NCBI GenBank assembly: GCA_039984955.1
Contig: JBDWTN010000005.1
Location: 496,001-560,000, forward strand
Direction: 5' to 3'
DNA length: 64,000 nt
Origin: Marinobacter alexandrii
Lineage (GTDB): Bacteria; Bacteroidota; Bacteroidia; Cytophagales; Cyclobacteriaceae
Shown: positions 1 through 64,000 of the stretch, in pieces
Layout: each line of letters starts with the position of its first letter
How positions within the stretch are numbered: the stretch's first letter is position 1
The notes under the pieces: model-generated
Told to the model about the DNA's origin: nothing
Database searches by the model: none
What the model saw: only the letters and a program-made list of their open reading frames with translations
Made by a program: the position numbers and the translations under genes

Positions 1-849
1 GGAGGTGTTCCTGAACACTACAACTTACCTATCCATCTAGCCATAGAAAATGGGCTCTTTGAAAAGGAAGGCATCCGAATCAAATGGACAGATTTTCCAG
101 GTGGTACTGGCGATATGAAGGAGGCCCTGAGAAATAATGAAAGTGACCTTTGCATCTTATTGACAGAAGGAATAGTTACTGATATTCTAAATGGCAATCC
201 ATCAAAAATTGTAAGTGGCTATGTTAAAACCTCTCTTACCTGGGGTATTCACACGCAAGCGCAAAGCTCTATAACAGACGCTGCGAACATTTTTGATAAA
301 AGCATAGCTATTAGTCGATTTGGATCCGGCTCACACCTGATGCCTATTGTGAATGCCATGATGAGTGATCAAAGCATAGATGCTGGTCAGTTTGTAGAAA
401 TAGGAAATATAGATGGAGCCATTTCTTCGTTAAATGAGGGGGCTACAGAAATTTTCTATTGGGAAAAATTTACAACTAAGCCTTATCTGGAGAAAGGGCG
501 GCTAAAAAGAATAGGTGAGTTTATTTCTCCATGGCCCTGCTTTATGATTGCAGCTACGAATAATATCATTGAAAAAGATGCCGAGCTGATCAATAAAGTC
601 TTAAAGATCATTCATAAAGGCAATAGCCTATTTATGGAGCTGAAAAATGCTCTAAACATAGTTTCTAAAAGGTATGACCTTGACACGAAGGACGCAGCAA
701 GATGGTATCATGCAACAGAATGGTCCGTAAATGGATGGGTAAGTAACAAAATGCTTGAAGGAGTACTTTATTCGCTGAAGGAGGCTTCAATTGTTCCGGA
801 AGTGGCCACCACTGAAGGTATTATTTGGAAACAAAATGAACGTAAATAA
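1..849 (+). CDS. Periplasmic-binding-fold (NMT1/ThiY-like) substrate-binding protein, 5' end missing
   Basis: The reading frame is open from base 1, so the gene starts before the window and 282 C-terminal residues are visible. The visible N-terminal part (VPEHYNLPIHLAIENGLF, then EKEGI and GGTGDM) is the typical opening of type 2 periplasmic-binding domains of the NMT1/THI5 and nitrate/sulfonate/taurine families: a ligand pocket, 'A-x-ENGLF' and a glycine turn. Later segments (SRFGSGSHLMPI; YWEKFTTKPY) fit the same fold. No signal peptide can be judged because the N-terminus is missing. No permease or ATPase gene follows; the next gene is convergent and a hairpin lies in between. The ligand cannot be named. 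The family is fairly sure, transport function is only possible. Confidence 0.7.
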   Translation, partial: GGVPEHYNLPIHLAIENGLFEKEGIRIKWTDFPGGTGDMKEALRNNESDLCILLTEGIVTDILNGNPSKIVSGYVKTSLTWGIHTQAQSSITDAANIFDKSIAISRFGSGSHLMPIVNAMMSDQSIDAGQFVEIGNIDGAISSLNEGATEIFYWEKFTTKPYLEKGRLKRIGEFISPWPCFMIAATNNIIEKDAELINKVLKIIHKGNSLFMELKNALNIVSKRYDLDTKDAARWYHATEWSVNGWVSNKMLEGVLYSLKEASIVPEVATTEGIIWKQNERK

Positions 850-880
850 AAAGCCCCCATCAATTAAGACAAAGGCTTTT
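849..880 (-). terminator. Rho-independent terminator between convergent genes
   Basis: A 7-bp stem AAAAGCC / GGCTTTT with a loop of about 18 nt overlaps the end of the upstream plus-strand gene. Read on the minus strand the stem is followed by TTTTTATTTA, so it best serves the pentapeptide gene that ends at 924. It may also act for the plus-strand gene. Confidence 0.55.
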
Positions 881-923
881 GTAGTCACGAGTTGGTATTC
901 GTGTATATATATATGAAGAGAGA

Positions 924-1661
924 TTAATTTTGATTTTCGATCAAATAAGATGTGAAGCTCTGTCCGTTGATCTTCGTGTACTTAGCGTCCACATCATCGC
1001 GTACATCTAACCCTGCAATATCGAAATCGCCACGAGCTTTCATGTATTTAATATTCCAGGATTCTTTAAAAGTTGCATTCTTAAAGCTGGCCCCTTCATC
1101 AAATTCAGCATACTTAAATGTGGCATCATCTTCAAATTTCACTTCTGAGAAATCCGCTTTTTCATCAAATTCAGCATATTTAAAAGTGGTTTCTCTTTGA
1201 AACTCAGATCCTGAAAAGTCTGCTTTTCCGTCAAAGTCAGAGTATTTGAACATTGAGTTTCTTTGGAAATTACAGTTTTGGAAAATAACATCTTTATCAA
1301 AGTCAGCAGTAAATGTGTATCCTGATCTTTCGTCATGGATATATGCCAAAACATCTTCTTCGAAAGTACAATTCTTAAAAGAGACATTCACACCAATAGA
1401 TTCTTCTACAGTATTGCTTCCTCCATTATTCCACCACTTTGACTTCCTTGGTAAGTCAGGCATTTTTTCTGCCATGTAGGTAAAATCCAGTTCACCAACG
1501 ATTGTTGCATTTTCGTAAGAGATAGATTTTCCTTCTCGTATATCTTCCATTATCTGAGAAGCACTAACAGAAGTTTGAGCAAATCCACGAATGACAAAGA
1601 TGCCAAATAGCAAAAGCATTGCGATTCGTAGTTTAGTTGAGAGTGATTCTGATATTTCCAT
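924..1661 (-). CDS. Secreted pentapeptide-repeat protein
   Basis: 245 residues. An N-terminal hydrophobic segment (IAMLLLFGIFVIRGFAQ, about residues 13-29) looks like a signal peptide with cleavage after a FAQ motif. From about residue 90 to 215 the chain is a run of pentapeptide-like repeats of the A(D/N)Fxx type, such as FKYAEFDEKADFS repeated in near-identical form, which should fold as a right-handed quadrilateral beta-helix. Cys at 'KNCTFEED' and 'QNCNFQ' fit inward positions. Most characterised pentapeptide proteins are cytoplasmic or membrane bound, so export to the periplasm or surface is somewhat unusual. Cargo or partner unknown. It is monocistronic: a terminator follows and a long gap precedes it. 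Confidence 0.8.
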   Translation of the reverse strand: MEISESLSTKLRIAMLLLFGIFVIRGFAQTSVSASQIMEDIREGKSISYENATIVGELDFTYMAEKMPDLPRKSKWWNNGGSNTVEESIGVNVSFKNCTFEEDVLAYIHDERSGYTFTADFDKDVIFQNCNFQRNSMFKYSDFDGKADFSGSEFQRETTFKYAEFDEKADFSEVKFEDDATFKYAEFDEGASFKNATFKESWNIKYMKARGDFDIAGLDVRDDVDAKYTKINGQSFTSYLIENQN

Positions 1662-1832
1662 GTCTTTAATTTTCAGGTGTTGTACTTATTAGATGCAGCT
1701 TTGAAGAAAAAGTTGCATCACAATAGAAATACTTCTAAAAAACTTAATAGTTACATTCCTCCCGGAGATCGGTTAAAACCTCGGGTTCAATGGCAATAGA
1801 AATTAGTATGAATGAAGTGATTGCTTAAAAAT

Positions 1833-1861
1833 CCCAAAGGCGAGGGACACTCGCCTTTGGG
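1833..1861 (-). terminator. Perfect 12-bp hairpin, likely terminator
   Basis: CCCAAAGGCGAG pairs perfectly with CTCGCCTTTGGG across a 5-nt loop. On the minus strand it is followed by ATTTTTAAG, so it would end a transcript coming from the gap to its right rather than from any recognised gene. Confidence 0.5.
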
Positions 1862-1989
1862 TTGGTGTGGTCAGTAATACATAGATTAAAGATCCAATCT
1901 AACCACCTACAATGACTTAGTTCTTAATCTAAGCCATATTTAAGTTATTCAAAATCAACATCAATCCAAAGAAGAATATTGATTAAATA

Positions 1990-2014
1990 AAAAACCCTTA
2001 TCGTGAGATAAGGG
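1990..2014 (-). terminator. 8-bp hairpin with T-tract, likely terminator
   Basis: CCCTTATC and GATAAGGG form a perfect stem with a 4-nt loop at 1995-2014. The minus strand continues with TTTTTTA. It lies 57 nt downstream of the small minus-strand ORF ending at 2071. Confidence 0.5.
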
Positions 2015-2516
2015 CTTGGTATACTTAGTGATAAGTATGAAGAGGTTCTTTATGTGGGCAATGTTTCCTATTAAAATGTATCTGCGTATGCCCAGAGGAC
2101 AAACATCGTAATGAGTATAATCATACTCAAGCGTATTTTGATAGTTGATGATTTTGATAGTTCCAAGGCGATTATGTTTTCTAAGTTTTTATAGTTGTGA
2201 TATGAGTACAAAGAAAACACAGTTTTGGTTATCGATTATCGATTCAAAATGAATTATATATTAATATTTTGAGTGTTCATCGAAATAATCAATTAACAAC
2301 AGTCAATCAAGGTTGATGAAACAGAATAAAATTTTGATTTGATAATTCTCATGAGCTTGCGAGTCTTTCAATCTATTGAAATAGTAAACTAAAGTTCGCT
2401 TATTGACAATTAGTGCCGGAGATATTGATAATGCCGGAAATAGCCTAGACATATTAGTCACTAATTCTGACTGAATAAACTATTGCTATATCAAGGAGCC
2501 GAAATCAATTCAAGAG

Positions 2517-2548
2517 AAAAGCCCCTGCCCTAAGGGACAGAGGCTTTA
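2517..2548. terminator. Imperfect hairpin, possible terminator
   Basis: AAAAGCCcCTGcCC pairs with GGgaCAGaGGCTTT around a TAA loop. On the minus strand it ends in CTTTTCTCTT. No recognised gene ends here on either strand. Confidence 0.35.
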
Positions 2549-2733
2549 TCATCAACCTAACCTAACTAACTCAACTATGTTCATTTAAAAATCATGCTAT
2601 CTCTAGTATGACAATAAGGATGCCAGTATTTCTTAAAAAATGTTAATTACCACTCATCGTATTTTAACTATTCGACGAGTGGATTCTTAACTTGAAGTTT
2701 TTCAGTTAACTTCTATTTCATAACCAGTTTTTT

Positions 2734-4077
2734 TTGTCACTAACGTCTGAAAATCGATTTAACTTAATCTTATTAAAGTTTAAGGAACCTCTGGAAAAGA
2801 GATACATGCTCAACCGGATGGATCAGGATATCTATGGCTTCAAACTGATGTTTGGCACTCTACTCTTGGTCAACCCACTCCTTATATTTCTCGACATATC
2901 CAGGTTTGAAGATCCCTACAATTCCATTGGTGTCAGGTTTTCACTCGAGGTTATTTTGATTATTATTTTCATCTCAAGTCACCGGATAAAGGGTGGCGAT
3001 ATCTTACGATATCAATCACTTTTCTTTCTTTCATCTACAGCTGTTTATCTTTTTCTTCTTGCCGCTGACTATATCCTCAAGGAGGATATATATGCTTTGT
3101 TCATTCCAAATGTTACAACCATTACGGTCATCATCAATGCTTCATTTATTGGATTGAGGTTCAGGCATTCAATCCTTATAAATGTCTTAATGCTAACGCT
3201 ATATACTGTGTATGCTTATACGCTATCAAGTCAAGTAGCACACCAAGGTCAGGTAGTCTATATGTTTGTTTTTTACATAATTGCAACTATACTCAGCTAT
3301 TTATTTGAGCGTAAAAACAGGGAATTATTTCTAAAGAATGAGGAAATTGAAGAGAAGACTGGGACGATTCTTATCAAAAACATCAAACTTCAAAGAGAAA
3401 ATGACATCAAAGATTCGTTGATATCCATTCTGTCTCATGATGTAAAAGGACCGCTAACGACTTTAGAGTCATTATTAAAGTTGAAAGAAGATAAATTAAT
3501 GAGCGATGCAGAATTATTTGCTCATTTTGATAGACTTAGCTCCACAGTAGGTAAAATACGTCAATTCACTGAGCGAACTATTCTATGGGTAAAATCCCAG
3601 ATGGATGGATTTAAGGTCACCAAAAAACCTACGAAGATATTCACCTTAATTTCAGATATCATCGGCCTTTTATCAAATGAAGTGGAGGGCAAACAAATAG
3701 CCATCGAAAATCAAATATCTAAGGATACGCTACTTGACGTTGACGCTGAGATGTTTTCCATCGTAATCAGAAACCTCCTGAACAATGCTGTTAAATTCAG
3801 CAACGCTCATTCTACTGTTACCATTGAAGACTCTAAGACATATAATTCTTACCGTATTCATGTACGAGACAATGGTGTAGGTGTTCCTGAATCGAAAAAA
3901 TCTTCCATTTTCACCCTGGATGAGCTTGTTACTGAAGGAACGAAAAAAGAAAAAGGAACAGGACTTGGATTATCCTTATGCTATAACATAATGAAGAAGC
4001 TTGATGGACAATTAACTTTCGTATCAGAGGAGAATGAAGGATCTACTTTCACCATGATCTTTCCGACCAACACATGA
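2734..4077 (+). CDS. Membrane-bound sensor histidine kinase (orphan)
   Basis: 447 residues from a TTG at 2734. An in-frame ATG at 2806 (MLNRMDQDIYGF) is a plausible shorter start, and no Shine-Dalgarno is seen at either. Six hydrophobic segments span about residues 30-195, followed by a helical linker. The H-box is ILSHDVKGPLTTLES with phospho-acceptor His235. The ATPase domain shows the N-box NLLNNAVKFSN, G1 box DNGVGVPE and G2 box GTGLGLSLCYNIM. There are no periplasmic sensor, PAS or receiver domains. No response regulator gene is adjacent, so the partner is unknown. The stop codon abuts that of the convergent addB-like gene with no gap. The N-terminal membrane region probably senses the signal, as in MASE-type inputs. 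Confidence 0.85.
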   Translation: MSLTSENRFNLILLKFKEPLEKRYMLNRMDQDIYGFKLMFGTLLLVNPLLIFLDISRFEDPYNSIGVRFSLEVILIIIFISSHRIKGGDILRYQSLFFLSSTAVYLFLLAADYILKEDIYALFIPNVTTITVIINASFIGLRFRHSILINVLMLTLYTVYAYTLSSQVAHQGQVVYMFVFYIIATILSYLFERKNRELFLKNEEIEEKTGTILIKNIKLQRENDIKDSLISILSHDVKGPLTTLESLLKLKEDKLMSDAELFAHFDRLSSTVGKIRQFTERTILWVKSQMDGFKVTKKPTKIFTLISDIIGLLSNEVEGKQIAIENQISKDTLLDVDAEMFSIVIRNLLNNAVKFSNAHSTVTIEDSKTYNSYRIHVRDNGVGVPESKKSSIFTLDELVTEGTKKEKGTGLGLSLCYNIMKKLDGQLTFVSEENEGSTFTMIFPTNT

Positions 4078-6945
4078 TTATCGTTCGCAGATTCCTTTAA
4101 AATCACAGAACGTACATTTCTTCAAGTCCTCCGTTTGATCAAAGGATTGGTCCTTACTGAAAATTTCTTCTAGCAGTTCCTTCATTTTATCCTCGAACGG
4201 AGGAAGGAAAGCTCTTGAATCAGCAATTGGATTACCATTGGTTTTGAGTCGGTAATCAAAATCTGATTGGAAGAATTGCTTGATATTGATTAACCCTGGA
4301 ACGATGGCATTGTCTTGTCCATACTTAGAGGCATAAAGCCATGCATAAAAAAAGGTTTGATAACCAGCCTTCCGACCAGCTTGATATTTATAGTACACAT
4401 CCGGATTGAAGATGTTATCAAATGAGCCAATCTCCGTTTCATCTCTTCCGGTTTTGTAATCAATAACTCGAACAGTATCGTCTTTTTTGTCCACCCGATC
4501 GATATCAGCCCCAAGTTTCACATTGATCTTGCTTTCATTTGGATTGATTTCAATAAATCGTTCGTACTTGTCTTCAGCTTCAAGGCTTACAATCTCGAAA
4601 GGCACATATTTCTTATCCATCTCGATTAGCTGTTTCACAAACTTTCGAATAATCTCAGCCATCACGACATTTCGATCTTTGAATTCGAAACGTTTCTTTC
4701 CCTTCATTCCAAACTCTGCTTTAAATGCCTTCTCCATTGCCCCATCTATAGAGCTTTCCATGCGGAAGAAATCATTCTCATCTATGATTCGTGATCCTTT
4801 CTCATTCATGGTATCCAAATAGAGATACTCTAAGGTTCTGTGTAAGGCATTTCCAAAATGACGTGCATCCAGGTGGTCACTCATCTCATCTCCTGAGAAA
4901 AGTCTCAATACATAGCGGAAATAAAATTTTAATCTACAATCCAAATAGATGTTTAGCGCTGAAGCGGATAATCTTCGTTGATCCATTTCAGGAACTCCAT
5001 CTGTGTAAATAGCAAGCTTATCCAATACCTCTTGAGAGGTATCAATGGAAATAGATTTGATCTCGTTCACCTGGATTGAATTGCTTAGCTTTTTACGTCT
5101 CACATCCAGCCCACTTTCCAATTCTATTTGACGAATAAACCGGCTGACTTCTCCACTCATGCCGAAATCTGCATACATATTGTAGTAGAATGAAAGCTGT
5201 TGAGAGTGCTGGAATAGTCTGTAAAACAAGTAAGCATAGATGGAGTCTTGCGTCTCGAACGTAGGCAGATCAAATGCTTTTCGAATACGATATGGTATAA
5301 AAGAACCTACTTTCTGAGAAGCAGGAAAGATGTCTTCATTCATGTTAAGCATTAGTAAATGCTTGAAATCCAAGTTTCGTGTCTCCAATACCCCCATCAC
5401 CTGCAGTCCTACAACTGGCTCCCCTGTAAATGGAATCTTGACAGATCTTGTAGCTTTTCTAAAAAGACTTTTAAACGTCTTGCTATCTATAGCTGTCGTT
5501 TGCATCTCCAGAATCTCATTCAGCCTAGACAATAGCTGCTGAAAGTGGTACAGGTATTCTCGCTCAAGTCCAAAACGCTCCACCACTTGATCTCCAAGTA
5601 CAGAGATAATTTCTTGTAAGTACACAGCAAGGCTGTTCTTTTCTCCTACTTGCCTAAAGATCGTATTGAGTACCGTAGATTGTATTCCTTGAATCTCTTT
5701 TTGGAAAACCCGTATTTGGTTTTTCTTTTTGATCTCACTAATCAACTTATCCAATGGGTTCTTGTCTTCTTTGTAGAGATACGGATGGCTGAGAATATCA
5801 ATCGTTGGCTTATGATAAAATGAAAGTCCGTTTTCTGGTGAAAGACTTGCATGCTCCTGCAACTCAATAGCAGCCTCCAGTAATCCAAACAAAGGCGTAT
5901 CCTTGAGTGGGTAACCCATGGTTACATTCAGCTTGTCTATTCTATCAGGAATAGCATTCAATACTGGGAAGAGCATATAGTCTTGAGGAAGCACAATGAC
6001 AATCTCTTCCTTCTTGGCTCCTTCTTCCATCAGTCGATCAACCTCCTCTCCTATTAATTTGGCTTGTCCTACTTCAAGTGAAACACCGGTGACTTCTACT
6101 TCTTTAGGTTTTGCTATTTTATTTGGAAGCGGATTAGGAAAGCTTGTACCAAGTATTGGATCTTTTGCATACTTACGCAAAAAATCACCAGCTTCCTGAT
6201 TGGTATCAGACACGTAGTAGGTGTCAATATCCCATAAAACTTCTGCATTGAACTTAGAGATAAAGTGCTTGATCAACGATTCCTCGGCTGGAGTCAATGC
6301 ATTGAATCCTGCAAAGATAAGAGGCTTGCTTTCGTCATAGTTGATGACATCCAAGTTATCTACCAGATCTCGATAAACATGAGAAGCATAGCCAATTCCT
6401 TGTTTTCTGATTCGCTCTTTGAAAGTGGTGTAAACAGGCATTAGAATACGCCACGTCTCCACAAATTGTTCCTGTGTTCTCGTCGCAGTAGGTAAAAATT
6501 CTTGCCAGAACTTCTTGATTATTTTCTCTTGTTCTTCATCCAAGAAATAAAAGTCTTCAGCCAACTGACGATCATCTTTGACATAAGTGAACAGTTGCTC
6601 TGGGCTGACCAGATAATGATCCACTTCTTCAAAATCCTTTAGAAGCATTTCCCCCCAGAAGTAAAACGACTCAAAACCCTCTGCCTGTGCCTGATGAATT
6701 TTGAAAGATTCAAACAACTCAAAAATAAGTGTTAGTGGATCTGTCTTCCTGGTATCTGAAAAGGTGAAAAGGAAATCTTCCAAACTCAATGTAGCAGGCG
6801 ACCAAACAGGTTTATCTACTTTCTGAGAAAGGTGTTTCTTCAAGAATAGTCCAGCTCTTCTATTGGGGAATACGACCGTACAATCACCTAAATGATCTTG
6901 ATGATGTGAAAGTAAATGATCGGCTACTTGGAAGAGGAAGGACAT
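4078..6945 (-). CDS. addB: AddB-like PD-(D/E)XK nuclease subunit of a double-strand-break repair helicase-nuclease
   Basis: 955 residues, close to the usual size of Bacteroidota AddB-like proteins. The N-terminus carries the degenerate nucleotide-binding motif FPNRRAGLFLKKHL. The C-terminal RecB-type nuclease shows GADIDRVDK, then VIDYKTGRDE (catalytic Asp, Asp-Tyr-Lys). Four cysteines, one in LDCRLKFYFRYVLRLF and three in CTFCDFKGICER, match the Fe-S staple of AddB. Known role: with AddA it resects DNA ends and loads RecA at double-strand breaks. The addA-like gene lies upstream on the same strand, separated by a small GIY-YIG nuclease gene and repeats that look inserted. The gene symbol rests on motifs and synteny. 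Confidence 0.85.
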   Translation of the reverse strand: MSFLFQVADHLLSHHQDHLGDCTVVFPNRRAGLFLKKHLSQKVDKPVWSPATLSLEDFLFTFSDTRKTDPLTLIFELFESFKIHQAQAEGFESFYFWGEMLLKDFEEVDHYLVSPEQLFTYVKDDRQLAEDFYFLDEEQEKIIKKFWQEFLPTATRTQEQFVETWRILMPVYTTFKERIRKQGIGYASHVYRDLVDNLDVINYDESKPLIFAGFNALTPAEESLIKHFISKFNAEVLWDIDTYYVSDTNQEAGDFLRKYAKDPILGTSFPNPLPNKIAKPKEVEVTGVSLEVGQAKLIGEEVDRLMEEGAKKEEIVIVLPQDYMLFPVLNAIPDRIDKLNVTMGYPLKDTPLFGLLEAAIELQEHASLSPENGLSFYHKPTIDILSHPYLYKEDKNPLDKLISEIKKKNQIRVFQKEIQGIQSTVLNTIFRQVGEKNSLAVYLQEIISVLGDQVVERFGLEREYLYHFQQLLSRLNEILEMQTTAIDSKTFKSLFRKATRSVKIPFTGEPVVGLQVMGVLETRNLDFKHLLMLNMNEDIFPASQKVGSFIPYRIRKAFDLPTFETQDSIYAYLFYRLFQHSQQLSFYYNMYADFGMSGEVSRFIRQIELESGLDVRRKKLSNSIQVNEIKSISIDTSQEVLDKLAIYTDGVPEMDQRRLSASALNIYLDCRLKFYFRYVLRLFSGDEMSDHLDARHFGNALHRTLEYLYLDTMNEKGSRIIDENDFFRMESSIDGAMEKAFKAEFGMKGKKRFEFKDRNVVMAEIIRKFVKQLIEMDKKYVPFEIVSLEAEDKYERFIEINPNESKINVKLGADIDRVDKKDDTVRVIDYKTGRDETEIGSFDNIFNPDVYYKYQAGRKAGYQTFFYAWLYASKYGQDNAIVPGLINIKQFFQSDFDYRLKTNGNPIADSRAFLPPFEDKMKELLEEIFSKDQSFDQTEDLKKCTFCDFKGICER

Positions 6946-7035
6946 GTAGCAAGGTTAGTGAATTCACTAAAATTTAATGCTTGAAAATATGCTTTTCCTT
7001 TTAATAGGTCGTTTTAAGTTTTCGGAAAAAATGAA

Positions 7036-7091
7036 AGATGCCGGAATAAATTCAGCAAAGGCAACTTTCCCACACTTGTTGCGGGATCTTC
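7036..7091. repeat. Compound palindromic repeat, copy 1
   Basis: It begins ATGCCGGAATAAATTCAGCA, an imperfect palindrome, and ends with a second element CACACTTGTTGCGGGATCTTC. The same two-part architecture recurs at 7551-7609, on the other side of the GIY-YIG gene. Confidence 0.7.
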
Positions 7092-7218
7092 GACAGTGAT
7101 TGATTCAAGTCTCATAATAAGATCACTCTAATCTATTTAGATCAATGACTTTTTAAATTCAATCTTTAAGAACTTTAGATTTACAAACTGGGATTATTGA
7201 TTTATAAATCTTAACGGA

Positions 7219-7242
7219 AGATGCCGGAATAAATCCGGCAAG
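7219..7242. repeat. Palindromic repeat, copy 2
   Basis: GATGCCGGAATAAATCCGGC contains the perfect stem GCCGGA / TCCGGC with loop ATAAA. It ends at the last base before the stop codon of the GIY-YIG gene. Confidence 0.7.
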
Positions 7243-7539
7243 TTAGGGTTCAAACGGAAACTGATCACTTAAATCGTTCCATTCAGAATTAATGGAGTCT
7301 ACCAAGTTTCTTTTCCATTCTCTCTTATATCGTTTCACTTGATTTTCTCTATGACGAGCTTCATCAGCATCTTCATACTCTTCATAATAAAGCAAAATAT
7401 TACAGTTGTATCTCGCCGTGAATCCTGGAAATAATTTATTCTTATGTTCATACATTCTTCTTCCTAAATCATCCGTAAAGCCAGTATAAAAAACTGTCCT
7501 ACCATGATTGGTCAATATGTATACATAATAGATGTTCAT
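7243..7539 (-). CDS. Small solitary GIY-YIG endonuclease
   Basis: 98 residues from ATG at 7539 (MNIYYVYILTN). The frame stays open further upstream to 7611, but that part simply translates a palindromic repeat, so the shorter start is chosen. The GIY-YIG core is YYVYIL, then FYTGFTDDLGRRMYEHK with the conserved Arg and Glu-His, and ENQVKRYKREWK near the end with the Glu-Asn. This is the UvrC-like/YhbQ-like single-domain group, abundant in Bacteroidota and of unknown role. It sits between addA and addB in the same orientation, bordered by repeats on both sides, which suggests it arrived as a cassette. It may nick the repeats themselves, but this is inference. Confidence 0.85.
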   Translation of the reverse strand: MNIYYVYILTNHGRTVFYTGFTDDLGRRMYEHKNKLFPGFTARYNCNILLYYEEYEDADEARHRENQVKRYKREWKRNLVDSINSEWNDLSDQFPFEP

Positions 7540-7550
7540 TCTTATTTGAA

Positions 7551-7609
7551 AATGCTGGAACAAGTCCGGCAAGTGTACTTCCTGTCCCGCACTTGTTGCG
7601 GGATCTTCC
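7551..7609. repeat. Compound palindromic repeat, copy 3
   Basis: ATGCTGGAACAAGTCCGGCA is followed by a second hairpin, CCCGCA / TGCGGG with loop CTTGT, then ATCTTCC. Same order and orientation of parts as copy 1, so the GIY-YIG gene is flanked by direct repeats of a two-hairpin unit. Confidence 0.7.
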
Positions 7610-7644
7610 ATTTAGTATAATTAATACAGATTGCATCTAATCTA

Positions 7645-7669
7645 AAGATCCCGGAATAAATCCTGGAGG
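7645..7669. repeat. Palindromic repeat, copy 4
   Basis: AGATCCCGGAATAAATCCTGG, a diverged copy directly next to the stop codon of the addA-like gene. Confidence 0.55.
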
Positions 7670-10600
7670 TTAAATCTCTCTTACCTCCCCACTTCCCAAA
7701 TACAATAAATATCCTTCTGTACGATAACCCATCTCGGTGAGTAGTTGAGTGTATTCTTTAAGCTGCTTATTATCCTGAGACTTAGGCAAGCCACTTTTAA
7801 AATCTATTACCGTTGCTTTGTTTCCGTCAATCACTACACGATCCATTCGCTTCACTTCTCCATCTTTTGGAAGCACCACTACTTCAGTCTTCACTTCTCC
7901 CTTTCCATTGAACCAAGATTTAATAGTCTCATCTTTCCAAAGATTGGTGATTAGTGTTTCATAACGCTTACGATCTTCTTTCGTAATCTGCATGCTTCGT
8001 TCATAACGATCGAGCACATCTTTCGTATCCTCATGATGGATGATCTCAGACAAGATTTGATGTAGAAGAATTCCTTCATTTCGGCTTTTCTCTACTTCAT
8101 CATCATAATACGCCTTACCTGTTTTTCTTACTTGCAGTTTATTGCTCCATTTATTGGACGTGTAGTTCTCTAACTTGATCATCTCATCAGTAGACTCTCT
8201 ATGCTTGATTGGAATACTACCAACACTAAAAACTTTCTGCTCTTCACTCCATCCATCAATTGCGTTTCGTTCAAAGAAACTCCATAGCAGTTTACTCGCG
8301 TTACTATACATCTTCTCTTTCTTGCTTGGCGGTGGCTCACAAAAAACAAACAGTCCATTTTCTGCTCGAGTAAAGGCCACATACAAAACGTTTAAGCTCT
8401 CCAAGTGCCACTTGGCAAACTCCTTTTGATAGCTCTCTACGAACTTGGTATTCTCTAATTCCGATTTGTAATCCACTGGCAGGTTTTCTCCTTCATTGTA
8501 AGGAGATTGATACCATACTGGCTTAGAACGACTATTCATATCAAAATTGCAAAATGGGACAAAGACAATAGGATATTGGAGTCCTTTGGATTTGTGTGAT
8601 GTGATGACCTCAACAGCATCGAGAGCTCCTGTTAGCTGTACTGATCGTTTCTTTCCATTATCCTCCCACCACTCAATAAATAAGCGGAGGTCTGAGCGAT
8701 TGTTTTTCGTGTATTCTAACACAGCATCTTGAAATGCCTGCAGATAAACAAACTCTGACTCAAGTGTATTTAATTCAAATGTGCGGATCAATACTTCTAC
8801 CAACTCAAGGATCGGGAGATGAAGCAAATGCTGCTTGTATTTCGTGAAACTAGAAGGCAACCCTCCATACCCAAGTTTAGAGAAATCAGTATGATTCGAA
8901 AAGTCACGCTGTTTGATGGTTTTCTGATAGCGATAGGTAAGATCGGCCTGAATGCTGATATCATTTGAATTGATTAAATGCCGAAAAGCCGAAAGTAGCA
9001 ACTGAACAACAGCAGCATTCTCCAGTAACATTCCTTCTGCAGAAATTACTTCTATCTGTGTATCATTCATACGACGATAATCCAATACATAGTTCACAAT
9101 ATCAGTCGCTTCCCGGTTTGATCGAACCAGAACGGCCATGTCATTCAACTTATGACCCTCTTTCAAAAGAGATTCCATAGTCTGGACAGTTCGATCCATG
9201 GCATCCTTTTTCCATTCGCTCTTCTCAGACTCCAGGAATTCTACTCTTACCAACCCTTCCAGATCTTTATTCTTCTCAGCTACCTTCTGTTCTGAGCCTT
9301 CATAGGTTTTCACAATCAATCGACCTTCATCATCAGAGATAGAATCTCCCATCTCTTCGCACATGATTTGGGGCAATGAATTGAAAAGCTGATTATTGAA
9401 CGTAACCACATTCTTGGCACTTCTATAATTGGTGCTTTTGGTTGGATCAATAGCAGTTTGAGAGATCTCTTTTTGAACAGCTTCCAGTAACAACGTAGGA
9501 TCTCCTCCTCTCCAACCATAGATAGATTGCTTCGCGTCTCCCACAATAACATTCTCATGACCATTGGCCAAACTCTCCTCTAGCAACGGACGAAAGTTAT
9601 TCCATTGAAATTGAGAGGTGTCTTGAAACTCATCTATCAAAAAGTGCGAATACCATGTACCTACTTTCTCATAGATAAATGGAGATCCGCTATCGTCAAT
9701 AATCTGCGAAAGAAAATCCGGTAAATCTGAAATCATGATCACTTCTTCTTCGCGCTTATATTCTTGAAGCTTTTGTGACAGGTCTGTCATCAGGCCAAGT
9801 GTATATAAGTGCTTCAGAACAGCATTAGCTGTGTAATAATCCGATCTACTCTTTTCTATGTACGCTATGGCTTCATTCATCAATGGATTGAAAGAAGTTC
9901 CAGCTATATGAATGATTTGATCTTTAAGCTTGCTTGATTTTGAGGTCCAGTTTTCCGGATCATTTCTCGCTGCTTCTACCCTCTTAGTCAATAGGCTATC
10001 GTATTCTTTTCGTTGAAGCTTAGGAAAGAAACCTCCCGGGCCTGCTGCTTTGTACATTAAGTCGTCCATCGAAAGGCCGGCCCCTTGCAATGCCTCATTA
10101 AACCGTTCAGCAATTTCAATCAGATGATTCTCAAAGATTTTCTTTGTCTTGATTAATTCCCCTTTCAGGTTTTTTATCTTTTTCTTTACTTGTTCATCTG
10201 CAAATTGATCTTGAGGTAGTTTCTTAAACTCTTCTTGAAATAATTGCTTAGCCAGTTTACTTACCTGTCCTTTTGTCTCATATCCTTCTCCATCAGACAG
10301 CCCTTCCATAGAGAACTCTACCAGCCAATCCCGTAATTGCTTATTATTCTCCACCCCTTCATACACTGTAGATGTAATAAACTCGGCAACTTTATCAGTA
10401 TCTAACTCTATGCCGAAGCTTCCTTGCAAACCAATTTCCCGCGAAAATGAACGGATTACCCGATGAAAGAAAGTATCAATGGTTGTTATATTGAAGTAAC
10501 TATAATGATGCAGCAGGTGCGTCAGTGATTCGTTGGCAGCTTTTATGATTTGTTCTTTTGGCTTGTTAAGATCCTTTTCAAAGGTTGAAATTAATTCATG

Positions 10601-10792
10601 CTCTCCCTTGGCTATGTTGATCAGAAATTCTAGAACGCGCTCTTTCATCTCTTCCGCCGCTCTATTCGTAAAGGTTACTGCCAGTATTTTTTGATAGTAT
10701 TCCTTGGAGCGAAGTGCCAACTTCAAATATTCCTTAGCGAGTGTGTAGGTTTTTCCTGAACCTGCAGATGATCGATAGATGGTAAGCGACAT
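7670..10792 (-). CDS. addA: AddA-like UvrD-family helicase-nuclease
   Basis: 1040 residues from ATG at 10792 (MSLTIYRSSAGSGKTYTL). The frame extends 16 codons further up, but family members start right before the Walker A motif. Superfamily 1 helicase motifs in order: Walker A SSAGSGKT, FTNRAAEEMKERV, DEFQDTSQFQW (motif II), VGDAKQSIYGWRGGDP (III), TNYRS (IV), VITSHKSKGLQYPIVFVP (V) and LYVAFTRAENGL (VI). A C-terminal RecB-type nuclease domain follows: RNEGILLHQILSEI, then KRMDRVVID and VIDFKSGLPKSQ. Known role: 3'-5' translocation and end resection in RecA-dependent repair, together with the AddB-like protein encoded downstream. Cytoplasmic. The operon is interrupted by the GIY-YIG cassette. 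Confidence 0.88.
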   Translation of the reverse strand: MSLTIYRSSAGSGKTYTLAKEYLKLALRSKEYYQKILAVTFTNRAAEEMKERVLEFLINIAKGEHELISTFEKDLNKPKEQIIKAANESLTHLLHHYSYFNITTIDTFFHRVIRSFSREIGLQGSFGIELDTDKVAEFITSTVYEGVENNKQLRDWLVEFSMEGLSDGEGYETKGQVSKLAKQLFQEEFKKLPQDQFADEQVKKKIKNLKGELIKTKKIFENHLIEIAERFNEALQGAGLSMDDLMYKAAGPGGFFPKLQRKEYDSLLTKRVEAARNDPENWTSKSSKLKDQIIHIAGTSFNPLMNEAIAYIEKSRSDYYTANAVLKHLYTLGLMTDLSQKLQEYKREEEVIMISDLPDFLSQIIDDSGSPFIYEKVGTWYSHFLIDEFQDTSQFQWNNFRPLLEESLANGHENVIVGDAKQSIYGWRGGDPTLLLEAVQKEISQTAIDPTKSTNYRSAKNVVTFNNQLFNSLPQIMCEEMGDSISDDEGRLIVKTYEGSEQKVAEKNKDLEGLVRVEFLESEKSEWKKDAMDRTVQTMESLLKEGHKLNDMAVLVRSNREATDIVNYVLDYRRMNDTQIEVISAEGMLLENAAVVQLLLSAFRHLINSNDISIQADLTYRYQKTIKQRDFSNHTDFSKLGYGGLPSSFTKYKQHLLHLPILELVEVLIRTFELNTLESEFVYLQAFQDAVLEYTKNNRSDLRLFIEWWEDNGKKRSVQLTGALDAVEVITSHKSKGLQYPIVFVPFCNFDMNSRSKPVWYQSPYNEGENLPVDYKSELENTKFVESYQKEFAKWHLESLNVLYVAFTRAENGLFVFCEPPPSKKEKMYSNASKLLWSFFERNAIDGWSEEQKVFSVGSIPIKHRESTDEMIKLENYTSNKWSNKLQVRKTGKAYYDDEVEKSRNEGILLHQILSEIIHHEDTKDVLDRYERSMQITKEDRKRYETLITNLWKDETIKSWFNGKGEVKTEVVVLPKDGEVKRMDRVVIDGNKATVIDFKSGLPKSQDNKQLKEYTQLLTEMGYRTEGYLLYLGSGEVREI

Positions 10793-10950
10793 GTTACGAA
10801 AATAGTTTGAAGCTGCATCTATGCCTTCAAAAGACCTCATTAGTTATCCACAAATAGGGCTATTCGTCATTTAAATAGCGTTACTCATCTAATATGAATC
10901 CTAATATTACCTGAATGTTAACAAAAGATTATCTAAATTTTGCTAATTAC

Positions 10951-10971
10951 GTAATGTTTAGGTAACATTAC
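10951..10971. promoter_or_regulatory. Inverted repeat upstream of the TonB-C-like gene
   Basis: GTAATGTT and AACATTAC form a perfect 8-bp inverted repeat around TAGGT. Two further partial copies follow (TTTAGGTAATACTTAGG, GAAACATTA). It lies about 47 nt upstream of the 11018 start, the right place for an operator or promoter element. The regulator is unknown. Confidence 0.35.
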
Positions 10972-11017
10972 AATACGATTTAGGTAATACTTAGGAAACA
11001 TTAAAGAGAAGGAGATT

Positions 11018-11377
11018 ATGAAAAAGCAATTATTGGCACTTACAATGACACTTTTTGTGCTTGGAGCACTAGCAAATAATGGTAACGATAAAGCAGAGAG
11101 TCCTAAGCCTGTTAACTATAAAGAAGTAATCTCAAAAATTGAATATCCTAAAGTATGTAAGGAAAAAGGTATTGAAGGGCAAGTAATTGTTACACTTAAA
11201 ATTGATGAAACGGGTAAAGTAATCAATCATGAGTTCGAGTCTTATCCTTGCTCTGACCTAAGAGATGCTGTAAAAGACATTTTACCAAAATTGAATTTCA
11301 CTCCTGCAAAAAATAAAAATGGAGAGGCTGTAGTCGGCAAAATAGCTGTACCAGTCAACTTCAAACTTACTATCTGA
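11018..11377 (+). CDS. Small periplasmic protein with a TonB C-terminal-like domain
   Basis: 119 residues preceded by an unusually good Shine-Dalgarno (AAGGAG, 6 nt from ATG). The signal peptide is MKKQLLALTMTLFVLGALA. Residues about 30-119 resemble the TonB_C fold of energy-transducer TonB: YPKVCKEKGIEGQVIVTLKI, then DETGKV, LNFTPAKNKNGEAVVGKIAVPV. It lacks the N-terminal membrane anchor and proline-rich spacer of true TonB, so it cannot couple to ExbBD in the usual way. Single-domain proteins of this type are common in Bacteroidota, with unknown roles. Two Cys residues (VCKEK, PCSD) could form a disulfide. Monocistronic with its own terminator. Confidence 0.8.
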   Translation: MKKQLLALTMTLFVLGALANNGNDKAESPKPVNYKEVISKIEYPKVCKEKGIEGQVIVTLKIDETGKVINHEFESYPCSDLRDAVKDILPKLNFTPAKNKNGEAVVGKIAVPVNFKLTI

Positions 11378-11400
11378 TTTAAATCAGATCAATTTGTAAG

Positions 11401-11431
11401 CCGCTTCGATCTAAGTCGAAGCGGTTTTTTT
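11401..11431 (+). terminator. Strong rho-independent terminator
   Basis: CCGCTTCGA pairs with TCGAAGCGG (9 bp, 6-nt loop) and is followed by TTTTTTTA. It lies 24 nt after the TonB-C-like gene. Confidence 0.9.
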
Positions 11432-11511
11432 ATGTCTAACCTTCTTATATTATTTACGTTTAGGGTTTTTATTATTTAATTTACATTTAGAAATTTAATA
11501 ATCCTTGGGAC

Positions 11512-11895
11512 ATGAAAGAATATCAGTTAGGAGAATTTGAAGAGGTTGTACTGCTTACTGTAGCCATTTTACATGAGGATGCTTATGGGGTGTCTATCAA
11601 AGAAGATATAGAATCAAGGCTTGAGCGGAGTGTTAGTGTTAGCGCATTGCAAACTGCGCTCCGTAGAATGGAAAAGAAGGGGTATCTAAAATCTGAATTC
11701 GGAGAAGCTACTGCTATCCGTGGTGGAAAACGAAAGCGATACTTCAAGGTGACCAAAACAGGAAAAGCTGCTCTGGATCATTCGAAAGAAACCAAGATGA
11801 AACTATGGTCTGCAATGCCAGACGTATCATATGAATTCTCAAAAGCATGGATAAGCAACGGTCTTCTCCCCCTTCCTGGGCTACAAGATTCTTAG
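11512..11895 (+). CDS. PadR-family transcriptional regulator
   Basis: 127 residues. The N-terminal winged helix shows the PadR pattern: LGEFEEVVLLTVAILHEDAYG, SVSVSALQTALRRMEKKGYL, and the wing RGGKRKRYFKVTKTG. The short C-terminal dimerisation helix is typical of the small PadR subgroup. The 3' end overlaps the next gene by 49 nt in another frame. In Cytophagales, PadR genes of this kind commonly sit directly before MacB/FtsX permeases with a prefix domain, so it probably controls its own operon. The inducer is unknown. Confidence 0.9.
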   Translation: MKEYQLGEFEEVVLLTVAILHEDAYGVSIKEDIESRLERSVSVSALQTALRRMEKKGYLKSEFGEATAIRGGKRKRYFKVTKTGKAALDHSKETKMKLWSAMPDVSYEFSKAWISNGLLPLPGLQDS

Positions 11896-14534
11896 CATGG
11901 TTCCTCAAGGAGGACTACTATGAAGATGTGCAGGGCGATTTAGAAGAGGAATTTCAACTCAAGGCACAAGGACTAAACATTGCTCGCGCAAAGCAATGGT
12001 ATGCATGGCAGATTATTAGGCTTTTCAAGCCAAGTATGATTAAAGAAATAGAAGCTCAAAACTCAATAGAAAAAGAAACGACTATGTTTAAAAACTACTT
12101 TAAAATTGGACTAAGAAACCTTTGGAAGTACAAATCCAGCACAGTTATCAATATCATCGGGTTATCAACAGGTATTGCTGCATTTGTGCTCATTGCACTT
12201 TTTGTAAAAGATGAAGTTAGCTATGATCGTCACCATGAATATGCTGAAGATATTTATCGAGTAACAGTAAAAAACTATACGAATGACGGAGACATGAGCA
12301 GGCAATGGGCTTTTGCTTCTGCTGGGCATGCTACCAGACTAAAAGATGACTATTCCGAGATCACTCATGCTACCAGGTTTTTCCCATGGGCGTTTCCTGA
12401 CATCCAGTATAAAGAGCAAGAATTTTTAAGTGAGCAAGTTGTTTTTTGTGACCCAGACGCCTTTGATATTTTCACTTTTGAGTTTATAGAGGGGAGTGCC
12501 GAAACTGCTTTTCCTGATATATATTCGTTGGTTTTAACCAGATCCAAGGCTGTCAAAATTTTTGGTACAGATTGGCAAGAACAGGGAATTATAGGAGAAA
12601 CTGTCACACTTTCCAGAGATGGAAATGAAGCTCCATTTAAAGTAACGGGCGTCATGGAAGACATGCCCGATCAACAGCATTTCCACTTCGATTACTTAGC
12701 CCCTATTCGATTTGTAGAAATGATCTTTGGTGAGGATGCCGCATCTAATGTGGGCGGCAATTACAATTGGCTTACGTACATTAGGACAAATTCAGGATCC
12801 AATATTCCAAACTTAACGAAAGATGTAAATGATGGATTTTGGGATAAGTACATGGGACAGTTTAGCTCTGGTAGAGAAGCCAGAGATTTTTATGATTTTG
12901 AATTTCAGCCACTATTAGATATTCACTTAACATCTAACCTAGAAGGTGAATTTGAAACTAATGGATCTCTTGAGCAGATTTACATTTTTAGTGTGATTGG
13001 CATACTTCTACTGCTAGTTGCTTGTGTTAATTATATGAACATTGCTACCTCTCATTATTCAAGAAGGATGAAGGAAGTGGGTGTACGTAAAGTAATTGGA
13101 GCCTTTAAATCTTCATTGGTCAAACAGTTTTTATCAGAATCCCTACTGGTGGTCCTTGTTTCTATCCCACTGGCAATCATATTAATCATTTTGGCTCTAC
13201 CCTATCTGAATGAATTCGTTGAGAAGGAGTTGATTTTCAATCCATTCATACAAACTGATCTACTCCTTGGGCTAATCATCCTCATGATTTTAGTCAGCAG
13301 CATGGCTGGGCTTTACCCAGCACTGTTTCTTTCAAAGATCAACCTCGTTCAGGCACTAAAGGGAGAACAATCAATGAATGCAGGCAAATGGAATTTTCGC
13401 TCATTCTTAGTTACATTTCAATATATTGTAACGATTGGTCTCATCTTCGCGATTGGTGTCATAGAGAGCCAAATGAGCTTCATTAGAAATTCAGATCCGG
13501 GCTTTGATCGCGAACAAATGGTGAGTTTATCCTTACCTCGAGGGGATTATAGTAATGAGACTTTAAGAAATGAATTGCTAAAGCATCCTAATATTGAAAA
13601 AGCAGCTTTTTCCTCCCGGATACCTACAGGAAGGTTAATGGATAATTGGGGTTCACGTTTTTTTAAAGGGGATTCTGCCATTTCAACCAATTTTAGACTG
13701 CCGGTAGTTACCGTTGATAAGTACTTTCTTGATGCGTACGGAATAGACCTACTGGCGGGTGAAAATTTTAGAGAGGGAATGGAAACCAATCTTCAGGATG
13801 ATACTGTTGTGACAGGTTATTATGTCATTAACAATGCCGCCACAGTAGCTTTGGGCTTTAATGATCCCAATGAAATAGTTGGCAAAAAACTAGGATATGG
13901 GCCTTCAGAAGGTAGAATCATTGGAGTCATGGAAGATTTTCATTTTGAAGCCTTATACAATCCTATCGTTCCAACGTTATTTCTGGTTCGTGATGGATAT
14001 AGAAGAGTGAGCCTGAAATTGAATCTCGAAAACATCAGAGAGTCATTGGATCACATTGAAAATGTATATGCTCAATTTGACGCAGAAACCGATCCTAACT
14101 ATAGATTTGTAGATGACCTATTCAATGAGCAATATCAACAGGAGGAACGTCTTGGAAGCATGATAAAGGTATTCGCAGCTATAGCCATCCTGATTGGCTG
14201 CCTGGGATTAATAGGAATGGTAGGTTTCATTATTGAGACCAAGATTAAAGAGATTGGTGTAAGAAAAGTTTTAGGTGCTTCATCAGGAAATATCTGGATA
14301 ATCATTAGCAATAGATTTCTTGTCTTAATTGTAATTGCATTTTTATTAGGTCTACCCCTCGCCTATTGGTTCATGAATGACTGGCTGGAGAATTTCGTCT
14401 ATCGAACTTCGGTTTCAGTTGTTTTGATCGTCATGCCTGTAATTATCGCAGTAATTTTGACTCTGCTCGCCATCGCATATCAAACTTTGAGAGCAACACG
14501 AGTGAACCCTATTGAATGTTTGAAAGATGAATAA
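11847..14534 (+). CDS. MacB/FtsX-type ABC transporter permease with N-terminal prefix domain
   Basis: 895 residues. The first ~75 residues (SPPSWATRFLAWFLKEDYYED, then VQGDLEEEFQ) form the cytoplasmic 'permease prefix' found in Bacteroidota proteins paired with PadR. Then follow a transmembrane helix (VINIIGLSTGIAAFVLIALF), a MacB-like periplasmic core, three FtsX helices (IFSVIGILLLLVACVNYMNI onward, with EVGVRKVIGA), and a second half with TM, periplasmic core and FtsX block (IKEIGVRKVLGAS). The protein is a duplicated FtsX permease. No ATPase gene is adjacent, so it must borrow one or act as a mechanotransmission or stress module. Translationally coupled to padR by overlap. Confidence 0.88.
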   Translation: MDKQRSSPPSWATRFLAWFLKEDYYEDVQGDLEEEFQLKAQGLNIARAKQWYAWQIIRLFKPSMIKEIEAQNSIEKETTMFKNYFKIGLRNLWKYKSSTVINIIGLSTGIAAFVLIALFVKDEVSYDRHHEYAEDIYRVTVKNYTNDGDMSRQWAFASAGHATRLKDDYSEITHATRFFPWAFPDIQYKEQEFLSEQVVFCDPDAFDIFTFEFIEGSAETAFPDIYSLVLTRSKAVKIFGTDWQEQGIIGETVTLSRDGNEAPFKVTGVMEDMPDQQHFHFDYLAPIRFVEMIFGEDAASNVGGNYNWLTYIRTNSGSNIPNLTKDVNDGFWDKYMGQFSSGREARDFYDFEFQPLLDIHLTSNLEGEFETNGSLEQIYIFSVIGILLLLVACVNYMNIATSHYSRRMKEVGVRKVIGAFKSSLVKQFLSESLLVVLVSIPLAIILIILALPYLNEFVEKELIFNPFIQTDLLLGLIILMILVSSMAGLYPALFLSKINLVQALKGEQSMNAGKWNFRSFLVTFQYIVTIGLIFAIGVIESQMSFIRNSDPGFDREQMVSLSLPRGDYSNETLRNELLKHPNIEKAAFSSRIPTGRLMDNWGSRFFKGDSAISTNFRLPVVTVDKYFLDAYGIDLLAGENFREGMETNLQDDTVVTGYYVINNAATVALGFNDPNEIVGKKLGYGPSEGRIIGVMEDFHFEALYNPIVPTLFLVRDGYRRVSLKLNLENIRESLDHIENVYAQFDAETDPNYRFVDDLFNEQYQQEERLGSMIKVFAAIAILIGCLGLIGMVGFIIETKIKEIGVRKVLGASSGNIWIIISNRFLVLIVIAFLLGLPLAYWFMNDWLENFVYRTSVSVVLIVMPVIIAVILTLLAIAYQTLRATRVNPIECLKDE

Positions 14535-14555
14535 GAATAATCACTTATAGCTGAA

Positions 14556-14586
14556 AGCCATCTGTATATAGCAGATGGCTTTTTTT
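14556..14586 (+). terminator. Rho-independent terminator
   Basis: AGCCATCTG and CAGATGGCT form a 9-bp stem around TATATAG, followed by TTTTTT. It ends the padR-permease operon. Confidence 0.9.
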
Positions 14587-14614
14587 ATTTGCTCAATCGC
14601 AATAACTTCAACCC

Positions 14615-15307
14615 ATGATTGATAAAGTAGTATCAAATGCCGAAGAAGCACTTAAAGGGGTAAAAGATAACATGACCTTGATGCTCGGTGGTTTTGGACT
14701 GTGCGGTATCCCTGAAAATTCCATCACCGCCTTGGTTAAATTAAACGTGAAAGGGCTTACCTGTATTTCTAATAATGCAGGCGTAGACGATTTCGGGCTG
14801 GGGTTATTACTTCAGAAGAAACAGATTAAGAAAATGATTTCTTCTTATGTAGGAGAGAATGCTGAGTTTGAGCGGCAAATGCTCAGTGGTGAATTGGAGG
14901 TAGATCTTATTCCTCAAGGATCATTAGCTGAAAGATGTAGAGCTGGTGGTGCGGGCATACCTGCTTTTTTTACTCCGGCAGGCTATGGAACTGAAGTGGC
15001 GGAAGGCAAGGAAGTGAGAGAGTTTAATGGAAAACCTCATATACTTGAATCAGCACTTACTGCTGATTTTGCAATTGTAAAAGCATGGAGAGGTGATCGA
15101 GCTGGAAACCTTATATTCAAAGGAACCGCACGAAATTTCAACCCTCCTATGGCAATGGCTGGTAAAATTACCATAGCTGAGGTGGAAGAATTAGTAGAGC
15201 CCGGAGAACTAGATCCAAATTTCATTCATACTCCAGGGATTTTTGTGCAAAGAATATTCCAAGGTGATATATACGAAAAACGAATCGAGCAGAGAACTAC
15301 ACGATGA
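14615..15307 (+). CDS. scoA: 3-oxoacid (succinyl-CoA:acetoacetate) CoA-transferase subunit A
   Basis: 230 residues. Family I CoA-transferase alpha subunit with the glycine-rich start [65 protein letters not shown] and [13 protein letters not shown]. Known reaction: succinyl-CoA + acetoacetate to succinate + acetoacetyl-CoA, used in ketone body and branched-chain degradation. The catalytic glutamate lies in the beta subunit, encoded at 15714. Normally the two subunit genes are contiguous; here a four-helix-bundle gene lies between them. Cytoplasmic. AtoD-like substrate preference cannot be excluded. Confidence 0.92.
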
Positions 15308-15319
15308 GTCGATTTGAAG

Positions 15320-15712
15320 ATGAGAAATGACAAAGAAAATTTAATTATTGCTCTGAGTTTTCAATTTGCTTTGAAGATTATTGAATTATCAGAGAAGTTA
15401 GAAGAAGGTAGGAAATTTGTGATTTCCAGACAAATTCTAAAATCCGGAACATCTATCGGAGCAAATGTAAGAGAAGCGCAGAATGCTGAAAGCAGGGCAG
15501 ATTTTATCCATAAGTTAAAAATTGCAGCGAAAGAAGCTGACGAAACAGGGTATTGGTTACTGCTTTGTGAGGAATCAGATAATTACCCAAATACAGAAGA
15601 ACTAAGAGTTGATTTATCATCCATCATAAAAGTGCTTTCCAAAATCATAGGATCATCTAGCAGAAACGGCGTTAAATCATCAAATCAAATAATTTCCAAA
15701 TCATCAAATTGA
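15320..15712 (+). CDS. Four-helix bundle protein (23S rRNA-IVS / S23 family) between scoA and scoB
   Basis: 130 residues from ATG at 15320; a TTG at 15314 would add two residues. The family signature is visible: a first helix with ALSFQFALKIIELSEKL, SRQILKSGTSIGANVREAQ and DFIHKLKIAAKEADETGYWL. Known facts: these small proteins form pentameric four-helix bundles and were first noticed in intervening sequences of 23S rRNA genes; their function is unknown. The C-terminal 15 residues (KSSNQIISKSSN) are encoded by a low-complexity repeat of AAATCATCAAAT, which looks non-conserved. Placement with 12 nt to scoA and 1 nt to scoB suggests insertion into the operon with retained co-transcription. Confidence 0.88.
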   Translation: MRNDKENLIIALSFQFALKIIELSEKLEEGRKFVISRQILKSGTSIGANVREAQNAESRADFIHKLKIAAKEADETGYWLLLCEESDNYPNTEELRVDLSSIIKVLSKIIGSSSRNGVKSSNQIISKSSN

Positions 15713-15713
15713 T

Positions 15714-16367
15714 ATGTTAGATAAAAATGGAATAGCTAAAAGAATCGCACAAGAACTTCAAGACAGATGGTATGTCAACTTAGGAATTGGTATTCCCACA
15801 CTTGTGGCAAACTACATACCTGAAAAAATCGATGTAGAATTTCAATCGGAAAATGGACTGCTAGGTATGGGGCCCTTCCCTACCGAAGAAGAAGTCGATG
15901 CTGACCTGATTAATGCTGGTAAGCAAACGGTCACTACTCTTCCTGGAGCTTCTATATTTGATTCTTCAACCTCATTTGCCATGATCAGAGGACAACATGT
16001 CCAACTCACTGTACTTGGTGCTATGGAAGTAGCGGACAATGGAGATATTGCTAACTGGAAGATACCTGGCAAGATGGTCAAAGGCATGGGTGGCGCGATG
16101 GATCTTGTAGCGTCTGCAGAAAATATCATTGTGGCTATGATGCATACTAACCGAGCTGGGGAGTCTAAGCTCTTACCTGAATGCACACTTCCTATTACCG
16201 GTGTACAATGCGTAAAAAAGGTCGTGACCAACTTAGCTGTACTTGATATAACTCCGGAAGGTTTTAAGCTTCTGGAAAGAGCTCCAGGTATATCTGTAGA
16301 CGAAATCAAAAATGCAACTTCAGGAAGATTAGTAGTAGAGGGTGATATTCCCGAAATGAATATTTAA
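15714..16367 (+). CDS. scoB: 3-oxoacid CoA-transferase subunit B
   Basis: 217 residues, full length for the beta subunit. It has NLGIGIPTLVANYIP, then the catalytic FQSENGLLGMGPFP in which the Glu of SENG forms the gamma-glutamyl-CoA intermediate, followed by DSSTSFAMIRGQH and MVKGMGGAMDLV. Forms the active transferase with ScoA. ATG begins one nucleotide after the stop of the four-helix-bundle gene, so translation should be coupled to it. Confidence 0.93.
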   Translation: MLDKNGIAKRIAQELQDRWYVNLGIGIPTLVANYIPEKIDVEFQSENGLLGMGPFPTEEEVDADLINAGKQTVTTLPGASIFDSSTSFAMIRGQHVQLTVLGAMEVADNGDIANWKIPGKMVKGMGGAMDLVASAENIIVAMMHTNRAGESKLLPECTLPITGVQCVKKVVTNLAVLDITPEGFKLLERAPGISVDEIKNATSGRLVVEGDIPEMNI

Positions 16368-16404
16368 AAACTTCACGGAGCTCAGTTCACTTAACTTTGA
16401 GTTT

Positions 16405-17226
16405 ATGAATGTAGGCACTTACCAGACACTTGAAGTAGATCGCATAACCTCTCCAGGTGCCTTTCTTACGGACGGAGAAACAGATGTATTGCTTCCTACA
16501 AAATACATTCCTCGTGGCACTCAAGAAGGTGATGAATTAAAGGTATTTATCTATCGTGATTCGGAAGATCGTATCATTTGCACTACCCAGACACCTTATG
16601 CCCAAGTCAATGAATTTGCCTTTCTAAAAGTAAAAGATGCAGGGGCTGTAGGGGCATTCTTAGATTGGGGGATAGACAAGGATTTATTGGTTCCTTTCCG
16701 TGAACAAAAAAATAAGCTTCAAAGAGGTCACTGGTGTCTTGTATACCTCTTCCTTGATGAAAAAACAGATCGCCTGGCCGCTACAGCCAAAGTTGCTAAA
16801 TACTTTAAGCCTGAGATAACTGTAGAAGATGGTGAAGAGGTTGATTTGCTTATTGCTAACACAACAGACCTTGGAGTAAATGTAGTCATCAATAATAGCC
16901 ATCGTGGGTTGATATATGAAAATGATTTATTCCATGATGTACTTGAAGGAGATCGTATTAAAGGATACATCAAGGCGCTGCGGGAGGATGGAAAAATAGA
17001 TGTTAGTCTGAGAAAGGAAGGATTAGAAAATCTGGAAATTGGAGCACAGCAAATTCTCGATGAATTGAAAAAAAATGAAGGGCATCTTGCTTTACACGAT
17101 AAAAGTGACCCTGATGAAATACAATCGATTCTTCAGATGAGTAAGAAAAACTTTAAACGTTCTGTGGGCATATTATATAAGAAGAGGCTTATAACCATTG
17201 AATCAGATGGAATTAATCTCGCTTAG
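16405..17226 (+). CDS. CvfB-like S1 RNA-binding protein
   Basis: 273 residues. Its organisation matches CvfB/YitL: consecutive S1-type barrels (GTYQTLEVDRITSPGAFL; AFLKVKDAGAVGAFLDWGID, then KDLLVPF; VNVVINNSHRGLIYENDLF) and a C-terminal winged helix (DPDEIQSILQMSKKNFKRSV, GILYKKRLITI). Family members bind RNA and influence virulence or gene expression in Firmicutes; the role in Bacteroidota is not established. Cytoplasmic. It starts 37 nt after scoB on the same strand and could share its transcript. Confidence 0.87.
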   Translation: MNVGTYQTLEVDRITSPGAFLTDGETDVLLPTKYIPRGTQEGDELKVFIYRDSEDRIICTTQTPYAQVNEFAFLKVKDAGAVGAFLDWGIDKDLLVPFREQKNKLQRGHWCLVYLFLDEKTDRLAATAKVAKYFKPEITVEDGEEVDLLIANTTDLGVNVVINNSHRGLIYENDLFHDVLEGDRIKGYIKALREDGKIDVSLRKEGLENLEIGAQQILDELKKNEGHLALHDKSDPDEIQSILQMSKKNFKRSVGILYKKRLITIESDGINLA

Positions 17227-17253
17227 TGCTAAATTTTGTCTTCGTTAAGCCAG

Positions 17254-18339
17254 ATGCAAAACTTAATTCATGTTTTCATTTTTGTAGGTTCCCTCCAAGC
17301 ATACTTTTTTAGTTTACTAGTCGCGCTCAAGAAAAATAGATCTAAATCCGATTGGTTGCTATTGGCTCTTTTGATGGCCATGGGAACGAATCAACTTCTC
17401 CACTACTTAAGATGGGAAGGTTACTTAGAGCTATACATTCCTCAGTTATTAAGAGTAAGGTTCATATTTCCAGCTTTCATTGGTCCTCTCTTTTATCTAT
17501 TCATGATATCATTGACTGGTAAAGTCCAGCGAAACAAATACAACATCATGTTACTGAGTCCTGGAATAATCAATTTTGTACTATTACTTCCCTATCTACT
17601 TCTTTCAGCAGAAATAAAGAACGAATTACGATTCCAGGATTTTGCACCAGTTAATTATTATACACACTACTTTGTTTCCAGAGCATCTCTTCTCTTTTTT
17701 TCAATTTTAGCTTTCTTAGAATTGAATAAACCAACGAATCAAAAATTATCATGGCTAAGGAAGATTGCTCTGGCAATGACAATCAATGCCTCAATTTTAG
17801 TCATCATTAATCTTATTGATTTTCTGTTTTATGAAATCACGAGCTACTATTTCATAAATATTGTAAATACTGTTATGATATTCGTTATAGGATATTTTGC
17901 CATCAGTCATGGGACAGTATTTCTAGGAAAAATAGAAAAAGATTTTGCTTCAAAATATGAAAAGTCAAGTCTATCAAAAGAAATGGCTAATGAGATTCTA
18001 TATCAAATGGACATTTTAATGAACGATGAGCATTGGTATCTTAAGCAGAATGTTTCACAAGATGAAATAGCTAAGAAGTTGAGTACAAATACTAATCATA
18101 TTTCTCAAGCGCTAAATCAAGTACGAAAGCAAAAATTCTCAGAATACGTCAACCAGTTTAGAATTGATGCAGTTAAAGACAGGATTGCAGATAAAGCACA
18201 TGAACAATTTACATTACTTGCTATTGCACAAGAATGCGGATTTGGATCAAAGGCCTCTTTCAATACATTATTTAAAAAACACACTGGACAAACACCTTCT
18301 GAGTATATCAAGTCCATTGGTTCAATCTTACAGGAATAG
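17254..18339 (+). CDS. AraC-family regulator with N-terminal multi-pass membrane domain
   Basis: 361 residues from ATG at 17254; an in-frame TTG at 17236 is less likely. About seven hydrophobic helices occupy residues 1-230 (for example LIHVFIFVGSLQAYFFSLLV and LLALLMAMG). The C-terminal AraC/XylS domain has both HTH units: VSQDEIAKKLSTNTNHISQA and FTLLAIAQECGFGSKASFNT, ending GQTPSEYIKSI. A membrane-tethered DNA-binding protein of this design is frequent in Bacteroidota. Its signal and target are unknown; the next gene, an S41 peptidase 42 nt downstream, is the nearest candidate or operon partner. Confidence 0.88.
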   Translation: MQNLIHVFIFVGSLQAYFFSLLVALKKNRSKSDWLLLALLMAMGTNQLLHYLRWEGYLELYIPQLLRVRFIFPAFIGPLFYLFMISLTGKVQRNKYNIMLLSPGIINFVLLLPYLLLSAEIKNELRFQDFAPVNYYTHYFVSRASLLFFSILAFLELNKPTNQKLSWLRKIALAMTINASILVIINLIDFLFYEITSYYFINIVNTVMIFVIGYFAISHGTVFLGKIEKDFASKYEKSSLSKEMANEILYQMDILMNDEHWYLKQNVSQDEIAKKLSTNTNHISQALNQVRKQKFSEYVNQFRIDAVKDRIADKAHEQFTLLAIAQECGFGSKASFNTLFKKHTGQTPSEYIKSIGSILQE

Positions 18340-18381
18340 GCGATTCTGAGATTTTGACTGATTTATTTTGAAAGTAAAAAA

Positions 18382-19893
18382 ATGAGAATTAAAACAATCT
18401 TGTTCTTACTAATATTTTCAGGGTTCGAGACAGAATGTCAGCAGATATGCGACAAGCATCTTAGTAGAGAAGAGGCTTTAGTTGATTTAAATGAATTCAA
18501 AAACTTAATTCACGATAATTCATCTTACTATAGAATATCAGAATATGATATTGATTATGATATTTTATCTCTTGAAAAGTATCTCAAAAATCAAAGTAAG
18601 GTTTCTCTATGTTCTTTTTCTGACTCTCTCTCTAGAATTCTAGGTGAAATGGGAGATAGACATTCATCCATAAGATTGGAATCAGAAAGGTTTCCTGAAG
18701 AGTACCTGCCCTTCGCGGTTGCTCCTTATCAAGATAGCTTAGTTCTAGCGCTAAGATTTAATAGAGATAAGAAAGAATACGAATTTTTGCTCGATTCTTT
18801 TCAAATACTTACTTCGATAAATCGGACATCAATACATGAAATATTAGAGTTGTCAGATTATAGAGACAAAAGAGCTCCTCAGTCTGCTCGATTCACTCAA
18901 AGAGTGAAGAATCTTAAAGACTTACCAGAGGTTCTTCATTATACAGGACTTCCTTATGGAAAAGAAAATTCCTTTACTTTCTCCAGTATTGATAAAGAAT
19001 CTGATACTACCATCTTAATGCCACGCAACTATGTCAAAGCTATTTCCTGGTGGTTTCCGATGAACGGTAAGTTTATTGATGACTACAGAAATCAACGAAA
19101 TGGAGCATATGATTCATTATTCCAACTGACAAACAGTAATGTTGGAATCATTGCTATACCTAGCATGATGGATCCCGAAGATGATCCAAACTATTTTTCA
19201 TTGCTACATGAAAAGATGAATGAATTTTCTAACACAAAGGCATTAGTTATTGACGTTAGAGAAAATGGCGGGGGTTCAAGGCATTTGATAGATGTATTTT
19301 CCAAGTACTTCACCAATCCGGACTCTAAGCCTTGGGTGGCTAATGTGGCAGTCGCAAGAAAAAGAATTGATGTTTCTAGTAAAGAAATCACACAGAGATT
19401 GAATCGGAGGTTTTTGATTGCTATTGATTCTAACGCATGGAATGACGCGGAAAAGAATGCCCTAAAGAATTTCTATACCGCTTTTTCTTCACAAAGAACT
19501 TTTGATTCCACTCTCTTCGGAAAGCCTCATGCGATGGTTTTTACTTCAGGAAAAACATCTCCTTATTATTACTATGATAAACCCGTCTATATTCTTGCCA
19601 ATGAAAGAACCTTTAGCGCAGCTAGTATTCTGGTAGCCTGTTTCAAAGGTTTTCCAGGTGTAACCATAGCGGGTGTAACAACAGACGGGTCGAGTGGACT
19701 ATCCATTCGGAATTACTTAACGAATTCAAGAGTGCGAGTGAAAATTTCCACTATGCTCTCTTTTCAAAGAAATGGGGAAACTTTAGACACCAATGGTACC
19801 AAACCTGACTTGGAATTGAAAAGAGATAGGATGCAAGTCCTTGGACAAAGGGACACACAGCTAGAGAGCTTACTTCAACGAATAGGCAAATAA
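18382..19893 (+). CDS. Secreted S41-family (tail-specific-like) serine peptidase
   Basis: 503 residues. A signal peptide is likely (TILFLLIFSGFETECQ). The C-terminal half has the S41 core: NVGIIAIPSM, VIDVRENGGGSRHLIDVF and ILANERTFSAASILVACFKG, where the Ser of TFSAAS is the predicted nucleophile; GVTTDGSSGLS and a C-terminal TNGTKPDLEL segment complete the fold. No clear PDZ domain can be seen in the N-terminal half, which instead has an N-terminal domain with GEMGDRHSSIRL as in S41 C-terminal-processing relatives. Likely periplasmic or surface. Substrate unknown. Follows the AraC-like gene closely. Confidence 0.85.
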   Translation: MRIKTILFLLIFSGFETECQQICDKHLSREEALVDLNEFKNLIHDNSSYYRISEYDIDYDILSLEKYLKNQSKVSLCSFSDSLSRILGEMGDRHSSIRLESERFPEEYLPFAVAPYQDSLVLALRFNRDKKEYEFLLDSFQILTSINRTSIHEILELSDYRDKRAPQSARFTQRVKNLKDLPEVLHYTGLPYGKENSFTFSSIDKESDTTILMPRNYVKAISWWFPMNGKFIDDYRNQRNGAYDSLFQLTNSNVGIIAIPSMMDPEDDPNYFSLLHEKMNEFSNTKALVIDVRENGGGSRHLIDVFSKYFTNPDSKPWVANVAVARKRIDVSSKEITQRLNRRFLIAIDSNAWNDAEKNALKNFYTAFSSQRTFDSTLFGKPHAMVFTSGKTSPYYYYDKPVYILANERTFSAASILVACFKGFPGVTIAGVTTDGSSGLSIRNYLTNSRVRVKISTMLSFQRNGETLDTNGTKPDLELKRDRMQVLGQRDTQLESLLQRIGK

Positions 19894-19900
19894 ATTTGCC
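19885..19900. repeat. Short palindrome across the S41 stop codon
   Basis: GGCAAATAAATTTGCC is a perfect 7-bp stem with a 2-nt loop overlapping the TAA. There is no T-run, so terminator activity is uncertain. Confidence 0.3.
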
Positions 19901-20307
19901 TTGTAAGAAGCAAATTCTCAAACCACAATATCGCCAAATCAACTATTAGAATTAGCAAATCTTTGTTTTCCAAAATTTTGAGAATAGTACCTACTGTGTT
20001 ACATGCAGGTTTGGGTTCAGGAAGCTTATCGATGATATCTCGGATGAAGAGTTTTGAATTCTCTTTCCGAGTCTATACAGGATTGGACCTTCCTTAATTT
20101 TTAGGTAGCATGACAAACGATAAAAATGTGGAGATAAAGAGAGTCCAAAACCGACAGCAAAGACCCCAGAGGCTGCTCCTGTTAAGAAGGGAGAGGGAAA
20201 GGCTTAAGAACAACCTAACCAAGAGCAAATGAACTAGCCTCTAAAGAATTAAGCAAAGGCATCTACCAAAATAGTTGAGGGCTTTTTTGTTATATTTTAG
20301 CGACTGC
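19894..20307 (+). other. Gap with possible decayed coding remnants
   Basis: 414 bp without an accepted gene. One short ORF (20110-20232, 40 codons, very Arg/Leu/Lys-rich) is probably spurious. In another frame, 20138-20197 reads as a Lys/Pro/Ala-rich tail (KESPKPTAKTPEAAPVKK) with good codon character but preceded by a stop, and about 20019-20057 reads FRKLIDDISDEEF before a stop. Together these look like fragments of a decayed small gene. No terminator is obvious. Confidence 0.3.
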
Positions 20308-23145
20308 ATGGCAAAACTTAACCTTAGTATACTCATCTGCCTACTACCCTTGTCGCTCTTGTTGGCGCAAGAAAACCAATACATAAACTATACAGTGGAC
20401 GATGGCTTACCATCAAACATGGTGTATGGGGTAGCGCAAGATGACAGAGGGTTTATGTGGTTTGGTACTGACTCAGGATTGAGTAGGTATGATGGATATG
20501 AGTTTACTAACTACTCTCTTGAAGATGGTCTTCCCGATACAGAGATATTGAATTTCTTCAAAGACTCTGAAGATAGAATATGGTTCTATACATTAAACGG
20601 GAAAATTGGCTTTGTTCACAACGATTCCATTTTCAACTCCAAAAATACTAAGTGGCTCAGAGAACTTGATTTTGACAGTAGAATTACGAGCATCGTGGAG
20701 GTAGACAAAAAGGTATATATAACTGCTATTGGCAGTACGTACAAGGTGCTTTCAGGCACAAAAGTTCAAATGTTTGATGTTGGGGAAAGTGCTGATTTGA
20801 TCATATGCTATTGCAATGAACAAATAAATTTAATCCTCCAAAGTGTTAGTAAAAAGGGGATTTATAAGATTGATAAAAATGTTGGAGACTTTACATTAGA
20901 AAAGGCATTAAATAATAACCCGAGTGTTTCAGCCTTGACCTATCCGTTATGTTTTAAAAATAATATTTACGCCTTTAATTATTCCTTTACTATCAATGGA
21001 GTAATAAAAGTCAATGACCTCTCTTTTTACTATAGACCAGAGTCACCCAAGGATCACATACAGAATATTAAGGTGCTTAATGGCGAATTATATATTCTGA
21101 CCATGGCTGGAATACTGAAAGCGAAAGACAAAAACAGAATATTTCAAGAGTTCGCTGATTTGAAGTTTACTTCTTCGATGTTCTTTGATAGTGAGGGAAA
21201 TGCTTGGTACACCTCCATCAAGTCTGGAATTCACTTTGAACATAGGAGTAAGATCAAATTAGACCAAAGAAGCAAGAACATAGATGCAATATCATTGATT
21301 GATGATTTTCTGTATGTAGCGCATAATAGAACAATCATTTCCAAAAAAAATCGACTGGGAAAATATTCAGAGTTCTTGACTTTTAATAAGGCATTGAGAA
21401 TCAATTTTATTGAAAAAGATCCGATTGGGAGAATTCTGGTAGGACGTAGTGGGGGCTTGTTCTTTCATAGGGAAAAAATTACTAGTGGTCAAGCAAGATC
21501 AATCACATTTGCAGATTCTACACTCTATGTAGGTTCAAATAGAGGAATTAAAAAAGAAGGAACACCCTCCAACGCACCTTATCCATTTAAGGGAAATGTA
21601 TTAGATATTCATGCTGTTGGCAAGGACTCTATTTTGGTAGGAACTGAGCAAGGAATATTGGTAGTGAATGGAGATTCAATAGCTGTTAAATCCGTATTTA
21701 AAACTTTTTCTGATGACTCTCTGCTTCAAATACGAGTCAATAAAATGATTCCCCAAAAGGACCACTTGTGGATTGCTACTGGGGGTAATGGCTTACTGAA
21801 ATTCAGTGAGAAAGGTAATATTGAACAGTTTTCGAAGAAAGATGGGCTTACCTCTAATATGATCCTCGATTTCATCATCCATGAAAATGCAATCTGGGCC
21901 GTAACTCAAAAGGGGTTGAACAAGATCACAGAAAATGAAGAGGGATTTCTGATATCAGCGCTTGACCAGTCTGATGGGCTTAACTCGTTTCAAATAGAAG
22001 GAATTGAGTACTTCAATGACAGCATACACTTAGCTGCAAATGATGGATTGTATTCAATTCCAGCAGATATTGACCTTACCGAAACAAATCAATTTGACCT
22101 CTATATTGACAAAGTATGGAGCGGAAACTCAATAACCAATGAATCAACTTTTGATTCAAATACAAAGTCCATTAGAATCCTATTTAAAGCCCTGGTATAT
22201 AGAAACCATAAAAGTCTACTATATCAATATCAACTTCATGACAATGGAACGCCAGTGAATGAGAAAGAATGGCAAGAAGCGGATTTGAATGAAGTCAATT
22301 TTTTGAACCTTAGTCCGGGAAAATATAGTTTTTTGGCTCGAGCAAAAACCAAGAACAGTGATTGGTCTGACCCTGTTGAATATCAGTTTGAAATTAAGCC
22401 AGCCTTTTGGCAAACGCGCTGGTTTCCTGCTTCCATTATCATGTTGATCTTGACAATCGTGATTGCTGTGATAATTCAAATAAACCGTAGTAGACTTGCT
22501 AAAAAGAACTTAGAAAAAGCGAAAGTAAGTGCTGAACTGACTGCCTTGAAGGCGCAAATAAATCCTCACTTTTTGTTCAATGTGCTCAATTCAATTCAGC
22601 TGTTTATCCTTGAAAACAAAAAAGACATTGCTCAGGAGTATTTGCACAAATATGGAAAATTGATGAGAATGGTTCTCGATCACTCAGATCACTTGATTGT
22701 GCCGCTTAAGTCTGAACTCGAAATGTTAGGCCTTTACACCGACCTAGAAATGCTCCGTCTAAAGAAGGGATTTGATTTTGAAGTTATCACCTCAGACTAT
22801 TTTAATACAAAAAGGGTAAACATTCCCTCCATGATCATCCAGCCATTTGTTGAAAATGCCATTTGGCATGGATTGTCTCCTTTAAAAAAAAAAGGGAAAG
22901 TAACACTAAAAATGGGTCATAAGGTTGGCCAAATAGTTGTAAGCATAGCTGACAATGGTGTTGGGTTTGACAACACAATCTCTACTAGTCCTTCATCTAA
23001 TCATAATTCTTCCGGTGTAAGGATTGTTAAGGAGCGCTTGGATTTAATACATAACTCCTCCCGATTCAAAAATCATATTAAAATTGAAAGCACTATTGGC
23101 AAAGGAACCACAATAAAACTTACATTTTCTGACGCTCTTTCTTAG
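20308..23145 (+). CDS. Reg_prop/Y_Y_Y sensor histidine kinase of LytS type
   Basis: 945 residues from ATG at 20308 (MAKLNLSILICLLPLSLLLAQ, a signal peptide); the frame opens earlier but without a better start. The periplasmic part has two-component propeller repeats (DDGLPSNMVYGVAQDDRGFM, WFGTDSGLSRYDG; EDGLPDTEI; KDGLTSNMI) and a Y_Y_Y domain before a single transmembrane helix at about 705-727. The cytoplasmic kinase is the HisKA_7TM/LytS type: LKAQINPHFLFNVLNSI with His754, then a HATPase with PFVENAIWHGL and DNGVGF. The LytTR regulator starts 21 nt downstream, giving a complete two-component system. Its signal is probably an extracellular ligand; the target may be the lipoprotein gene at 24064. 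Confidence 0.9.
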   Translation: MAKLNLSILICLLPLSLLLAQENQYINYTVDDGLPSNMVYGVAQDDRGFMWFGTDSGLSRYDGYEFTNYSLEDGLPDTEILNFFKDSEDRIWFYTLNGKIGFVHNDSIFNSKNTKWLRELDFDSRITSIVEVDKKVYITAIGSTYKVLSGTKVQMFDVGESADLIICYCNEQINLILQSVSKKGIYKIDKNVGDFTLEKALNNNPSVSALTYPLCFKNNIYAFNYSFTINGVIKVNDLSFYYRPESPKDHIQNIKVLNGELYILTMAGILKAKDKNRIFQEFADLKFTSSMFFDSEGNAWYTSIKSGIHFEHRSKIKLDQRSKNIDAISLIDDFLYVAHNRTIISKKNRLGKYSEFLTFNKALRINFIEKDPIGRILVGRSGGLFFHREKITSGQARSITFADSTLYVGSNRGIKKEGTPSNAPYPFKGNVLDIHAVGKDSILVGTEQGILVVNGDSIAVKSVFKTFSDDSLLQIRVNKMIPQKDHLWIATGGNGLLKFSEKGNIEQFSKKDGLTSNMILDFIIHENAIWAVTQKGLNKITENEEGFLISALDQSDGLNSFQIEGIEYFNDSIHLAANDGLYSIPADIDLTETNQFDLYIDKVWSGNSITNESTFDSNTKSIRILFKALVYRNHKSLLYQYQLHDNGTPVNEKEWQEADLNEVNFLNLSPGKYSFLARAKTKNSDWSDPVEYQFEIKPAFWQTRWFPASIIMLILTIVIAVIIQINRSRLAKKNLEKAKVSAELTALKAQINPHFLFNVLNSIQLFILENKKDIAQEYLHKYGKLMRMVLDHSDHLIVPLKSELEMLGLYTDLEMLRLKKGFDFEVITSDYFNTKRVNIPSMIIQPFVENAIWHGLSPLKKKGKVTLKMGHKVGQIVVSIADNGVGFDNTISTSPSSNHNSSGVRIVKERLDLIHNSSRFKNHIKIESTIGKGTTIKLTFSDALS

Positions 23146-23166
23146 TTAAATTTTGTATTTTTTCTT

Positions 23167-23889
23167 ATGATTAAAACGATCATTGTAGACGATGAACCCA
23201 GTGCAATAAAAGTTTTGAAACTTATGATAGGTCAGCATTGTCCTGAACTTCAAATTGTAGCTACGAGTGACAATATAAGTGACGCCTATCAGCAAATTAT
23301 ATCCCTAAATCCTAACCTGATTTTTTTAGATATAAATATGCCAAAAGGCAATGGTCTAGAACTATTAGAAAGGATTCAACACCAATCGTTGAAAACAGTT
23401 TTAACTACCGCATATCAGCAGTTCGCAATTGAGGCCCTTAGATTATCTGCGCTGGACTATTTACTTAAACCCATTGGGAAAGAAGAGCTGAGATCGGCGG
23501 TAGATCGATACAATAGTAAGGATGAAAGCACATCTAAAGTCGTCGGGAATTTCGATAATCATAACCCGAGAATATCAATAAAAACAGTAGATGGACTGAC
23601 CATCTTAAACCTTCAGGATATACAGTTTATTGAGTCCTTTAGAAACTACAGTATTTTCCACAACGGCGTAGAGGAAATCGTGTCCTCCAAGTCTTTAGGT
23701 GAGTACGAAACGTTCCTTGAGGGACTAGGATTTGTTAGAATTCACCGATCCACCATTGTGCAAGTTTCTCAGATCAAAAAATTGAGAAGAGGAAAGAACT
23801 GGTCTGTGAAACTCATTTCTAATCGCGAATTGGAAGTCTCGAGAAAAAATCAAGAAGAGCTTAATAGGGCGCTGGAAAAGAGTTTGTAG
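23167..23889 (+). CDS. LytTR-family response regulator
   Basis: 240 residues. Receiver domain: DDEPS near the start, NPNLIFLDINMP with phospho-acceptor Asp55, TTAYQQFAIEAL and the conserved Lys in DYLLKPIGKEEL. LytTR DNA-binding domain from about residue 135: ISIKTVDGLTILNLQDIQFI, RIHRSTIVQVSQIKKL and LEVSRKNQEEL. Cognate of the LytS-type kinase upstream. LytTR proteins usually bind tandem 9-10 bp repeats near promoters; no such pair was confidently spotted in the 174 bp that follow. Confidence 0.92.
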   Translation: MIKTIIVDDEPSAIKVLKLMIGQHCPELQIVATSDNISDAYQQIISLNPNLIFLDINMPKGNGLELLERIQHQSLKTVLTTAYQQFAIEALRLSALDYLLKPIGKEELRSAVDRYNSKDESTSKVVGNFDNHNPRISIKTVDGLTILNLQDIQFIESFRNYSIFHNGVEEIVSSKSLGEYETFLEGLGFVRIHRSTIVQVSQIKKLRRGKNWSVKLISNRELEVSRKNQEELNRALEKSL

Positions 23890-24063
23890 GATGTTATCTC
23901 AAATCAGTTATACTATTTATTACCCCATTCGTCCCTAATTATTCCCCATTTATTCATTGCTTGGAGAGATGAGCAAAACACCCAATTTCCAAAACTATTT
24001 TTGGTGTTAAGTGGCGGATCTGAAAAGCCTTTTAACAGAGTAGGATAACATTAATTATAAACT

Positions 24064-25290
24064 ATGAAAACCAATTTTGTACTAAAAGCATGTTCTGTTT
24101 TTCTAATGATGGTGGCATTTAGTTGCTCCAATGAACTTGAGGAACAGACAGTATTAGAAGAATCAAATGAAGCTTTAATCTTTAATTCTTCACAAGAATT
24201 TACAGATTTTGTAGCACATTCTTCATCACTTTCATTAGAAGAGCTAACGCAGAAGGAAGAGGCCTTGGGTTTTAAATCATTCGCAAGAAAGTCAGAAGAA
24301 ATATATCAAGCATTGGAGAATGCGAATTTTACTTCAGCTAGTGAAATAGAACAATTTGTTTCTGAAAATTCCGAATATTTGAAAATTCAAACAGACGCTT
24401 CAGGCGATCGATCACTTGAAACCAACTTTGATAACCTCTCTAAGTATGCAATGAATGTAGACAGGGTATACATTCTCGGAAACAATTTTTTCAAGCAATT
24501 TGAGAATGGTTTGGCAAGCACCTTACTGATTGATAAGGCAGAGCTGAATAAACATGATGAACTGGAATACAACAACGTTGATTCAAAAGTGATTTTTAAA
24601 AGAAACCGTATCAATGAAGGGGCAAGAAGTCTTACAACCAACTGCGGAAATTATAGAAAAGAAACAGTGACAAATGGAAATAATAGAACTATTGTATCTG
24701 TTAAAACTGGAACAGATGCTCCAGCTGTTGGTGCTCAAGAGGTTGGATTTATTAGAGCTAGGATTAGACCTCAGAAGAAAACATTTGGAGTTTGGATAAG
24801 GGCAAGAAGAACCATTAGAGGTCATTTCAATATAGCCATAGAGTACGACAATGGATCAGGTTTAGAGAGAATAGACTTATACCATAAGTTTGACAACAAA
24901 CTAGCATTTGAATTTGATGAAAAAAGCTCCTATTCTGAAATAGATGCCAATACTCCAGTCAATTTTGCAGGATACTACGTTTTTGGAGATACACCGTCTA
25001 CGCCAAGTGCACTTATTCAGTGTAATGCAGAAGAGGTATGCAGTTTTTTCAATCCTTGTCCAGACCCAGACCCTGCACCAGTTGATCCATGCGCTGGAGT
25101 TTCCTGCCCCAATGGATATGAATGTCAAAATGGAAGTTGTGTTGATCTATGTGCTGGAATACAATGTGTAAACGGCTATGTATGTGTAAATGGAAATTGT
25201 GAACTCGATCCAAATTATAGTGGGTGTAGTCTAAATAATCCCTGCCCTCCTGGGGAACACTGCAACAATGGAGTGTGTACTCCTTGGTAA
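24064..25290 (+). CDS. Surface lipoprotein with DUF4848-like region and EGF-like cysteine-rich tail
   Basis: 408 residues. Lipoprotein signal peptide with lipobox MMVAFSCSN (Cys21). Residues 40-300 have no function I can name; the middle resembles the Bacteroidota DUF4848 group (MNVDRVYILGNNFFKQFENG). The C-terminal 65 residues are three short EGF/dickkopf-like knots: CAGVSCPNGYECQNGSC, CAGIQCVNGYVCVNGNC and CSLNNPCPPGEHCNNGVC, preceded by a Pro/Asp linker NPCPDPDPAPVDP. Such tails often mediate surface protein contacts. It follows the LytTR regulator on the same strand, which may control it. A decayed copy of the tail lies downstream. Confidence 0.75.
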   Translation: MKTNFVLKACSVFLMMVAFSCSNELEEQTVLEESNEALIFNSSQEFTDFVAHSSSLSLEELTQKEEALGFKSFARKSEEIYQALENANFTSASEIEQFVSENSEYLKIQTDASGDRSLETNFDNLSKYAMNVDRVYILGNNFFKQFENGLASTLLIDKAELNKHDELEYNNVDSKVIFKRNRINEGARSLTTNCGNYRKETVTNGNNRTIVSVKTGTDAPAVGAQEVGFIRARIRPQKKTFGVWIRARRTIRGHFNIAIEYDNGSGLERIDLYHKFDNKLAFEFDEKSSYSEIDANTPVNFAGYYVFGDTPSTPSALIQCNAEEVCSFFNPCPDPDPAPVDPCAGVSCPNGYECQNGSCVDLCAGIQCVNGYVCVNGNCELDPNYSGCSLNNPCPPGEHCNNGVCTPW

Positions 25291-25293
25291 AAT

Positions 25294-25329
25294 AAAAGCA
25301 ACGGGTAAGGAAACTTACCCGTTGCTTTT
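25294..25329 (+). terminator. Very strong bidirectional-type terminator
   Basis: AAAAGCAACGGGTAAG pairs perfectly with CTTACCCGTTGCTTTT (16 bp, GAAA tetraloop). It starts 3 nt after the lipoprotein stop codon. Confidence 0.93.
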
Positions 25330-25502
25330 ATAATCCTATTTTGTCTCTTTCTTACTGTAGAAGGAGGAGCAATAAGTCTATCAAATTTTGAGGATAATAT
25401 GTCTGCCATCCTATTTGCAAATAGAAGATGATAACTTAATTGTAATTAAGGGATTTTTCGGTTTCAGTTTCTTGTACAGCATCTACCGAGAGATTAAGAA
25501 CA

Positions 25503-25703
25503 AATCCTTACCCTGACCCAGCACCAGTTGATCCATGAGCCGGAGTTTCCCTCGTCAATGGATATGAATACCAAAATGGAAGTTGCGTTAATGTATGCGC
25601 TGGCGTTCAATGTGTTGCAGGTTATATGTGTGTAAATCGAGATTGTGAACCTGATCCAGATTACAATGGGTTTTCATCATTCAAATCGACTTTAGCTGCT
25701 TAG
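25503..25703 (+). pseudogene. Decayed copy of the EGF-like lipoprotein tail
   Basis: In one frame this reads NPYPDPAPVDP, stop, AGVSLVNGYEYQNGSCVNV, CAGVQCVAGYMCVNRDCE, DPDYNGFSS. It is clearly related to the 3' end of the lipoprotein gene (about 25052-25225). Compared with that tail, conserved cysteines have become Tyr, a stop (TGC to TGA), Leu and Tyr, and there is no start codon, so it is not expected to make a functional knot. It lies beyond the terminator and ends 12 nt before the FGE gene starts. Confidence 0.85.
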
Positions 25704-25714
25704 CTTTGAACAAT

Positions 25715-26734
25715 ATGATCCAAGCAAAACAAGTTTTTCCATTTTATGTTTTATGCCTATTTCTAAGCAGCTGTGACACGACAAGAAAAGTAGACTCACC
25801 CAATGATATGTCCTACATCCCGTCAGGCACATTCCAGATGGGAGGAAAAAGTGATCAAGCCGAAATAGATGAATTTCCTATAAGAACTGTCAATATTTCA
25901 CACTTTTACCTTGACAAAACAGAAGTAACTAATAAAGACTTTTTAGCATTTACAAAAGCTACTGGCTATCAAACTACAGCTGAAAGAGCCATCAATTGGG
26001 AAGAAATGAAACAACAACTACCTGAAGGAACTCCAAAGCCAGCTGATTCTATTCTTCAACCAGGCTCACTTGTTTTTAAACCTACACCTTCAGCAATAAA
26101 TCTTACTGATTACTCTCAGTGGTGGGCGTGGAAAGTAGGAGCCAATTGGAGGCATCCGGAAGGACCGGAAAGTGATATAGAGAATCGAATGAATCATCCC
26201 GTGGTTCATATCACATACGAGGATGCCAACGCTTATGCCAAATGGGCGGGTAAGAGACTTCCAACAGAAGCAGAGTGGGAATGGGCCTCCATGGGTGGTC
26301 TTAAAAACGCTAAATATCCCTGGGGCAATGAAACAATTGAAAAAGCGTATGATAAGGCGAATTTCTGGCAAGGGGTCTTTCCTTATAATGATCTTGAGTT
26401 AGATGGATTTTCTGGAACTGCTCCAATAAAAACATACGCGGCAAATGGGTATGGACTTTTTGATATGGCAGGAAATGTATGGGAGCTTTGTCAAGATAAG
26501 TATCATGTGTCCGCCTATCAATTGACAGGTTCAACAGCTATTTCTGACCCAATTGGACCCAATAAATCATATGATCCTCGAGAACCACATGCTGAAAAAT
26601 ATGTGACTCGCGGTGGATCCTTTTTGTGCAATGATAGCTACTGTAGTGGTTATCGAACCTCAAGAAGAATGAGCCTGGACAGACAATCGTCACTCAATCA
26701 TACTGGGTTTCGCTGTGCGAAGGATGTAGATTGA
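25715..26734 (+). CDS. Lipoprotein formylglycine-generating enzyme (sulfatase maturase, SUMF1/FGE family)
   Basis: 339 residues from ATG at 25715; an in-frame TTG nine bases upstream is less likely. Lipobox LCLFLSSC (Cys20). FGE-sulfatase fold: MSYIPSGTFQMGG, FYLDKTEVTNKDF, NHPVVHITYEDANAYAKWAG, KRLPTEAEWEWAS, GNVWELCQD and LNHTGFRCAKD. The copper-binding catalytic pair of true FGE is present: RGGSFLCNDSYCSGYR, Cys305 and Cys310, which many FGE-like relatives lack. Known role: oxygen-dependent conversion of the sulfatase active-site Cys to formylglycine. The S1 sulfatase of the adjacent PUL (30601-32124) has the required CSPSR, making it the obvious client. Convergent with the PUL. Confidence 0.9.
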   Translation: MIQAKQVFPFYVLCLFLSSCDTTRKVDSPNDMSYIPSGTFQMGGKSDQAEIDEFPIRTVNISHFYLDKTEVTNKDFLAFTKATGYQTTAERAINWEEMKQQLPEGTPKPADSILQPGSLVFKPTPSAINLTDYSQWWAWKVGANWRHPEGPESDIENRMNHPVVHITYEDANAYAKWAGKRLPTEAEWEWASMGGLKNAKYPWGNETIEKAYDKANFWQGVFPYNDLELDGFSGTAPIKTYAANGYGLFDMAGNVWELCQDKYHVSAYQLTGSTAISDPIGPNKSYDPREPHAEKYVTRGGSFLCNDSYCSGYRTSRRMSLDRQSSLNHTGFRCAKDVD

Positions 26735-26737
26735 ATA

Positions 26738-26780
26738 GATGCTGAAACAAGCCTTCCTGCGGTAGGCAGATTCAGCATGA
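26738..26780. repeat. Nested palindromic repeat at the end of the PUL
   Basis: GATGCTGAA pairs with TTCAGCATG as the outer stem (TGCTGAA/TTCAGCA), and GCCTTCC/GGTAGGC with one mismatch forms an inner stem around TGC. It resembles the TGCYGGAA units at 7.0-7.7 kb. It could also act as a terminator between the convergent FGE and MFS genes. Confidence 0.6.
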
Positions 26781-26794
26781 CTTAATAGGAAAGT

Positions 26795-28177
26795 TTATTG
26801 TTCCTTAACCCACACATTTTCTAGTTCTTCGAGTGATTTACCTTTGGTTTCAGGGATGTATTTTTTGGTCAAAAAGATAATCATAGCGATGAATCCTATG
26901 AAAATGAAGTAAGGTAAAGACCCGTTCCAAAAGTCACCTCTATTGGCTTCACTATCCACAACAACAGGAAATGATTGAGAAACTACGTAATTCATAGCCC
27001 ACTGTGCGGCTACAGCCACCGACATAGCGGTTGTACGTATTTTATTGGGGAACATCTCTGAGAGTAAAACCCAAACAACAGGACCCATAGAGAGAGCAAA
27101 CGAACCTATAAATACTAGAATGCCAATAAGGGAGATCACCCCAACTTGTTCTATCATAAGGGTAGTGCCTAGCAAAAGAAAACCCAGAATCATTCCTACA
27201 CTTCCCAAATAAATCAATGGTTTTCTACCAAATCTGTCTACCGAATACATGGCGATAAACGTGCAAACAAGGTTCACCCCTGCCAAAAGTATCTGTTGTT
27301 TCAAAACGTCTTCCTGTCCAAATCCAAGTGCTTTTTCGAAGATATCAGCTCCATAATAAAGCACAGCATTGATTCCAGTCAATTGCTGCAACGCAGATAA
27401 AGCAGTACCTATTAGCACAATAGGTAAAAAGCTTTTCTTCAAAATGATTGAAAATTTAGGCTTGTCATTCATATCCAGTGTACTCGCAATTTCTATCACC
27501 TCTTTTTCAGCTATGTCCTCACCATGGATGCTCACCAACACTCTTTTAGCTTCCTCATCCCTCCCCTTCATCATCAACCAGCGAGGACTTTTTGGAACCA
27601 CTAGTAGTAGTCCCAGAAAAATGAGGCAGGGTATAAGTTCTGACCAAAACATCAACCTCCACCCTTCATTGAGATTGTATACATCACCTCCTGAATCTCC
27701 AATCGCATAAGTAGCCAGAAAGACAATGAAAAATCCTACAACAATAGCAAGCTGATAGTATGTCACCATTTTACCTCGTATAGCAGCAGGGGCAAGCTCG
27801 GCTATATAGGTTGGAGCATTCATCGAAGCTATGCCAATACCTAACCCTCCTATAATTCGAAAGAAAACCAATAAGGAAACTGACTGTGGCAAAAAAGAAG
27901 GTAATCCTGAGCCCCATGCAGAAAGCGTGAAAAGAACAGCCGAGATTATCAATGAATTTCGTCTTCCAAAAAATTTACTTAAAGGTCCGGCTACAATGGC
28001 GCCCATCAAACAGCCAATCAGCGCACTACCAACTACCCATCCTTTCATCACGGCATCCAGATCAAAGAATTTGCTAAAATAGAACTGGGTTCCATTGATC
28101 ACACCCGTGTCGTAACCGAATAGCATACCTCCGAGTGAAGCTACCAATGTGATTAAGAGAAGGTTTGATTTTTTCAT
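26795..28177 (-). CDS. Sugar:H+ symporter of the MFS sugar porter family
   Basis: 460 residues, 12 predicted helices. Sugar-porter signatures: GGMLFGYDTGVINGT in helix 1, FFGRRNSLI, PAAIRGKMVTYYQLAIVVG, PKSPRWLMMKGRDEEA (the PESPRxL equivalent), QQLTGINAVLYYGADIF, DRFGRKPLI and the C-terminal PETKGKSLEELE. Family role: import of a monosaccharide across the inner membrane (XylE, GLUT-like). As the last gene of the PUL it likely takes up the end product of the periplasmic glycosidases, probably glucose. It starts 38 nt downstream of the GH31 gene. Confidence 0.92.
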   Translation of the reverse strand: MKKSNLLLITLVASLGGMLFGYDTGVINGTQFYFSKFFDLDAVMKGWVVGSALIGCLMGAIVAGPLSKFFGRRNSLIISAVLFTLSAWGSGLPSFLPQSVSLLVFFRIIGGLGIGIASMNAPTYIAELAPAAIRGKMVTYYQLAIVVGFFIVFLATYAIGDSGGDVYNLNEGWRLMFWSELIPCLIFLGLLLVVPKSPRWLMMKGRDEEAKRVLVSIHGEDIAEKEVIEIASTLDMNDKPKFSIILKKSFLPIVLIGTALSALQQLTGINAVLYYGADIFEKALGFGQEDVLKQQILLAGVNLVCTFIAMYSVDRFGRKPLIYLGSVGMILGFLLLGTTLMIEQVGVISLIGILVFIGSFALSMGPVVWVLLSEMFPNKIRTTAMSVAVAAQWAMNYVVSQSFPVVVDSEANRGDFWNGSLPYFIFIGFIAMIIFLTKKYIPETKGKSLEELENVWVKEQ

Positions 28178-28215
28178 TATCGTTAGATTAATAGGTTATC
28201 TGAATGTTTTAAAGT

Positions 28216-30582
28216 CTATTTTTTCGATCTTGGCAAAGACACTTTCTGCTCAGATTTATCAAATGGGATAGTGGCAATGATGTCGAATTTCCCATTCGAA
28301 TGAAATACAATTTCAGCCGAGAGGAATTTAGAAACGTAATTACCTTCCACTTTTCCTAGTGTCAACTGTCCTTCAGGATCATAAGAAATAGCTCTCTTGT
28401 AAAAGGCTCCATCTTGATAATCGAATGTATTGCCATCATCTTCGTAGTATTCAAAACTAGTCTTTTGACTGCCATCATATACATGAATCATGAGCTTATC
28501 CGAGGGTTTTTGATTGGCATGCTGAATCGTACTTTGCATTGGGATGATAGCCCCTTCTCTTACGAAAATCGGAAGTTGATCTAATGGGGCATCTACTATT
28601 AATTCCTGATTTCCTTCAAACACTTTATTGGTCCAATAGTGGGTCCATTTACCTTCAGGCAAATACACTTTTGCAAATTTCTGGTCACTCTCAACTGGCG
28701 CTATGAGCAGATTGGGACCAAACAAGTATTGGTTATGATAGGCACGTGTGTAGACTTTATTGTCAAACGTATAATCCATGACTAAGGAACGAGCCACAGG
28801 AATTCCGGAAATAGAAGATTCATAGAATGAAGCATATACGTATGGTAGTAGTTGGTATCGGGTATTCAAATACTTCCTGCTTATACCTTCTATTTGTTCT
28901 CCATAAGCCCAAGGTTCATGGTCACGTGTATTATGCGAGGAATGATTCCTGAAAAATGGGGTAAAAGCCCCCTGGGACAGCCATCTGGCAAACAATTCTG
29001 GTGTACGATCGCCAACAAATCCCCCAACATCCGGTCCTGCAAACGAGATCCCTGAAAGCCCCATACTGGCTACCATCCGGGCACTCAAAAGCATGTGGTC
29101 ATCTGATGCGACATTATCACCGGTCCATACAGCGGAGTAGCGCTGAGAGCCGGAAAATGCAGCTCTGGTCAGAATGAAGGAGCGTTTGTTATTCCTCAAT
29201 TGATTGACACCTTCGAATGTAGCTCTGGACATTTGCATCCCGTATACATTATGTGCCTCCAGATGTGTTCCTCGATTTCCCTCCATGCCAAATTCAACTA
29301 AATCCGGTGTTCTATTTCCCCATGAAGCTGGTTCGTTCATGTCGTTCCAAAAACCCTCCACTCCTACGTCTGTTAGCGTGTTGAACTTATTCCCCCACCA
29401 CTTTCTGGATTTATCCAATGTGAAGTCTGGAAAAAAACACCTGCCTGGCCACACTCTGGCCGCATAATTTGACCCATCAGGATAAGTTGCGAAGACTTTC
29501 TTTTCCACACCATCTTCATATACCTGGTAGCCATCCTCTGTTTTTATTCCTGGATCAACAATCACCGCAACGTGAAAGCCCATATCATTGAGTTGTTTGA
29601 TCGTTCCTTTAGGATCTGAAAATCTTTTATTATCCCATGTGAATATTTTGTATTGATCCATGTAATGAATATCGAGATAAATGACATCTGCTGGAATCTC
29701 TTTTTCTCTAAATGTCCGTGCTAGAGTTAGTACTTCCTTATCCGGAAAATAGCTCCACCTGCTTTGTTGAAATCCTAAACTCCAGATAGGTGGAAGCTCC
29801 ATTCTCCCAGTCAGCCAAGTGTAATCTTTCACAATATCTCTCACAGAGCTACCTCCGAAAAAGTAATAATCCAGCTCGCCATCTTCAGCTCCAAAACTGC
29901 TGAATCGGTCGTTCGATGCACCAAAATTGAAAACTGTCTTGAACGTATTGTTCAGGAAAATACCATAAGTTAGCTTGCTATGAATTCCTATGTAAAAAGG
30001 GACTGAAGCATATATAGGATCATCATCTACTTCATATGCATAATCATCATTGTTCCAATTTTCATAGGCTTGCCCTCTCCTATTTAATGGCCCTGTTTTT
30101 TCTCCCAGTCCAACAAATTTTTCATCTGAAACGAGTTTCTTATAATTAGTAACCTGATTTCCAATCCATCGAATGCCCATTTCATCGTCTTCACTCAAAA
30201 CGTTTCCTTTTTTATTGAGATAGGTCAGAGTAAGTGGAGCCTTATTGACTTTGACCGTAAGTCGTTCAGTCTCCAAGATCAGTTCATTTGTATTTTCATT
30301 GATAGACTTAAATGGAATGGTAGCATCCTGAATAACAGCATAATTTGCCTTTGAACGAAACTCATCCTTTACTATTATGACGTGAATCACGTCTTCTTGC
30401 AAAGCCGATATCTTGGCTAGACCGAAAGAGGTTTTGATCAAGACTTGGTTACTGGTGACTTCATGGGACGCATAATCTCCAAGTCGTTGACTGACTCTAC
30501 CTTGGCCTACTGATGAATTGACAACAACGATGAAAGTAATTAGTATTACTACCTGTTTAAAGTAGAATTCTTGATTGAACAT
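28216..30582 (-). CDS. Secreted GH31 alpha-glycosidase
   Basis: 788 residues with signal peptide (VVILITFIVVVNSSVGQ). Full GH31 layout: N-terminal beta-sandwich, (beta/alpha)8 barrel with WSLGFQQSRWSYFPDKEV, the nucleophile in EGFWNDMNEPASWG (Asp414) and the acid/base in AVWTGDNVASDD (Asp489), then C-terminal beta domains including IFVREGAIIPM. The family hydrolyses alpha-glucosides or alpha-xylosides; the exact linkage cannot be read. In this PUL it would remove alpha-linked side groups. Gap to the sulfatase gene is 18 nt, same transcript. Confidence 0.9.
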   Translation of the reverse strand: MFNQEFYFKQVVILITFIVVVNSSVGQGRVSQRLGDYASHEVTSNQVLIKTSFGLAKISALQEDVIHVIIVKDEFRSKANYAVIQDATIPFKSINENTNELILETERLTVKVNKAPLTLTYLNKKGNVLSEDDEMGIRWIGNQVTNYKKLVSDEKFVGLGEKTGPLNRRGQAYENWNNDDYAYEVDDDPIYASVPFYIGIHSKLTYGIFLNNTFKTVFNFGASNDRFSSFGAEDGELDYYFFGGSSVRDIVKDYTWLTGRMELPPIWSLGFQQSRWSYFPDKEVLTLARTFREKEIPADVIYLDIHYMDQYKIFTWDNKRFSDPKGTIKQLNDMGFHVAVIVDPGIKTEDGYQVYEDGVEKKVFATYPDGSNYAARVWPGRCFFPDFTLDKSRKWWGNKFNTLTDVGVEGFWNDMNEPASWGNRTPDLVEFGMEGNRGTHLEAHNVYGMQMSRATFEGVNQLRNNKRSFILTRAAFSGSQRYSAVWTGDNVASDDHMLLSARMVASMGLSGISFAGPDVGGFVGDRTPELFARWLSQGAFTPFFRNHSSHNTRDHEPWAYGEQIEGISRKYLNTRYQLLPYVYASFYESSISGIPVARSLVMDYTFDNKVYTRAYHNQYLFGPNLLIAPVESDQKFAKVYLPEGKWTHYWTNKVFEGNQELIVDAPLDQLPIFVREGAIIPMQSTIQHANQKPSDKLMIHVYDGSQKTSFEYYEDDGNTFDYQDGAFYKRAISYDPEGQLTLGKVEGNYVSKFLSAEIVFHSNGKFDIIATIPFDKSEQKVSLPRSKK

Positions 30583-30600
30583 AGCTAGTTTTTTTAGTGA

Positions 30601-32124
30601 TTAATAAGTGTCTATATACTTATGATCAAACCTTCTTCCCACATCTCGTCTAAGCGGGATGGACATCCCATTTGTTTCCTCAAGCCAATCGAAAATATCA
30701 TTTCTTAGTTCGATAGCTATCTCTTTATGTTCTGAGCTTCTGATTAGGTTATTTGTCTCAAAAGGATCATTTTCAAGATCATACAATTCGTTGATATCCC
30801 AGACTCCATAGTATCTGATGAACTTATATTTATCTGTTCGCACTGCATGTACGGTCGGTGTTTGTGGAAATGGACGCTCCCAAAAATATTCATAATAGAT
30901 CCGTTCACGCCATTCAGGATTTTCTCCATCCATGATCGCTTTGAAGGATTGTCCATCCATGTTTTTAGGTTTGTTGACACCTGCATATTCCATAATAGTC
31001 GGAGCTATGTCAATATTCTGAATCATCTGGCTGATTTTACTCCCAGGTGTCACACCCGAACCATAGGCTAGCAGAGGAACTCTAATGGATTCTTCATACG
31101 CCTGACGCTTATCTATCAGACCGTGTTCACCGAAAGAAAAGCCATTATCGCCCATATAGATGATTAAGGTATTCTCCATTAAATCATTGTCTTCCAAATA
31201 TTTTAGAATACTCCCAATACTTTCATCCACACCTAGTAATGTTTCAGTATACGCTTGGTAGAAACTTTCAAAATCGTACTTCCCGTGGTACATATAATCC
31301 ACACCATGCCAGCTATTCCGTTGATTTTTTACCCAGTCAGGAACATCAGCATAGTTGTATGGAATCGTATCTGTTCCGTATGGGTTCTCACCTGGAGGAT
31401 ACATCGTTGGAGGATAAGCAGGCTTTTTATCTTTGTATTTATCAATGTGTCTTTTGGCTGGATAGAAATCTGCATGTACTGCCTTGTGTGACACATACAA
31501 AAAGAACGGTTCCTGTCCGTCTTTCGAATCTCCAATAAAATCAAGGGCGTAATCAGTTATAACATCTGACACATGCTTTGTACTATCATTGAATGATTCT
31601 TCTGTGCCATTGTTGTTGAATACGGATTTGTAATAGTTGCCTTGCCCTCTGAAACTAGCCCAATAATCAAACCCGGCACGTTTTTCATAATTATGCTCCC
31701 CCATGTGCCACTTTCCTGTAAACCCTGTTTTGTAGCCGGCTTCTTGCAAATATTCAGGAAAGAAAATGGCAGAATCGGGCACAAGTGACTGATTATCAAT
31801 CACTCCATGATGATGTGAGAACTGACCCGTTAAAATTGAAGCACGACTGGGTGAGCAAAGTGAGGTAGTTACAAAAGCGTTTTCAAGATGAGCTCCTTCG
31901 AGAGCCATTTTATCCATATTGGGAGTTTTCAAAAATGGAACCCTCCCCGTAAATCCCATAAAATCATACCGGTGATCATCACTCAGAATGAAGATGACAT
32001 TTTTTTGTTTGGTATTCGGAATTCGATCCGGTTGAATTCCTTGTTCAGCATCATTCTTTTGCTGACACCCTATGAAGATGAGCGCGACTACAAATAGAAT
32101 AGATTGATAATATCTTTTTGTCAT
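30601..32124 (-). CDS. S1-family sulfatase, lipoprotein
   Basis: 507 residues. Lipobox VVALIFIGC (Cys20). Type I sulfatase motifs: VIFILSDDHRYDFMG (calcium-binding Asp49, Asp50), TTSLCSPSRASILTGQ with formylglycine site Cys90 in CSPSR, GKWHMG, and YMGDNGFSFGEHGLIDKR. The C-terminal subdomain ends with YDLENDPFETNNL. It needs FGE maturation; a copper-type FGE lipoprotein is encoded at 25715. Substrate: a sulfated sugar in the PUL's target glycan, or glycan-linked sulfate esters. Subfamily cannot be assigned by eye. 12 nt after the GH2 gene. Confidence 0.93.
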   Translation of the reverse strand: MTKRYYQSILFVVALIFIGCQQKNDAEQGIQPDRIPNTKQKNVIFILSDDHRYDFMGFTGRVPFLKTPNMDKMALEGAHLENAFVTTSLCSPSRASILTGQFSHHHGVIDNQSLVPDSAIFFPEYLQEAGYKTGFTGKWHMGEHNYEKRAGFDYWASFRGQGNYYKSVFNNNGTEESFNDSTKHVSDVITDYALDFIGDSKDGQEPFFLYVSHKAVHADFYPAKRHIDKYKDKKPAYPPTMYPPGENPYGTDTIPYNYADVPDWVKNQRNSWHGVDYMYHGKYDFESFYQAYTETLLGVDESIGSILKYLEDNDLMENTLIIYMGDNGFSFGEHGLIDKRQAYEESIRVPLLAYGSGVTPGSKISQMIQNIDIAPTIMEYAGVNKPKNMDGQSFKAIMDGENPEWRERIYYEYFWERPFPQTPTVHAVRTDKYKFIRYYGVWDINELYDLENDPFETNNLIRSSEHKEIAIELRNDIFDWLEETNGMSIPLRRDVGRRFDHKYIDTY

Positions 32125-32136
32125 ATCTGATTTAGG

Positions 32137-34692
32137 TTAGTTCAATTTTCTTAGTTGTATTCCACTAATCATAGGCTTTCCTGAAATTTCTAGAAAGTCG
32201 ATAATTAATCGTCTTTCTTTGACAACCACTTTCACTTTTTTGGATACCGCAGTAGAGAAGCCATGATCCTCGTAGATGTTCAATTCAGCAAATATTTTTT
32301 CATCATTGATCGATACATCAAAGACTCTTTTTTGCTCTCCATTTTGATATTTTTTATCTGTTTCTGCCCAATGAAAAATGACTTCATAGGTTCCGGGTGT
32401 TGTATCGAATGTATACTTGGAAGGAGCTATTCTAGATGTCTGATAAACAGGATCCAATGTAGTATTCTGAATTGTTCTGTCACTACCCACTCCTCTATCT
32501 CGAGGGCGATACGTTTCTCCTCCTACATATCCAAACAGACCTTTCTGATAGGATTCATCGGGTAACCAGCTAATTCCATTGGCCTCATCAATGAAATAAA
32601 AGGTGCTACCGCAATTCACATGGATTCCCTCTTCCCACCCAACATAGTTGGGTTCTAATAATCGAACACTTATCACTTTCATATCATGAAAGTTTTTATC
32701 TCCGATCATTGTTTCAGCTAACAATTGATTTGACCCATCAACAAAAGTGACGTCCCATGAAGCCAATTTATTTTGAATCTCTTTTTTACCCAGACTCATT
32801 TCGTTCAAAAACAATTCTACTTCGCTCCCATTGCTAAATACCTCTATTGGTTGAGTGGGTGTTTCTCCATCCTGAGTTCTTATCACTCGGCTATCCCAAT
32901 TGGAGGAACCTATTTTGATAATCGGATCTTTTCTTAGCCAAGTCTGATATAGAAAAAATGCATCTTTCGGCATTCGATCCATTTCAAGTACTCCTTTGCT
33001 GTTGATTTTAGGGTCTGCATCGTTTCTACCTTCAGATCCAAAATCTGCGATATTCCAAATGGCAGCTCCAGCCAAAAACTTACGCTCAGTAAACTGAATC
33101 AAATTGCTTTGATGGAATTGATTTTGCCATTCAATGGAAAAGTCAAATCGCTCAGGAGATAACGATCGAATGCGGGGGTCTGCACCGGCACCATATTCAG
33201 TGATCAGAACAGGTTTATCAGGTACTAATTCATGAAAGCGATCCAGAAACTTACCTGCACCTTCATCGTCAGCTTCATACCAGCCATAGTACAGATTCCA
33301 TCCAACGATCATTGGTATTTCAGTCAATCCAGCCTTGATGTAAAGGTCAAGTGCACCGTGATTGGGTATCATGGTATAGCGAGTAGGGTCCTCCTCCCGA
33401 GTGAGCTCTTCCAGCTCAACAGCTTGTAATCGGATCTTTTCAATGATCTCCTGATCTCGCTCCCATTTTCGACCCAGCATCATTTCATTCATGTATGCCC
33501 AAATGAATATACTTGGATGATTGAAGTTTTGCCTAATCATTTCCTGCATCATTCGTTTGGAATTAGCTAGAAATCCTTCGCTATCAGTAATCTCATGATC
33601 CAACGGAATTTCCATACTTACCACCAAGCCAAGCTGGTCTGCTGCAGTAATCACCGATGGATCTTGAGGGTAATGGGCTGTTCGAAAAAAATTGCTACCC
33701 ATTTCCTTGATTTGGGTCACATCTTTAATATGTCGGTCATCCGAAAGTGCATTTCCAAATCCTTCGTAATCCTGATGTCGATTGGTTCCCATCAGCTTGA
33801 GGTACTTTCCATTGAGAAAGAATCCTTCATTTGCATCAAAACGAAACCAACGGAATCCTACCGGATTATTTTGAACATCTAATACGTCACCATCCTTGGT
33901 TTTTATCTCTGATTCCAATCGGTACAAAACTGGGTTTTCTGGATACCAAAGCGCTGGTTGGTTAATTTCAGGGAGCGTTAGTTCAATAGCATTTCGACCT
34001 ACTTGTAGTGTTTTGTTTTGAGATACCTGAGAAACCAATCTTCCGTTATCATCAAATAGTGAATGTACTATTTCTACCTTCTGTTTGCCAGTAGATTGAT
34101 TGGTGATATTGGTCCTCACGCTAACAGTGGCCTGATCTTCGGAAACTTTTGGAGTAGTGATAAAGATTCCTTGATCGCCATATTCACTCAGTTCAAAATG
34201 AACTTCATCGAGCGAATGCAACCAGACATCACGATAGATTCCACCATAAAAGTTGAAATCACCTTTCAGGGGAGGTACTCTTTCATCGTGTTTATTATTG
34301 ACTTTAACTGCTAAATCATTTCTGCCTTTTTGAATAAAATCAGTTATCTCAACATTAAATGCTGTATATCCACCAAGGTGTGATCCGGCTAGCTTTCCAT
34401 TCACAAAAACATTTGTTTCCTGATTAACTCCTTCGAAAACCAGAAACAGACGCTTACCCTCTATCTCAACGTTGAATTGCTTCTTGTACCAGCTTATCCC
34501 TCTATAGTATCCTGGTTCCTTATCAAATGGATCATTGGCATTCCAGGTATGAGGAACTTGAACCGGTTTCCAGTTTTGATTTGTTGTATCAGCTCCTTTA
34601 CTGAAATGCCAATGATCATTAAAACTGATAATGGATTGACTTACTCCAAGGTGAAAAAGAAAGCTTAACAATATCGTTGTAAGCTTTCTCAT
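32137..34692 (-). CDS. GH2 beta-glycosidase with C-terminal malectin domain
   Basis: 851 residues, signal peptide to about residue 19 (HLGVSQ). Domains: sugar-binding jelly roll 20-165, Ig-like 170-275, TIM barrel about 280-590 with acid/base Glu403 (IFIWAYMNEMMLG) and nucleophile Glu499 (PVLITEYGAGADP), a further beta domain, then a malectin carbohydrate-binding domain from about residue 690 (IHVNCGSTFYFIDE, GETYRPRDRGVG). The family includes beta-galactosidases, beta-glucuronidases and others; specificity is unclear. ATG overlaps the TGA of the upstream phosphatase-fold gene (ATGA), so the two are translationally coupled. Confidence 0.9.
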   Translation of the reverse strand: MRKLTTILLSFLFHLGVSQSIISFNDHWHFSKGADTTNQNWKPVQVPHTWNANDPFDKEPGYYRGISWYKKQFNVEIEGKRLFLVFEGVNQETNVFVNGKLAGSHLGGYTAFNVEITDFIQKGRNDLAVKVNNKHDERVPPLKGDFNFYGGIYRDVWLHSLDEVHFELSEYGDQGIFITTPKVSEDQATVSVRTNITNQSTGKQKVEIVHSLFDDNGRLVSQVSQNKTLQVGRNAIELTLPEINQPALWYPENPVLYRLESEIKTKDGDVLDVQNNPVGFRWFRFDANEGFFLNGKYLKLMGTNRHQDYEGFGNALSDDRHIKDVTQIKEMGSNFFRTAHYPQDPSVITAADQLGLVVSMEIPLDHEITDSEGFLANSKRMMQEMIRQNFNHPSIFIWAYMNEMMLGRKWERDQEIIEKIRLQAVELEELTREEDPTRYTMIPNHGALDLYIKAGLTEIPMIVGWNLYYGWYEADDEGAGKFLDRFHELVPDKPVLITEYGAGADPRIRSLSPERFDFSIEWQNQFHQSNLIQFTERKFLAGAAIWNIADFGSEGRNDADPKINSKGVLEMDRMPKDAFFLYQTWLRKDPIIKIGSSNWDSRVIRTQDGETPTQPIEVFSNGSEVELFLNEMSLGKKEIQNKLASWDVTFVDGSNQLLAETMIGDKNFHDMKVISVRLLEPNYVGWEEGIHVNCGSTFYFIDEANGISWLPDESYQKGLFGYVGGETYRPRDRGVGSDRTIQNTTLDPVYQTSRIAPSKYTFDTTPGTYEVIFHWAETDKKYQNGEQKRVFDVSINDEKIFAELNIYEDHGFSTAVSKKVKVVVKERRLIIDFLEISGKPMISGIQLRKLN

Positions 34693-35513
34693 CTCATCAA
34701 CAATTGAACGACTACAGGAAAATGATCTGACAAATATCTGCCATCAATTATCCGGCTGTCTACTCCGTATTTTTCTACCTTAAAATCTTCGGTTACAAAA
34801 ACATAATCGATACGTCTGATTGGAATCTTTGTGTAATTAAAACCATTGAAGGTTCCTGTCTGACCAAACTTGATTTCTGCTTCACCATGGCTGTCGATGA
34901 GTGGGCTTTCTGTGATATTGATCATAGGTTTCGCACCTTCTTCCACATTAAAATCGCCTAACAAAATGGTATTTTTAAAGGATGATTTTTTTCTAATTTC
35001 ATCAACAATTAACTGAGCTGAATTAGCTCTAGCCTCTTTCCCAACATGGTCAAAGTGGGTATTAAAAACAAACACCTCTGTATCGCTTTCTATAGATTTG
35101 AATTTACCCCATGTGCAAATTCTCGGTAGGGCAGCATCCCAAGACTTGCTTGGGTTATCTGGGGTTTCTGACAACCAAAAAGTGCCAGAATCCACGAGCT
35201 TCCATTTTTGAGGCAAATAAAAAATCGGTGAGAATTCGCCTTTTTCTTTGCCATCATCTCTTGCCACACCAATTGATTTGTAATCTTTCAATGTAGACAA
35301 GTCTTGCATCTGTTTCAGGAGTACTTCTTGCATCCCTACGAAATCTGCTTCTTCGTAGGAAAGGAAATCAACTACAGAAGATTTGCGAAGTTCCCATTGG
35401 TTATTTCCGTCTGATTCTGTAGCCATCCTTATATTGAAGCTAATGACTTTGATTGGTTGGGCCATTGATGCAACCATGAAGAGAGAAAAACACATTCCTA
35501 TTATGAATCTCAT
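34689..35513 (-). CDS. Secreted endonuclease/exonuclease/phosphatase-fold hydrolase
   Basis: 274 residues. Signal peptide (IIGMCFSLFMVASMAQP). EEP fold motifs: KVISFNIRM, GMQEVLLKQM (metal-binding Glu), FVFNTHFDHVG, ILLGDFNVEEG, RIDYVFVTEDF and YLSDHFPVVVQ (catalytic His). The fold covers DNases, sphingomyelinases, inositol phosphatases and other phosphodiesterases. A secreted member inside a PUL more likely acts on a phosphate or phosphodiester substituent of the glycan than on DNA, but this is inference. Overlaps both neighbours by 4 nt (ATGA), so it is firmly part of the operon. Confidence 0.88.
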   Translation of the reverse strand: MRFIIGMCFSLFMVASMAQPIKVISFNIRMATESDGNNQWELRKSSVVDFLSYEEADFVGMQEVLLKQMQDLSTLKDYKSIGVARDDGKEKGEFSPIFYLPQKWKLVDSGTFWLSETPDNPSKSWDAALPRICTWGKFKSIESDTEVFVFNTHFDHVGKEARANSAQLIVDEIRKKSSFKNTILLGDFNVEEGAKPMINITESPLIDSHGEAEIKFGQTGTFNGFNYTKIPIRRIDYVFVTEDFKVEKYGVDSRIIDGRYLSDHFPVVVQLLMR

Positions 35514-37801
35514 TCTGCTGACCAGTTTACACTAACTGTTTGCACATCCCTTGAATTACTTCCAATCATGATTTCGAATTCTCCTGGTTCCCAGACATAG
35601 TCCAAGTCATAGTTGTAGAATTTCAAATCCTCGGTAGTGATTTCGAATTGGATTTTTTTCGTCTCTCCAGCATCAATTGCTACTTTTTGAAATCCTTTTA
35701 ATTCCTTGACTGGCCTAGTTACGCTCCCCACCATATCTCGGATGTACAACTGTATTACTTCTTTACCGGCTATTTCACTTGTATTGGTGATGTCGATCGA
35801 TATGGTCAGCTCTTGATCTCCTTTAAGAGAGGTCGTATTTGCGTCAATGCTTCCGTATTCGAAATGGGAGTAGCTTAATCCAAACCCAAAGGGATACAAT
35901 GGGTCATTGGAGACGTCCAGGTAGTTGGATTTGAACTTTTGGAACCATTTTCCTTCGGGGAGTGGTCTTCCTGTATTCTTGTAATTGTAGAAAATTGGAA
36001 TCTGACCAATATTTTGAGGGAATGTAGTACTTAATTTACCCGATGGATTTATCTCACCAAAAAGTACGTCAGCAATGGCATTTCCTGCTTCTGTTCCACC
36101 AAACCATGCATTCAAAATTGCTGGCACATTCTCAGACTCCCACTTCAAAGCCATTGGCCTACCTGCATATAGTACAAGTACAACAGGCTTACCTGTTTTC
36201 AATAACTCTTTCAACAGTCTTTGTTGAGTCTTAGGTATTTGGATGTCCGTTCTGCTAGAGCTTTCACCACTCATTTCCGATGCTTCTCCCAGCGCCGCTA
36301 CGATCACATCGGACCTTCTTGCAATGGCTAAAGCCTCATTAAGCAACTCTGATTCTGATCGATTGTCCCGATAGGTAGGTTTTCCGAATATGCTAACTCT
36401 CTTCTCTAGCGGTTCGTCTGAATAGACATTTGCGCCCTTTGCATATAGAATATTGGCATCATCTCCAGCAACATTCTTTAGACCATCTACCAGAGAAACT
36501 GCTTGTTTGAAATCTGCTGCTACGCTCCAACTACCCACCATGTTTTCCCGATTGTTGGCTAGTGGCCCGATCACTCCAATAGTTCCCTTTTTCGCCAACG
36601 GCAATGTGTTTTTATCATTTTTTAAAAGCACAAATGATTGAGCTGCAGTTGATCTTGCTATGGCTCTATTTTCATCAGTGAAAATGTCTGTTTGCTTTCT
36701 CTCAGGATCACAGTACTTGTAGGGATCGTCAAACAACCCAAGCCTGAACTTTGCTTCCAAAATCCTGCGACATGCTTGATCAATGGCTTGTCGTGTAGTC
36801 ATATTTTTTTCAAGTGACTCTGCCAGTTTAGAAGGCATGGCATCACTCACCATATCCATGTCTATACCTGCGTTGAGTGCTAAGGCCGCCACCTCCAATG
36901 TATCTCCCATTCCATGCTCAATCATCTCCGTAACACCCGTGTAATCAGACACGACGAATCCATTAAACGCCCATTGATCTCTTAGCACCTCCGTCATCAA
37001 CCATCGATTACCAGTAGCAGGAATACCGTCCACTTCATTGAATGAAGCCATCAGGCTGCCAACTCCCGCATCAACTGCTGCCTTAAAAGGTGGAAAATAA
37101 TCATTGTACATCCGCTGGCGACTCATGTCTACGGTTCCGTAATCTCTACCAGCTTCAGCCGCTCCATACAATGCGAAATGTTTCGCACAGGCCATCAATG
37201 TATTAGCTGCAGTCAGATCATCTCCTTGATATCCACGAACCATTGCTTTGGCGATTTCAGACCCAAGGAAAGCATCTTCTCCAGCCCCTTCAGCTATTCT
37301 ACCCCACCGTGGGTCGCGGGCAATATCTACCATGGGCGAAAAAGTCCAGGAAATACCATCGGCACTGGCTTCCTGAGCTGCAACCCTTGCCGACTGTTCG
37401 ATCAGTTTCATATCCCAACTACAGGATAAAGCCAACGGAATAGGAAACACTGTTTTATACCCATGAATGACATCCATGCCAAAGAGTAACGGAATTTTAA
37501 GTCTGCTTTCTTCTACAGCAACTTTCTGAATGGCTCTGATTTTTTCAGCCGTTTTGATGTTGAATAAACCTCCAACTTTCCCTTCTTTGATTTTTGCTAC
37601 AATACCCGTGCTTTGTGCAAGTCCTGTATTGATATCTCCAGCTGCCGGTAAATTCAATTGACCAAGCTTCTCTTCTAGTGACATCAGGCTCATCAGAGAA
37701 TCTATCTCGGCATCATAGGAATTTTCACTTGTGCTTTTCTTTTGATCTGTACAGCTCAGTATCAAAATACACAAGGATAGTATGGTTAGATTCTTCTTCA
37801 T
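35510..37801 (-). CDS. GH3 beta-glucosidase (BglX-like), lipoprotein
   Basis: 763 residues from ATG at 37801, which overlaps the TGA of the upstream esterase gene (ATGA); a longer frame adds 11 residues without signal-peptide character. Lipobox CILILSC (Cys17). N-terminal GH3 barrel with LFGMDVIHGYKTVFPIPL, DPRWGRIAEGAGEDAFLG, KHFALYGAAEAGRDY and nucleophile Asp286 in NGFVVSDYTG; alpha/beta C-domain and a fibronectin-like C-terminus (GFGLSYSHFEYG, then KELKGFQKVAIDAGETKKI). Expected role: release of glucose from beta-gluco-oligosaccharides in the periplasm. GH3 enzymes partner with GH144 in known beta-1,2-glucan systems (sophorose hydrolysis). Confidence 0.92.
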   Translation of the reverse strand: MKKNLTILSLCILILSCTDQKKSTSENSYDAEIDSLMSLMSLEEKLGQLNLPAAGDINTGLAQSTGIVAKIKEGKVGGLFNIKTAEKIRAIQKVAVEESRLKIPLLFGMDVIHGYKTVFPIPLALSCSWDMKLIEQSARVAAQEASADGISWTFSPMVDIARDPRWGRIAEGAGEDAFLGSEIAKAMVRGYQGDDLTAANTLMACAKHFALYGAAEAGRDYGTVDMSRQRMYNDYFPPFKAAVDAGVGSLMASFNEVDGIPATGNRWLMTEVLRDQWAFNGFVVSDYTGVTEMIEHGMGDTLEVAALALNAGIDMDMVSDAMPSKLAESLEKNMTTRQAIDQACRRILEAKFRLGLFDDPYKYCDPERKQTDIFTDENRAIARSTAAQSFVLLKNDKNTLPLAKKGTIGVIGPLANNRENMVGSWSVAADFKQAVSLVDGLKNVAGDDANILYAKGANVYSDEPLEKRVSIFGKPTYRDNRSESELLNEALAIARRSDVIVAALGEASEMSGESSSRTDIQIPKTQQRLLKELLKTGKPVVLVLYAGRPMALKWESENVPAILNAWFGGTEAGNAIADVLFGEINPSGKLSTTFPQNIGQIPIFYNYKNTGRPLPEGKWFQKFKSNYLDVSNDPLYPFGFGLSYSHFEYGSIDANTTSLKGDQELTISIDITNTSEIAGKEVIQLYIRDMVGSVTRPVKELKGFQKVAIDAGETKKIQFEITTEDLKFYNYDLDYVWEPGEFEIMIGSNSRDVQTVSVNWSAE

Positions 37802-38733
37802 TTTTGATTTCTCTTTGTTTGGGAAAAAAGCCATGAAAGCAATTCAGGTTCTGCAAAGGCCCGATCCCAACTATTGTGATTTGCTTCTCTGTATAAAGTA
37901 AACCTGGGAGTCGCTCCAGTTTTTTGTAGTGCAAGCGCCATATCAACTGAATGGTGCGGAAAAACTACATCATCCTTTGCACCATGAAAAATCCATAGAT
38001 CCACCTTGCCAGCATATTTTTTTACAGAATTTGGATTTCCGCCACCACAGATTGGGAAGGCTGCTGCAAATAGGTCTGGTCTTCTTGCTAAAAACTCAAA
38101 TGTGCCCATTCCTCCCATTGAGAGTCCTCCTATATAGATTTGTTCATTGTTAACAAATTTTCTAGAAGCAATTGAATCCATCAATTGAAGCACGAGAGAC
38201 ATAGCTACCGTTGGTTCTCCCTCCTCCAGGAACTCAAACTGTCTCCCTAAGGGGCCATATTGTATATCTACATTTGCCCAATAATCTTCTTTGGGACATT
38301 GAGGGAAAATGACTATCGCCGGATAGTTGTTTCTGTTCTCTTCATTTAGAAATAACGTACTTCCATGCACTAGTTGCTTTTCATTATTGCTTCCTCTTTC
38401 TCCTGCACCATGCAGAAAGAGTACTACAGGATAATTTTCAGATTCTGAGAAGTTTTCAGGGAGTAATATTTGATAGGGCAGATTGCCTTCTTTCCCTTTG
38501 AAAGTTTTTGGAGTGAAGGTTTGGGAAAAAGAGAGAAGAGCATATGCCATTAAGAAGATGACCAAAACAGTTTTTTTAATGATTTGTGAGACACAAACCA
38601 AGGCTGAAGGGATAGTCTGACTAAAAGAACTAAAAAGCCCACCCCTCCTTCGCTCATTTCCAGCACATCCTCGAAACGTCGAACCGTCTCCAAATGAGGA
38701 TTTTTTATTTTCAATAAAGTCTAGATTATTCAT
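37798..38733 (-). CDS. Secreted alpha/beta-hydrolase esterase (CE1/PHB-depolymerase-like)
   Basis: 311 residues from ATG at 38733, chosen because it overlaps the TGA of the GH144 gene (ATGA). The first ~50 residues look non-coding (Arg/Ser/Gly-rich), and only then comes a signal-peptide-like stretch IIKKTVLVIFLMAYALLSFSQ. The mature domain has the oxyanion region VVLFLHGAGERGSNN, nucleophile elbow GGLSMGGMGTFEF (Ser205), acid in HGAKDDVV and His in EANHNSWDRAF. It probably removes acyl groups from the glycan. The leader anomaly suggests sequence inserted between the two genes; translation could instead begin at TTG or ATT just before the signal peptide. Confidence 0.85.
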   Translation of the reverse strand: MNNLDFIENKKSSFGDGSTFRGCAGNERRRGGLFSSFSQTIPSALVCVSQIIKKTVLVIFLMAYALLSFSQTFTPKTFKGKEGNLPYQILLPENFSESENYPVVLFLHGAGERGSNNEKQLVHGSTLFLNEENRNNYPAIVIFPQCPKEDYWANVDIQYGPLGRQFEFLEEGEPTVAMSLVLQLMDSIASRKFVNNEQIYIGGLSMGGMGTFEFLARRPDLFAAAFPICGGGNPNSVKKYAGKVDLWIFHGAKDDVVFPHHSVDMALALQKTGATPRFTLYREANHNSWDRAFAEPELLSWLFSQTKRNQK

Positions 38734-40097
38734 AAGTAAAAACCAAGTTTTTCTAAACCCAGTTGAATTTCTGGTGCCGACATGAACAGATCCCATATCA
38801 AGCCTGTTCGATGGTTTTCGATCATCACTGGGATGGGGCCCTGATCAATTGCCAAATACCTTGGCACATACCAATTTTCTTCAAAATTGAACGCATCATA
38901 CGGTCCATACTCTCCAACTAAGCTATCTGCCTCGGTGTATAAAAAACGCAGCATATCCATGCTTTCGTTTGGTGTGTATGGAAACGATGACAGAGCTGCT
39001 GTAGGGCTTATGACACCTATGTCTTTATCCGGTCTGTGTCCTTTATACCCCTTCATTGAATAACTAGATGTCAGTCCCCAGCATTTAGGTCCATATCCTT
39101 CAAAACCATTGGGATTTTCAACACAATGAGCATAATGAATTTTTGCATGGTTTGTATTCAACTCCCAATAGTTTGCATACTTGTCTTTTAATCCATTTGG
39201 ATTTAAACCTACGTATGAGTAGTGCGCCCAAAACAATGGGCCTATTGGTGAGCTATTGGAAGCATAGTGATTTAATACTGTGCTCATCCCATAGTACGTG
39301 GTATCTTCTGCAATCTTACCATTCCTTGCCCAGCCTTGGTGATACACCTCAGGATTTACCGCATGTGTTGGTGAAGAAGCTGCTAACACATACATGATCA
39401 AGCATTCATTGTATCCCTTTACACCAAAATTCATGTCCCATTCGTACTCGGGAGACCAATGCCAGTACAATATATTTTCACCTCCTTTAGTATGCCAGTC
39501 AAATTCTATGTTTTCCCACAATGTGTTTATTCTGCTAGCCAGATTAGACTCACGTTCATTTTCATTGTCCAAGTATTGACGGACGGTAATTAGCCCTGCA
39601 GCTAAAAAAGAAGTCTCTACTAAATCTCCACCATTATCTTTTTTACTAAAATCCTTGACCTTTCCAGATGGACCATCCCACCAGTGAGGCCATACCCCAT
39701 GAAAAGCATCTGCTTTCTCCAGATAGCTAACTATTTTTTCCAGTCTCTGTAATCCCTGATCTCTTGTGATAAACCCTCGTTCAATTCCCACGATTAGTGC
39801 CATAAGCCCAAAACCTGAACCTCCTGAAGTAATGATTTCCTTGGGATGACTGGGGTAAATATTATCCATATGGAATCGTTCTCGTGCCATGCCACTGACT
39901 GGCTCTGCTCCTTCCCAGAAGTAATTAAAAGTTTGATATTGTATCAATGTCATTAGTGAATCGTCTGAAATCTCCCCGACTTTTTTCACTGAATCTTCGG
40001 AAGTGGAACTAGTCGTTTGACATCCTATTGAAGCAAGTGTGATGACAAATGCAGAGATCAAATTGGTCTTGAATCGAAAGGTGAGTTGTTGCGTCAT
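38730..40097 (-). CDS. GH144-type endo-beta-1,2-glucanase (glucoamylase-like family), lipoprotein
   Basis: 455 residues. Lipobox VITLASIGC (Cys26). The alpha/alpha-barrel family annotated as 'glucoamylase' (PF10091) is recognised by YFWEGAEPVSGMARERF, GGSGFGLMALIVGIERGF, GVWPHWWDG, NGGDLVETSFLAAGLIT, YLDNENERE, HWSPEYEWDMNF, ISPTAALSSFPYTPNESM and LAIDQGPIPVMIENHRTG. Characterised GH144 enzymes cleave beta-1,2-glucan to sophorooligosaccharides. It lies 4 nt after a paralogue and is about 45% similar to it over the catalytic part by eye. The single-domain form probably works near the outer membrane. Confidence 0.87.
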   Translation of the reverse strand: MTQQLTFRFKTNLISAFVITLASIGCQTTSSTSEDSVKKVGEISDDSLMTLIQYQTFNYFWEGAEPVSGMARERFHMDNIYPSHPKEIITSGGSGFGLMALIVGIERGFITRDQGLQRLEKIVSYLEKADAFHGVWPHWWDGPSGKVKDFSKKDNGGDLVETSFLAAGLITVRQYLDNENERESNLASRINTLWENIEFDWHTKGGENILYWHWSPEYEWDMNFGVKGYNECLIMYVLAASSPTHAVNPEVYHQGWARNGKIAEDTTYYGMSTVLNHYASNSSPIGPLFWAHYSYVGLNPNGLKDKYANYWELNTNHAKIHYAHCVENPNGFEGYGPKCWGLTSSYSMKGYKGHRPDKDIGVISPTAALSSFPYTPNESMDMLRFLYTEADSLVGEYGPYDAFNFEENWYVPRYLAIDQGPIPVMIENHRTGLIWDLFMSAPEIQLGLEKLGFYL

Positions 40098-40101
40098 TTT
40101 T

Positions 40102-42078
40102 TTAATAAGTAAATCCTAGTTTAGTAAGCCCTGCCTGCACTTCTGGTGCAGACATAAATAGATCCCAAAGCAATCCAGTTCGATGGTTTTCAACCATGCA
40201 TATGATTGGCCCCTGATCTATGGCAAGATACGAGCTAGCGTACCAGTTTTCAGTAATATTGAAAGCATCGTAAAAACCATATTCGCCCCAAAGCTTATCC
40301 CCCATTAGATAATAAAAATGTCTTATGGCCTCCATGGATTCCTCCGGTGCATATGGCAAAGCAGATATTGCCGCCGTTGGAGTAATTACGCCTCGGTCAT
40401 TATCAGGGGAATGTGCGGAGTATCCGTTATTGTTGTCACTGGCGGTGAGTCCCCATGATGTTGTTCCATAGCCAACATAGTTTAAGGGGTTTTGTGCACA
40501 GTAATCTCTATTTATTAGTGTATGATTGACATTTTGCGTCCAATAATTCGCAAATTGATCAGATAGATTTCGTGGATCCAGTCCTAAAAATGAATAGTGA
40601 GAGAAAAACAAAGGGCCTCCTCTATCTGATCTCAGATCTAATATATGTCCGTAGTACGAATTACTATTTGAATTTTTCATGTCTCCACTGCGTGACCATC
40701 CTTCAGTGTAAACTTCTACATCTATGGTATGCGTTGGCGAAGAAGCTGCTAATACATAAATGATAAGCGCTTCATTCCAACCAGTTATTTTATGATTTTT
40801 TTCCCATCCAAAGTTTGGTGACCAATGCCAGTAGAGCACATCTTGGCCTGCTTGTGTATACCAATCCCATTCAACAGATTCCCACAACGCATTAATTTTA
40901 GTTATCATGCTTGCTTCTTGACCATCAGCATCATTGAGGTATTGCCTTACAGTAAGGAGCCCTTGTACCATAAAAGCCGTTTCCACTAAGTCTCCCCCAT
41001 CATCATTAGCGCTGAAAGGGATGGCTTGACCTGATGTGCCATTGAGCCAATGAGACCATACTCCATGAAATCGATCTGCATCTTCTCCTAAAAAAGTAAT
41101 GATTTTATCCAGCCTATCTATGCCTTCTTGGCGTGTAATGAATCCTCTTTCAATGGCAACCACAATTGCCATTATCCCAAATCCGGATCCTCCAGAAGTG
41201 ACCGTTTCTCCACTTGTATTTCGCTCTCTTGCAAGGCCGCTCACGGGATGTCCAAAATCCCAGAAATACTTGAATGTCTGCTCCTGAATTTTGGTAAGTA
41301 GTTCATCATCTGTTATTTCAGGAAATTTGAATGTAGAGTCAAGCTGAGTGTAGAAACTAAATTCATATCCTGAAAATGGCTGACTTAAGTTTTCCGATAG
41401 TTCTTCACTAATTGAAAAATTGTATTTTTTTAAAGGCGTGAGAGACGTTTCTGAAATTGTGTAATTGATAACAGAATCTAACACTTGATTAGAAACTAGT
41501 TGAACAAACCCATTCTCATCAGAAATACTGATATAGTCATTTACCTGTAAAGTCGAAACTGGCTGTGAAAAAGCTACTTTGAAGGAAGGGTTGAAAGAGA
41601 TGTCTTTGATTCTTGTATTCGAGTTAACTTCCATGTCATCAATAAATACTTTGTGGACAAATACTGGGGGATTAATAGTGGTAAAGCTTTTCTCTATTCC
41701 TGGGAATGATTCACCATTTAATCCCTTGATATCAGCTCCAATAATGATCCTGTATTGTGCGTTTTGTTCAAGTACTTCAAGTGGCATAGCCGAAACGGTT
41801 TTGCCTTGATCTATAAAAGAGAATTCGAGTTCAAGTTGGCTATTTGTGGCGTTAATCAATTGAACATTTTTGGACACACTTGATTGTGCAAGTTCTTCAT
41901 TGAAAGATATGACAATCGGAGCATTGATGGGTGCTTCGGTTTCTTGAGATAATATATTCACTGTGCCTACTCTTAAGGCCGTCAGCTGCATCAGTTGAGT
42001 TTCTTGAATATCACTATCATCTTGACCACATGTGAACAAGAGTAATACAATAATGATTTTTTCCAGAATCCGCTTCAT
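40102..42078 (-). CDS. GH144-type glucanase with N-terminal Big_5/Ig-like domains, lipoprotein
   Basis: 658 residues from ATG at 42078 (MKRILEKIIIVLLLFTCGQ; lipobox Cys17). The frame extends 11 residues further with no signal character. Residues about 30-240 are Ig-like (Big_5 style: ETEAPINAPIVISFNEELA, FNPSFKVAFSQPVS), and the catalytic GH144 domain follows (YFWDFGHPVSGLARERN, GVWSHWLNG, DGGDLVETAFMVQGLLTVRQ, HWSPNFGWE, TPTAAISALPYAPEESM, LAIDQGPIICMVENHRTG). Paralogue of the next gene. The spacer domains should hold the active site away from the surface, suggesting this is the extracellular enzyme that makes the first cuts. Preceded by an intergenic hairpin. Confidence 0.87.
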   Translation of the reverse strand: MKRILEKIIIVLLLFTCGQDDSDIQETQLMQLTALRVGTVNILSQETEAPINAPIVISFNEELAQSSVSKNVQLINATNSQLELEFSFIDQGKTVSAMPLEVLEQNAQYRIIIGADIKGLNGESFPGIEKSFTTINPPVFVHKVFIDDMEVNSNTRIKDISFNPSFKVAFSQPVSTLQVNDYISISDENGFVQLVSNQVLDSVINYTISETSLTPLKKYNFSISEELSENLSQPFSGYEFSFYTQLDSTFKFPEITDDELLTKIQEQTFKYFWDFGHPVSGLARERNTSGETVTSGGSGFGIMAIVVAIERGFITRQEGIDRLDKIITFLGEDADRFHGVWSHWLNGTSGQAIPFSANDDGGDLVETAFMVQGLLTVRQYLNDADGQEASMITKINALWESVEWDWYTQAGQDVLYWHWSPNFGWEKNHKITGWNEALIIYVLAASSPTHTIDVEVYTEGWSRSGDMKNSNSNSYYGHILDLRSDRGGPLFFSHYSFLGLDPRNLSDQFANYWTQNVNHTLINRDYCAQNPLNYVGYGTTSWGLTASDNNNGYSAHSPDNDRGVITPTAAISALPYAPEESMEAIRHFYYLMGDKLWGEYGFYDAFNITENWYASSYLAIDQGPIICMVENHRTGLLWDLFMSAPEVQAGLTKLGFTY

Positions 42079-42095
42079 AAAAAAATAAAAAGAAA

Positions 42096-42123
42096 GGGCT
42101 CGGCAATGCACATTTCCGAGCCC
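42096..42123 (-). terminator. Hairpin between the SusCD-lipoprotein genes and the enzyme genes
   Basis: GGGCTCGG pairs with CCGAGCCC around 12 nt. On the minus strand it is followed by TTTCTTTTTATTTTTTT and then the ATG of the first glucanase. It may be a partial terminator or a 3'-end-stabilising hairpin, making binding proteins more abundant than enzymes. Confidence 0.6.
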
Positions 42124-42142
42124 CTAAAAATTAACCTAAGAG

Positions 42143-43462
42143 TTATGGTTTTTCAGCTTCATATAAAGCAGTTACATCTGCTTGTGTATATGCTTCACTG
42201 AAGAAGCGAACGTCATCAAGCATCCCTTTGAAGTGATTTGCTGTTGTAGATTCATAGTTACCAAAACCAGTATCATCCCATTTGGTAGTCTCTCTGTCCA
42301 TAGCAAATCCTAGTGCTAGGTCACTTCCATAAACAAAGTCTTCGACTTCAGGATCAAAAACTAAACCATTGAAATTTAATGTTCCAGGAGGTCTTTCTAA
42401 ATCATCTGTTTCCATTAAAACTCCATTAATGTACATAGACCGTTTGTTGATAGATCCATCATAAGTCATAACAACGTGAGCCCAATTTTGAGCAAGTAGA
42501 CCTTTTACTTCACCATCCTCTCGTAAATCTGCTTCAAACTCTATACCAATCCATCCACCTGGATTTGTTGGAGAATCTTGAAATTGTCCATCTCCATTGA
42601 AAAACATGCCATTATTTGCATTATCTCCTTCTATCTGCGTATATCGAGCATTAAAAGCCATTGAGTTTGCTGAGCCATTAAATTCTACATAGAAGCCTGC
42701 ATTAACACCTAATCCCATTACAAAATGGCCTGCATTGCCATCTCCGTTAGTATTCAAATGATCTGTAGTGTCCGTTAATACCCAATAGCTCACAGTAAAT
42801 TTCTCGTTTAAGAAATCATCACCATCAGGAATCTCAATGATGCTTGTATTTCCATTGAAAGATGCTGCAGTATTTACATTGCCGAATCTATCTTCAGCAT
42901 ATGTTATGCCTATTGCTTCTCCTCCACTATGTGTTTCTAACTCATCATCAGGTGTACCATCCAACTTAAAATAAGCTAATTGACTATCGGCTAGAGGTGG
43001 ATCAATTTCGGCTCTTCCTACTGTTGCAAATGATCTAGATGCAGCTGTAAATGTTCCGCCATCAGTGGCTACAATATCTCCAGAAATTGAAATAGAATAA
43101 CTGGTTCCTGTTTGGAGCTCCTCAGAAACTGCAAGCGTAACAATAGCACCAGAAACTGATGGAGTAACAGCTATAGAATTAGCCCCCTCAGACAAAGTAA
43201 TGCTTGCTGATGACACTGATGTCGCATCAAGCTCCTTAGAAAAAGTCACCACGACCTGAAGGTCAACTGGAACGTCTTCTGCTGCAGTTGTTCCATTTAA
43301 ATCCACCGATACATTTTCACCAGTCTTGGGGTCTGTACCGGAAGCTTCTATACTCACTATAGTTAGTGCATCAGGTGCTGCGGTATCGTCATCACCACAA
43401 CCGACCAAGATGAAAACACCAGCAAAAAATGCCAGTCTACTTAAATACTTAAAAGTTCTCAT
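42143..43462 (-). CDS. Surface glycan-binding lipoprotein with Big_5 and LamG domains
   Basis: 439 residues. Lipobox FAGVFILVGC (Cys22) followed by GDDD, a typical surface-export context in Bacteroidota. Residues 35-150 are a Big_5/Ig-like domain (DVPVDLQVVVTFSKELDATS). From about 160 to the end is a LamG/concanavalin-like jelly roll (AYFKLDGTPDDELE, FTVSYWVLTDT, NWAHVVMTYDGSI, FKGMLDDVRFFSEAYTQ). Its place immediately after susD makes it the likely surface glycan-binding protein (SusE/F-position). Specificity unknown. 49 nt separate it from susD. Confidence 0.85.
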   Translation of the reverse strand: MRTFKYLSRLAFFAGVFILVGCGDDDTAAPDALTIVSIEASGTDPKTGENVSVDLNGTTAAEDVPVDLQVVVTFSKELDATSVSSASITLSEGANSIAVTPSVSGAIVTLAVSEELQTGTSYSISISGDIVATDGGTFTAASRSFATVGRAEIDPPLADSQLAYFKLDGTPDDELETHSGGEAIGITYAEDRFGNVNTAASFNGNTSIIEIPDGDDFLNEKFTVSYWVLTDTTDHLNTNGDGNAGHFVMGLGVNAGFYVEFNGSANSMAFNARYTQIEGDNANNGMFFNGDGQFQDSPTNPGGWIGIEFEADLREDGEVKGLLAQNWAHVVMTYDGSINKRSMYINGVLMETDDLERPPGTLNFNGLVFDPEVEDFVYGSDLALGFAMDRETTKWDDTGFGNYESTTANHFKGMLDDVRFFSEAYTQADVTALYEAEKP

Positions 43463-43511
43463 ACATTTATAGTTTTCATTCGTAAATAATTAATTGATCT
43501 AGTTATTATAA

Positions 43512-45002
43512 TTAGTTGTACCCATCGTTTTGGGTTAATAATCCATTTGATAAATCTCTTTCTGATTGAGGTATTGGGAAAACTTCATTCTTGTCAGCCG
43601 TGAACCCCAAAGGACCTAAAACTTCAGCGGCTCTCCCTGTTCTCACTAAATCGAAAAAGCGATGTTTTTCGAGTGCCAGTTCTACTTTTCGTTCGTTTAG
43701 TATTGCATCACGCAACTCAATTTTATCGGTAGTAGTTACATCAGGTAGTACGGCATTGTTTCCCTCTCTTGCTCGCTCTCTCACACTGTTGAGATAGATT
43801 AATGCCTGATCTGGCTTATCATTTTCATTAAGAGCTTCGGCCACCATCAATAACACATCAGCATATCTAAGAATTCTCACATTATACTGCCAAGACTCTA
43901 TAGCTGTGGTCCCCGAAGCATATGTTTTTTGATTGTAACATTCTATTTCTAATATTTCCGTTTCGGTTTCGTCCGTATAGGTGGTATCTAATGTTCCTCC
44001 ATGCCCTTCAATAGTAATACCATCCAAAGTTTCTCCAAGAAAAATGATTGATGCATCCATTCTTGGATCCCCTACTTCATATGAATTGATTAAATCAATA
44101 GAAGGTCTGTTAAATCCCCAACCACGATTGGGAACCCCTTTTGATCCTTGAGTATTTGCATATTGATGACCCCCTTCCTGAAAATTCTCAGGTAAGGCTC
44201 CTACTTCGAAAATTGAACCTGACCCATGTTCTCCATCTACTGAAAACACATTTGAATAAACAGGATCTAGCATGTATTGTCCAGACATGATTACTTCCAA
44301 TGCATAGATCTCAGCATTTGGGAAGTCTCCCCTGGTGAGGTATACTTTTGCTAAAATCCCTTTAGCAGCACCTCTTGATGCTCTTCCCAAATCTTCACTT
44401 GCGTATTCTCCTTTTTCTGGCAATTCTTCAATTGCGTATAAAAGGTCAGGAATGATCAGGTCATCGTAAATGATGTCTTTATCCGTTCTCTCAATTTTTT
44501 CTGGCGGTGATGTAGTCGTCACCAAAGGGACATTTCCATATCCGCGTACCAATTGAAAATAGGTGTATGCCCTTAGAAACCTGGCTTCTCCTTCGAGACG
44601 TTCTTTGAATTCTTTTTCAATTTCAATATCACCTATTTTCTCTATTACCAGATTTGCTCTTCGAATAGTCTGATAAAGTGTTGTATACCAGCCAAGTATA
44701 CTAGGCTCTCCAGGTCCATAGGTAAAGTTGTCAAAAACCAGAATTTGCGTGGCATCTGCAGGATTACTCCCCTTTCTTGCTTCATCTGACATGATATCCA
44801 GGATAGGAAAACCTTCATGATATCTCCAGTCTCTGAGGTTGTTGTAAATAGAATTGGTAGCTAAAATGGCATCTTCCTCTGTTTCAAGAAAGAATGTTTC
44901 ATTCAAGCTTCCAACTAAACCGACATCCAAAAAATCATCTCCGCAACTAGATGCTGTGAAGATCATGATTACTAAAGCTATTTTTTTCATTTTCATATAC
45001 AT
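43512..45002 (-). CDS. susD: SusD/RagB-family glycan-binding lipoprotein
   Basis: 496 residues from ATG at 45002, which overlaps the susC stop as TGATG; further in-frame ATGs lie 6 and 12 nt downstream. Lipobox IFTASSC (Cys20) then GDDFLDV, the usual SusD opening. TPR-like helices: ETEEDAILATNSIYNNLRDW, TLYQTIRRANLVIEKIGD, GEARFLRAYTYFQLVRGYGN, VPLVT, SRGAAKGILAKVYL; the C-terminus has LRYADVLLMVAEALNE, YLNSVRERA and ELALEKHRFFDLVRTGRA. It binds oligosaccharides at the outer membrane and caps the SusC transporter. Symbol used in the generic family sense. Confidence 0.95.
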   Translation of the reverse strand: MYMKMKKIALVIMIFTASSCGDDFLDVGLVGSLNETFFLETEEDAILATNSIYNNLRDWRYHEGFPILDIMSDEARKGSNPADATQILVFDNFTYGPGEPSILGWYTTLYQTIRRANLVIEKIGDIEIEKEFKERLEGEARFLRAYTYFQLVRGYGNVPLVTTTSPPEKIERTDKDIIYDDLIIPDLLYAIEELPEKGEYASEDLGRASRGAAKGILAKVYLTRGDFPNAEIYALEVIMSGQYMLDPVYSNVFSVDGEHGSGSIFEVGALPENFQEGGHQYANTQGSKGVPNRGWGFNRPSIDLINSYEVGDPRMDASIIFLGETLDGITIEGHGGTLDTTYTDETETEILEIECYNQKTYASGTTAIESWQYNVRILRYADVLLMVAEALNENDKPDQALIYLNSVRERAREGNNAVLPDVTTTDKIELRDAILNERKVELALEKHRFFDLVRTGRAAEVLGPLGFTADKNEVFPIPQSERDLSNGLLTQNDGYN

Positions 45003-48000
45003 CAAAATCTTACGTTTAGTCCTGCCGTAAACACTCTTGTAATTGGGTATACTCCAGTATCAATTCCTGCTTCAAATGGCTCTCCGCCTATCTCAGGACT
45101 ATAACCTGTATAGTCTGTGATCGTGAATAGATTCGTTCCTGATAAGTAAAACCTGGCACTACTTATTTTTAGAAATTCAGTAACATTTTGAGGGAAATTG
45201 TATCCTACAACAACGCTTCTAAGTCTGATAAAGGAACCATCTTGTATGAAATACTCTGATTGAAAGAAGTTGTTTCCGCCAGCTGTAACCCTCGGCTCGG
45301 TATTACTTGGATTTGTTTCACTCCATCTGTTCAGCACATTGGTCTCAAAGTTTGCTATGTCCTGTTTGAGTGCTTTACCATTATAAATTTCATTTCCAAA
45401 TTGTCCTTGAAAATCTATTGAAAGGTCAAATGATCTATATCCTAGATTAAAATTCAATCCGGCAACCAAATCTGGAATAGGACTTCCAATTATCTCCCAA
45501 TCTTCAGAACTGAGTTCATTGTCTCCACTAACATCTCTGAATCTCAAGTCTCCTGGTTGCTGACCAGGAAGGGAAGGATTATTGGCAATTTCGGTTTCGT
45601 TTTGAAAGACCCCATCAACTCTATATCCGTAAAAAGCACCAATGGGGCTACCAACTCTAGTAATTGTTACATTCTGACCTCCACCTATATTTCCTCCAAA
45701 CTTAGGCTCATCTCTCTCCCCAATGCTTAATGTCTCATTATCTATGGTATGTCCCACCAAACCAACGCCATAAGAAAATTCGCCTACTTCATCCCTCCAG
45801 TTTAAGGAAAACTCAAATCCCTTATTCCTGACGTCTGCTGCATTCAAGAATACCGGAACGAAATTTCCATTACCAAAATGAGCTGGTGTTATGAGGCTCA
45901 CCAGTATATCTGAAGTGGTATTGTAGTAGTAATCGACTTCACCAGATAATCGGTTATCAAGCATTCCAAACTCGATACCTACATCGATCATTTCCGTTTC
46001 TTCCCATTTCAGGTTTTCATTGGATGTTCTTCCCAAAGTAGCACCTGGCTGAATAGCTTCTGGTATTCCAAAAACTCCATCAATACCTGCCTGGACTGAG
46101 GAAAAACGAGAATCCCATGGTATCTTATCGTTACCGACTCTTCCCCAACTTGATCTCAATTTCAGATTCGTAATAAAGCTTGAATTCAGAAAATTTTCTT
46201 CCGTAACATTCCAACCTAGCCCTACAGCGGGAAAAAAGCCATATCGCTGATTAGCTCCAAATTTTGAGGTTCCATCTATTCTAGCAGTAATCGTGATTAA
46301 ATATTTAGATTTGAATGAATAGTTCACTCTAGCCAGATAGGATAAATAGCTATACTTATCTACTCCGTCGTTTACACTTTCACTTTCTGTTTCTCCATTC
46401 CTCAAAAATCTTAAGTCATCATCTTCTCGAATCAGATTTTCAGTGCTTCCCGAAAGAAGATTTCTATTCGTCTCTTGTGCTGTATATCCTAATAAACCAT
46501 TGATTCTATGGTCATTAAACTCCTTACTATACGTTATGGTGTTTTCCCAAAGCCAGGTAGCAGTCCGGATACTTGATTTGGTTAAATCATTTTCTTCATT
46601 TAGCTGTCTATCTGAAACAAAGAAAACAGGTGTAAAACTGATGGCATCAGTAACATCACCATCTAATTGATAGCTAGATTTAAAAGTAAAATTTTTCAGA
46701 AATTTTATTTCAGCATAAATATTGGCTAAAACACCAAATGACTTTCTGGAATTATTTGCATATTCAATGGTTGCCAGGGCATTGCCTACTGGATTCTCCA
46801 AAAAATTTCCCGAGGCATCAGTTGCATCGAAGACTGGCCATGCACGATATGCAGTTGAAACAATATTCCCAAGATTTTCTTTATTAATGTTTGAAAAAGT
46901 CAGGTTATTGCCCAATGTGAAGAAATCTGTTAATTCATACTTTCCATTATACCGTACAGATATTCTTTCATAATCCGTCTTGGGAATCACGCCATCCTGC
47001 TTCAAATAATTTCCAGATATGAAATAGTTAGTCTTCTCCGTTGCTCCAGATGCAGATATCGTGTAAGACTGTAATGGAGCGTTTTCTTCAAAAATCAATG
47101 ATTGCCAATCGGTATTAGCAACAAGATCTTCATTGAATGGCGTGCCTAACCCTATTTCGTTAAAAACCTGAGCAAACTGTCTTCCGTTAAGTAGATCAAT
47201 TTTGTTAGCTACATTTTGAAAGCTATAGTGTGAAGAAAATTCTAATTTAGCATCGCCCTTGGAACCAGTTTTTGTTGTAATTAATATAACCCCATTAGCA
47301 CCTCTTGTGCCATAAATTGCAATAGAAGAGGCATCTTTTAAGACTTCAATGGATTCTATGTCAGAACTATTTAAAAAGCTTAAATCCGCTCCAGAACTCT
47401 GACCAGCATCGAAGACATCACCATCGACAGAAGAAAACCTATTATCATCTATAATGACTCCATCAACCACATATAAAGGTGAAGGATCATTTAATGAACC
47501 GACTCCCCGTATTCTTACCGATGGAGCAGCACCTGGCTCTCCCGATACGCTGGATATTTGAACTCCTGAAACTTTGCCCTGGAGAGCTTGAATTGGATTG
47601 GAAGAAGGAATTTTAACGATATCTTCATTTTTTACCGAAAATACCGAGCCTGTAAGATCTCTTTTCTGGACTGTCCCATATCCAATGACGACCACCTCTT
47701 CCAATTCACTTAAATCCAATTCCATCTCAATGTCAATGGTAGATTGATTTAACACGCTAATTTCTTGTGATTGAAAACCTATATATGAGAATACCAAGAC
47801 TATGGTACTATCAGGCATTAATAGATTGTATCTTCCATCAATATCAGTGATTGCACCTTGAGTAGTTCCTTTTATTTGAACTGTCACTCCCGGTAGTGGT
47901 TCGCCATCATCTGCTGACGTTACTTTTCCCGTAATCGTTTGCGCTTGAGCGCTAAAAAAAAGCAGACTCAAAGCTGTCATGCATACCGTTCGAAAACGTG

Positions 48001-48016
48001 GTAATCTTTTTACCAT
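45002..48016 (-). CDS. susC: SusC/RagA-family TonB-dependent outer-membrane transporter
   Basis: 1004 residues. Signal peptide (FRTVCMTALSLLFFSAQAQ). Residues 27-105 form a CarboxypepD_reg-like domain (ITGKVTSADDGEPLPGVTVQ, DIDGRYNL). TonB-box region LEEVVVIGYGTVQKRDLTGS, plug with ALQGKVSGVQI, SVRIRGVGSLNDPSPLYVVDG and IYGTRGANGVILITTK. A 22-strand-type barrel fills the rest, ending in FTAGLNVRF with a terminal Phe. Imports oligosaccharides together with SusD. First gene of the PUL; a 284-bp region with a candidate promoter precedes it. Confidence 0.96.
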   Translation of the reverse strand: MVKRLPRFRTVCMTALSLLFFSAQAQTITGKVTSADDGEPLPGVTVQIKGTTQGAITDIDGRYNLLMPDSTIVLVFSYIGFQSQEISVLNQSTIDIEMELDLSELEEVVVIGYGTVQKRDLTGSVFSVKNEDIVKIPSSNPIQALQGKVSGVQISSVSGEPGAAPSVRIRGVGSLNDPSPLYVVDGVIIDDNRFSSVDGDVFDAGQSSGADLSFLNSSDIESIEVLKDASSIAIYGTRGANGVILITTKTGSKGDAKLEFSSHYSFQNVANKIDLLNGRQFAQVFNEIGLGTPFNEDLVANTDWQSLIFEENAPLQSYTISASGATEKTNYFISGNYLKQDGVIPKTDYERISVRYNGKYELTDFFTLGNNLTFSNINKENLGNIVSTAYRAWPVFDATDASGNFLENPVGNALATIEYANNSRKSFGVLANIYAEIKFLKNFTFKSSYQLDGDVTDAISFTPVFFVSDRQLNEENDLTKSSIRTATWLWENTITYSKEFNDHRINGLLGYTAQETNRNLLSGSTENLIREDDDLRFLRNGETESESVNDGVDKYSYLSYLARVNYSFKSKYLITITARIDGTSKFGANQRYGFFPAVGLGWNVTEENFLNSSFITNLKLRSSWGRVGNDKIPWDSRFSSVQAGIDGVFGIPEAIQPGATLGRTSNENLKWEETEMIDVGIEFGMLDNRLSGEVDYYYNTTSDILVSLITPAHFGNGNFVPVFLNAADVRNKGFEFSLNWRDEVGEFSYGVGLVGHTIDNETLSIGERDEPKFGGNIGGGQNVTITRVGSPIGAFYGYRVDGVFQNETEIANNPSLPGQQPGDLRFRDVSGDNELSSEDWEIIGSPIPDLVAGLNFNLGYRSFDLSIDFQGQFGNEIYNGKALKQDIANFETNVLNRWSETNPSNTEPRVTAGGNNFFQSEYFIQDGSFIRLRSVVVGYNFPQNVTEFLKISSARFYLSGTNLFTITDYTGYSPEIGGEPFEAGIDTGVYPITRVFTAGLNVRF

Positions 48017-48102
48017 GCTGTTGGGGTTAAAGGTTAATGTCTAAATACCTGATTGTTAACTCAAAAAGTAAATTCGACAGATTCTATTTTGAATTAATAA
48101 AT

Positions 48103-48135
48103 CAATTCTATCAATAAAGAGAAGTTGGAAACAAA
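48103..48135 (-). promoter_or_regulatory. Candidate Bacteroidota-type promoter for susC
   Basis: On the minus strand a TTTG (48132-48135) lies 21 nt before TAGAATTG (48103-48110), close to the consensus TTTG / TAnnTTTG of the Bacteroidota primary sigma factor. It would leave a leader of roughly 80 nt before the susC ATG at 48016. Confidence 0.4.
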
Positions 48136-48166
48136 AAAGGATGGAAAAAAGTGAAATAAAATTTGA

Positions 48167-48205
48167 TTTATGCTATGAAAATTTGCATTTGATATATCGC
48201 ATAAA
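48167..48205. promoter_or_regulatory. Inverted repeat upstream of the susC promoter
   Basis: TTTATGC and GCATAAA are separated by 25 nt, with the candidate promoter about 32 nt away. This is a possible operator for one of the two adjacent regulators; no binding data can be inferred. Confidence 0.25.
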
Positions 48206-48300
48206 AACCAATCTATTTTTATCTATTAAAGCTCTAAAGATCATTTTGATACTATTTATTACGCTTTAATAGCAACTATTTCTTTTTGTTGAAAAATTGA

Positions 48301-50154
48301 CTATTTCTGATAATCTGAAGTATCCAAATGCAAGCTGAAAATATTCTTTACTTGAAACTTCGATTCTTCATCTTGATATTTTTCAGCAATTTTTTTCTTG
48401 AAATTCCATATAGTATTTCTTCTAAGATTAAGCATTTCAGACAGCTCATCTAATGTATATTCATTCGCATCATGACTCATGATATATAGGATATAAAATG
48501 CTTTTTCTAAAGGAAATTTTACTCGATGGAAAATAGTATTACTGGTAATTGATTCATCATAGCCGCACTTGGTACACCTCTTCGAGAACGTGTGATGGCC
48601 TTTGGAAAATTTCTTGTTTTCACACTTGATGCAATGAAACCCATTTCCCCATTTAAGCTTATCCAAAAAGTTTAAACAGGTCAATTCACTCGGAAATATT
48701 TCATTGAACTGCTCATACGTAAGGTTTTTATTAATCAATCGATCTTGCAAAACTTCCTTGATATTGTTCTTCAGTTTCCAATTGTCCAAATCAAGTTTGG
48801 AATTGATTTTATTGATAGCTTCTGTTTGCTGAAACAGTTGCTGATTGGTCTCTGCTAACTCCATGTTTTTCTCTTCAAGCTGCTTGGTTCGTTCCCCGAT
48901 TTTTTCTTCCAGTTCTCTATTCACTTTATCTTTTAGTTCAGCATTTTCTTTATGCTGCGCAATGGATCTTTTCAAAGCTCTATCTCGATTGTCTTTTAGT
49001 ATTCTTACTCGATCACTAAGCGCAAATGTTAGAAACAACATTTCCAACAAAAAGCAGACATGCAGACTGTAGTAAGAAAGTATGATGAAAGGGATGATAG
49101 ACAGAAACAACAATGCCTTGATCAAGAAACCAAGAAAAAGCATGCCATAGGCTAATACGAAAAACCTTGCTGGCTTATATCCCTTATACCAAACGCGTAT
49201 GCTGCTGTAGAAAATCAAGGTCATGGGGATCAATTCTATATTTCGATACTCAAAAAGCTCATGATCAAAAAGCAAGGCAATAACAAATATGACTGTCCTG
49301 ATAATGATTGTCCATGTTAAGATCTTATGTAATCTGGGTGACCTGACTTTCGTATTAAGAAAGCGCCTGGTAAACAATAGCGACCAGAATATCAATGAAA
49401 ACAGAGCTGTGCCGTAAGCTATTTGATTCCACCCTGGTAGATTGGGCCACAAATATTGATAGGCAATGCCATCAACGCACATAGCGTACACAAATACACT
49501 TGCAATGTAGAAGGTGTAATAAAGGTACTTGCGCTCTCTGATTGCAGAAAAAATCAGGAGATTGTATATGGAAACGATAAAGATCATCCCATAGAAAATG
49601 CCATAGAGGAAATATTCATTTAAAGAGTAGTAAACAAAACGATTTACTGTTCTAACAGCTAGCCGAATGTCGGCATAGGAATGAGACTTGACACGGAAGT
49701 ACACCTCTTGCTTTCCTTTAATATCTGAATTAATTAGCCATTCAAAATTTTTATGAGCAAAGGATTTCTCACCGAAAGGAAAATAGTCTCCAGCTTCATC
49801 TTTCTGGTATCCATCGCTTACTTTAGGGATGTATGCAGTAATACTATCAATGGTTTGATCATAAAACTCTATCATCCACTGCCCTTCTGATTTTACTGGT
49901 ATTTCTAATGTTAGCTTAACCCAATAGGTACATGTCACACAGTAATCTTTGGGCTTGAATTGATCATGCACTTCAAATTTCTCAGATCTACTTAGCACAT
50001 CATCGAATGTCAATACTCCAATACTATCTATTAAGATATCAAGTGTATTTATCGGTCGAAGAAATTCATCACGATCACCATCTAAGTAGAGATGATCACC
50101 ATTTGATGAACCTATTGACTGGATTAAAAAAAGGTATAAAAATGCCTTTATCAT
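48301..50154 (-). CDS. 7TMR-DISM membrane sensor fused to an IS1595-type zinc-ribbon DNA-binding region
   Basis: 617 residues. Signal peptide, then a 7TMR-DISM extracellular domain (about 35-170: WVKLTLEIPVKSEGQWMIEF, HKNFEWLI, EVYFRVKSHS), seven transmembrane helices (about 185-385), and a coiled coil (about 390-470). From residue 493 to 595 it matches the N-terminus of IS1595/ISXO2 transposases: CLNFLDKLKWGNGFHCIKCE, a zinc ribbon with Cys508, 511, 527 and 530, SNTIFHRVKFPLEKAFYILY and an HTH-like LDELSEMLNLRRNTIWNF. No DDE catalytic domain follows, so it is not a transposase. It lies just upstream of susC on the same strand and probably regulates the PUL from the membrane. The DNA-binding role is inferred from the domain. 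Confidence 0.85.
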   Translation of the reverse strand: MIKAFLYLFLIQSIGSSNGDHLYLDGDRDEFLRPINTLDILIDSIGVLTFDDVLSRSEKFEVHDQFKPKDYCVTCTYWVKLTLEIPVKSEGQWMIEFYDQTIDSITAYIPKVSDGYQKDEAGDYFPFGEKSFAHKNFEWLINSDIKGKQEVYFRVKSHSYADIRLAVRTVNRFVYYSLNEYFLYGIFYGMIFIVSIYNLLIFSAIRERKYLYYTFYIASVFVYAMCVDGIAYQYLWPNLPGWNQIAYGTALFSLIFWSLLFTRRFLNTKVRSPRLHKILTWTIIIRTVIFVIALLFDHELFEYRNIELIPMTLIFYSSIRVWYKGYKPARFFVLAYGMLFLGFLIKALLFLSIIPFIILSYYSLHVCFLLEMLFLTFALSDRVRILKDNRDRALKRSIAQHKENAELKDKVNRELEEKIGERTKQLEEKNMELAETNQQLFQQTEAINKINSKLDLDNWKLKNNIKEVLQDRLINKNLTYEQFNEIFPSELTCLNFLDKLKWGNGFHCIKCENKKFSKGHHTFSKRCTKCGYDESITSNTIFHRVKFPLEKAFYILYIMSHDANEYTLDELSEMLNLRRNTIWNFKKKIAEKYQDEESKFQVKNIFSLHLDTSDYQK

Positions 50155-50282
50155 AATATGACCTGAACTTGATTGTCATTTGATAAACCCTAAATTAGTA
50201 TTGTTTTGAGTAATCTAAACCAGCGAAATAGTAAATACTCCCTGCTATTAACCAGACTTCACATAAACAAATATCTTTACAT

Positions 50283-52904
50283 ATGAATTCTGTCTTATCA
50301 ACTATCATTAATGTAGGTGTTTCATCAGAAATGCCTTTTGATAAGTCCAGACAGTTTCGATTGGTTAATATTTCTACTTTACTAGCTGCAGGAACTACAC
50401 TGCCGTATATTTTTATCTTTTTCTATAAAGATATCTTTCTTGGAATAGTGGCTCTCTTATTCTTTCTAAGTTTTTGTTCTTGCTTATTACTAACAAAACG
50501 AAGAAACTATTCAAAATCAAGGATTCTACTATACGTACTTTCATGCACTTATCTCTTCGTTGTATCATCTGCTTTAGGAAGAGCGGCAAGTCACCATTTG
50601 ATGCTTATTCCAGTTTTGCTGAGTATCGTCCTGGTTTTTGATTTTGAAGAAAAGTCCAAACTTATTTCGCTTATTGGGTTGGTTTTATTCACTTTTATAG
50701 CTCTTGAGCTTACAGATTTTTCACTTTTCTCCATTCCCCTAACTATCCAGGAAAGTAGACTTTTCTACTACGGCAGCTTGTCTGTAGCTGTTCTTGGTTC
50801 TACGACTATTGGAATATTTTATTTCTACCTCTTTGGTAAACAATTAGAGAAAAATCGGGAGATGATAGAAACAAGTAAGGAAATCGAGCATACGATCAAT
50901 TATTTTTCTTCCTCCCTATTTGGGAAGAATTCGGTTGATGAAATTTTATGGGATGTAGCCAAAAACTGTATCGGAAGACTAGGGTTCGTAGATTGTGTTA
51001 TCTACTTGCTCGATGAAAGCAAGCAACTTCTCATTCAAAAGGCAGCTTTTGGAAGTAAGAATCCTTACGCATTTGAAATATATAAACCAATGGACATCCC
51101 AGTTGGGGATGGAATAGTTGGACGAGTGGCTGAGACGAAAGAGGCCATTATGATAAAGGACACTTCCGTGGATAAAAGATATATAGCCGACGATCAGAGA
51201 CGATTGTCGGAGCTCGCTGTTCCACTGATTTACAATCAAAGGATAATTGGTGTCATTGATTCAGAGCATCATAAAAAAGACTTTTTTACTATTCGGCATC
51301 TGAATGTTCTGAAGACCATTTCTTCTTTATGCGCTAACAAAGTGGCCAAAGCAATAGCCGATCAAGAAAGGGAACAATCAATAAAAATCAAAGCTGAAGT
51401 AAACCGGATCAAAGCATTTGATCAATTAAAGTCAAAGCTTTTTGCGAATGTATCTCATGAATTAAGAACTCCATTGACGTTGATCATGGGAACGATTGAC
51501 AAACACATTCAATCCGATGTAGGTGATGATTGGCATGTTCTCCGGAGGCATACAGACAGGCTGCTAAGGCTTATCAATCAGCTTTTGGACCTCTCAAAGA
51601 TTGAGGCTAGTGAATACAGGCTTCAAAAAGAGTCAGGAGACATAATGAAGTTTCTTAGAGTCACTTTATCACTCTTCTCTTCGCTAACCTACAACAGAAA
51701 AATTACATTAAAAGGGACCATCCCTGATGATGCTGTTTGGCTAAAATTCGATAAAGATGCACTTGAAAAAATACTCTTCAACCTGCTCTCTAATGCCATA
51801 AAATTTACCTCTGAAAACTCAACTGTAGAGCTTTCAGCTGTTTATGAAAACGGACTTATTTTAAAAATATCTGATCAGGGTTTAGGAATTCCTAAAGCAG
51901 AAATTGATAAGGTTTTTGACAGGTATTATCAAGCAAAGAAGAATCGAAGTTCTGGAACAGGTATAGGCCTGTCCTTGACTAAAGAACTCGTTGAGTTACA
52001 TGAAGGAACGATCAAAATAGAGAGTGAACCTGAGGAAGGATCTACTTTCATTGTGACCCTACCTCTAGAAAAAGCAGAAGCTGAACTAGTAACGATTGAT
52101 TCACCACAAGAAACAAGCTCCGCCAATAGCCAGGCTAGTCCAAGTGGGAATAAAGAACTTGTTCTTGTCGTCGAAGACAATCTCGAACTATCCAATCATA
52201 TTTTAGAAATTTTTCAGTCAGATTTTCAACTCATTCAAGTCTTTGATGGAGAAGAAGGGATTCACTTAGCTCAGCAAAGACTTCCTGATCTGATAGTCAG
52301 TGATGTCATGATGCAGCATACAGATGGATTCGAGCTATGCCAGACATTGAAAGAGAATGAACTGACCAGTCATATACCTATTATTTTGTTAACTGCTAAA
52401 ACTGGAGAAACTGATAAACTACATGGGCTACACTTGGGTGCGGACGATTACATCGCTAAGCCATTTAGTGCTGAGGAACTCAAGATTCGAATTCGAAATC
52501 TTTTAAAATTACGAAAAAACCTAAAGGACAAATTCAGTCAAATCACTACACTGAATTCGGATGATATAGTGATAACCAGTGTAGATGAAATCTTTATTAA
52601 AAAGGTGATTTCTACAGTAGAAGATAGTTTGCATGACGAAGAATTTAATGTCGAGGATCTATGTTTTCAAATTGGCATAAGCAGGATGCAAATGCATAGA
52701 AAACTCACAGCTTTGACAGGTAAGTCTACTTCAGCTTTTATTAGACAACTCAGACTTCAAAGAGCAACTAAACTATTAGCAGCTGGAGAAACATCCTCCC
52801 AAACAGCCTATGCTGTTGGCTTTAACAGCCTCTCCTACTTTACTAAAGTTTTTAAAGAAGAGTATGGAGCCTCTCCTACGGAATTCATGACTAAACAGTC
52901 TTAG
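50283..52904 (+). CDS. Hybrid histidine kinase with GAF, receiver and AraC output
   Basis: 873 residues. Six transmembrane helices (about 28-185) with no large periplasmic domain, a GAF domain (about 205-365: NCIGRLGFVDCVIYLLDES, AVPLIYNQRIIGVIDSEH), HisKA with FANVSHELRTPLTLIMG (His392), HATPase (NLLSNAIKFTS, DQGLGIP, GTGIGLSLTKELVELH), receiver LVLVVEDNLELS with Asp674 in IVSDVMM, and a C-terminal AraC-type HTH (FNVEDLCFQIGISRMQMHRK, AYAVGFNSLSYFTKVFKEEY). It is a one-protein two-component system, but unlike classical PUL HTCS it lacks the periplasmic propeller. Divergent from the 7TM-zinc-ribbon gene across 128 bp; a likely PUL regulator. Confidence 0.9.
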   Translation: MNSVLSTIINVGVSSEMPFDKSRQFRLVNISTLLAAGTTLPYIFIFFYKDIFLGIVALLFFLSFCSCLLLTKRRNYSKSRILLYVLSCTYLFVVSSALGRAASHHLMLIPVLLSIVLVFDFEEKSKLISLIGLVLFTFIALELTDFSLFSIPLTIQESRLFYYGSLSVAVLGSTTIGIFYFYLFGKQLEKNREMIETSKEIEHTINYFSSSLFGKNSVDEILWDVAKNCIGRLGFVDCVIYLLDESKQLLIQKAAFGSKNPYAFEIYKPMDIPVGDGIVGRVAETKEAIMIKDTSVDKRYIADDQRRLSELAVPLIYNQRIIGVIDSEHHKKDFFTIRHLNVLKTISSLCANKVAKAIADQEREQSIKIKAEVNRIKAFDQLKSKLFANVSHELRTPLTLIMGTIDKHIQSDVGDDWHVLRRHTDRLLRLINQLLDLSKIEASEYRLQKESGDIMKFLRVTLSLFSSLTYNRKITLKGTIPDDAVWLKFDKDALEKILFNLLSNAIKFTSENSTVELSAVYENGLILKISDQGLGIPKAEIDKVFDRYYQAKKNRSSGTGIGLSLTKELVELHEGTIKIESEPEEGSTFIVTLPLEKAEAELVTIDSPQETSSANSQASPSGNKELVLVVEDNLELSNHILEIFQSDFQLIQVFDGEEGIHLAQQRLPDLIVSDVMMQHTDGFELCQTLKENELTSHIPIILLTAKTGETDKLHGLHLGADDYIAKPFSAEELKIRIRNLLKLRKNLKDKFSQITTLNSDDIVITSVDEIFIKKVISTVEDSLHDEEFNVEDLCFQIGISRMQMHRKLTALTGKSTSAFIRQLRLQRATKLLAAGETSSQTAYAVGFNSLSYFTKVFKEEYGASPTEFMTKQS

Positions 52905-53027
52905 TCTACTACTAATCACAATCTAACTTCTAAGGATTGTTACATATGAGCTAAGAATAGTTACATAGTTTAAACTATGATTTTATGAGTGGATAGAACT
53001 TGCAAAACAAATTATTTCCACCAAAAT

Positions 53028-56000
53028 ATGAAGCTCAAATCACTCTCTATCATTTGCTCTATTCTAATTCTATCTAACTATTCCTATTCGCAGACACCAG
53101 TAAGCGGTACACTTTCAGTAAATACTACATGGAGCCTAGTAAATAGTCCGTATGAACTGACTGGAGATGTTACCGTAAGTACGGGTATAACACTCACAAT
53201 TGAACCTGGCACAGAAATTCACTTTAGTTCTGGAGATGACCTCTTCGTAAATGGTACGTTAATCGCTGAGGGAACTGCTACAGATTCCATTCGATTTATT
53301 GGAGAAATCTCTGATGATGGTGGCATTGATTTACTTCAAGGAAGCGGTGCATCTACTTTTAGTTACATCAGTGCTTTCGAATTCGGAGATAACATCAGTA
53401 CCAGAGGATATGCCATACATGTTAGAACTGCATCAAATGTACAGATCACACATTCAAGATTTGATGAATCCAGAGGAGTCGTTAAGGTATATGATGGTGC
53501 TACACCTACCCTGGATCAATTAACAATAACAAATGCTTTTACTGCTATCTATGTAGAAAATGGCCATCCTATAATTTCAAATAGTATAATTGATGGTACC
53601 GATCGGACAGGGATTTACCTTTTAGATACGGCTACCGTCCAAAACAATGTGATCAGCAACAATGGAGACAACCTCAACTGGGCAGGTATTCATATCGATG
53701 CAGCTATAGTTCCAATCATCGAAAACAACACTTTCTCAGGCTCCCAGATAGATATTCTTACACATCCTGAAATTGCCAATGATGAATTCTTTGATACAAA
53801 TGAATTGACCGAAATCTATCTTGATGATAAAGAAATAGCGACAAACACAACGTGGCATAAACCACAAACACCAGAAAGTTGGACCTGGAATTTATCAGGT
53901 GTATCCAGCGAATTGATAGTTAACAGTGGTGTCACGCTCACGATCGAACCCGGCACACAGATTTCATTCAGTCATTCTTCCCAAGACCTAATTATAGAAG
54001 GTACTTTGATAGCCGAAGGAACTGAGGTTGATAGCATTACATTTTCATCAGTAGTAGGCGGAGATATTTGGTTGAATGAAACTGGAGCCAATTCATCTAT
54101 CCAATATGTCACATTCAATAAAATTGCTAGCGGAAATAATTCGGCGTTAACAATATCTTCTAGCAACACTCATATTTCCAATTGTCTATTTGATGAATGC
54201 GAACGAGGAATCACCATCGCTGCTGATGTCGACCCGATCATTCAAAATAATACTTTCAAAAATTCCAGCGATTATGGAATTGTTATTGAAGATGGCTCTC
54301 CACTTATCACCCATAATCTCATTGATGGAGGATCTCTTCCTGCTACTCAGGGAATTCTTATTTCAGAGGGAAAGCCCTCTATTAAAAATAATACACTCCA
54401 GAATATTGGAACTTTGAACGGAAGAGTAGCCATCCATATTGATGCTCCAGTTGCTCCAGATATTGAGAGTAATACATTCTCAGATAACTCATGGGACATC
54501 CTCACCCATCCTGAAATAGTAAACGATACGCTATTTGATAACAATGGACTTTCTATCATTCATATTGATAGCAAAAACATAAGTCAAAATACTACCTGGC
54601 ATTCACCACAAGCTCCGGAAAGCTGGGTTTACATCAAAGAAGGGGGAAACACAATAGAAGCCGGAGTAACATTGACTATAGAACCTGGAGTTGAAGTTCA
54701 GTCTACCAACTACACACATGATATACTCGTAAATGGTACGCTTATCGCAGAAGGAACCACTTCGGACAGCATAAAATTTGTAGGTTCCGAAATCCATCTT
54801 AATGCTAGCAGTATCAATTCCACATTCGATTATGTTGCTTTTTCACAAATGGGAGCTTTTAATCAGGCGGGATTGCAGATTTACACCTCAAGTGGTCAGG
54901 TCAATCATGCTCTTTTCGATAATTGTGAAGTGGGAATTAGTGTACATGATGGGGCCTCTCCCATTATCAATTATTCGCTATTCGAAAATTCAAACGACTA
55001 TGGTATACGAGTGTATGATGACGCTTCTCCAGTTGTAGAAAACTCCAGTTTTAGCGAAAACCCATTCGCCATTAACAATGAAGGAACTGGTACAGTAAAC
55101 GCCATCAACAATTGGTGGGGAGATGATTCAGGCCCTTTGAATTCATCCACAAATCCAAATGGCCAGGGAGAAGAAGTATCGAATAATGTGCTATTCACAC
55201 CTTGGTTGACTTCCAATCCTACTAATGCAGCGATCACAGTTCTAACCCAACCACTAGATCACAGTATATGTGAAATGGAACAGGTTAATTTTAGCGTTTC
55301 CGCAACTGGGGCAAACAACTTGCAATATCAATGGCAAGAAGATCAAGGTTCGGGATTTAATGACATGTCTGACAATGGTCAATTTTCTGGTACATCAACA
55401 TTTAGCCTAATCATTTCGGAGGTTAGTACTTCACAATCCAATTTCAACTACCGCTGCTTAATATCTGGAGATAACGCAACGAATGTCTTCAGTTCTGAAG
55501 CTGAACTTAATGTGATAGCAGCCTTAACTATTATCACACATCCTGAAAATCAAGAGGTAATAGAAGGGCAGGGCATTGTCTTTTCAGTCAATGCATCAGG
55601 CAGTAATCCCTCCTACCAATGGCAAAAAAATGAAGAAGATATTAGTGGAGCAAATACTTCCAGTTTGTCATTGTCTACCGCCAGTGTTTCAGATGAGGGG
55701 GAGTATAGGTGTGTCGTTAGTAATGAATGTAATACAATAATCAGCAACAAAGCCATTTTGACTCTGGCTGAAGAAGTTCTGGGTATTGAAAAAGCACTCT
55801 TTAACCTTGATACCTATCCCAACCCCTCGTCTGGCCAATTCCATCTGCACATAAAAAATAAGTACGCTGGAAGTATGAAAGTATGGGTCACAGACCTCAC
55901 AGGAAGACAAGTATATATGCGTGAATTGATAAAAGAGAGAGAGGAATTTGACACTCAGATTTCTATTGACGGTTTGAAGTCAGGGGTCTACTTTCTAAAA

Positions 56001-56051
56001 GTATATGTAGCAGATGATCTCTCAGCAATTAGTCAGATCATTATCAAATAA
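53028..56051 (+). CDS. Secreted three-module parallel beta-helix protein with Ig domains and T9SS sorting tail
   Basis: 1007 residues from ATG at 53028 (MKLKSLSIICSILILSNYSYS, signal peptide). Three homologous beta-helix modules begin near residues 25, 285 and 530, each with NTTW..., 'GVTLTIEPGT(E/Q)', 'NGTLIAEGT' and 'DSI(R/T/K)F', then PbH1-type repeats (SRFDESRGVVKVYDGATPTL; CLFDECERGITIAADVDPII; ALFDNCEVGISVHDGASPII). Two Ig-like domains follow (FSVSATGANNLQYQWQ; DEGEYRCVVSNECN). The end is a type A T9SS sorting domain (YPNPSSGQFHLHI, LTGRQVYMRELI, LKSGVYFLKVYV). Such proteins are released or anchored at the surface and may bind or cut pectin- or alginate-like glycans; catalysis cannot be inferred. 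Confidence 0.85.
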   Translation: MKLKSLSIICSILILSNYSYSQTPVSGTLSVNTTWSLVNSPYELTGDVTVSTGITLTIEPGTEIHFSSGDDLFVNGTLIAEGTATDSIRFIGEISDDGGIDLLQGSGASTFSYISAFEFGDNISTRGYAIHVRTASNVQITHSRFDESRGVVKVYDGATPTLDQLTITNAFTAIYVENGHPIISNSIIDGTDRTGIYLLDTATVQNNVISNNGDNLNWAGIHIDAAIVPIIENNTFSGSQIDILTHPEIANDEFFDTNELTEIYLDDKEIATNTTWHKPQTPESWTWNLSGVSSELIVNSGVTLTIEPGTQISFSHSSQDLIIEGTLIAEGTEVDSITFSSVVGGDIWLNETGANSSIQYVTFNKIASGNNSALTISSSNTHISNCLFDECERGITIAADVDPIIQNNTFKNSSDYGIVIEDGSPLITHNLIDGGSLPATQGILISEGKPSIKNNTLQNIGTLNGRVAIHIDAPVAPDIESNTFSDNSWDILTHPEIVNDTLFDNNGLSIIHIDSKNISQNTTWHSPQAPESWVYIKEGGNTIEAGVTLTIEPGVEVQSTNYTHDILVNGTLIAEGTTSDSIKFVGSEIHLNASSINSTFDYVAFSQMGAFNQAGLQIYTSSGQVNHALFDNCEVGISVHDGASPIINYSLFENSNDYGIRVYDDASPVVENSSFSENPFAINNEGTGTVNAINNWWGDDSGPLNSSTNPNGQGEEVSNNVLFTPWLTSNPTNAAITVLTQPLDHSICEMEQVNFSVSATGANNLQYQWQEDQGSGFNDMSDNGQFSGTSTFSLIISEVSTSQSNFNYRCLISGDNATNVFSSEAELNVIAALTIITHPENQEVIEGQGIVFSVNASGSNPSYQWQKNEEDISGANTSSLSLSTASVSDEGEYRCVVSNECNTIISNKAILTLAEEVLGIEKALFNLDTYPNPSSGQFHLHIKNKYAGSMKVWVTDLTGRQVYMRELIKEREEFDTQISIDGLKSGVYFLKVYVADDLSAISQIIIK

Positions 56052-56082
56052 ACAACGACCGTTCAATTCCTAAATTAAAATC

Positions 56083-56547
56083 ATGAAAATTATATCAATT
56101 ATCACCATTCTTCTATCGTGTATATCTAGCTACGGCCAAAACAAACAAGACGAAAAGGCCATCCTCCAAGTCATCGAGAATCAAAACAGGGGATGGGCCA
56201 CCAAAGATCTGGAATTGAGCCTTCAGGATGTGGACGACAACATCGATTGGACCAATGCATTTGGAGATCGGATGGAAAGTAAAAAGCAACTAGAAACACT
56301 TCTCAAGAGAATCTATTCATTTGATTTTGTCATGAAAGGGAAGTCAAAGAATCAATATAACGACATCAATTTTCTGAGTCCGGAAATAGCTATCGTAAGA
56401 TCCAAAACAGTAGTGAAAGGACAAGAATGGGGAGACGGCACAGCTATGAAAGACCGACACAATCATCACCTCAGAGTATTCCATAAAAAAGATGATAGCT
56501 GGAAAGTGGTTAGTCATCTGATCAGCCAGGCTTGGGAGAAAAAATAG
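56083..56547 (+). CDS. Secreted SnoaL/DUF4440-like protein (NTF2 fold)
   Basis: 154 residues. Signal peptide (IISIITILLSCISSYGQ). The remainder fits the cone-shaped NTF2-like fold of SnoaL/DUF4440: AILQVIENQNRGWATKDLEL, DIDWTNAFGDRMES, LETLLKRIYS, then HHLRVFHKKDDSWKVVSHLI. Family members range from ketosteroid isomerase-like enzymes to ligand-binding proteins; no catalytic residues can be assigned. First of four plus-strand genes in close succession (28 nt, then two overlaps). Confidence 0.8.
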   Translation: MKIISIITILLSCISSYGQNKQDEKAILQVIENQNRGWATKDLELSLQDVDDNIDWTNAFGDRMESKKQLETLLKRIYSFDFVMKGKSKNQYNDINFLSPEIAIVRSKTVVKGQEWGDGTAMKDRHNHHLRVFHKKDDSWKVVSHLISQAWEKK

Positions 56548-56574
56548 ACAAACATTTTTCGACAGTAGTTAATT

Positions 56575-57828
56575 ATGGAATTATTATCTCAGCCAAGTAA
56601 TGGGAGTCGCATAGAATATCTGGACATCCTTCGTGGCATTGCTATTCTCTTCATATTCATAGCAAACATCATGGCATTCTCAGGCTTTCTGTACGCGACT
56701 GAAATCAAAGGAATTGTTCCCATAGAACTACCCACAGATTTGATTCTCGACTTCACTCTATTCATACTAGTAGATGGTAAGTTCTACTCTATCTTCTCTC
56801 TACTTTTTGGAATAGGATTTGCGATTCAATTACACAATCAAGAAAAAGCGGGTAAGCCCTTTGTTCCTTTCTTCAGAAGAAGAATGAGCTGGTTGTTAAT
56901 TATTGGACTCATTCACCTGATATTCATTTGGTTTGGAGATATCCTTACCCTTTATGCGATATGCGGGTTCATTCTGATCTTATTTCGGAACCATTCCAAT
57001 AGAAGTCTCCTCATATGGGCTTCTATTCTATTAATCCTCCCCATCATCCATACTTTCCTACTTGGTCAACATGGTTTTAATTATCCTGAGTATTTCTATG
57101 ACCTGAATGCTCATTATTGGGAGAGAAATAACCTCCCTCTGATTATATGGTACAATGGCGAACCAACGGCAGATCTTGGGCTATATGTTACCACCCATAG
57201 TTTCAGTGAATATGTAACGATTACTTTAGGTAACTGGCTATTGCGAATTGGTGCAATACTCGAAGAAGGGAGAATCTTCAAAGTATTTGGAATATTTCTT
57301 ATAGGTGTATGGGCGGGTAGGAATATCATCTATAAAGATTTGCTAAATAACCTTATTCTACTCAGAAAGATCCTGATTTGGAGCTTGATTCTAGGCCTTC
57401 CGGCCAGTGCTTTGAAAACGTATATTGAGTTCTTCCAATGGGGAAATGAATCATGGAATTTAATCAAGCAAATAGCCTATTTGATTGGTACCGTTCCTCT
57501 TGCATTAAGCTATGCCTCCGCCATTGCCTTATTGTTGAAGAGAAAAATAGTCTTTCTTCATTGGTTTCAACCGGTTGGTAAAATGGCGTTATCCAATTAC
57601 CTCATGCAAAGCATTATCGGAATTACTATTTTTTATGGTGTTGGCCTTGGATTGGCCGGAAAACTTGGGTTTACACTCATTCTTCTAACAGCTATTTCAA
57701 TATTCATCTTTCAGGCTTTAATAAGTAAATGGTGGTTAAGTCGCTTCCAATATGGCCCTGCAGAGTGGGTATGGAGGCGGCTTTCTTATGGGAAAAATTT
57801 TAACTCTTTAAAGCCAAATAAGCAATGA
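56575..57828 (+). CDS. DUF418 (YeiB-like) multi-pass membrane protein
   Basis: 417 residues with about ten hydrophobic helices. The N-terminal heparan-alpha-glucosaminide-acetyltransferase-like start is SRIEYLDILRGIAILFIFIAN, and the C-terminal DUF418 core is WFQPVGKMALSNYLMQSII, GPAEWVWRRLSYG. Its function is unknown; relatives are proposed acyltransferase-like membrane proteins. The stop overlaps the ATG of the next gene, so the two are coupled. Confidence 0.88.
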   Translation: MELLSQPSNGSRIEYLDILRGIAILFIFIANIMAFSGFLYATEIKGIVPIELPTDLILDFTLFILVDGKFYSIFSLLFGIGFAIQLHNQEKAGKPFVPFFRRRMSWLLIIGLIHLIFIWFGDILTLYAICGFILILFRNHSNRSLLIWASILLILPIIHTFLLGQHGFNYPEYFYDLNAHYWERNNLPLIIWYNGEPTADLGLYVTTHSFSEYVTITLGNWLLRIGAILEEGRIFKVFGIFLIGVWAGRNIIYKDLLNNLILLRKILIWSLILGLPASALKTYIEFFQWGNESWNLIKQIAYLIGTVPLALSYASAIALLLKRKIVFLHWFQPVGKMALSNYLMQSIIGITIFYGVGLGLAGKLGFTLILLTAISIFIFQALISKWWLSRFQYGPAEWVWRRLSYGKNFNSLKPNKQ

Positions 57829-58469
57829 GGTTTTTCAAAGTAATCGGTTGGATAATTGTCATATTGCTGAGTGGCTTCTTCTTCTACGAAAGTATAGCTC
57901 CCTATATTTTTAATGATTTGGCTCCTAGAAAAGTTAAAATCAAACCGTTTCTAGTTATACATTTTGTAGGAGCATTTTGCACTCTTTTCATTGGACCTAT
58001 GCAATTCTGGCCCTCCATGCGAAAAAAGTATTTGCACCTTCATAGAAGCCTTGGTAAAATATACATCATTGGCTCACTCATAGGAGCAGCCATGGTTTTC
58101 TATCTTTTGCCTACCTACCCATTACCTGGTGCTATCCCTGCTCTTTTTATGCTAGCTGGCCTCTGGATACTAGTCCTTCTGGCAGCCTGGTATTTTATTA
58201 GAAAAAGGGATATCCGGCAACATAAAAAATTCATGATTCGAAGCTATGTATATGGTCTGGCATTCATCTTTATACGCCTTATGGACCAGTTGGAGGATGA
58301 AAGTCTTAATCCATTTTCATTTATTCCAGATCAGACCATGCGATTTACTTTGTACGAATGGATGTGCTGGGCATATCCATTCGTCATTACCGAAATACTA
58401 TTGGTGTGGTGGCCTTCCATAAACAAGCATCGAATTTCTACAGATCAAACAAAAATCTATCAACAATGA
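57825..58469 (+). CDS. DUF2306-family membrane protein
   Basis: 214 residues, about six helices. Features of DUF2306: FLVIHFVGAFCTLFIGPMQF, KKYLHLHRSLGKIYIIGSLI, RKRDIRQHKKFMIRSYVYG and a central HLHR/QHKKF histidine pair typical of this heme-protein-like family. Function not established. Overlaps both neighbours by 4 nt (ATGA on each side). Confidence 0.85.
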   Translation: MRFFKVIGWIIVILLSGFFFYESIAPYIFNDLAPRKVKIKPFLVIHFVGAFCTLFIGPMQFWPSMRKKYLHLHRSLGKIYIIGSLIGAAMVFYLLPTYPLPGAIPALFMLAGLWILVLLAAWYFIRKRDIRQHKKFMIRSYVYGLAFIFIRLMDQLEDESLNPFSFIPDQTMRFTLYEWMCWAYPFVITEILLVWWPSINKHRISTDQTKIYQQ

Positions 58470-59893
58470 AATATCATTTCAAAATCATGTCTTTTATTGG
58501 CATTATAATGTGCTTGTTTTCTTGCAAAGAAGTATCATCAGAAAAAGAGAAAGAGTCGTCTGCCCTATCAGTTACTAAAGCAACAAAAATCGATTCAGTG
58601 TGTCAAGCATTACTTTCTAAGGGGAATACGGTGGGGTTTTCTATTGCCATCGCGCATGAAGGAAATATACTCTTTTCTAAGGGCTATGGATTGGCCAATA
58701 TTGATTCCAGAAAACCTGCAACTGAAAATACCATCTATGCTATTGCATCCATTTCAAAATTCATCACGGCTGTTACAACAATGAAGCTATTAGAAGATGG
58801 TAAGATCGATCTTGCTGACAAAGTAGTTGACTATTTACTTGATTTTCCCAGACAAGAAGGAATGGAAGATATTACCATTGAGCATCTACTTCGTCATCAA
58901 TCTGGATTGGTAGACCATGAGGACTGGTTTGATAGTTTGTATATCGAGGAAGGAAGAGTCTTTGAAAGACATGAATTCTTTGACTTCATTGACCGTCCTT
59001 TATTCTTTGAGCCTGGAAGCAGTTACTCCTACTCAAACTCAGGGTATGCCACTTTATCTATCATTTTAGAACAAATAAGCAATCAGTCATTCCAGGATCT
59101 TATTATTGAAAAAATTGGGAAGCCATTAGAACTAAACTCACTTGGTCAGTGGCCTCTGAATTGGAATAAAGAAAATGCTTCTATGAGTTATGAGTTAACT
59201 GAAAATGGAGTTGATACAAGCTTTCATATGATGACAAAATCTATGAAAGGAGACGGTGGGCTATCAGCATCAGCTGCAGATTTAGTAAGGCTTGCCTCCT
59301 CATTGGCTTATGGTGAATATCTTAAAGAAGCTTCCTTAGACAAAATCATGAGTCCTACAAAGATTGGAGAAGTTGAAATTGACTATGGATTAGGAGTGAA
59401 AATGGGTACGTTGAGCGATCAGGAAACCTGGGGCCATTCTGGTGGATATAAAGGAACAGGCTGGGCCATAGTTTCTCATTATCCGGAATCCGGATTTACT
59501 TTTGCTGCTGTTATCAATACAAACTATTCTCCTGAAGAAGCCTGGACGATCAGACATTTAATCATGCCAATAGTCTTAGGAATTGATAGGCCTGTCTACC
59601 AAAAGCAAACTATTGAGAATCCAGAAAAATATATAGGAAAGTATACGGCTATCAATCGATGGGGAAAGCAGCAGCCTTCGGTTAGAACAATAAGTTTCGA
59701 AAATGGAGAATTAGTGAGAGATGACCCACATACTGAACATCCGGGTTCAACCCTATATCCTATCGGAGAAAATCAATTTTCATGGAATCCTTACCCTTTT
59801 GATGAGTTTAAGTTTCATGTAGTCAACGGAGAGGTGGTGGCTGTATCTGAATATATGGATGGTTTTTTCGCCATGGTAAGGTTGAAAGAGTAG
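58466..59893 (+). CDS. Class C beta-lactamase-type serine hydrolase, lipoprotein
   Basis: 475 residues from ATG at 58466, which overlaps the preceding TGA; an upstream frame extension (to 58358) has no signal character. Lipobox IMCLFSC (Cys20). Penicillin-binding/beta-lactamase-related fold with Ser95-x-x-Lys98 (AIASISKFITA), YSYSNSGYATL (Tyr-x-Asn), and HSGGYKGTGW in place of the KTG box. The C-terminal extension (residues ~385-475) is a small beta domain. Likely a periplasmic peptidase or esterase; beta-lactam resistance cannot be inferred. Confidence 0.87.
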   Translation: MKYHFKIMSFIGIIMCLFSCKEVSSEKEKESSALSVTKATKIDSVCQALLSKGNTVGFSIAIAHEGNILFSKGYGLANIDSRKPATENTIYAIASISKFITAVTTMKLLEDGKIDLADKVVDYLLDFPRQEGMEDITIEHLLRHQSGLVDHEDWFDSLYIEEGRVFERHEFFDFIDRPLFFEPGSSYSYSNSGYATLSIILEQISNQSFQDLIIEKIGKPLELNSLGQWPLNWNKENASMSYELTENGVDTSFHMMTKSMKGDGGLSASAADLVRLASSLAYGEYLKEASLDKIMSPTKIGEVEIDYGLGVKMGTLSDQETWGHSGGYKGTGWAIVSHYPESGFTFAAVINTNYSPEEAWTIRHLIMPIVLGIDRPVYQKQTIENPEKYIGKYTAINRWGKQQPSVRTISFENGELVRDDPHTEHPGSTLYPIGENQFSWNPYPFDEFKFHVVNGEVVAVSEYMDGFFAMVRLKE

Positions 59894-59917
59894 CCATATC
59901 TTCACCACAGTATTTAA

Positions 59918-59953
59918 AAACAAAAAGCTCTGAATCTTCAGAACTTTTTGTTT
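59918..59953. terminator. Bidirectional terminator
   Basis: AAACAAAAAG-c-TCTGAA pairs with TTCAGA-a-CTTTTTGTTT across a TC loop, with one C-A mismatch. It has A/T-rich flanks on both sides and serves the convergent hydrolase and small secreted protein genes. Confidence 0.8.
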
Positions 59954-59971
59954 TGCATGTTATATCATTCT

Positions 59972-60457
59972 TTACTCATCCGATTCGTCCGAACCAGATG
60001 ACTTTTGCTCCTCTAACAATCCATCATAAATGGTTTGATATCTAGTCTTTAGATCAGCATCCGCTTTTAATGCTTTCCTTAACTTATTGTATAATCCATA
60101 GCTAACTTTTTCTTTCAATTCTGCCTTATATACATCGGTAAATGAATTAATCATGGAATCATAATTCGCTTGAATCATTTCGAAGGCAACTACTTCATCA
60201 TTAGTAACAGCAATTTCTTGAAGCTTGAGTGAATCGCCTTTAGTCTTTTTTATCTCTACAAATCTGGACGCTACCAAGGTTTCATCATTATTAATCCACT
60301 CATTATAAATACCTGTCATTTTTCCTTTCTCCAACTCAGCCCATACCATTACTGTAGCATATTTTGTTAGCTCCTCATCGTTGAAGGAAACTTCTTCCTG
60401 AGCTTTCACAATCATGGTACTTGCAATCAAGCATACCATCAACAACACTTTTTTCAT
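59972..60457 (-). CDS. Small secreted protein of unknown function
   Basis: 161 residues from ATG at 60457 (MKKVLLMVCLIASTMIVKAQ, signal peptide). An upstream in-frame extension of 32 residues is rich in Cys/Phe and unlikely to be coding. The mature part is helical and acidic (NDEELTKYATVMVWAELEKG, NYDSMINSFTDVYKAELK, YGLYNKLRKALKADADLKTR) and ends with a Ser/Asp/Glu tail. No family recognised. Probably periplasmic. Divergent from the PL6 gene. Confidence 0.7.
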   Translation of the reverse strand: MKKVLLMVCLIASTMIVKAQEEVSFNDEELTKYATVMVWAELEKGKMTGIYNEWINNDETLVASRFVEIKKTKGDSLKLQEIAVTNDEVVAFEMIQANYDSMINSFTDVYKAELKEKVSYGLYNKLRKALKADADLKTRYQTIYDGLLEEQKSSGSDESDE

Positions 60458-60723
60458 CTTACGTTTTTTAGGGTTTAAATTTTGAAAGAGGCAAGTATAA
60501 AACAGACTTATCAATGATTTGAAGCGCTCAAAACAACATTTTAAAGAAAACACAAAAGCCCACAGAATTTGTTGGCTTAATCAAAATTGGATGGATTTTA
60601 TTTTTGTACTTATCGAGAAGGCACGAGAAGCTGTTTCGATTCTGAGTAAGAGAAACGAATAACGACTCAATACTGCGCAATTGGTCGACCAATTTTATAA
60701 CTTAGTGTTTGAAATATATCATT
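60458..60723. other. Divergent intergenic region between the small secreted protein and PL6
   Basis: 266 bp. It holds a perfect 16-bp palindrome at 60679-60694 (annotated separately) and no ORF of note. Confidence 0.5.
60679..60694. promoter_or_regulatory. Perfect 16-bp palindrome, likely operator of the PL6 gene
   Basis: AATTGGTCGACCAATT is identical to its reverse complement and lies 29 nt before the PL6 ATG. The core TTGGTCGACCAA has the NGTnnnnACN form bound by FadR-subfamily GntR regulators, a family known to control alginate and uronate genes. It overlaps a plausible -33 TTG, so binding would repress. Confidence 0.6.
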
Positions 60724-62631
60724 ATGGATCTTAAGCGTATTTTCAACTTTTCATTTATCACTGTGGTGTGTTCAATTATCGCCTTTTCTCAGACGACCAG
60801 ATTTGCTGTTTCTACACAGACCGAATTCAATAGTGCACTCAATGAAGCGTCTTCCGGTGACTCTATTGTATGGGAATCTGGAACATACGACAACATTTTT
60901 ATGGATATCACAAAAAATGGAATTACAGTAACAGCTAATGTTGCAGGGCAGACCATAATGCAAGGGGCTTCAAAAGTAGAAATACCTGCAGATGATGTTG
61001 TTTTAAGCGGAATACAATTCATCGGAGGAAATATTGGCACAGACCATGTGATACGAATTGATGGCAGTAATATCCTCGTGACGCAGATTAATATTAGCAG
61101 ATACACCTGTCATAAATACTTGATAGTAGACGAACTTTCACAATATGTAACTGTCAGCTACAGCAACTTTGAAAATAGACTGAACTCCGCAGACCAGAAT
61201 ATACTTTCACTCCTTGTAGACGATACAAATCCTGGATATCATAAGGTTCAGTACTGTTCCTTCAAAAACTTCGAAGGTGGTGGCAATGATGAAGGTGTAG
61301 AACCTATACGAATAGGTGTAAGCACACAAAGTGAATTCAATAGTAGATCTATCGTGGAATATTGCTATTTCACACAATGCGATGGTGATGGTGAAATCAT
61401 CTCAAATAAGGCTTCCCAAAATATCATTCGGTACAATACGTTTGAGGATAATTCTAAGGCTGAGGTTGTACTTAGACATGGTAATGAAGCCATTGTTTAT
61501 GGTAACTTTTTTATCAATAATATGGGAGGTGTTAGAGTTCGTGAAGGCCAGAATCATTTTATTTTCAACAATTACTTTGAAGGAATGGATAGACGTACCA
61601 TTTATCTTCAAAATGAGTCATCAGACCCTTTGGATTTCATTCACGTGTATTTTAATACAATGGTCAATAGTGCTGAGGTTATTTTAGGTGGAGATGGAGG
61701 TAGCAATCCTCCTGGCAATGTCACTTTTGCAAACAACATTTTCTCACAACCTGATAATGCATTGTTTGAGGAATCGACAGGTGATGAAGCATGGATTGGT
61801 AATATTTCATTTGGATCTTTAGGTATTGATAGACCTTCAGGAATTACAGGAGTAGATCCTTTGTTAGAAGAAAACTCAGAAGGCTTCTTACAACTTTCAA
61901 GTACTAGTCCCGCTATTAACAGTGCCGAATCTGGATATCCAAGTATTCCAACGTTTGAAGGTTTGGACATTGATAATGAGATACTTCTTGATCTGATGAA
62001 ACAGGATAGACCCTCGGACATCACATCAAAAGACGTGGGAGCTAGCGAGTTTTCAGATGACTTATTCGTTCAACCACATGTCAATGAAGATAATACAGGT
62101 CCTAGTTACCTTTCTAATCAAGAGTTTGTGACTTTGACCACAACTGTTGAAGGAGATGGGAGCATTGTACTAGATCCAGCTTCTGATGTGTATACCTCAG
62201 GCACTTCAGTTACCGTGACAGCCGTACCAAATGGAAATTCCCAATTCGTTGAATGGTCAGGTGCACTATCAGGTACTGAAAATCCTCAAACGATTGTCTT
62301 AAATGAAGACACAGAAGCTTCAGCAGTTTTCGAAACCGGTCCTTTGGGTCTAGATAATGAATCGAGCATAAAATTATTCCCAAATCCTACCGATACAGAA
62401 ATCAATTTTCAGTTTCTCCAGAAACACAACTCCAGAATTATCATTGAGATCTACAATGCAACGGGTAAACGTATTGATCAACTTTCAAATCAACAATACA
62501 AAGAAGGCGTTCACATGATCTCTGAGAATATCTCTGGCTATGATTCAGGGATTTATTTTTTACGATTCAAGAGATTAGATTCAAATAACAGTGTGATTGA
62601 TGCTGAGATACATAAGTTTTTAAAACGGTAG
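60724..62631 (+). CDS. Secreted PL6-family alginate lyase with Bacterial-repeat domain and T9SS tail
   Basis: 635 residues from ATG at 60724 (signal peptide to IIAFSQ). Parallel beta-helix of the PL6 (chondroitinase B/alginate lyase) family: GDSIVWESGTYDN, DHVIRIDGSNI, EGVEPIRIGVSTQSEFNSRS, GDGEIISNKASQNIIRYNTF with the candidate catalytic Lys, EVVLRHGNEAIVYGNFF with the candidate Arg, then GGVRVREGQNHFIFNNYFEG. A bacterial-repeat domain (TTVEGDGSIVLDPASDVYTS, then QFVEWSGALSG) and a type A T9SS sorting domain (LFPNPTDTEINFQFL, YDSGIYFLRFKR) follow. Known reaction: beta-elimination in alginate. Alginate rather than dermatan is supported by the nearby PL7-like gene. Confidence 0.9.
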   Translation: MDLKRIFNFSFITVVCSIIAFSQTTRFAVSTQTEFNSALNEASSGDSIVWESGTYDNIFMDITKNGITVTANVAGQTIMQGASKVEIPADDVVLSGIQFIGGNIGTDHVIRIDGSNILVTQINISRYTCHKYLIVDELSQYVTVSYSNFENRLNSADQNILSLLVDDTNPGYHKVQYCSFKNFEGGGNDEGVEPIRIGVSTQSEFNSRSIVEYCYFTQCDGDGEIISNKASQNIIRYNTFEDNSKAEVVLRHGNEAIVYGNFFINNMGGVRVREGQNHFIFNNYFEGMDRRTIYLQNESSDPLDFIHVYFNTMVNSAEVILGGDGGSNPPGNVTFANNIFSQPDNALFEESTGDEAWIGNISFGSLGIDRPSGITGVDPLLEENSEGFLQLSSTSPAINSAESGYPSIPTFEGLDIDNEILLDLMKQDRPSDITSKDVGASEFSDDLFVQPHVNEDNTGPSYLSNQEFVTLTTTVEGDGSIVLDPASDVYTSGTSVTVTAVPNGNSQFVEWSGALSGTENPQTIVLNEDTEASAVFETGPLGLDNESSIKLFPNPTDTEINFQFLQKHNSRIIIEIYNATGKRIDQLSNQQYKEGVHMISENISGYDSGIYFLRFKRLDSNNSVIDAEIHKFLKR

Positions 62632-62648
62632 AGCTATAATGAGTAAGC

Positions 62649-63257
62649 CTAGCTTGAGACAGAAGGTAATCTAAATTCATCCATAATTTTGATAACCGCT
62701 GACCTCAGCATTCTAGCATTTTTCGGATCTTCTTTTCTAAAGAAACCTGAGGCATACCCTTGCCAGACTGTTGCCCCTTTTTTTCTATCAAAAAAAGAAA
62801 TAAGCATGGTTCCTTCTTTTAATGCCAGTGAAACAGGCTGATAGGTATCGCTGCTATCTTCATATAAATATTCATCACTGCTCACCGAGTTGTCATTTTT
62901 TAACGTATCGATTTTGTTCAATTTATACTGATACCATTCGCTTAATCCTGACCAGCTTCGAAGCTCAGGTTGGTTATATCCTTTTAAATCAAGGTTTTCA
63001 TAATAAATAGAGTAATACACATAGAAGTCAGGCTTTTTAGTGCTTTCCTCATACCCCCATGCGGTTAGAATACTTGAAGTATACTTTTGAATCAACTCGC
63101 TTTCTTCTTGAGAACCTGCAAAATTTTCATTGATTGCAAAATCAAAAGATTTATATCGGTGGAATTTTCCTCGATAACTAAAGTCAGAATCCACTACATA
63201 GTCTGAAGATGAACATGACATCAGCAGCACAATCAAACAAATCGAAATAAACTTCAT
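62649..63257 (-). CDS. DUF4136-like lipoprotein
   Basis: 202 residues from ATG at 63257 (MKFISICLIVLLMSCSSSD, lipobox Cys15). An upstream extension of 31 residues is not signal-like and is discarded. The opening 'DFSYRGKFHRYKSFDFA', 'LIQKYTSSILTAWGYEES' and 'PDFYVYYSIY' fit the DUF4136 family of outer-membrane-associated lipoproteins. The C-terminus has 'GTMLISFFDRKKGATVWQGY', also family-like. Function unknown. Convergent with PL6 (17 nt gap); no terminator seen between them. Confidence 0.78.
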   Translation of the reverse strand: MKFISICLIVLLMSCSSSDYVVDSDFSYRGKFHRYKSFDFAINENFAGSQEESELIQKYTSSILTAWGYEESTKKPDFYVYYSIYYENLDLKGYNQPELRSWSGLSEWYQYKLNKIDTLKNDNSVSSDEYLYEDSSDTYQPVSLALKEGTMLISFFDRKKGATVWQGYASGFFRKEDPKNARMLRSAVIKIMDEFRLPSVSS

Positions 63258-63369
63258 TAATTCAGTTTTGAATAAAAATAATTTAGTTTTTTCAAGATAG
63301 GTAGTTTGAAAATATTTTCTGCTGAGGCTACAAAGTAATTGATATTTCAATGATCCAGGATGTGGATCA

Positions 63370-63728
63370 CTATGACTCTAATGCTTTGAAGATAAGTGCG
63401 GCAGTAGCTGGGTTTGTCGCCAATGCTATATTGTGAACATCGCAAACTCTAAGTAACATCTGCACATCCGGTGCGGGTGTTTACCCAGAGGGTCTCTGAA
63501 AAAAACGACGGCATCAACTTTCTTCTCGGCTGCCATTGCAGCAATCTGCGCATCTCCTCCTAAAGGGCCTGAAAGTAGTTTATCAACTTTAAACCCGGCA
63601 TTCTCCACATGAGATCCTGTTGTTCCAGTCGAAATAAGCTTTGATGAATTAAGGATAGCTTTATGATTTAATAAGAATTGAACCATCTCTGCTTTTTTAC
63701 CATCATATGCTATGATTGCTATGTTCAT
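63370..63728 (-). pseudogene. mgsA: Methylglyoxal synthase with a frameshift near the active-site loop
   Basis: The N-terminal 88 codons encode MNIAIIAYDGKKAEMVQFLL, KLISTGTTGSHVENAGF, LLSGPLGGDAQIAAMAAEKK and VVFFRDPLGKHPH, all typical of MgsA (dihydroxyacetone phosphate to methylglyoxal). The frame then shifts: it reads RMCRCYLEFAMFTI and stops at 63426, while another frame continues the family sequence PDVQMLLRVCDVHNIALATN, PATAALIFKALES to a stop at 63370. A loss of about 4 nt (HEPD expected) or a 1-nt change would explain it. In addition, the N-terminal AHD motif, with its catalytic-site His, reads AYD here. It may be a real pseudogene or a sequencing error. Confidence 0.85.
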
Positions 63729-63763
63729 ATGAAGGTCTTTTATTTTTTCAAAGAAACATATAA

Positions 63764-63797
63764 AAAATAAAGGTCCGCATTAGCCGACCTTTATTTT
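63764..63797 (-). terminator. Terminator of the PL7-like gene
   Basis: AAAATAAAGGTC and GACCTTTATTTT form a perfect 12-bp stem with a 10-nt loop, 12 nt after the stop codon of the minus-strand gene. T-rich on the minus strand. Confidence 0.8.
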
Positions 63798-63808
63798 AAC
63801 ATCAAGAA

Positions 63809-64000
63809 TTAATTATGAGAAACATTCAAATTCCTTATTCTGACCAGGCCATATGAGCCAGTATAACTGGCGTTCTTCACTGACTGCAGATAGTTTCCAG
63901 CTTTAAAATAGTTTCCTTCGGTACTTGTATCCATCGCTTGTGAGAATATCTGAGTACTCCCTTCGAACAATCTTACTGTTCCTCCAGAATACCTTAAAGT
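63809..64000 (-). CDS. PL7-like alginate lyase, C-terminal fragment (gene continues beyond the window)
   Basis: 63 C-terminal residues are visible on the minus strand, open to the window edge: TLRYSGGTVRLFEGSTQIFS, QAMDTSTEGNYFKAGNYLQS, then VKNASYTGSYGLVRIRNLNV. The YFKAG-Y-x-Q strand followed by a final 'VRIRNL' strand is the conserved end of the alginate lyase 2 (PL7) jelly roll. Together with the PL6 gene 1.2 kb away it indicates an alginate-degrading locus. Only the family is inferred; domain content upstream cannot be seen. Confidence 0.75.
   Translation of the reverse strand, partial: TLRYSGGTVRLFEGSTQIFSQAMDTSTEGNYFKAGNYLQSVKNASYTGSYGLVRIRNLNVSHN

Follow-up and report, generated by a model that had tools for sequence, protein, structure and literature searches.

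A 7TMR-DISM receptor ending in an IS1595 transposase-like zinc-ribbon/HTH: a candidate membrane-tethered regulator of a susC operon in Bacteroidota

Genes at the locus

In the window, i.e. the whole stretch of 64,000 nucleotides that was analysed, an open reading frame of 617 aa was confirmed at 48301-50154 on the minus strand; the plus-strand frame over the same positions is riddled with stops. The genes and features around it are the following.

35510..37834, minus strand: GH3 beta-glucosidase-like gene (sequence match)
37798..38796, minus strand: esterase-like gene (domain match)
38730..40097, minus strand: endo-beta-1,2-glucanase-like gene, GH144 (PF10091 E 9.4e-80; PDB 5gzh E 2.1e-177)
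40102..42111, minus strand: PF10091 protein with Big_5, probably GH144 (PF10091 E 1.5e-79)
42143..43462, minus strand: Big_5/Laminin_G_3 protein, possibly surface glycan-binding (domain matches)
43512..45005, minus strand: susD-like gene (NF033071 E 5e-18, far below the cut-off; conserved beside susC)
45002..48016, minus strand: susC, the proposed first target gene (TIGR04056 E 1.4e-262)
48191..48214, minus strand: putative operator half 2, AGATTGGTTTTTATGCGATATATC (matrix match; 64 bp away from half 1, with its end about 175 bp short of the susC start)
48255..48278, minus strand: putative operator half 1, TAGTTGCTATTAAAGCGTAATAAA (matrix match)
48301..50154, minus strand: 7TMR-DISM/IS1595-zinc-ribbon fusion, proposed membrane-tethered regulator (617 aa; Pfam and colinear homologues in 40 of 40 loci)
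48346..48522, minus strand: HTH-like part of the captured transposase N-terminus (residues 545-603; NF033547 model 2-61)
48559..48693, minus strand: zinc ribbon Cys508/511/527/530 (residues 488-532; PF12760)
48715..49008, minus strand: coiled-coil-like linker, proposed dimer/signal helix (residues 383-480; judged by eye and from a low-confidence model)
49009..49617, minus strand: 7TM domain (residues 180-382; PF07695 E 1.6e-46 and hydropathy segments)
49654..50043, minus strand: 7TMR-DISMED2 ectodomain, proposed ligand sensor (residues 38-167; PF07696 E 4e-21)
50283-52904, divergent from the regulator gene: hybrid two-component (HTCS) gene with GAF, HisKA, receiver and AraC domains (Pfam)

Judged by its gene content, the operon downstream of the fusion gene looks like a beta-1,2-glucan PUL. 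The product of 38730..40097 matches 5gzh, a solved endo-beta-1,2-glucanase structure, and passages of PMC11739564 describe the GH144 family as one of beta-1,2-glucanases.

Domain organization of the fusion protein and origin of its C-terminal domain

The initial annotation had described a DISM ectodomain, a 7TM domain and a zinc-ribbon/HTH in one protein, and Pfam, NCBIfam and profile-profile comparison agree on this architecture. The extracellular domain reaches 75.8 bits with PF07696 (cut-off 22) and the membrane domain 159.3 bits with PF07695 (cut-off 29), and according to Pfam, NCBIfam and hydropathy the transmembrane segments and a DNA-binding-type domain are joined in one chain. HisKA, HATPase, receiver and AraC domains were not found in this protein with Pfam. 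In a low-confidence full-length model (pLDDT 54.2, pTM 0.33) the linker residues 383-480 are part of a single long helix. The predicted structure of the DNA-binding domain is also weak (pLDDT 67.4, pTM 0.53), with the HTH region modelled as helices, and a Foldseek search gave no match at E<=1e-3.

The zinc ribbon matches PF12760 (Zn_ribbon_IS1595) at residues 488-532 with E 2e-5, covering model positions 1-45 of 46, and the four cysteines stand exactly where they had been placed, at 508, 511, 527 and 530. For the whole protein the PF12760 score of 24.9 bits is slightly below the curated cut-off of 25.4, and in a six-frame search of the own genome it is 29.9 bits and over the cut-off; the fusion is the sole PF12760 match in that search. 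Residues 545-603 match positions 2-61 of the 215 positions of NF033547, the NCBIfam model of IS1595 transposases, with E 1.9e-6 and, as expected of a fragment, 27.9 bits at a cut-off of 75. In a profile-profile comparison with eight IS1595 transposases (probability 99.95, E 6.6e-38) 123 columns of the domain align onto columns 4-126 of the 302 transposase columns, i.e. the N-terminus, which we take to be the DNA-recognition part of these enzymes. Over the 123 columns the domain shares 39% identity with the transposase L184, which like L157 is an intact IS1595 transposase of the same order carrying PF12760 and PF12762 (PF12760 of L157 is below the cut-off). The DDE domain PF12762 gave no match up to E 1 in the fusion protein, which stops 14 residues past the HTH match. 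Judged by these alignments the output domain shares its ancestry with the N-terminal part of IS1595 transposases and has lost the DDE half. The proposal of an IS1595 zinc-ribbon/HTH without DDE was thereby borne out, the scores against transposase profiles lying above background.

The own genome encodes ten 7TMR-DISM proteins, the fusion included. By eye, the C-termini of the nine others resemble kinases, a phosphatase or HTHs, and PF12760 is absent from all nine. Two of them (L132 and L136) have ends which look LuxR-like or HTH-like.

Zinc ribbons can bind proteins or RNA. It is therefore conceivable that the zinc-ribbon/HTH does so here, or only stabilises the receptor, with signalling by another route, and the weak structural models would leave room for such a role. 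We consider this quite improbable, because the domain aligns over its whole length to the transposase N-terminus with its presumed DNA-recognition role, because the four cysteines and HTH residues are conserved in diverged fusions, and because a repeat element exists upstream of susC (see below).

Conservation of the fusion and its linkage to susC

With residues ~390-617 as query, matches were obtained in 231 of 390 same-family genomes at E<=1e-3, where the weakest may be to the coiled coil only, as the query includes it, and in 185 of 390 at E<=1e-30 (tallied from the matches listed). Carriers include Roseivirga spongicola, Roseivirga thermotolerans, Fulvivirga kasyanovii and two MAGs; two of these named species belong to the Cytophagales. 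Stretches of about 20 kb (12.6 kb for L064) were taken around 40 same-family loci, and all 40 contain a colinear homologue with 43-70% identity. The spacing C-x2-C-x15-C-x2-C is kept in 47 of 47 fusions, namely the window, the 40 loci, five loci from outside the family (L102-L106) and one more from inside (L107), and besides the four cysteines HTH residues are conserved across the diverged fusions.

That the fusion could be an artefact, a pseudogene or a functionless transposase remnant might be read from the borderline PF12760 score of the whole protein and from two copies in genome G946 (L152 and L156), which look split into two frames. We give this practically no credence, because the homologues are colinear in 40 of 40 loci and the four cysteines are kept in 47 of 47 fusions, and the fusion occurs in several families. 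A frame or assembly error confined to this genome, which the initial annotation had named as a possible undoing of its proposal, was rejected given the 40 colinear homologues and the wide spread of the fusion.

Strong PF10091 matches (E<=1e-50) are present in 175 of the 185 genomes with the regulator, 10 being without, versus 56 of 205 genomes without the regulator; this co-occurrence, like the Fisher values, ignores kinship. In 33 of 42 same-family loci (the window, the 40 others and L107) susC lies directly downstream of the fusion gene on the same strand, with a gap of 196-500 bp. This conserved gene order, like the single PF12760 match in the own genome, speaks against a mobile element. 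Outside the family 43 fusion loci were compared, L102-L106 and 38 of 40 more, two transposase-centred loci being excluded, and susC is the next gene in nine of them. In L103, L104 and L106 it comes after one or two intervening genes. None of the loci of families f68 and f72 has susC next; GH9, GH18 or CE2 genes take this place in L155, L170 and L171. Many other-family paralogs of the fusion adjoin no susC. The adjacency to susC is thus the rule in the window's family (33 of 42) but not universal (nine of 43 outside).

The divergent HTCS gene at 50283-52904 was considered as PUL regulator and dropped, because no homologue of it clustered in the loci of the 40 relatives.

Direct repeats upstream of susC

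A repeated block emerged from an alignment of twelve regulator-susC gaps and was resolved as two direct repeats, an element newly found here. A matrix trained on the pairs yields TTGTTATTaAAGCGnnAtA, with 17.5 bits over 24 columns. The two copies lie 64-66 bp apart on the sense strand of the operon in all 33 same-family regulator-susC gaps, with scores of 14.4-42.6. The permitted spacing of 62-67 bp was set after inspecting all loci, and because the starting consensus was drawn by eye from the twelve loci, the remaining 21 are the cleaner test. When the tested locus and its blast-detectable relatives were removed from training, in 32 of 33 loci no more than 2 of 400 dinucleotide shuffles attained the score, the exception being L107 with 4 of 400. 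In 31 of 33 gaps the same matrix places its second-best site at a distance of 64, 65 or 66 bp, without a change of strand. A plain identity scan for repeats shows these distances only weakly (of 35 gaps, 4 at 64 bp, 4 at 65 bp and 2 at 66 bp), and the repeat result therefore rests on the matrix.

Over the full length of the window the highest-scoring pair is that at 48191-48278 (38.2), followed by one of 15.2. In the genome of 4.88 Mb TTGNTWTTAAAGCGNAATA is matched perfectly just once, inside half 1. Among the 41 other same-family loci no pair of at least 18 was found outside the promoters of susC or of the operon's first gene. The pair is absent in L032, L039, L041 and L066, and L038 and L042 have a weak pair only, located elsewhere. 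In L038, L039, L041 and L042 the PUL is elsewhere in the genome, the stretch of L032 was taken without a PUL, and no strong PF10091 match was found in the genome of L066. L105, from outside the family, has two related copies 76 bp apart. A further overlapping pair in the regulator-susC gap of L043, L055, L056 and L067 may indicate a third repeat, spaced similarly.

About 77 bp past the second site, counted from its TTG, another TTG is enriched (in 13 of 33 loci, the mean being 0.81 per position), with seven more loci at 89 bp. If this marks the promoter, both sites would lie upstream of it. A position upstream of the promoter is where activators usually bind. The canonical Bacteroidota -7 box, TAnnTTTG, was found downstream of the repeats in one of 33 loci.

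In a search for autoregulation by the same element L069, with its divergent susC, was the only locus with a pair of at least 14 bits before the regulator gene. A scan of the own genome for a regulon, allowing up to two mismatches, gave seven matches versus eight in the backward control, and only the perfect site of the window stands out. One site with a single mismatch (L219) lies among genes which by eye look like housekeeping genes. A derivation of the operator from IS ends was discarded: two related intact IS elements, G946 (delimited by means of two copies) and G899 (with a 16-nt perfect inverted repeat), have ends that differ from it, with a best motif score of 3.5 bits. The specificity may therefore have drifted since the capture.

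The repeat pair and the presence of the regulator

In four genomes the regulator gene is distant from the PUL. None of these loci was used in training, and the pair is found at the susC promoter of the PUL in all four, with 34-39 bits. In one of them (L194) it ends 21 nt inside the called susC frame, whose start is probably called too far upstream. Beside the distant regulator gene L038, L041 and L042 have a second receptor-like protein of 656-668 aa, encoded divergently. In the rearranged loci L054, L064 and L069, likewise untrained, the pair precedes susC or the first gene of the operon in three of three cases.

The comparison set consisted of 15 genomes that have PF10091 (GH144) but in which the best regulator match is no better than 2e-5; ten of them were usable, five stretches without a susC of more than 850 aa being excluded. 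At none of the ten susC promoters of these PF10091 PULs is the pair present (scores -9.1 to -1.6). The Fisher value for seven of seven versus none of ten is 5e-5, kinship ignored. In genome G114 the regulator match (6.5e-42) lies elsewhere than the PUL, which is without the pair.

The element could also belong to a different regulator or consist of promoter elements, in which case the fusion protein would merely adjoin the PUL. The HTCS gene next to the regulator gene and the TTG enrichment, which would assign the repeats to the promoter region, can be read in this way, and the regulator-free set differs partly in SusC type. Seven of the ten pair-free promoters precede a longer SusC type (1120-1178 aa); in four of these seven loci FecR is among the scanned upstream genes, in two together with an ECF sigma gene. 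On the other hand SusC is as long as in the window in L203, L205 and L208, which are still without the pair (a Y_Y_Y protein with a borderline GerE match is encoded upstream in L203). Along with the lack of clustered HTCS homologues in the relatives, this dependence of the pair on the presence of the fusion gene (four of four distant cases, none of ten without the gene) argues against a different owner of the repeats. So do the matrix scores beside fusion genes of other families, which have different neighbours. Here the matrix of the window's family reaches at least 16 bits at 8 of 22562 intergenic positions within 800 bp of the fusion gene versus 0 of 57127 other intergenic positions. These eight lie in seven of the 43 loci; the number of independent loci is lower, because L153/L159 and L174/L177 look orthologous. 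Beside the fusion gene 14 bits are reached in only eight of the 43 outside-family loci, and L102-L104 (family code f2) have no site of at least 11 bits. We regard a different owner of the repeats as unlikely.

The data support the view that the pair tracks the presence of the regulator rather than the place of its gene. The regulation of the adjacent susC operon, as claimed at the outset, gains support from this pair and from the synteny in 33 of 42 loci, with DNA binding itself inferred.

Proposed mode of action and comparison with known systems

We think it likely, from sequence comparison, that the fusion acts on the PUL as a membrane-tethered one-component regulator with an operator of the SusR-like kind, for which DNA binding, dimerisation, ligand and sign of the regulation are predicted. 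The periplasmic DISMED2 domain would sense a glycan cue, most likely a breakdown product of beta-1,2-glucan, and the signal would run via the seven transmembrane helices and the coiled coil to the cytoplasmic zinc-ribbon/HTH, which was presumably captured from an IS1595-family transposase, with the DDE part lost. A dimer would bind the two direct repeats upstream of the susC promoter; with 64-66 bp, about six helical turns, between them both sites would be on one face of the helix, the arrangement that has been put forward for SusR-like regulators. Bound in this way the dimer would control, and probably activate, the susCD-GH144-GH3 operon.

7TMR-DISM receptors are known with kinase, GGDEF, phosphatase or LuxR-type outputs. 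The fusion has in common with them the DISMED2 ectodomain, the 7TM domain, a helical linker and a C-terminal output, but differs by its IS1595 zinc-ribbon/HTH. With IS1595-family transposases (PF12760 and PF12762) it shares the zinc ribbon and the HTH, but it is without DDE, has a receptor at the N-terminus and is the only PF12760 match in its genome. Host-transposase fusion transcription factors are known from vertebrates. There, too, the DNA-binding domain of a transposase was captured by a host regulator; the fusion described here is bacterial and joined to a membrane receptor.

For SusR-like regulators of Bacteroides, PMC3878776 gives predicted operators made up of direct repeats whose centres are separated by 67 or 77 bp, i.e. 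six or seven turns. The sus-type operon and repeats at six or seven turns (here 64-66 bp; 76 bp in L105) are shared features, but the fusion differs by its DISMED2/7TM sensor and probably also by its IS1595-derived DNA-binding domain. HTCS proteins, likewise found at PULs, also have their sensor and DNA-binding domains on a single polypeptide, and their operators are direct repeats, but in these the repeats are on average 21 bp apart (PMC3878776), and the fusion is without HisKA, HATPase, receiver and AraC domains. ToxR, CadC, ChiS and TfoS are membrane-anchored regulators with their own DNA-binding domain (PMC11856585, in extract), of a different type than in the fusion. In the main text of a 2023 survey of transmembrane transcription regulators (PMC10269533) the terms 7TMR, zinc, transposase and IS1595 are absent. 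Among the domains occurring with the ChiS DNA-binding domain, a figure legend of PMC8092284 lists 7TMR-DISM, and a 7TMR-DISM protein with a DNA-binding end is therefore already known. Our literature search, at the level of titles and abstracts and with all bioRxiv preprints and most subscription papers outside its scope, returned no account of this architecture or of IS1595-derived regulators, and as far as searched the transposase-derived end on a 7TMR-DISM protein is new.

If the proposed regulation is true, the capture of a bacterial transposase would have produced environmental sensors that form a family of common origin and for which an operator is predicted, and a route to new regulators that is best known from vertebrates would become testable in bacteria. 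A regulator class would be added beside the PUL controllers SusR, HTCS and ECF/anti-sigma. The control of beta-1,2-glucan use would be predicted for many relatives of Roseivirga and Fulvivirga, and a read-out for ligands of DISMED2 ectodomains would be at hand.

Spread and phylogeny of the captured domain

With a profile of 23 DNA-binding domains (A1), matches were obtained in 77 of 194 genomes at the order level and in 95 of 395 at the class level, transposases counted in. Among the matches listed, frames of fusion length come from several family codes of the order and, beyond the order, from f4, f5 and f85. The domain is matched 14 times in one genome and 15 times in another, again with transposases counted in. 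As far as can be judged from these homologues, the fusion is a paralogous family and not a single odd protein.

From 120 distinct domains 15 near-duplicates were removed, giving a quick tree of 105 rows. A careful tree of 80 rows comprises 52 of 77 7TM fusions, two Reg_prop fusions, one stand-alone domain and 25 transposase-type sequences. In the latter the 7TM and Reg_prop fusions and the stand-alone domain are on one side of a branch that separates them from the transposases with support 100/94; this branch is in 100% of 200 bootstrap trees, and the quick tree agrees with support 99. Since the fusion domains are all on one side, one capture suffices. The tree, unrooted and built on 137 columns, fits a single capture.

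The two Reg_prop/Y_Y_Y sensors (L178:5903-8896 and L182:5506-8712) end in the same zinc-ribbon/HTH, and L182:5506-8712 sits directly upstream of susC-susD. The stand-alone zinc-ribbon/HTH of 137 aa in genome G545 (L116:1194-1607, the same place as L083) groups inside the fusion clade and may be either a soluble regulator or a split-off piece.

On balance we favour, with less assurance than the regulation at the locus itself, a class of transposase-derived membrane-tethered regulators in Bacteroidota. It would go back to a single ancient capture of an IS1595 DNA-binding domain, use two sensor types (7TMR-DISM and Reg_prop/Y_Y_Y) and have expanded by paralogs (up to 14-15 domain matches per genome, transposases included); the operator core would be kept across families, each paralog serving a different glycan or other system.

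Genome G547 (family code f8; L108-L114) has ten IS1595-like matches, which lie in open frames of 306-339 aa. Seven of the ten frames were read, and in these both conserved aspartates, at the VDE and TDGW positions, are substituted, which may point to a second domestication.
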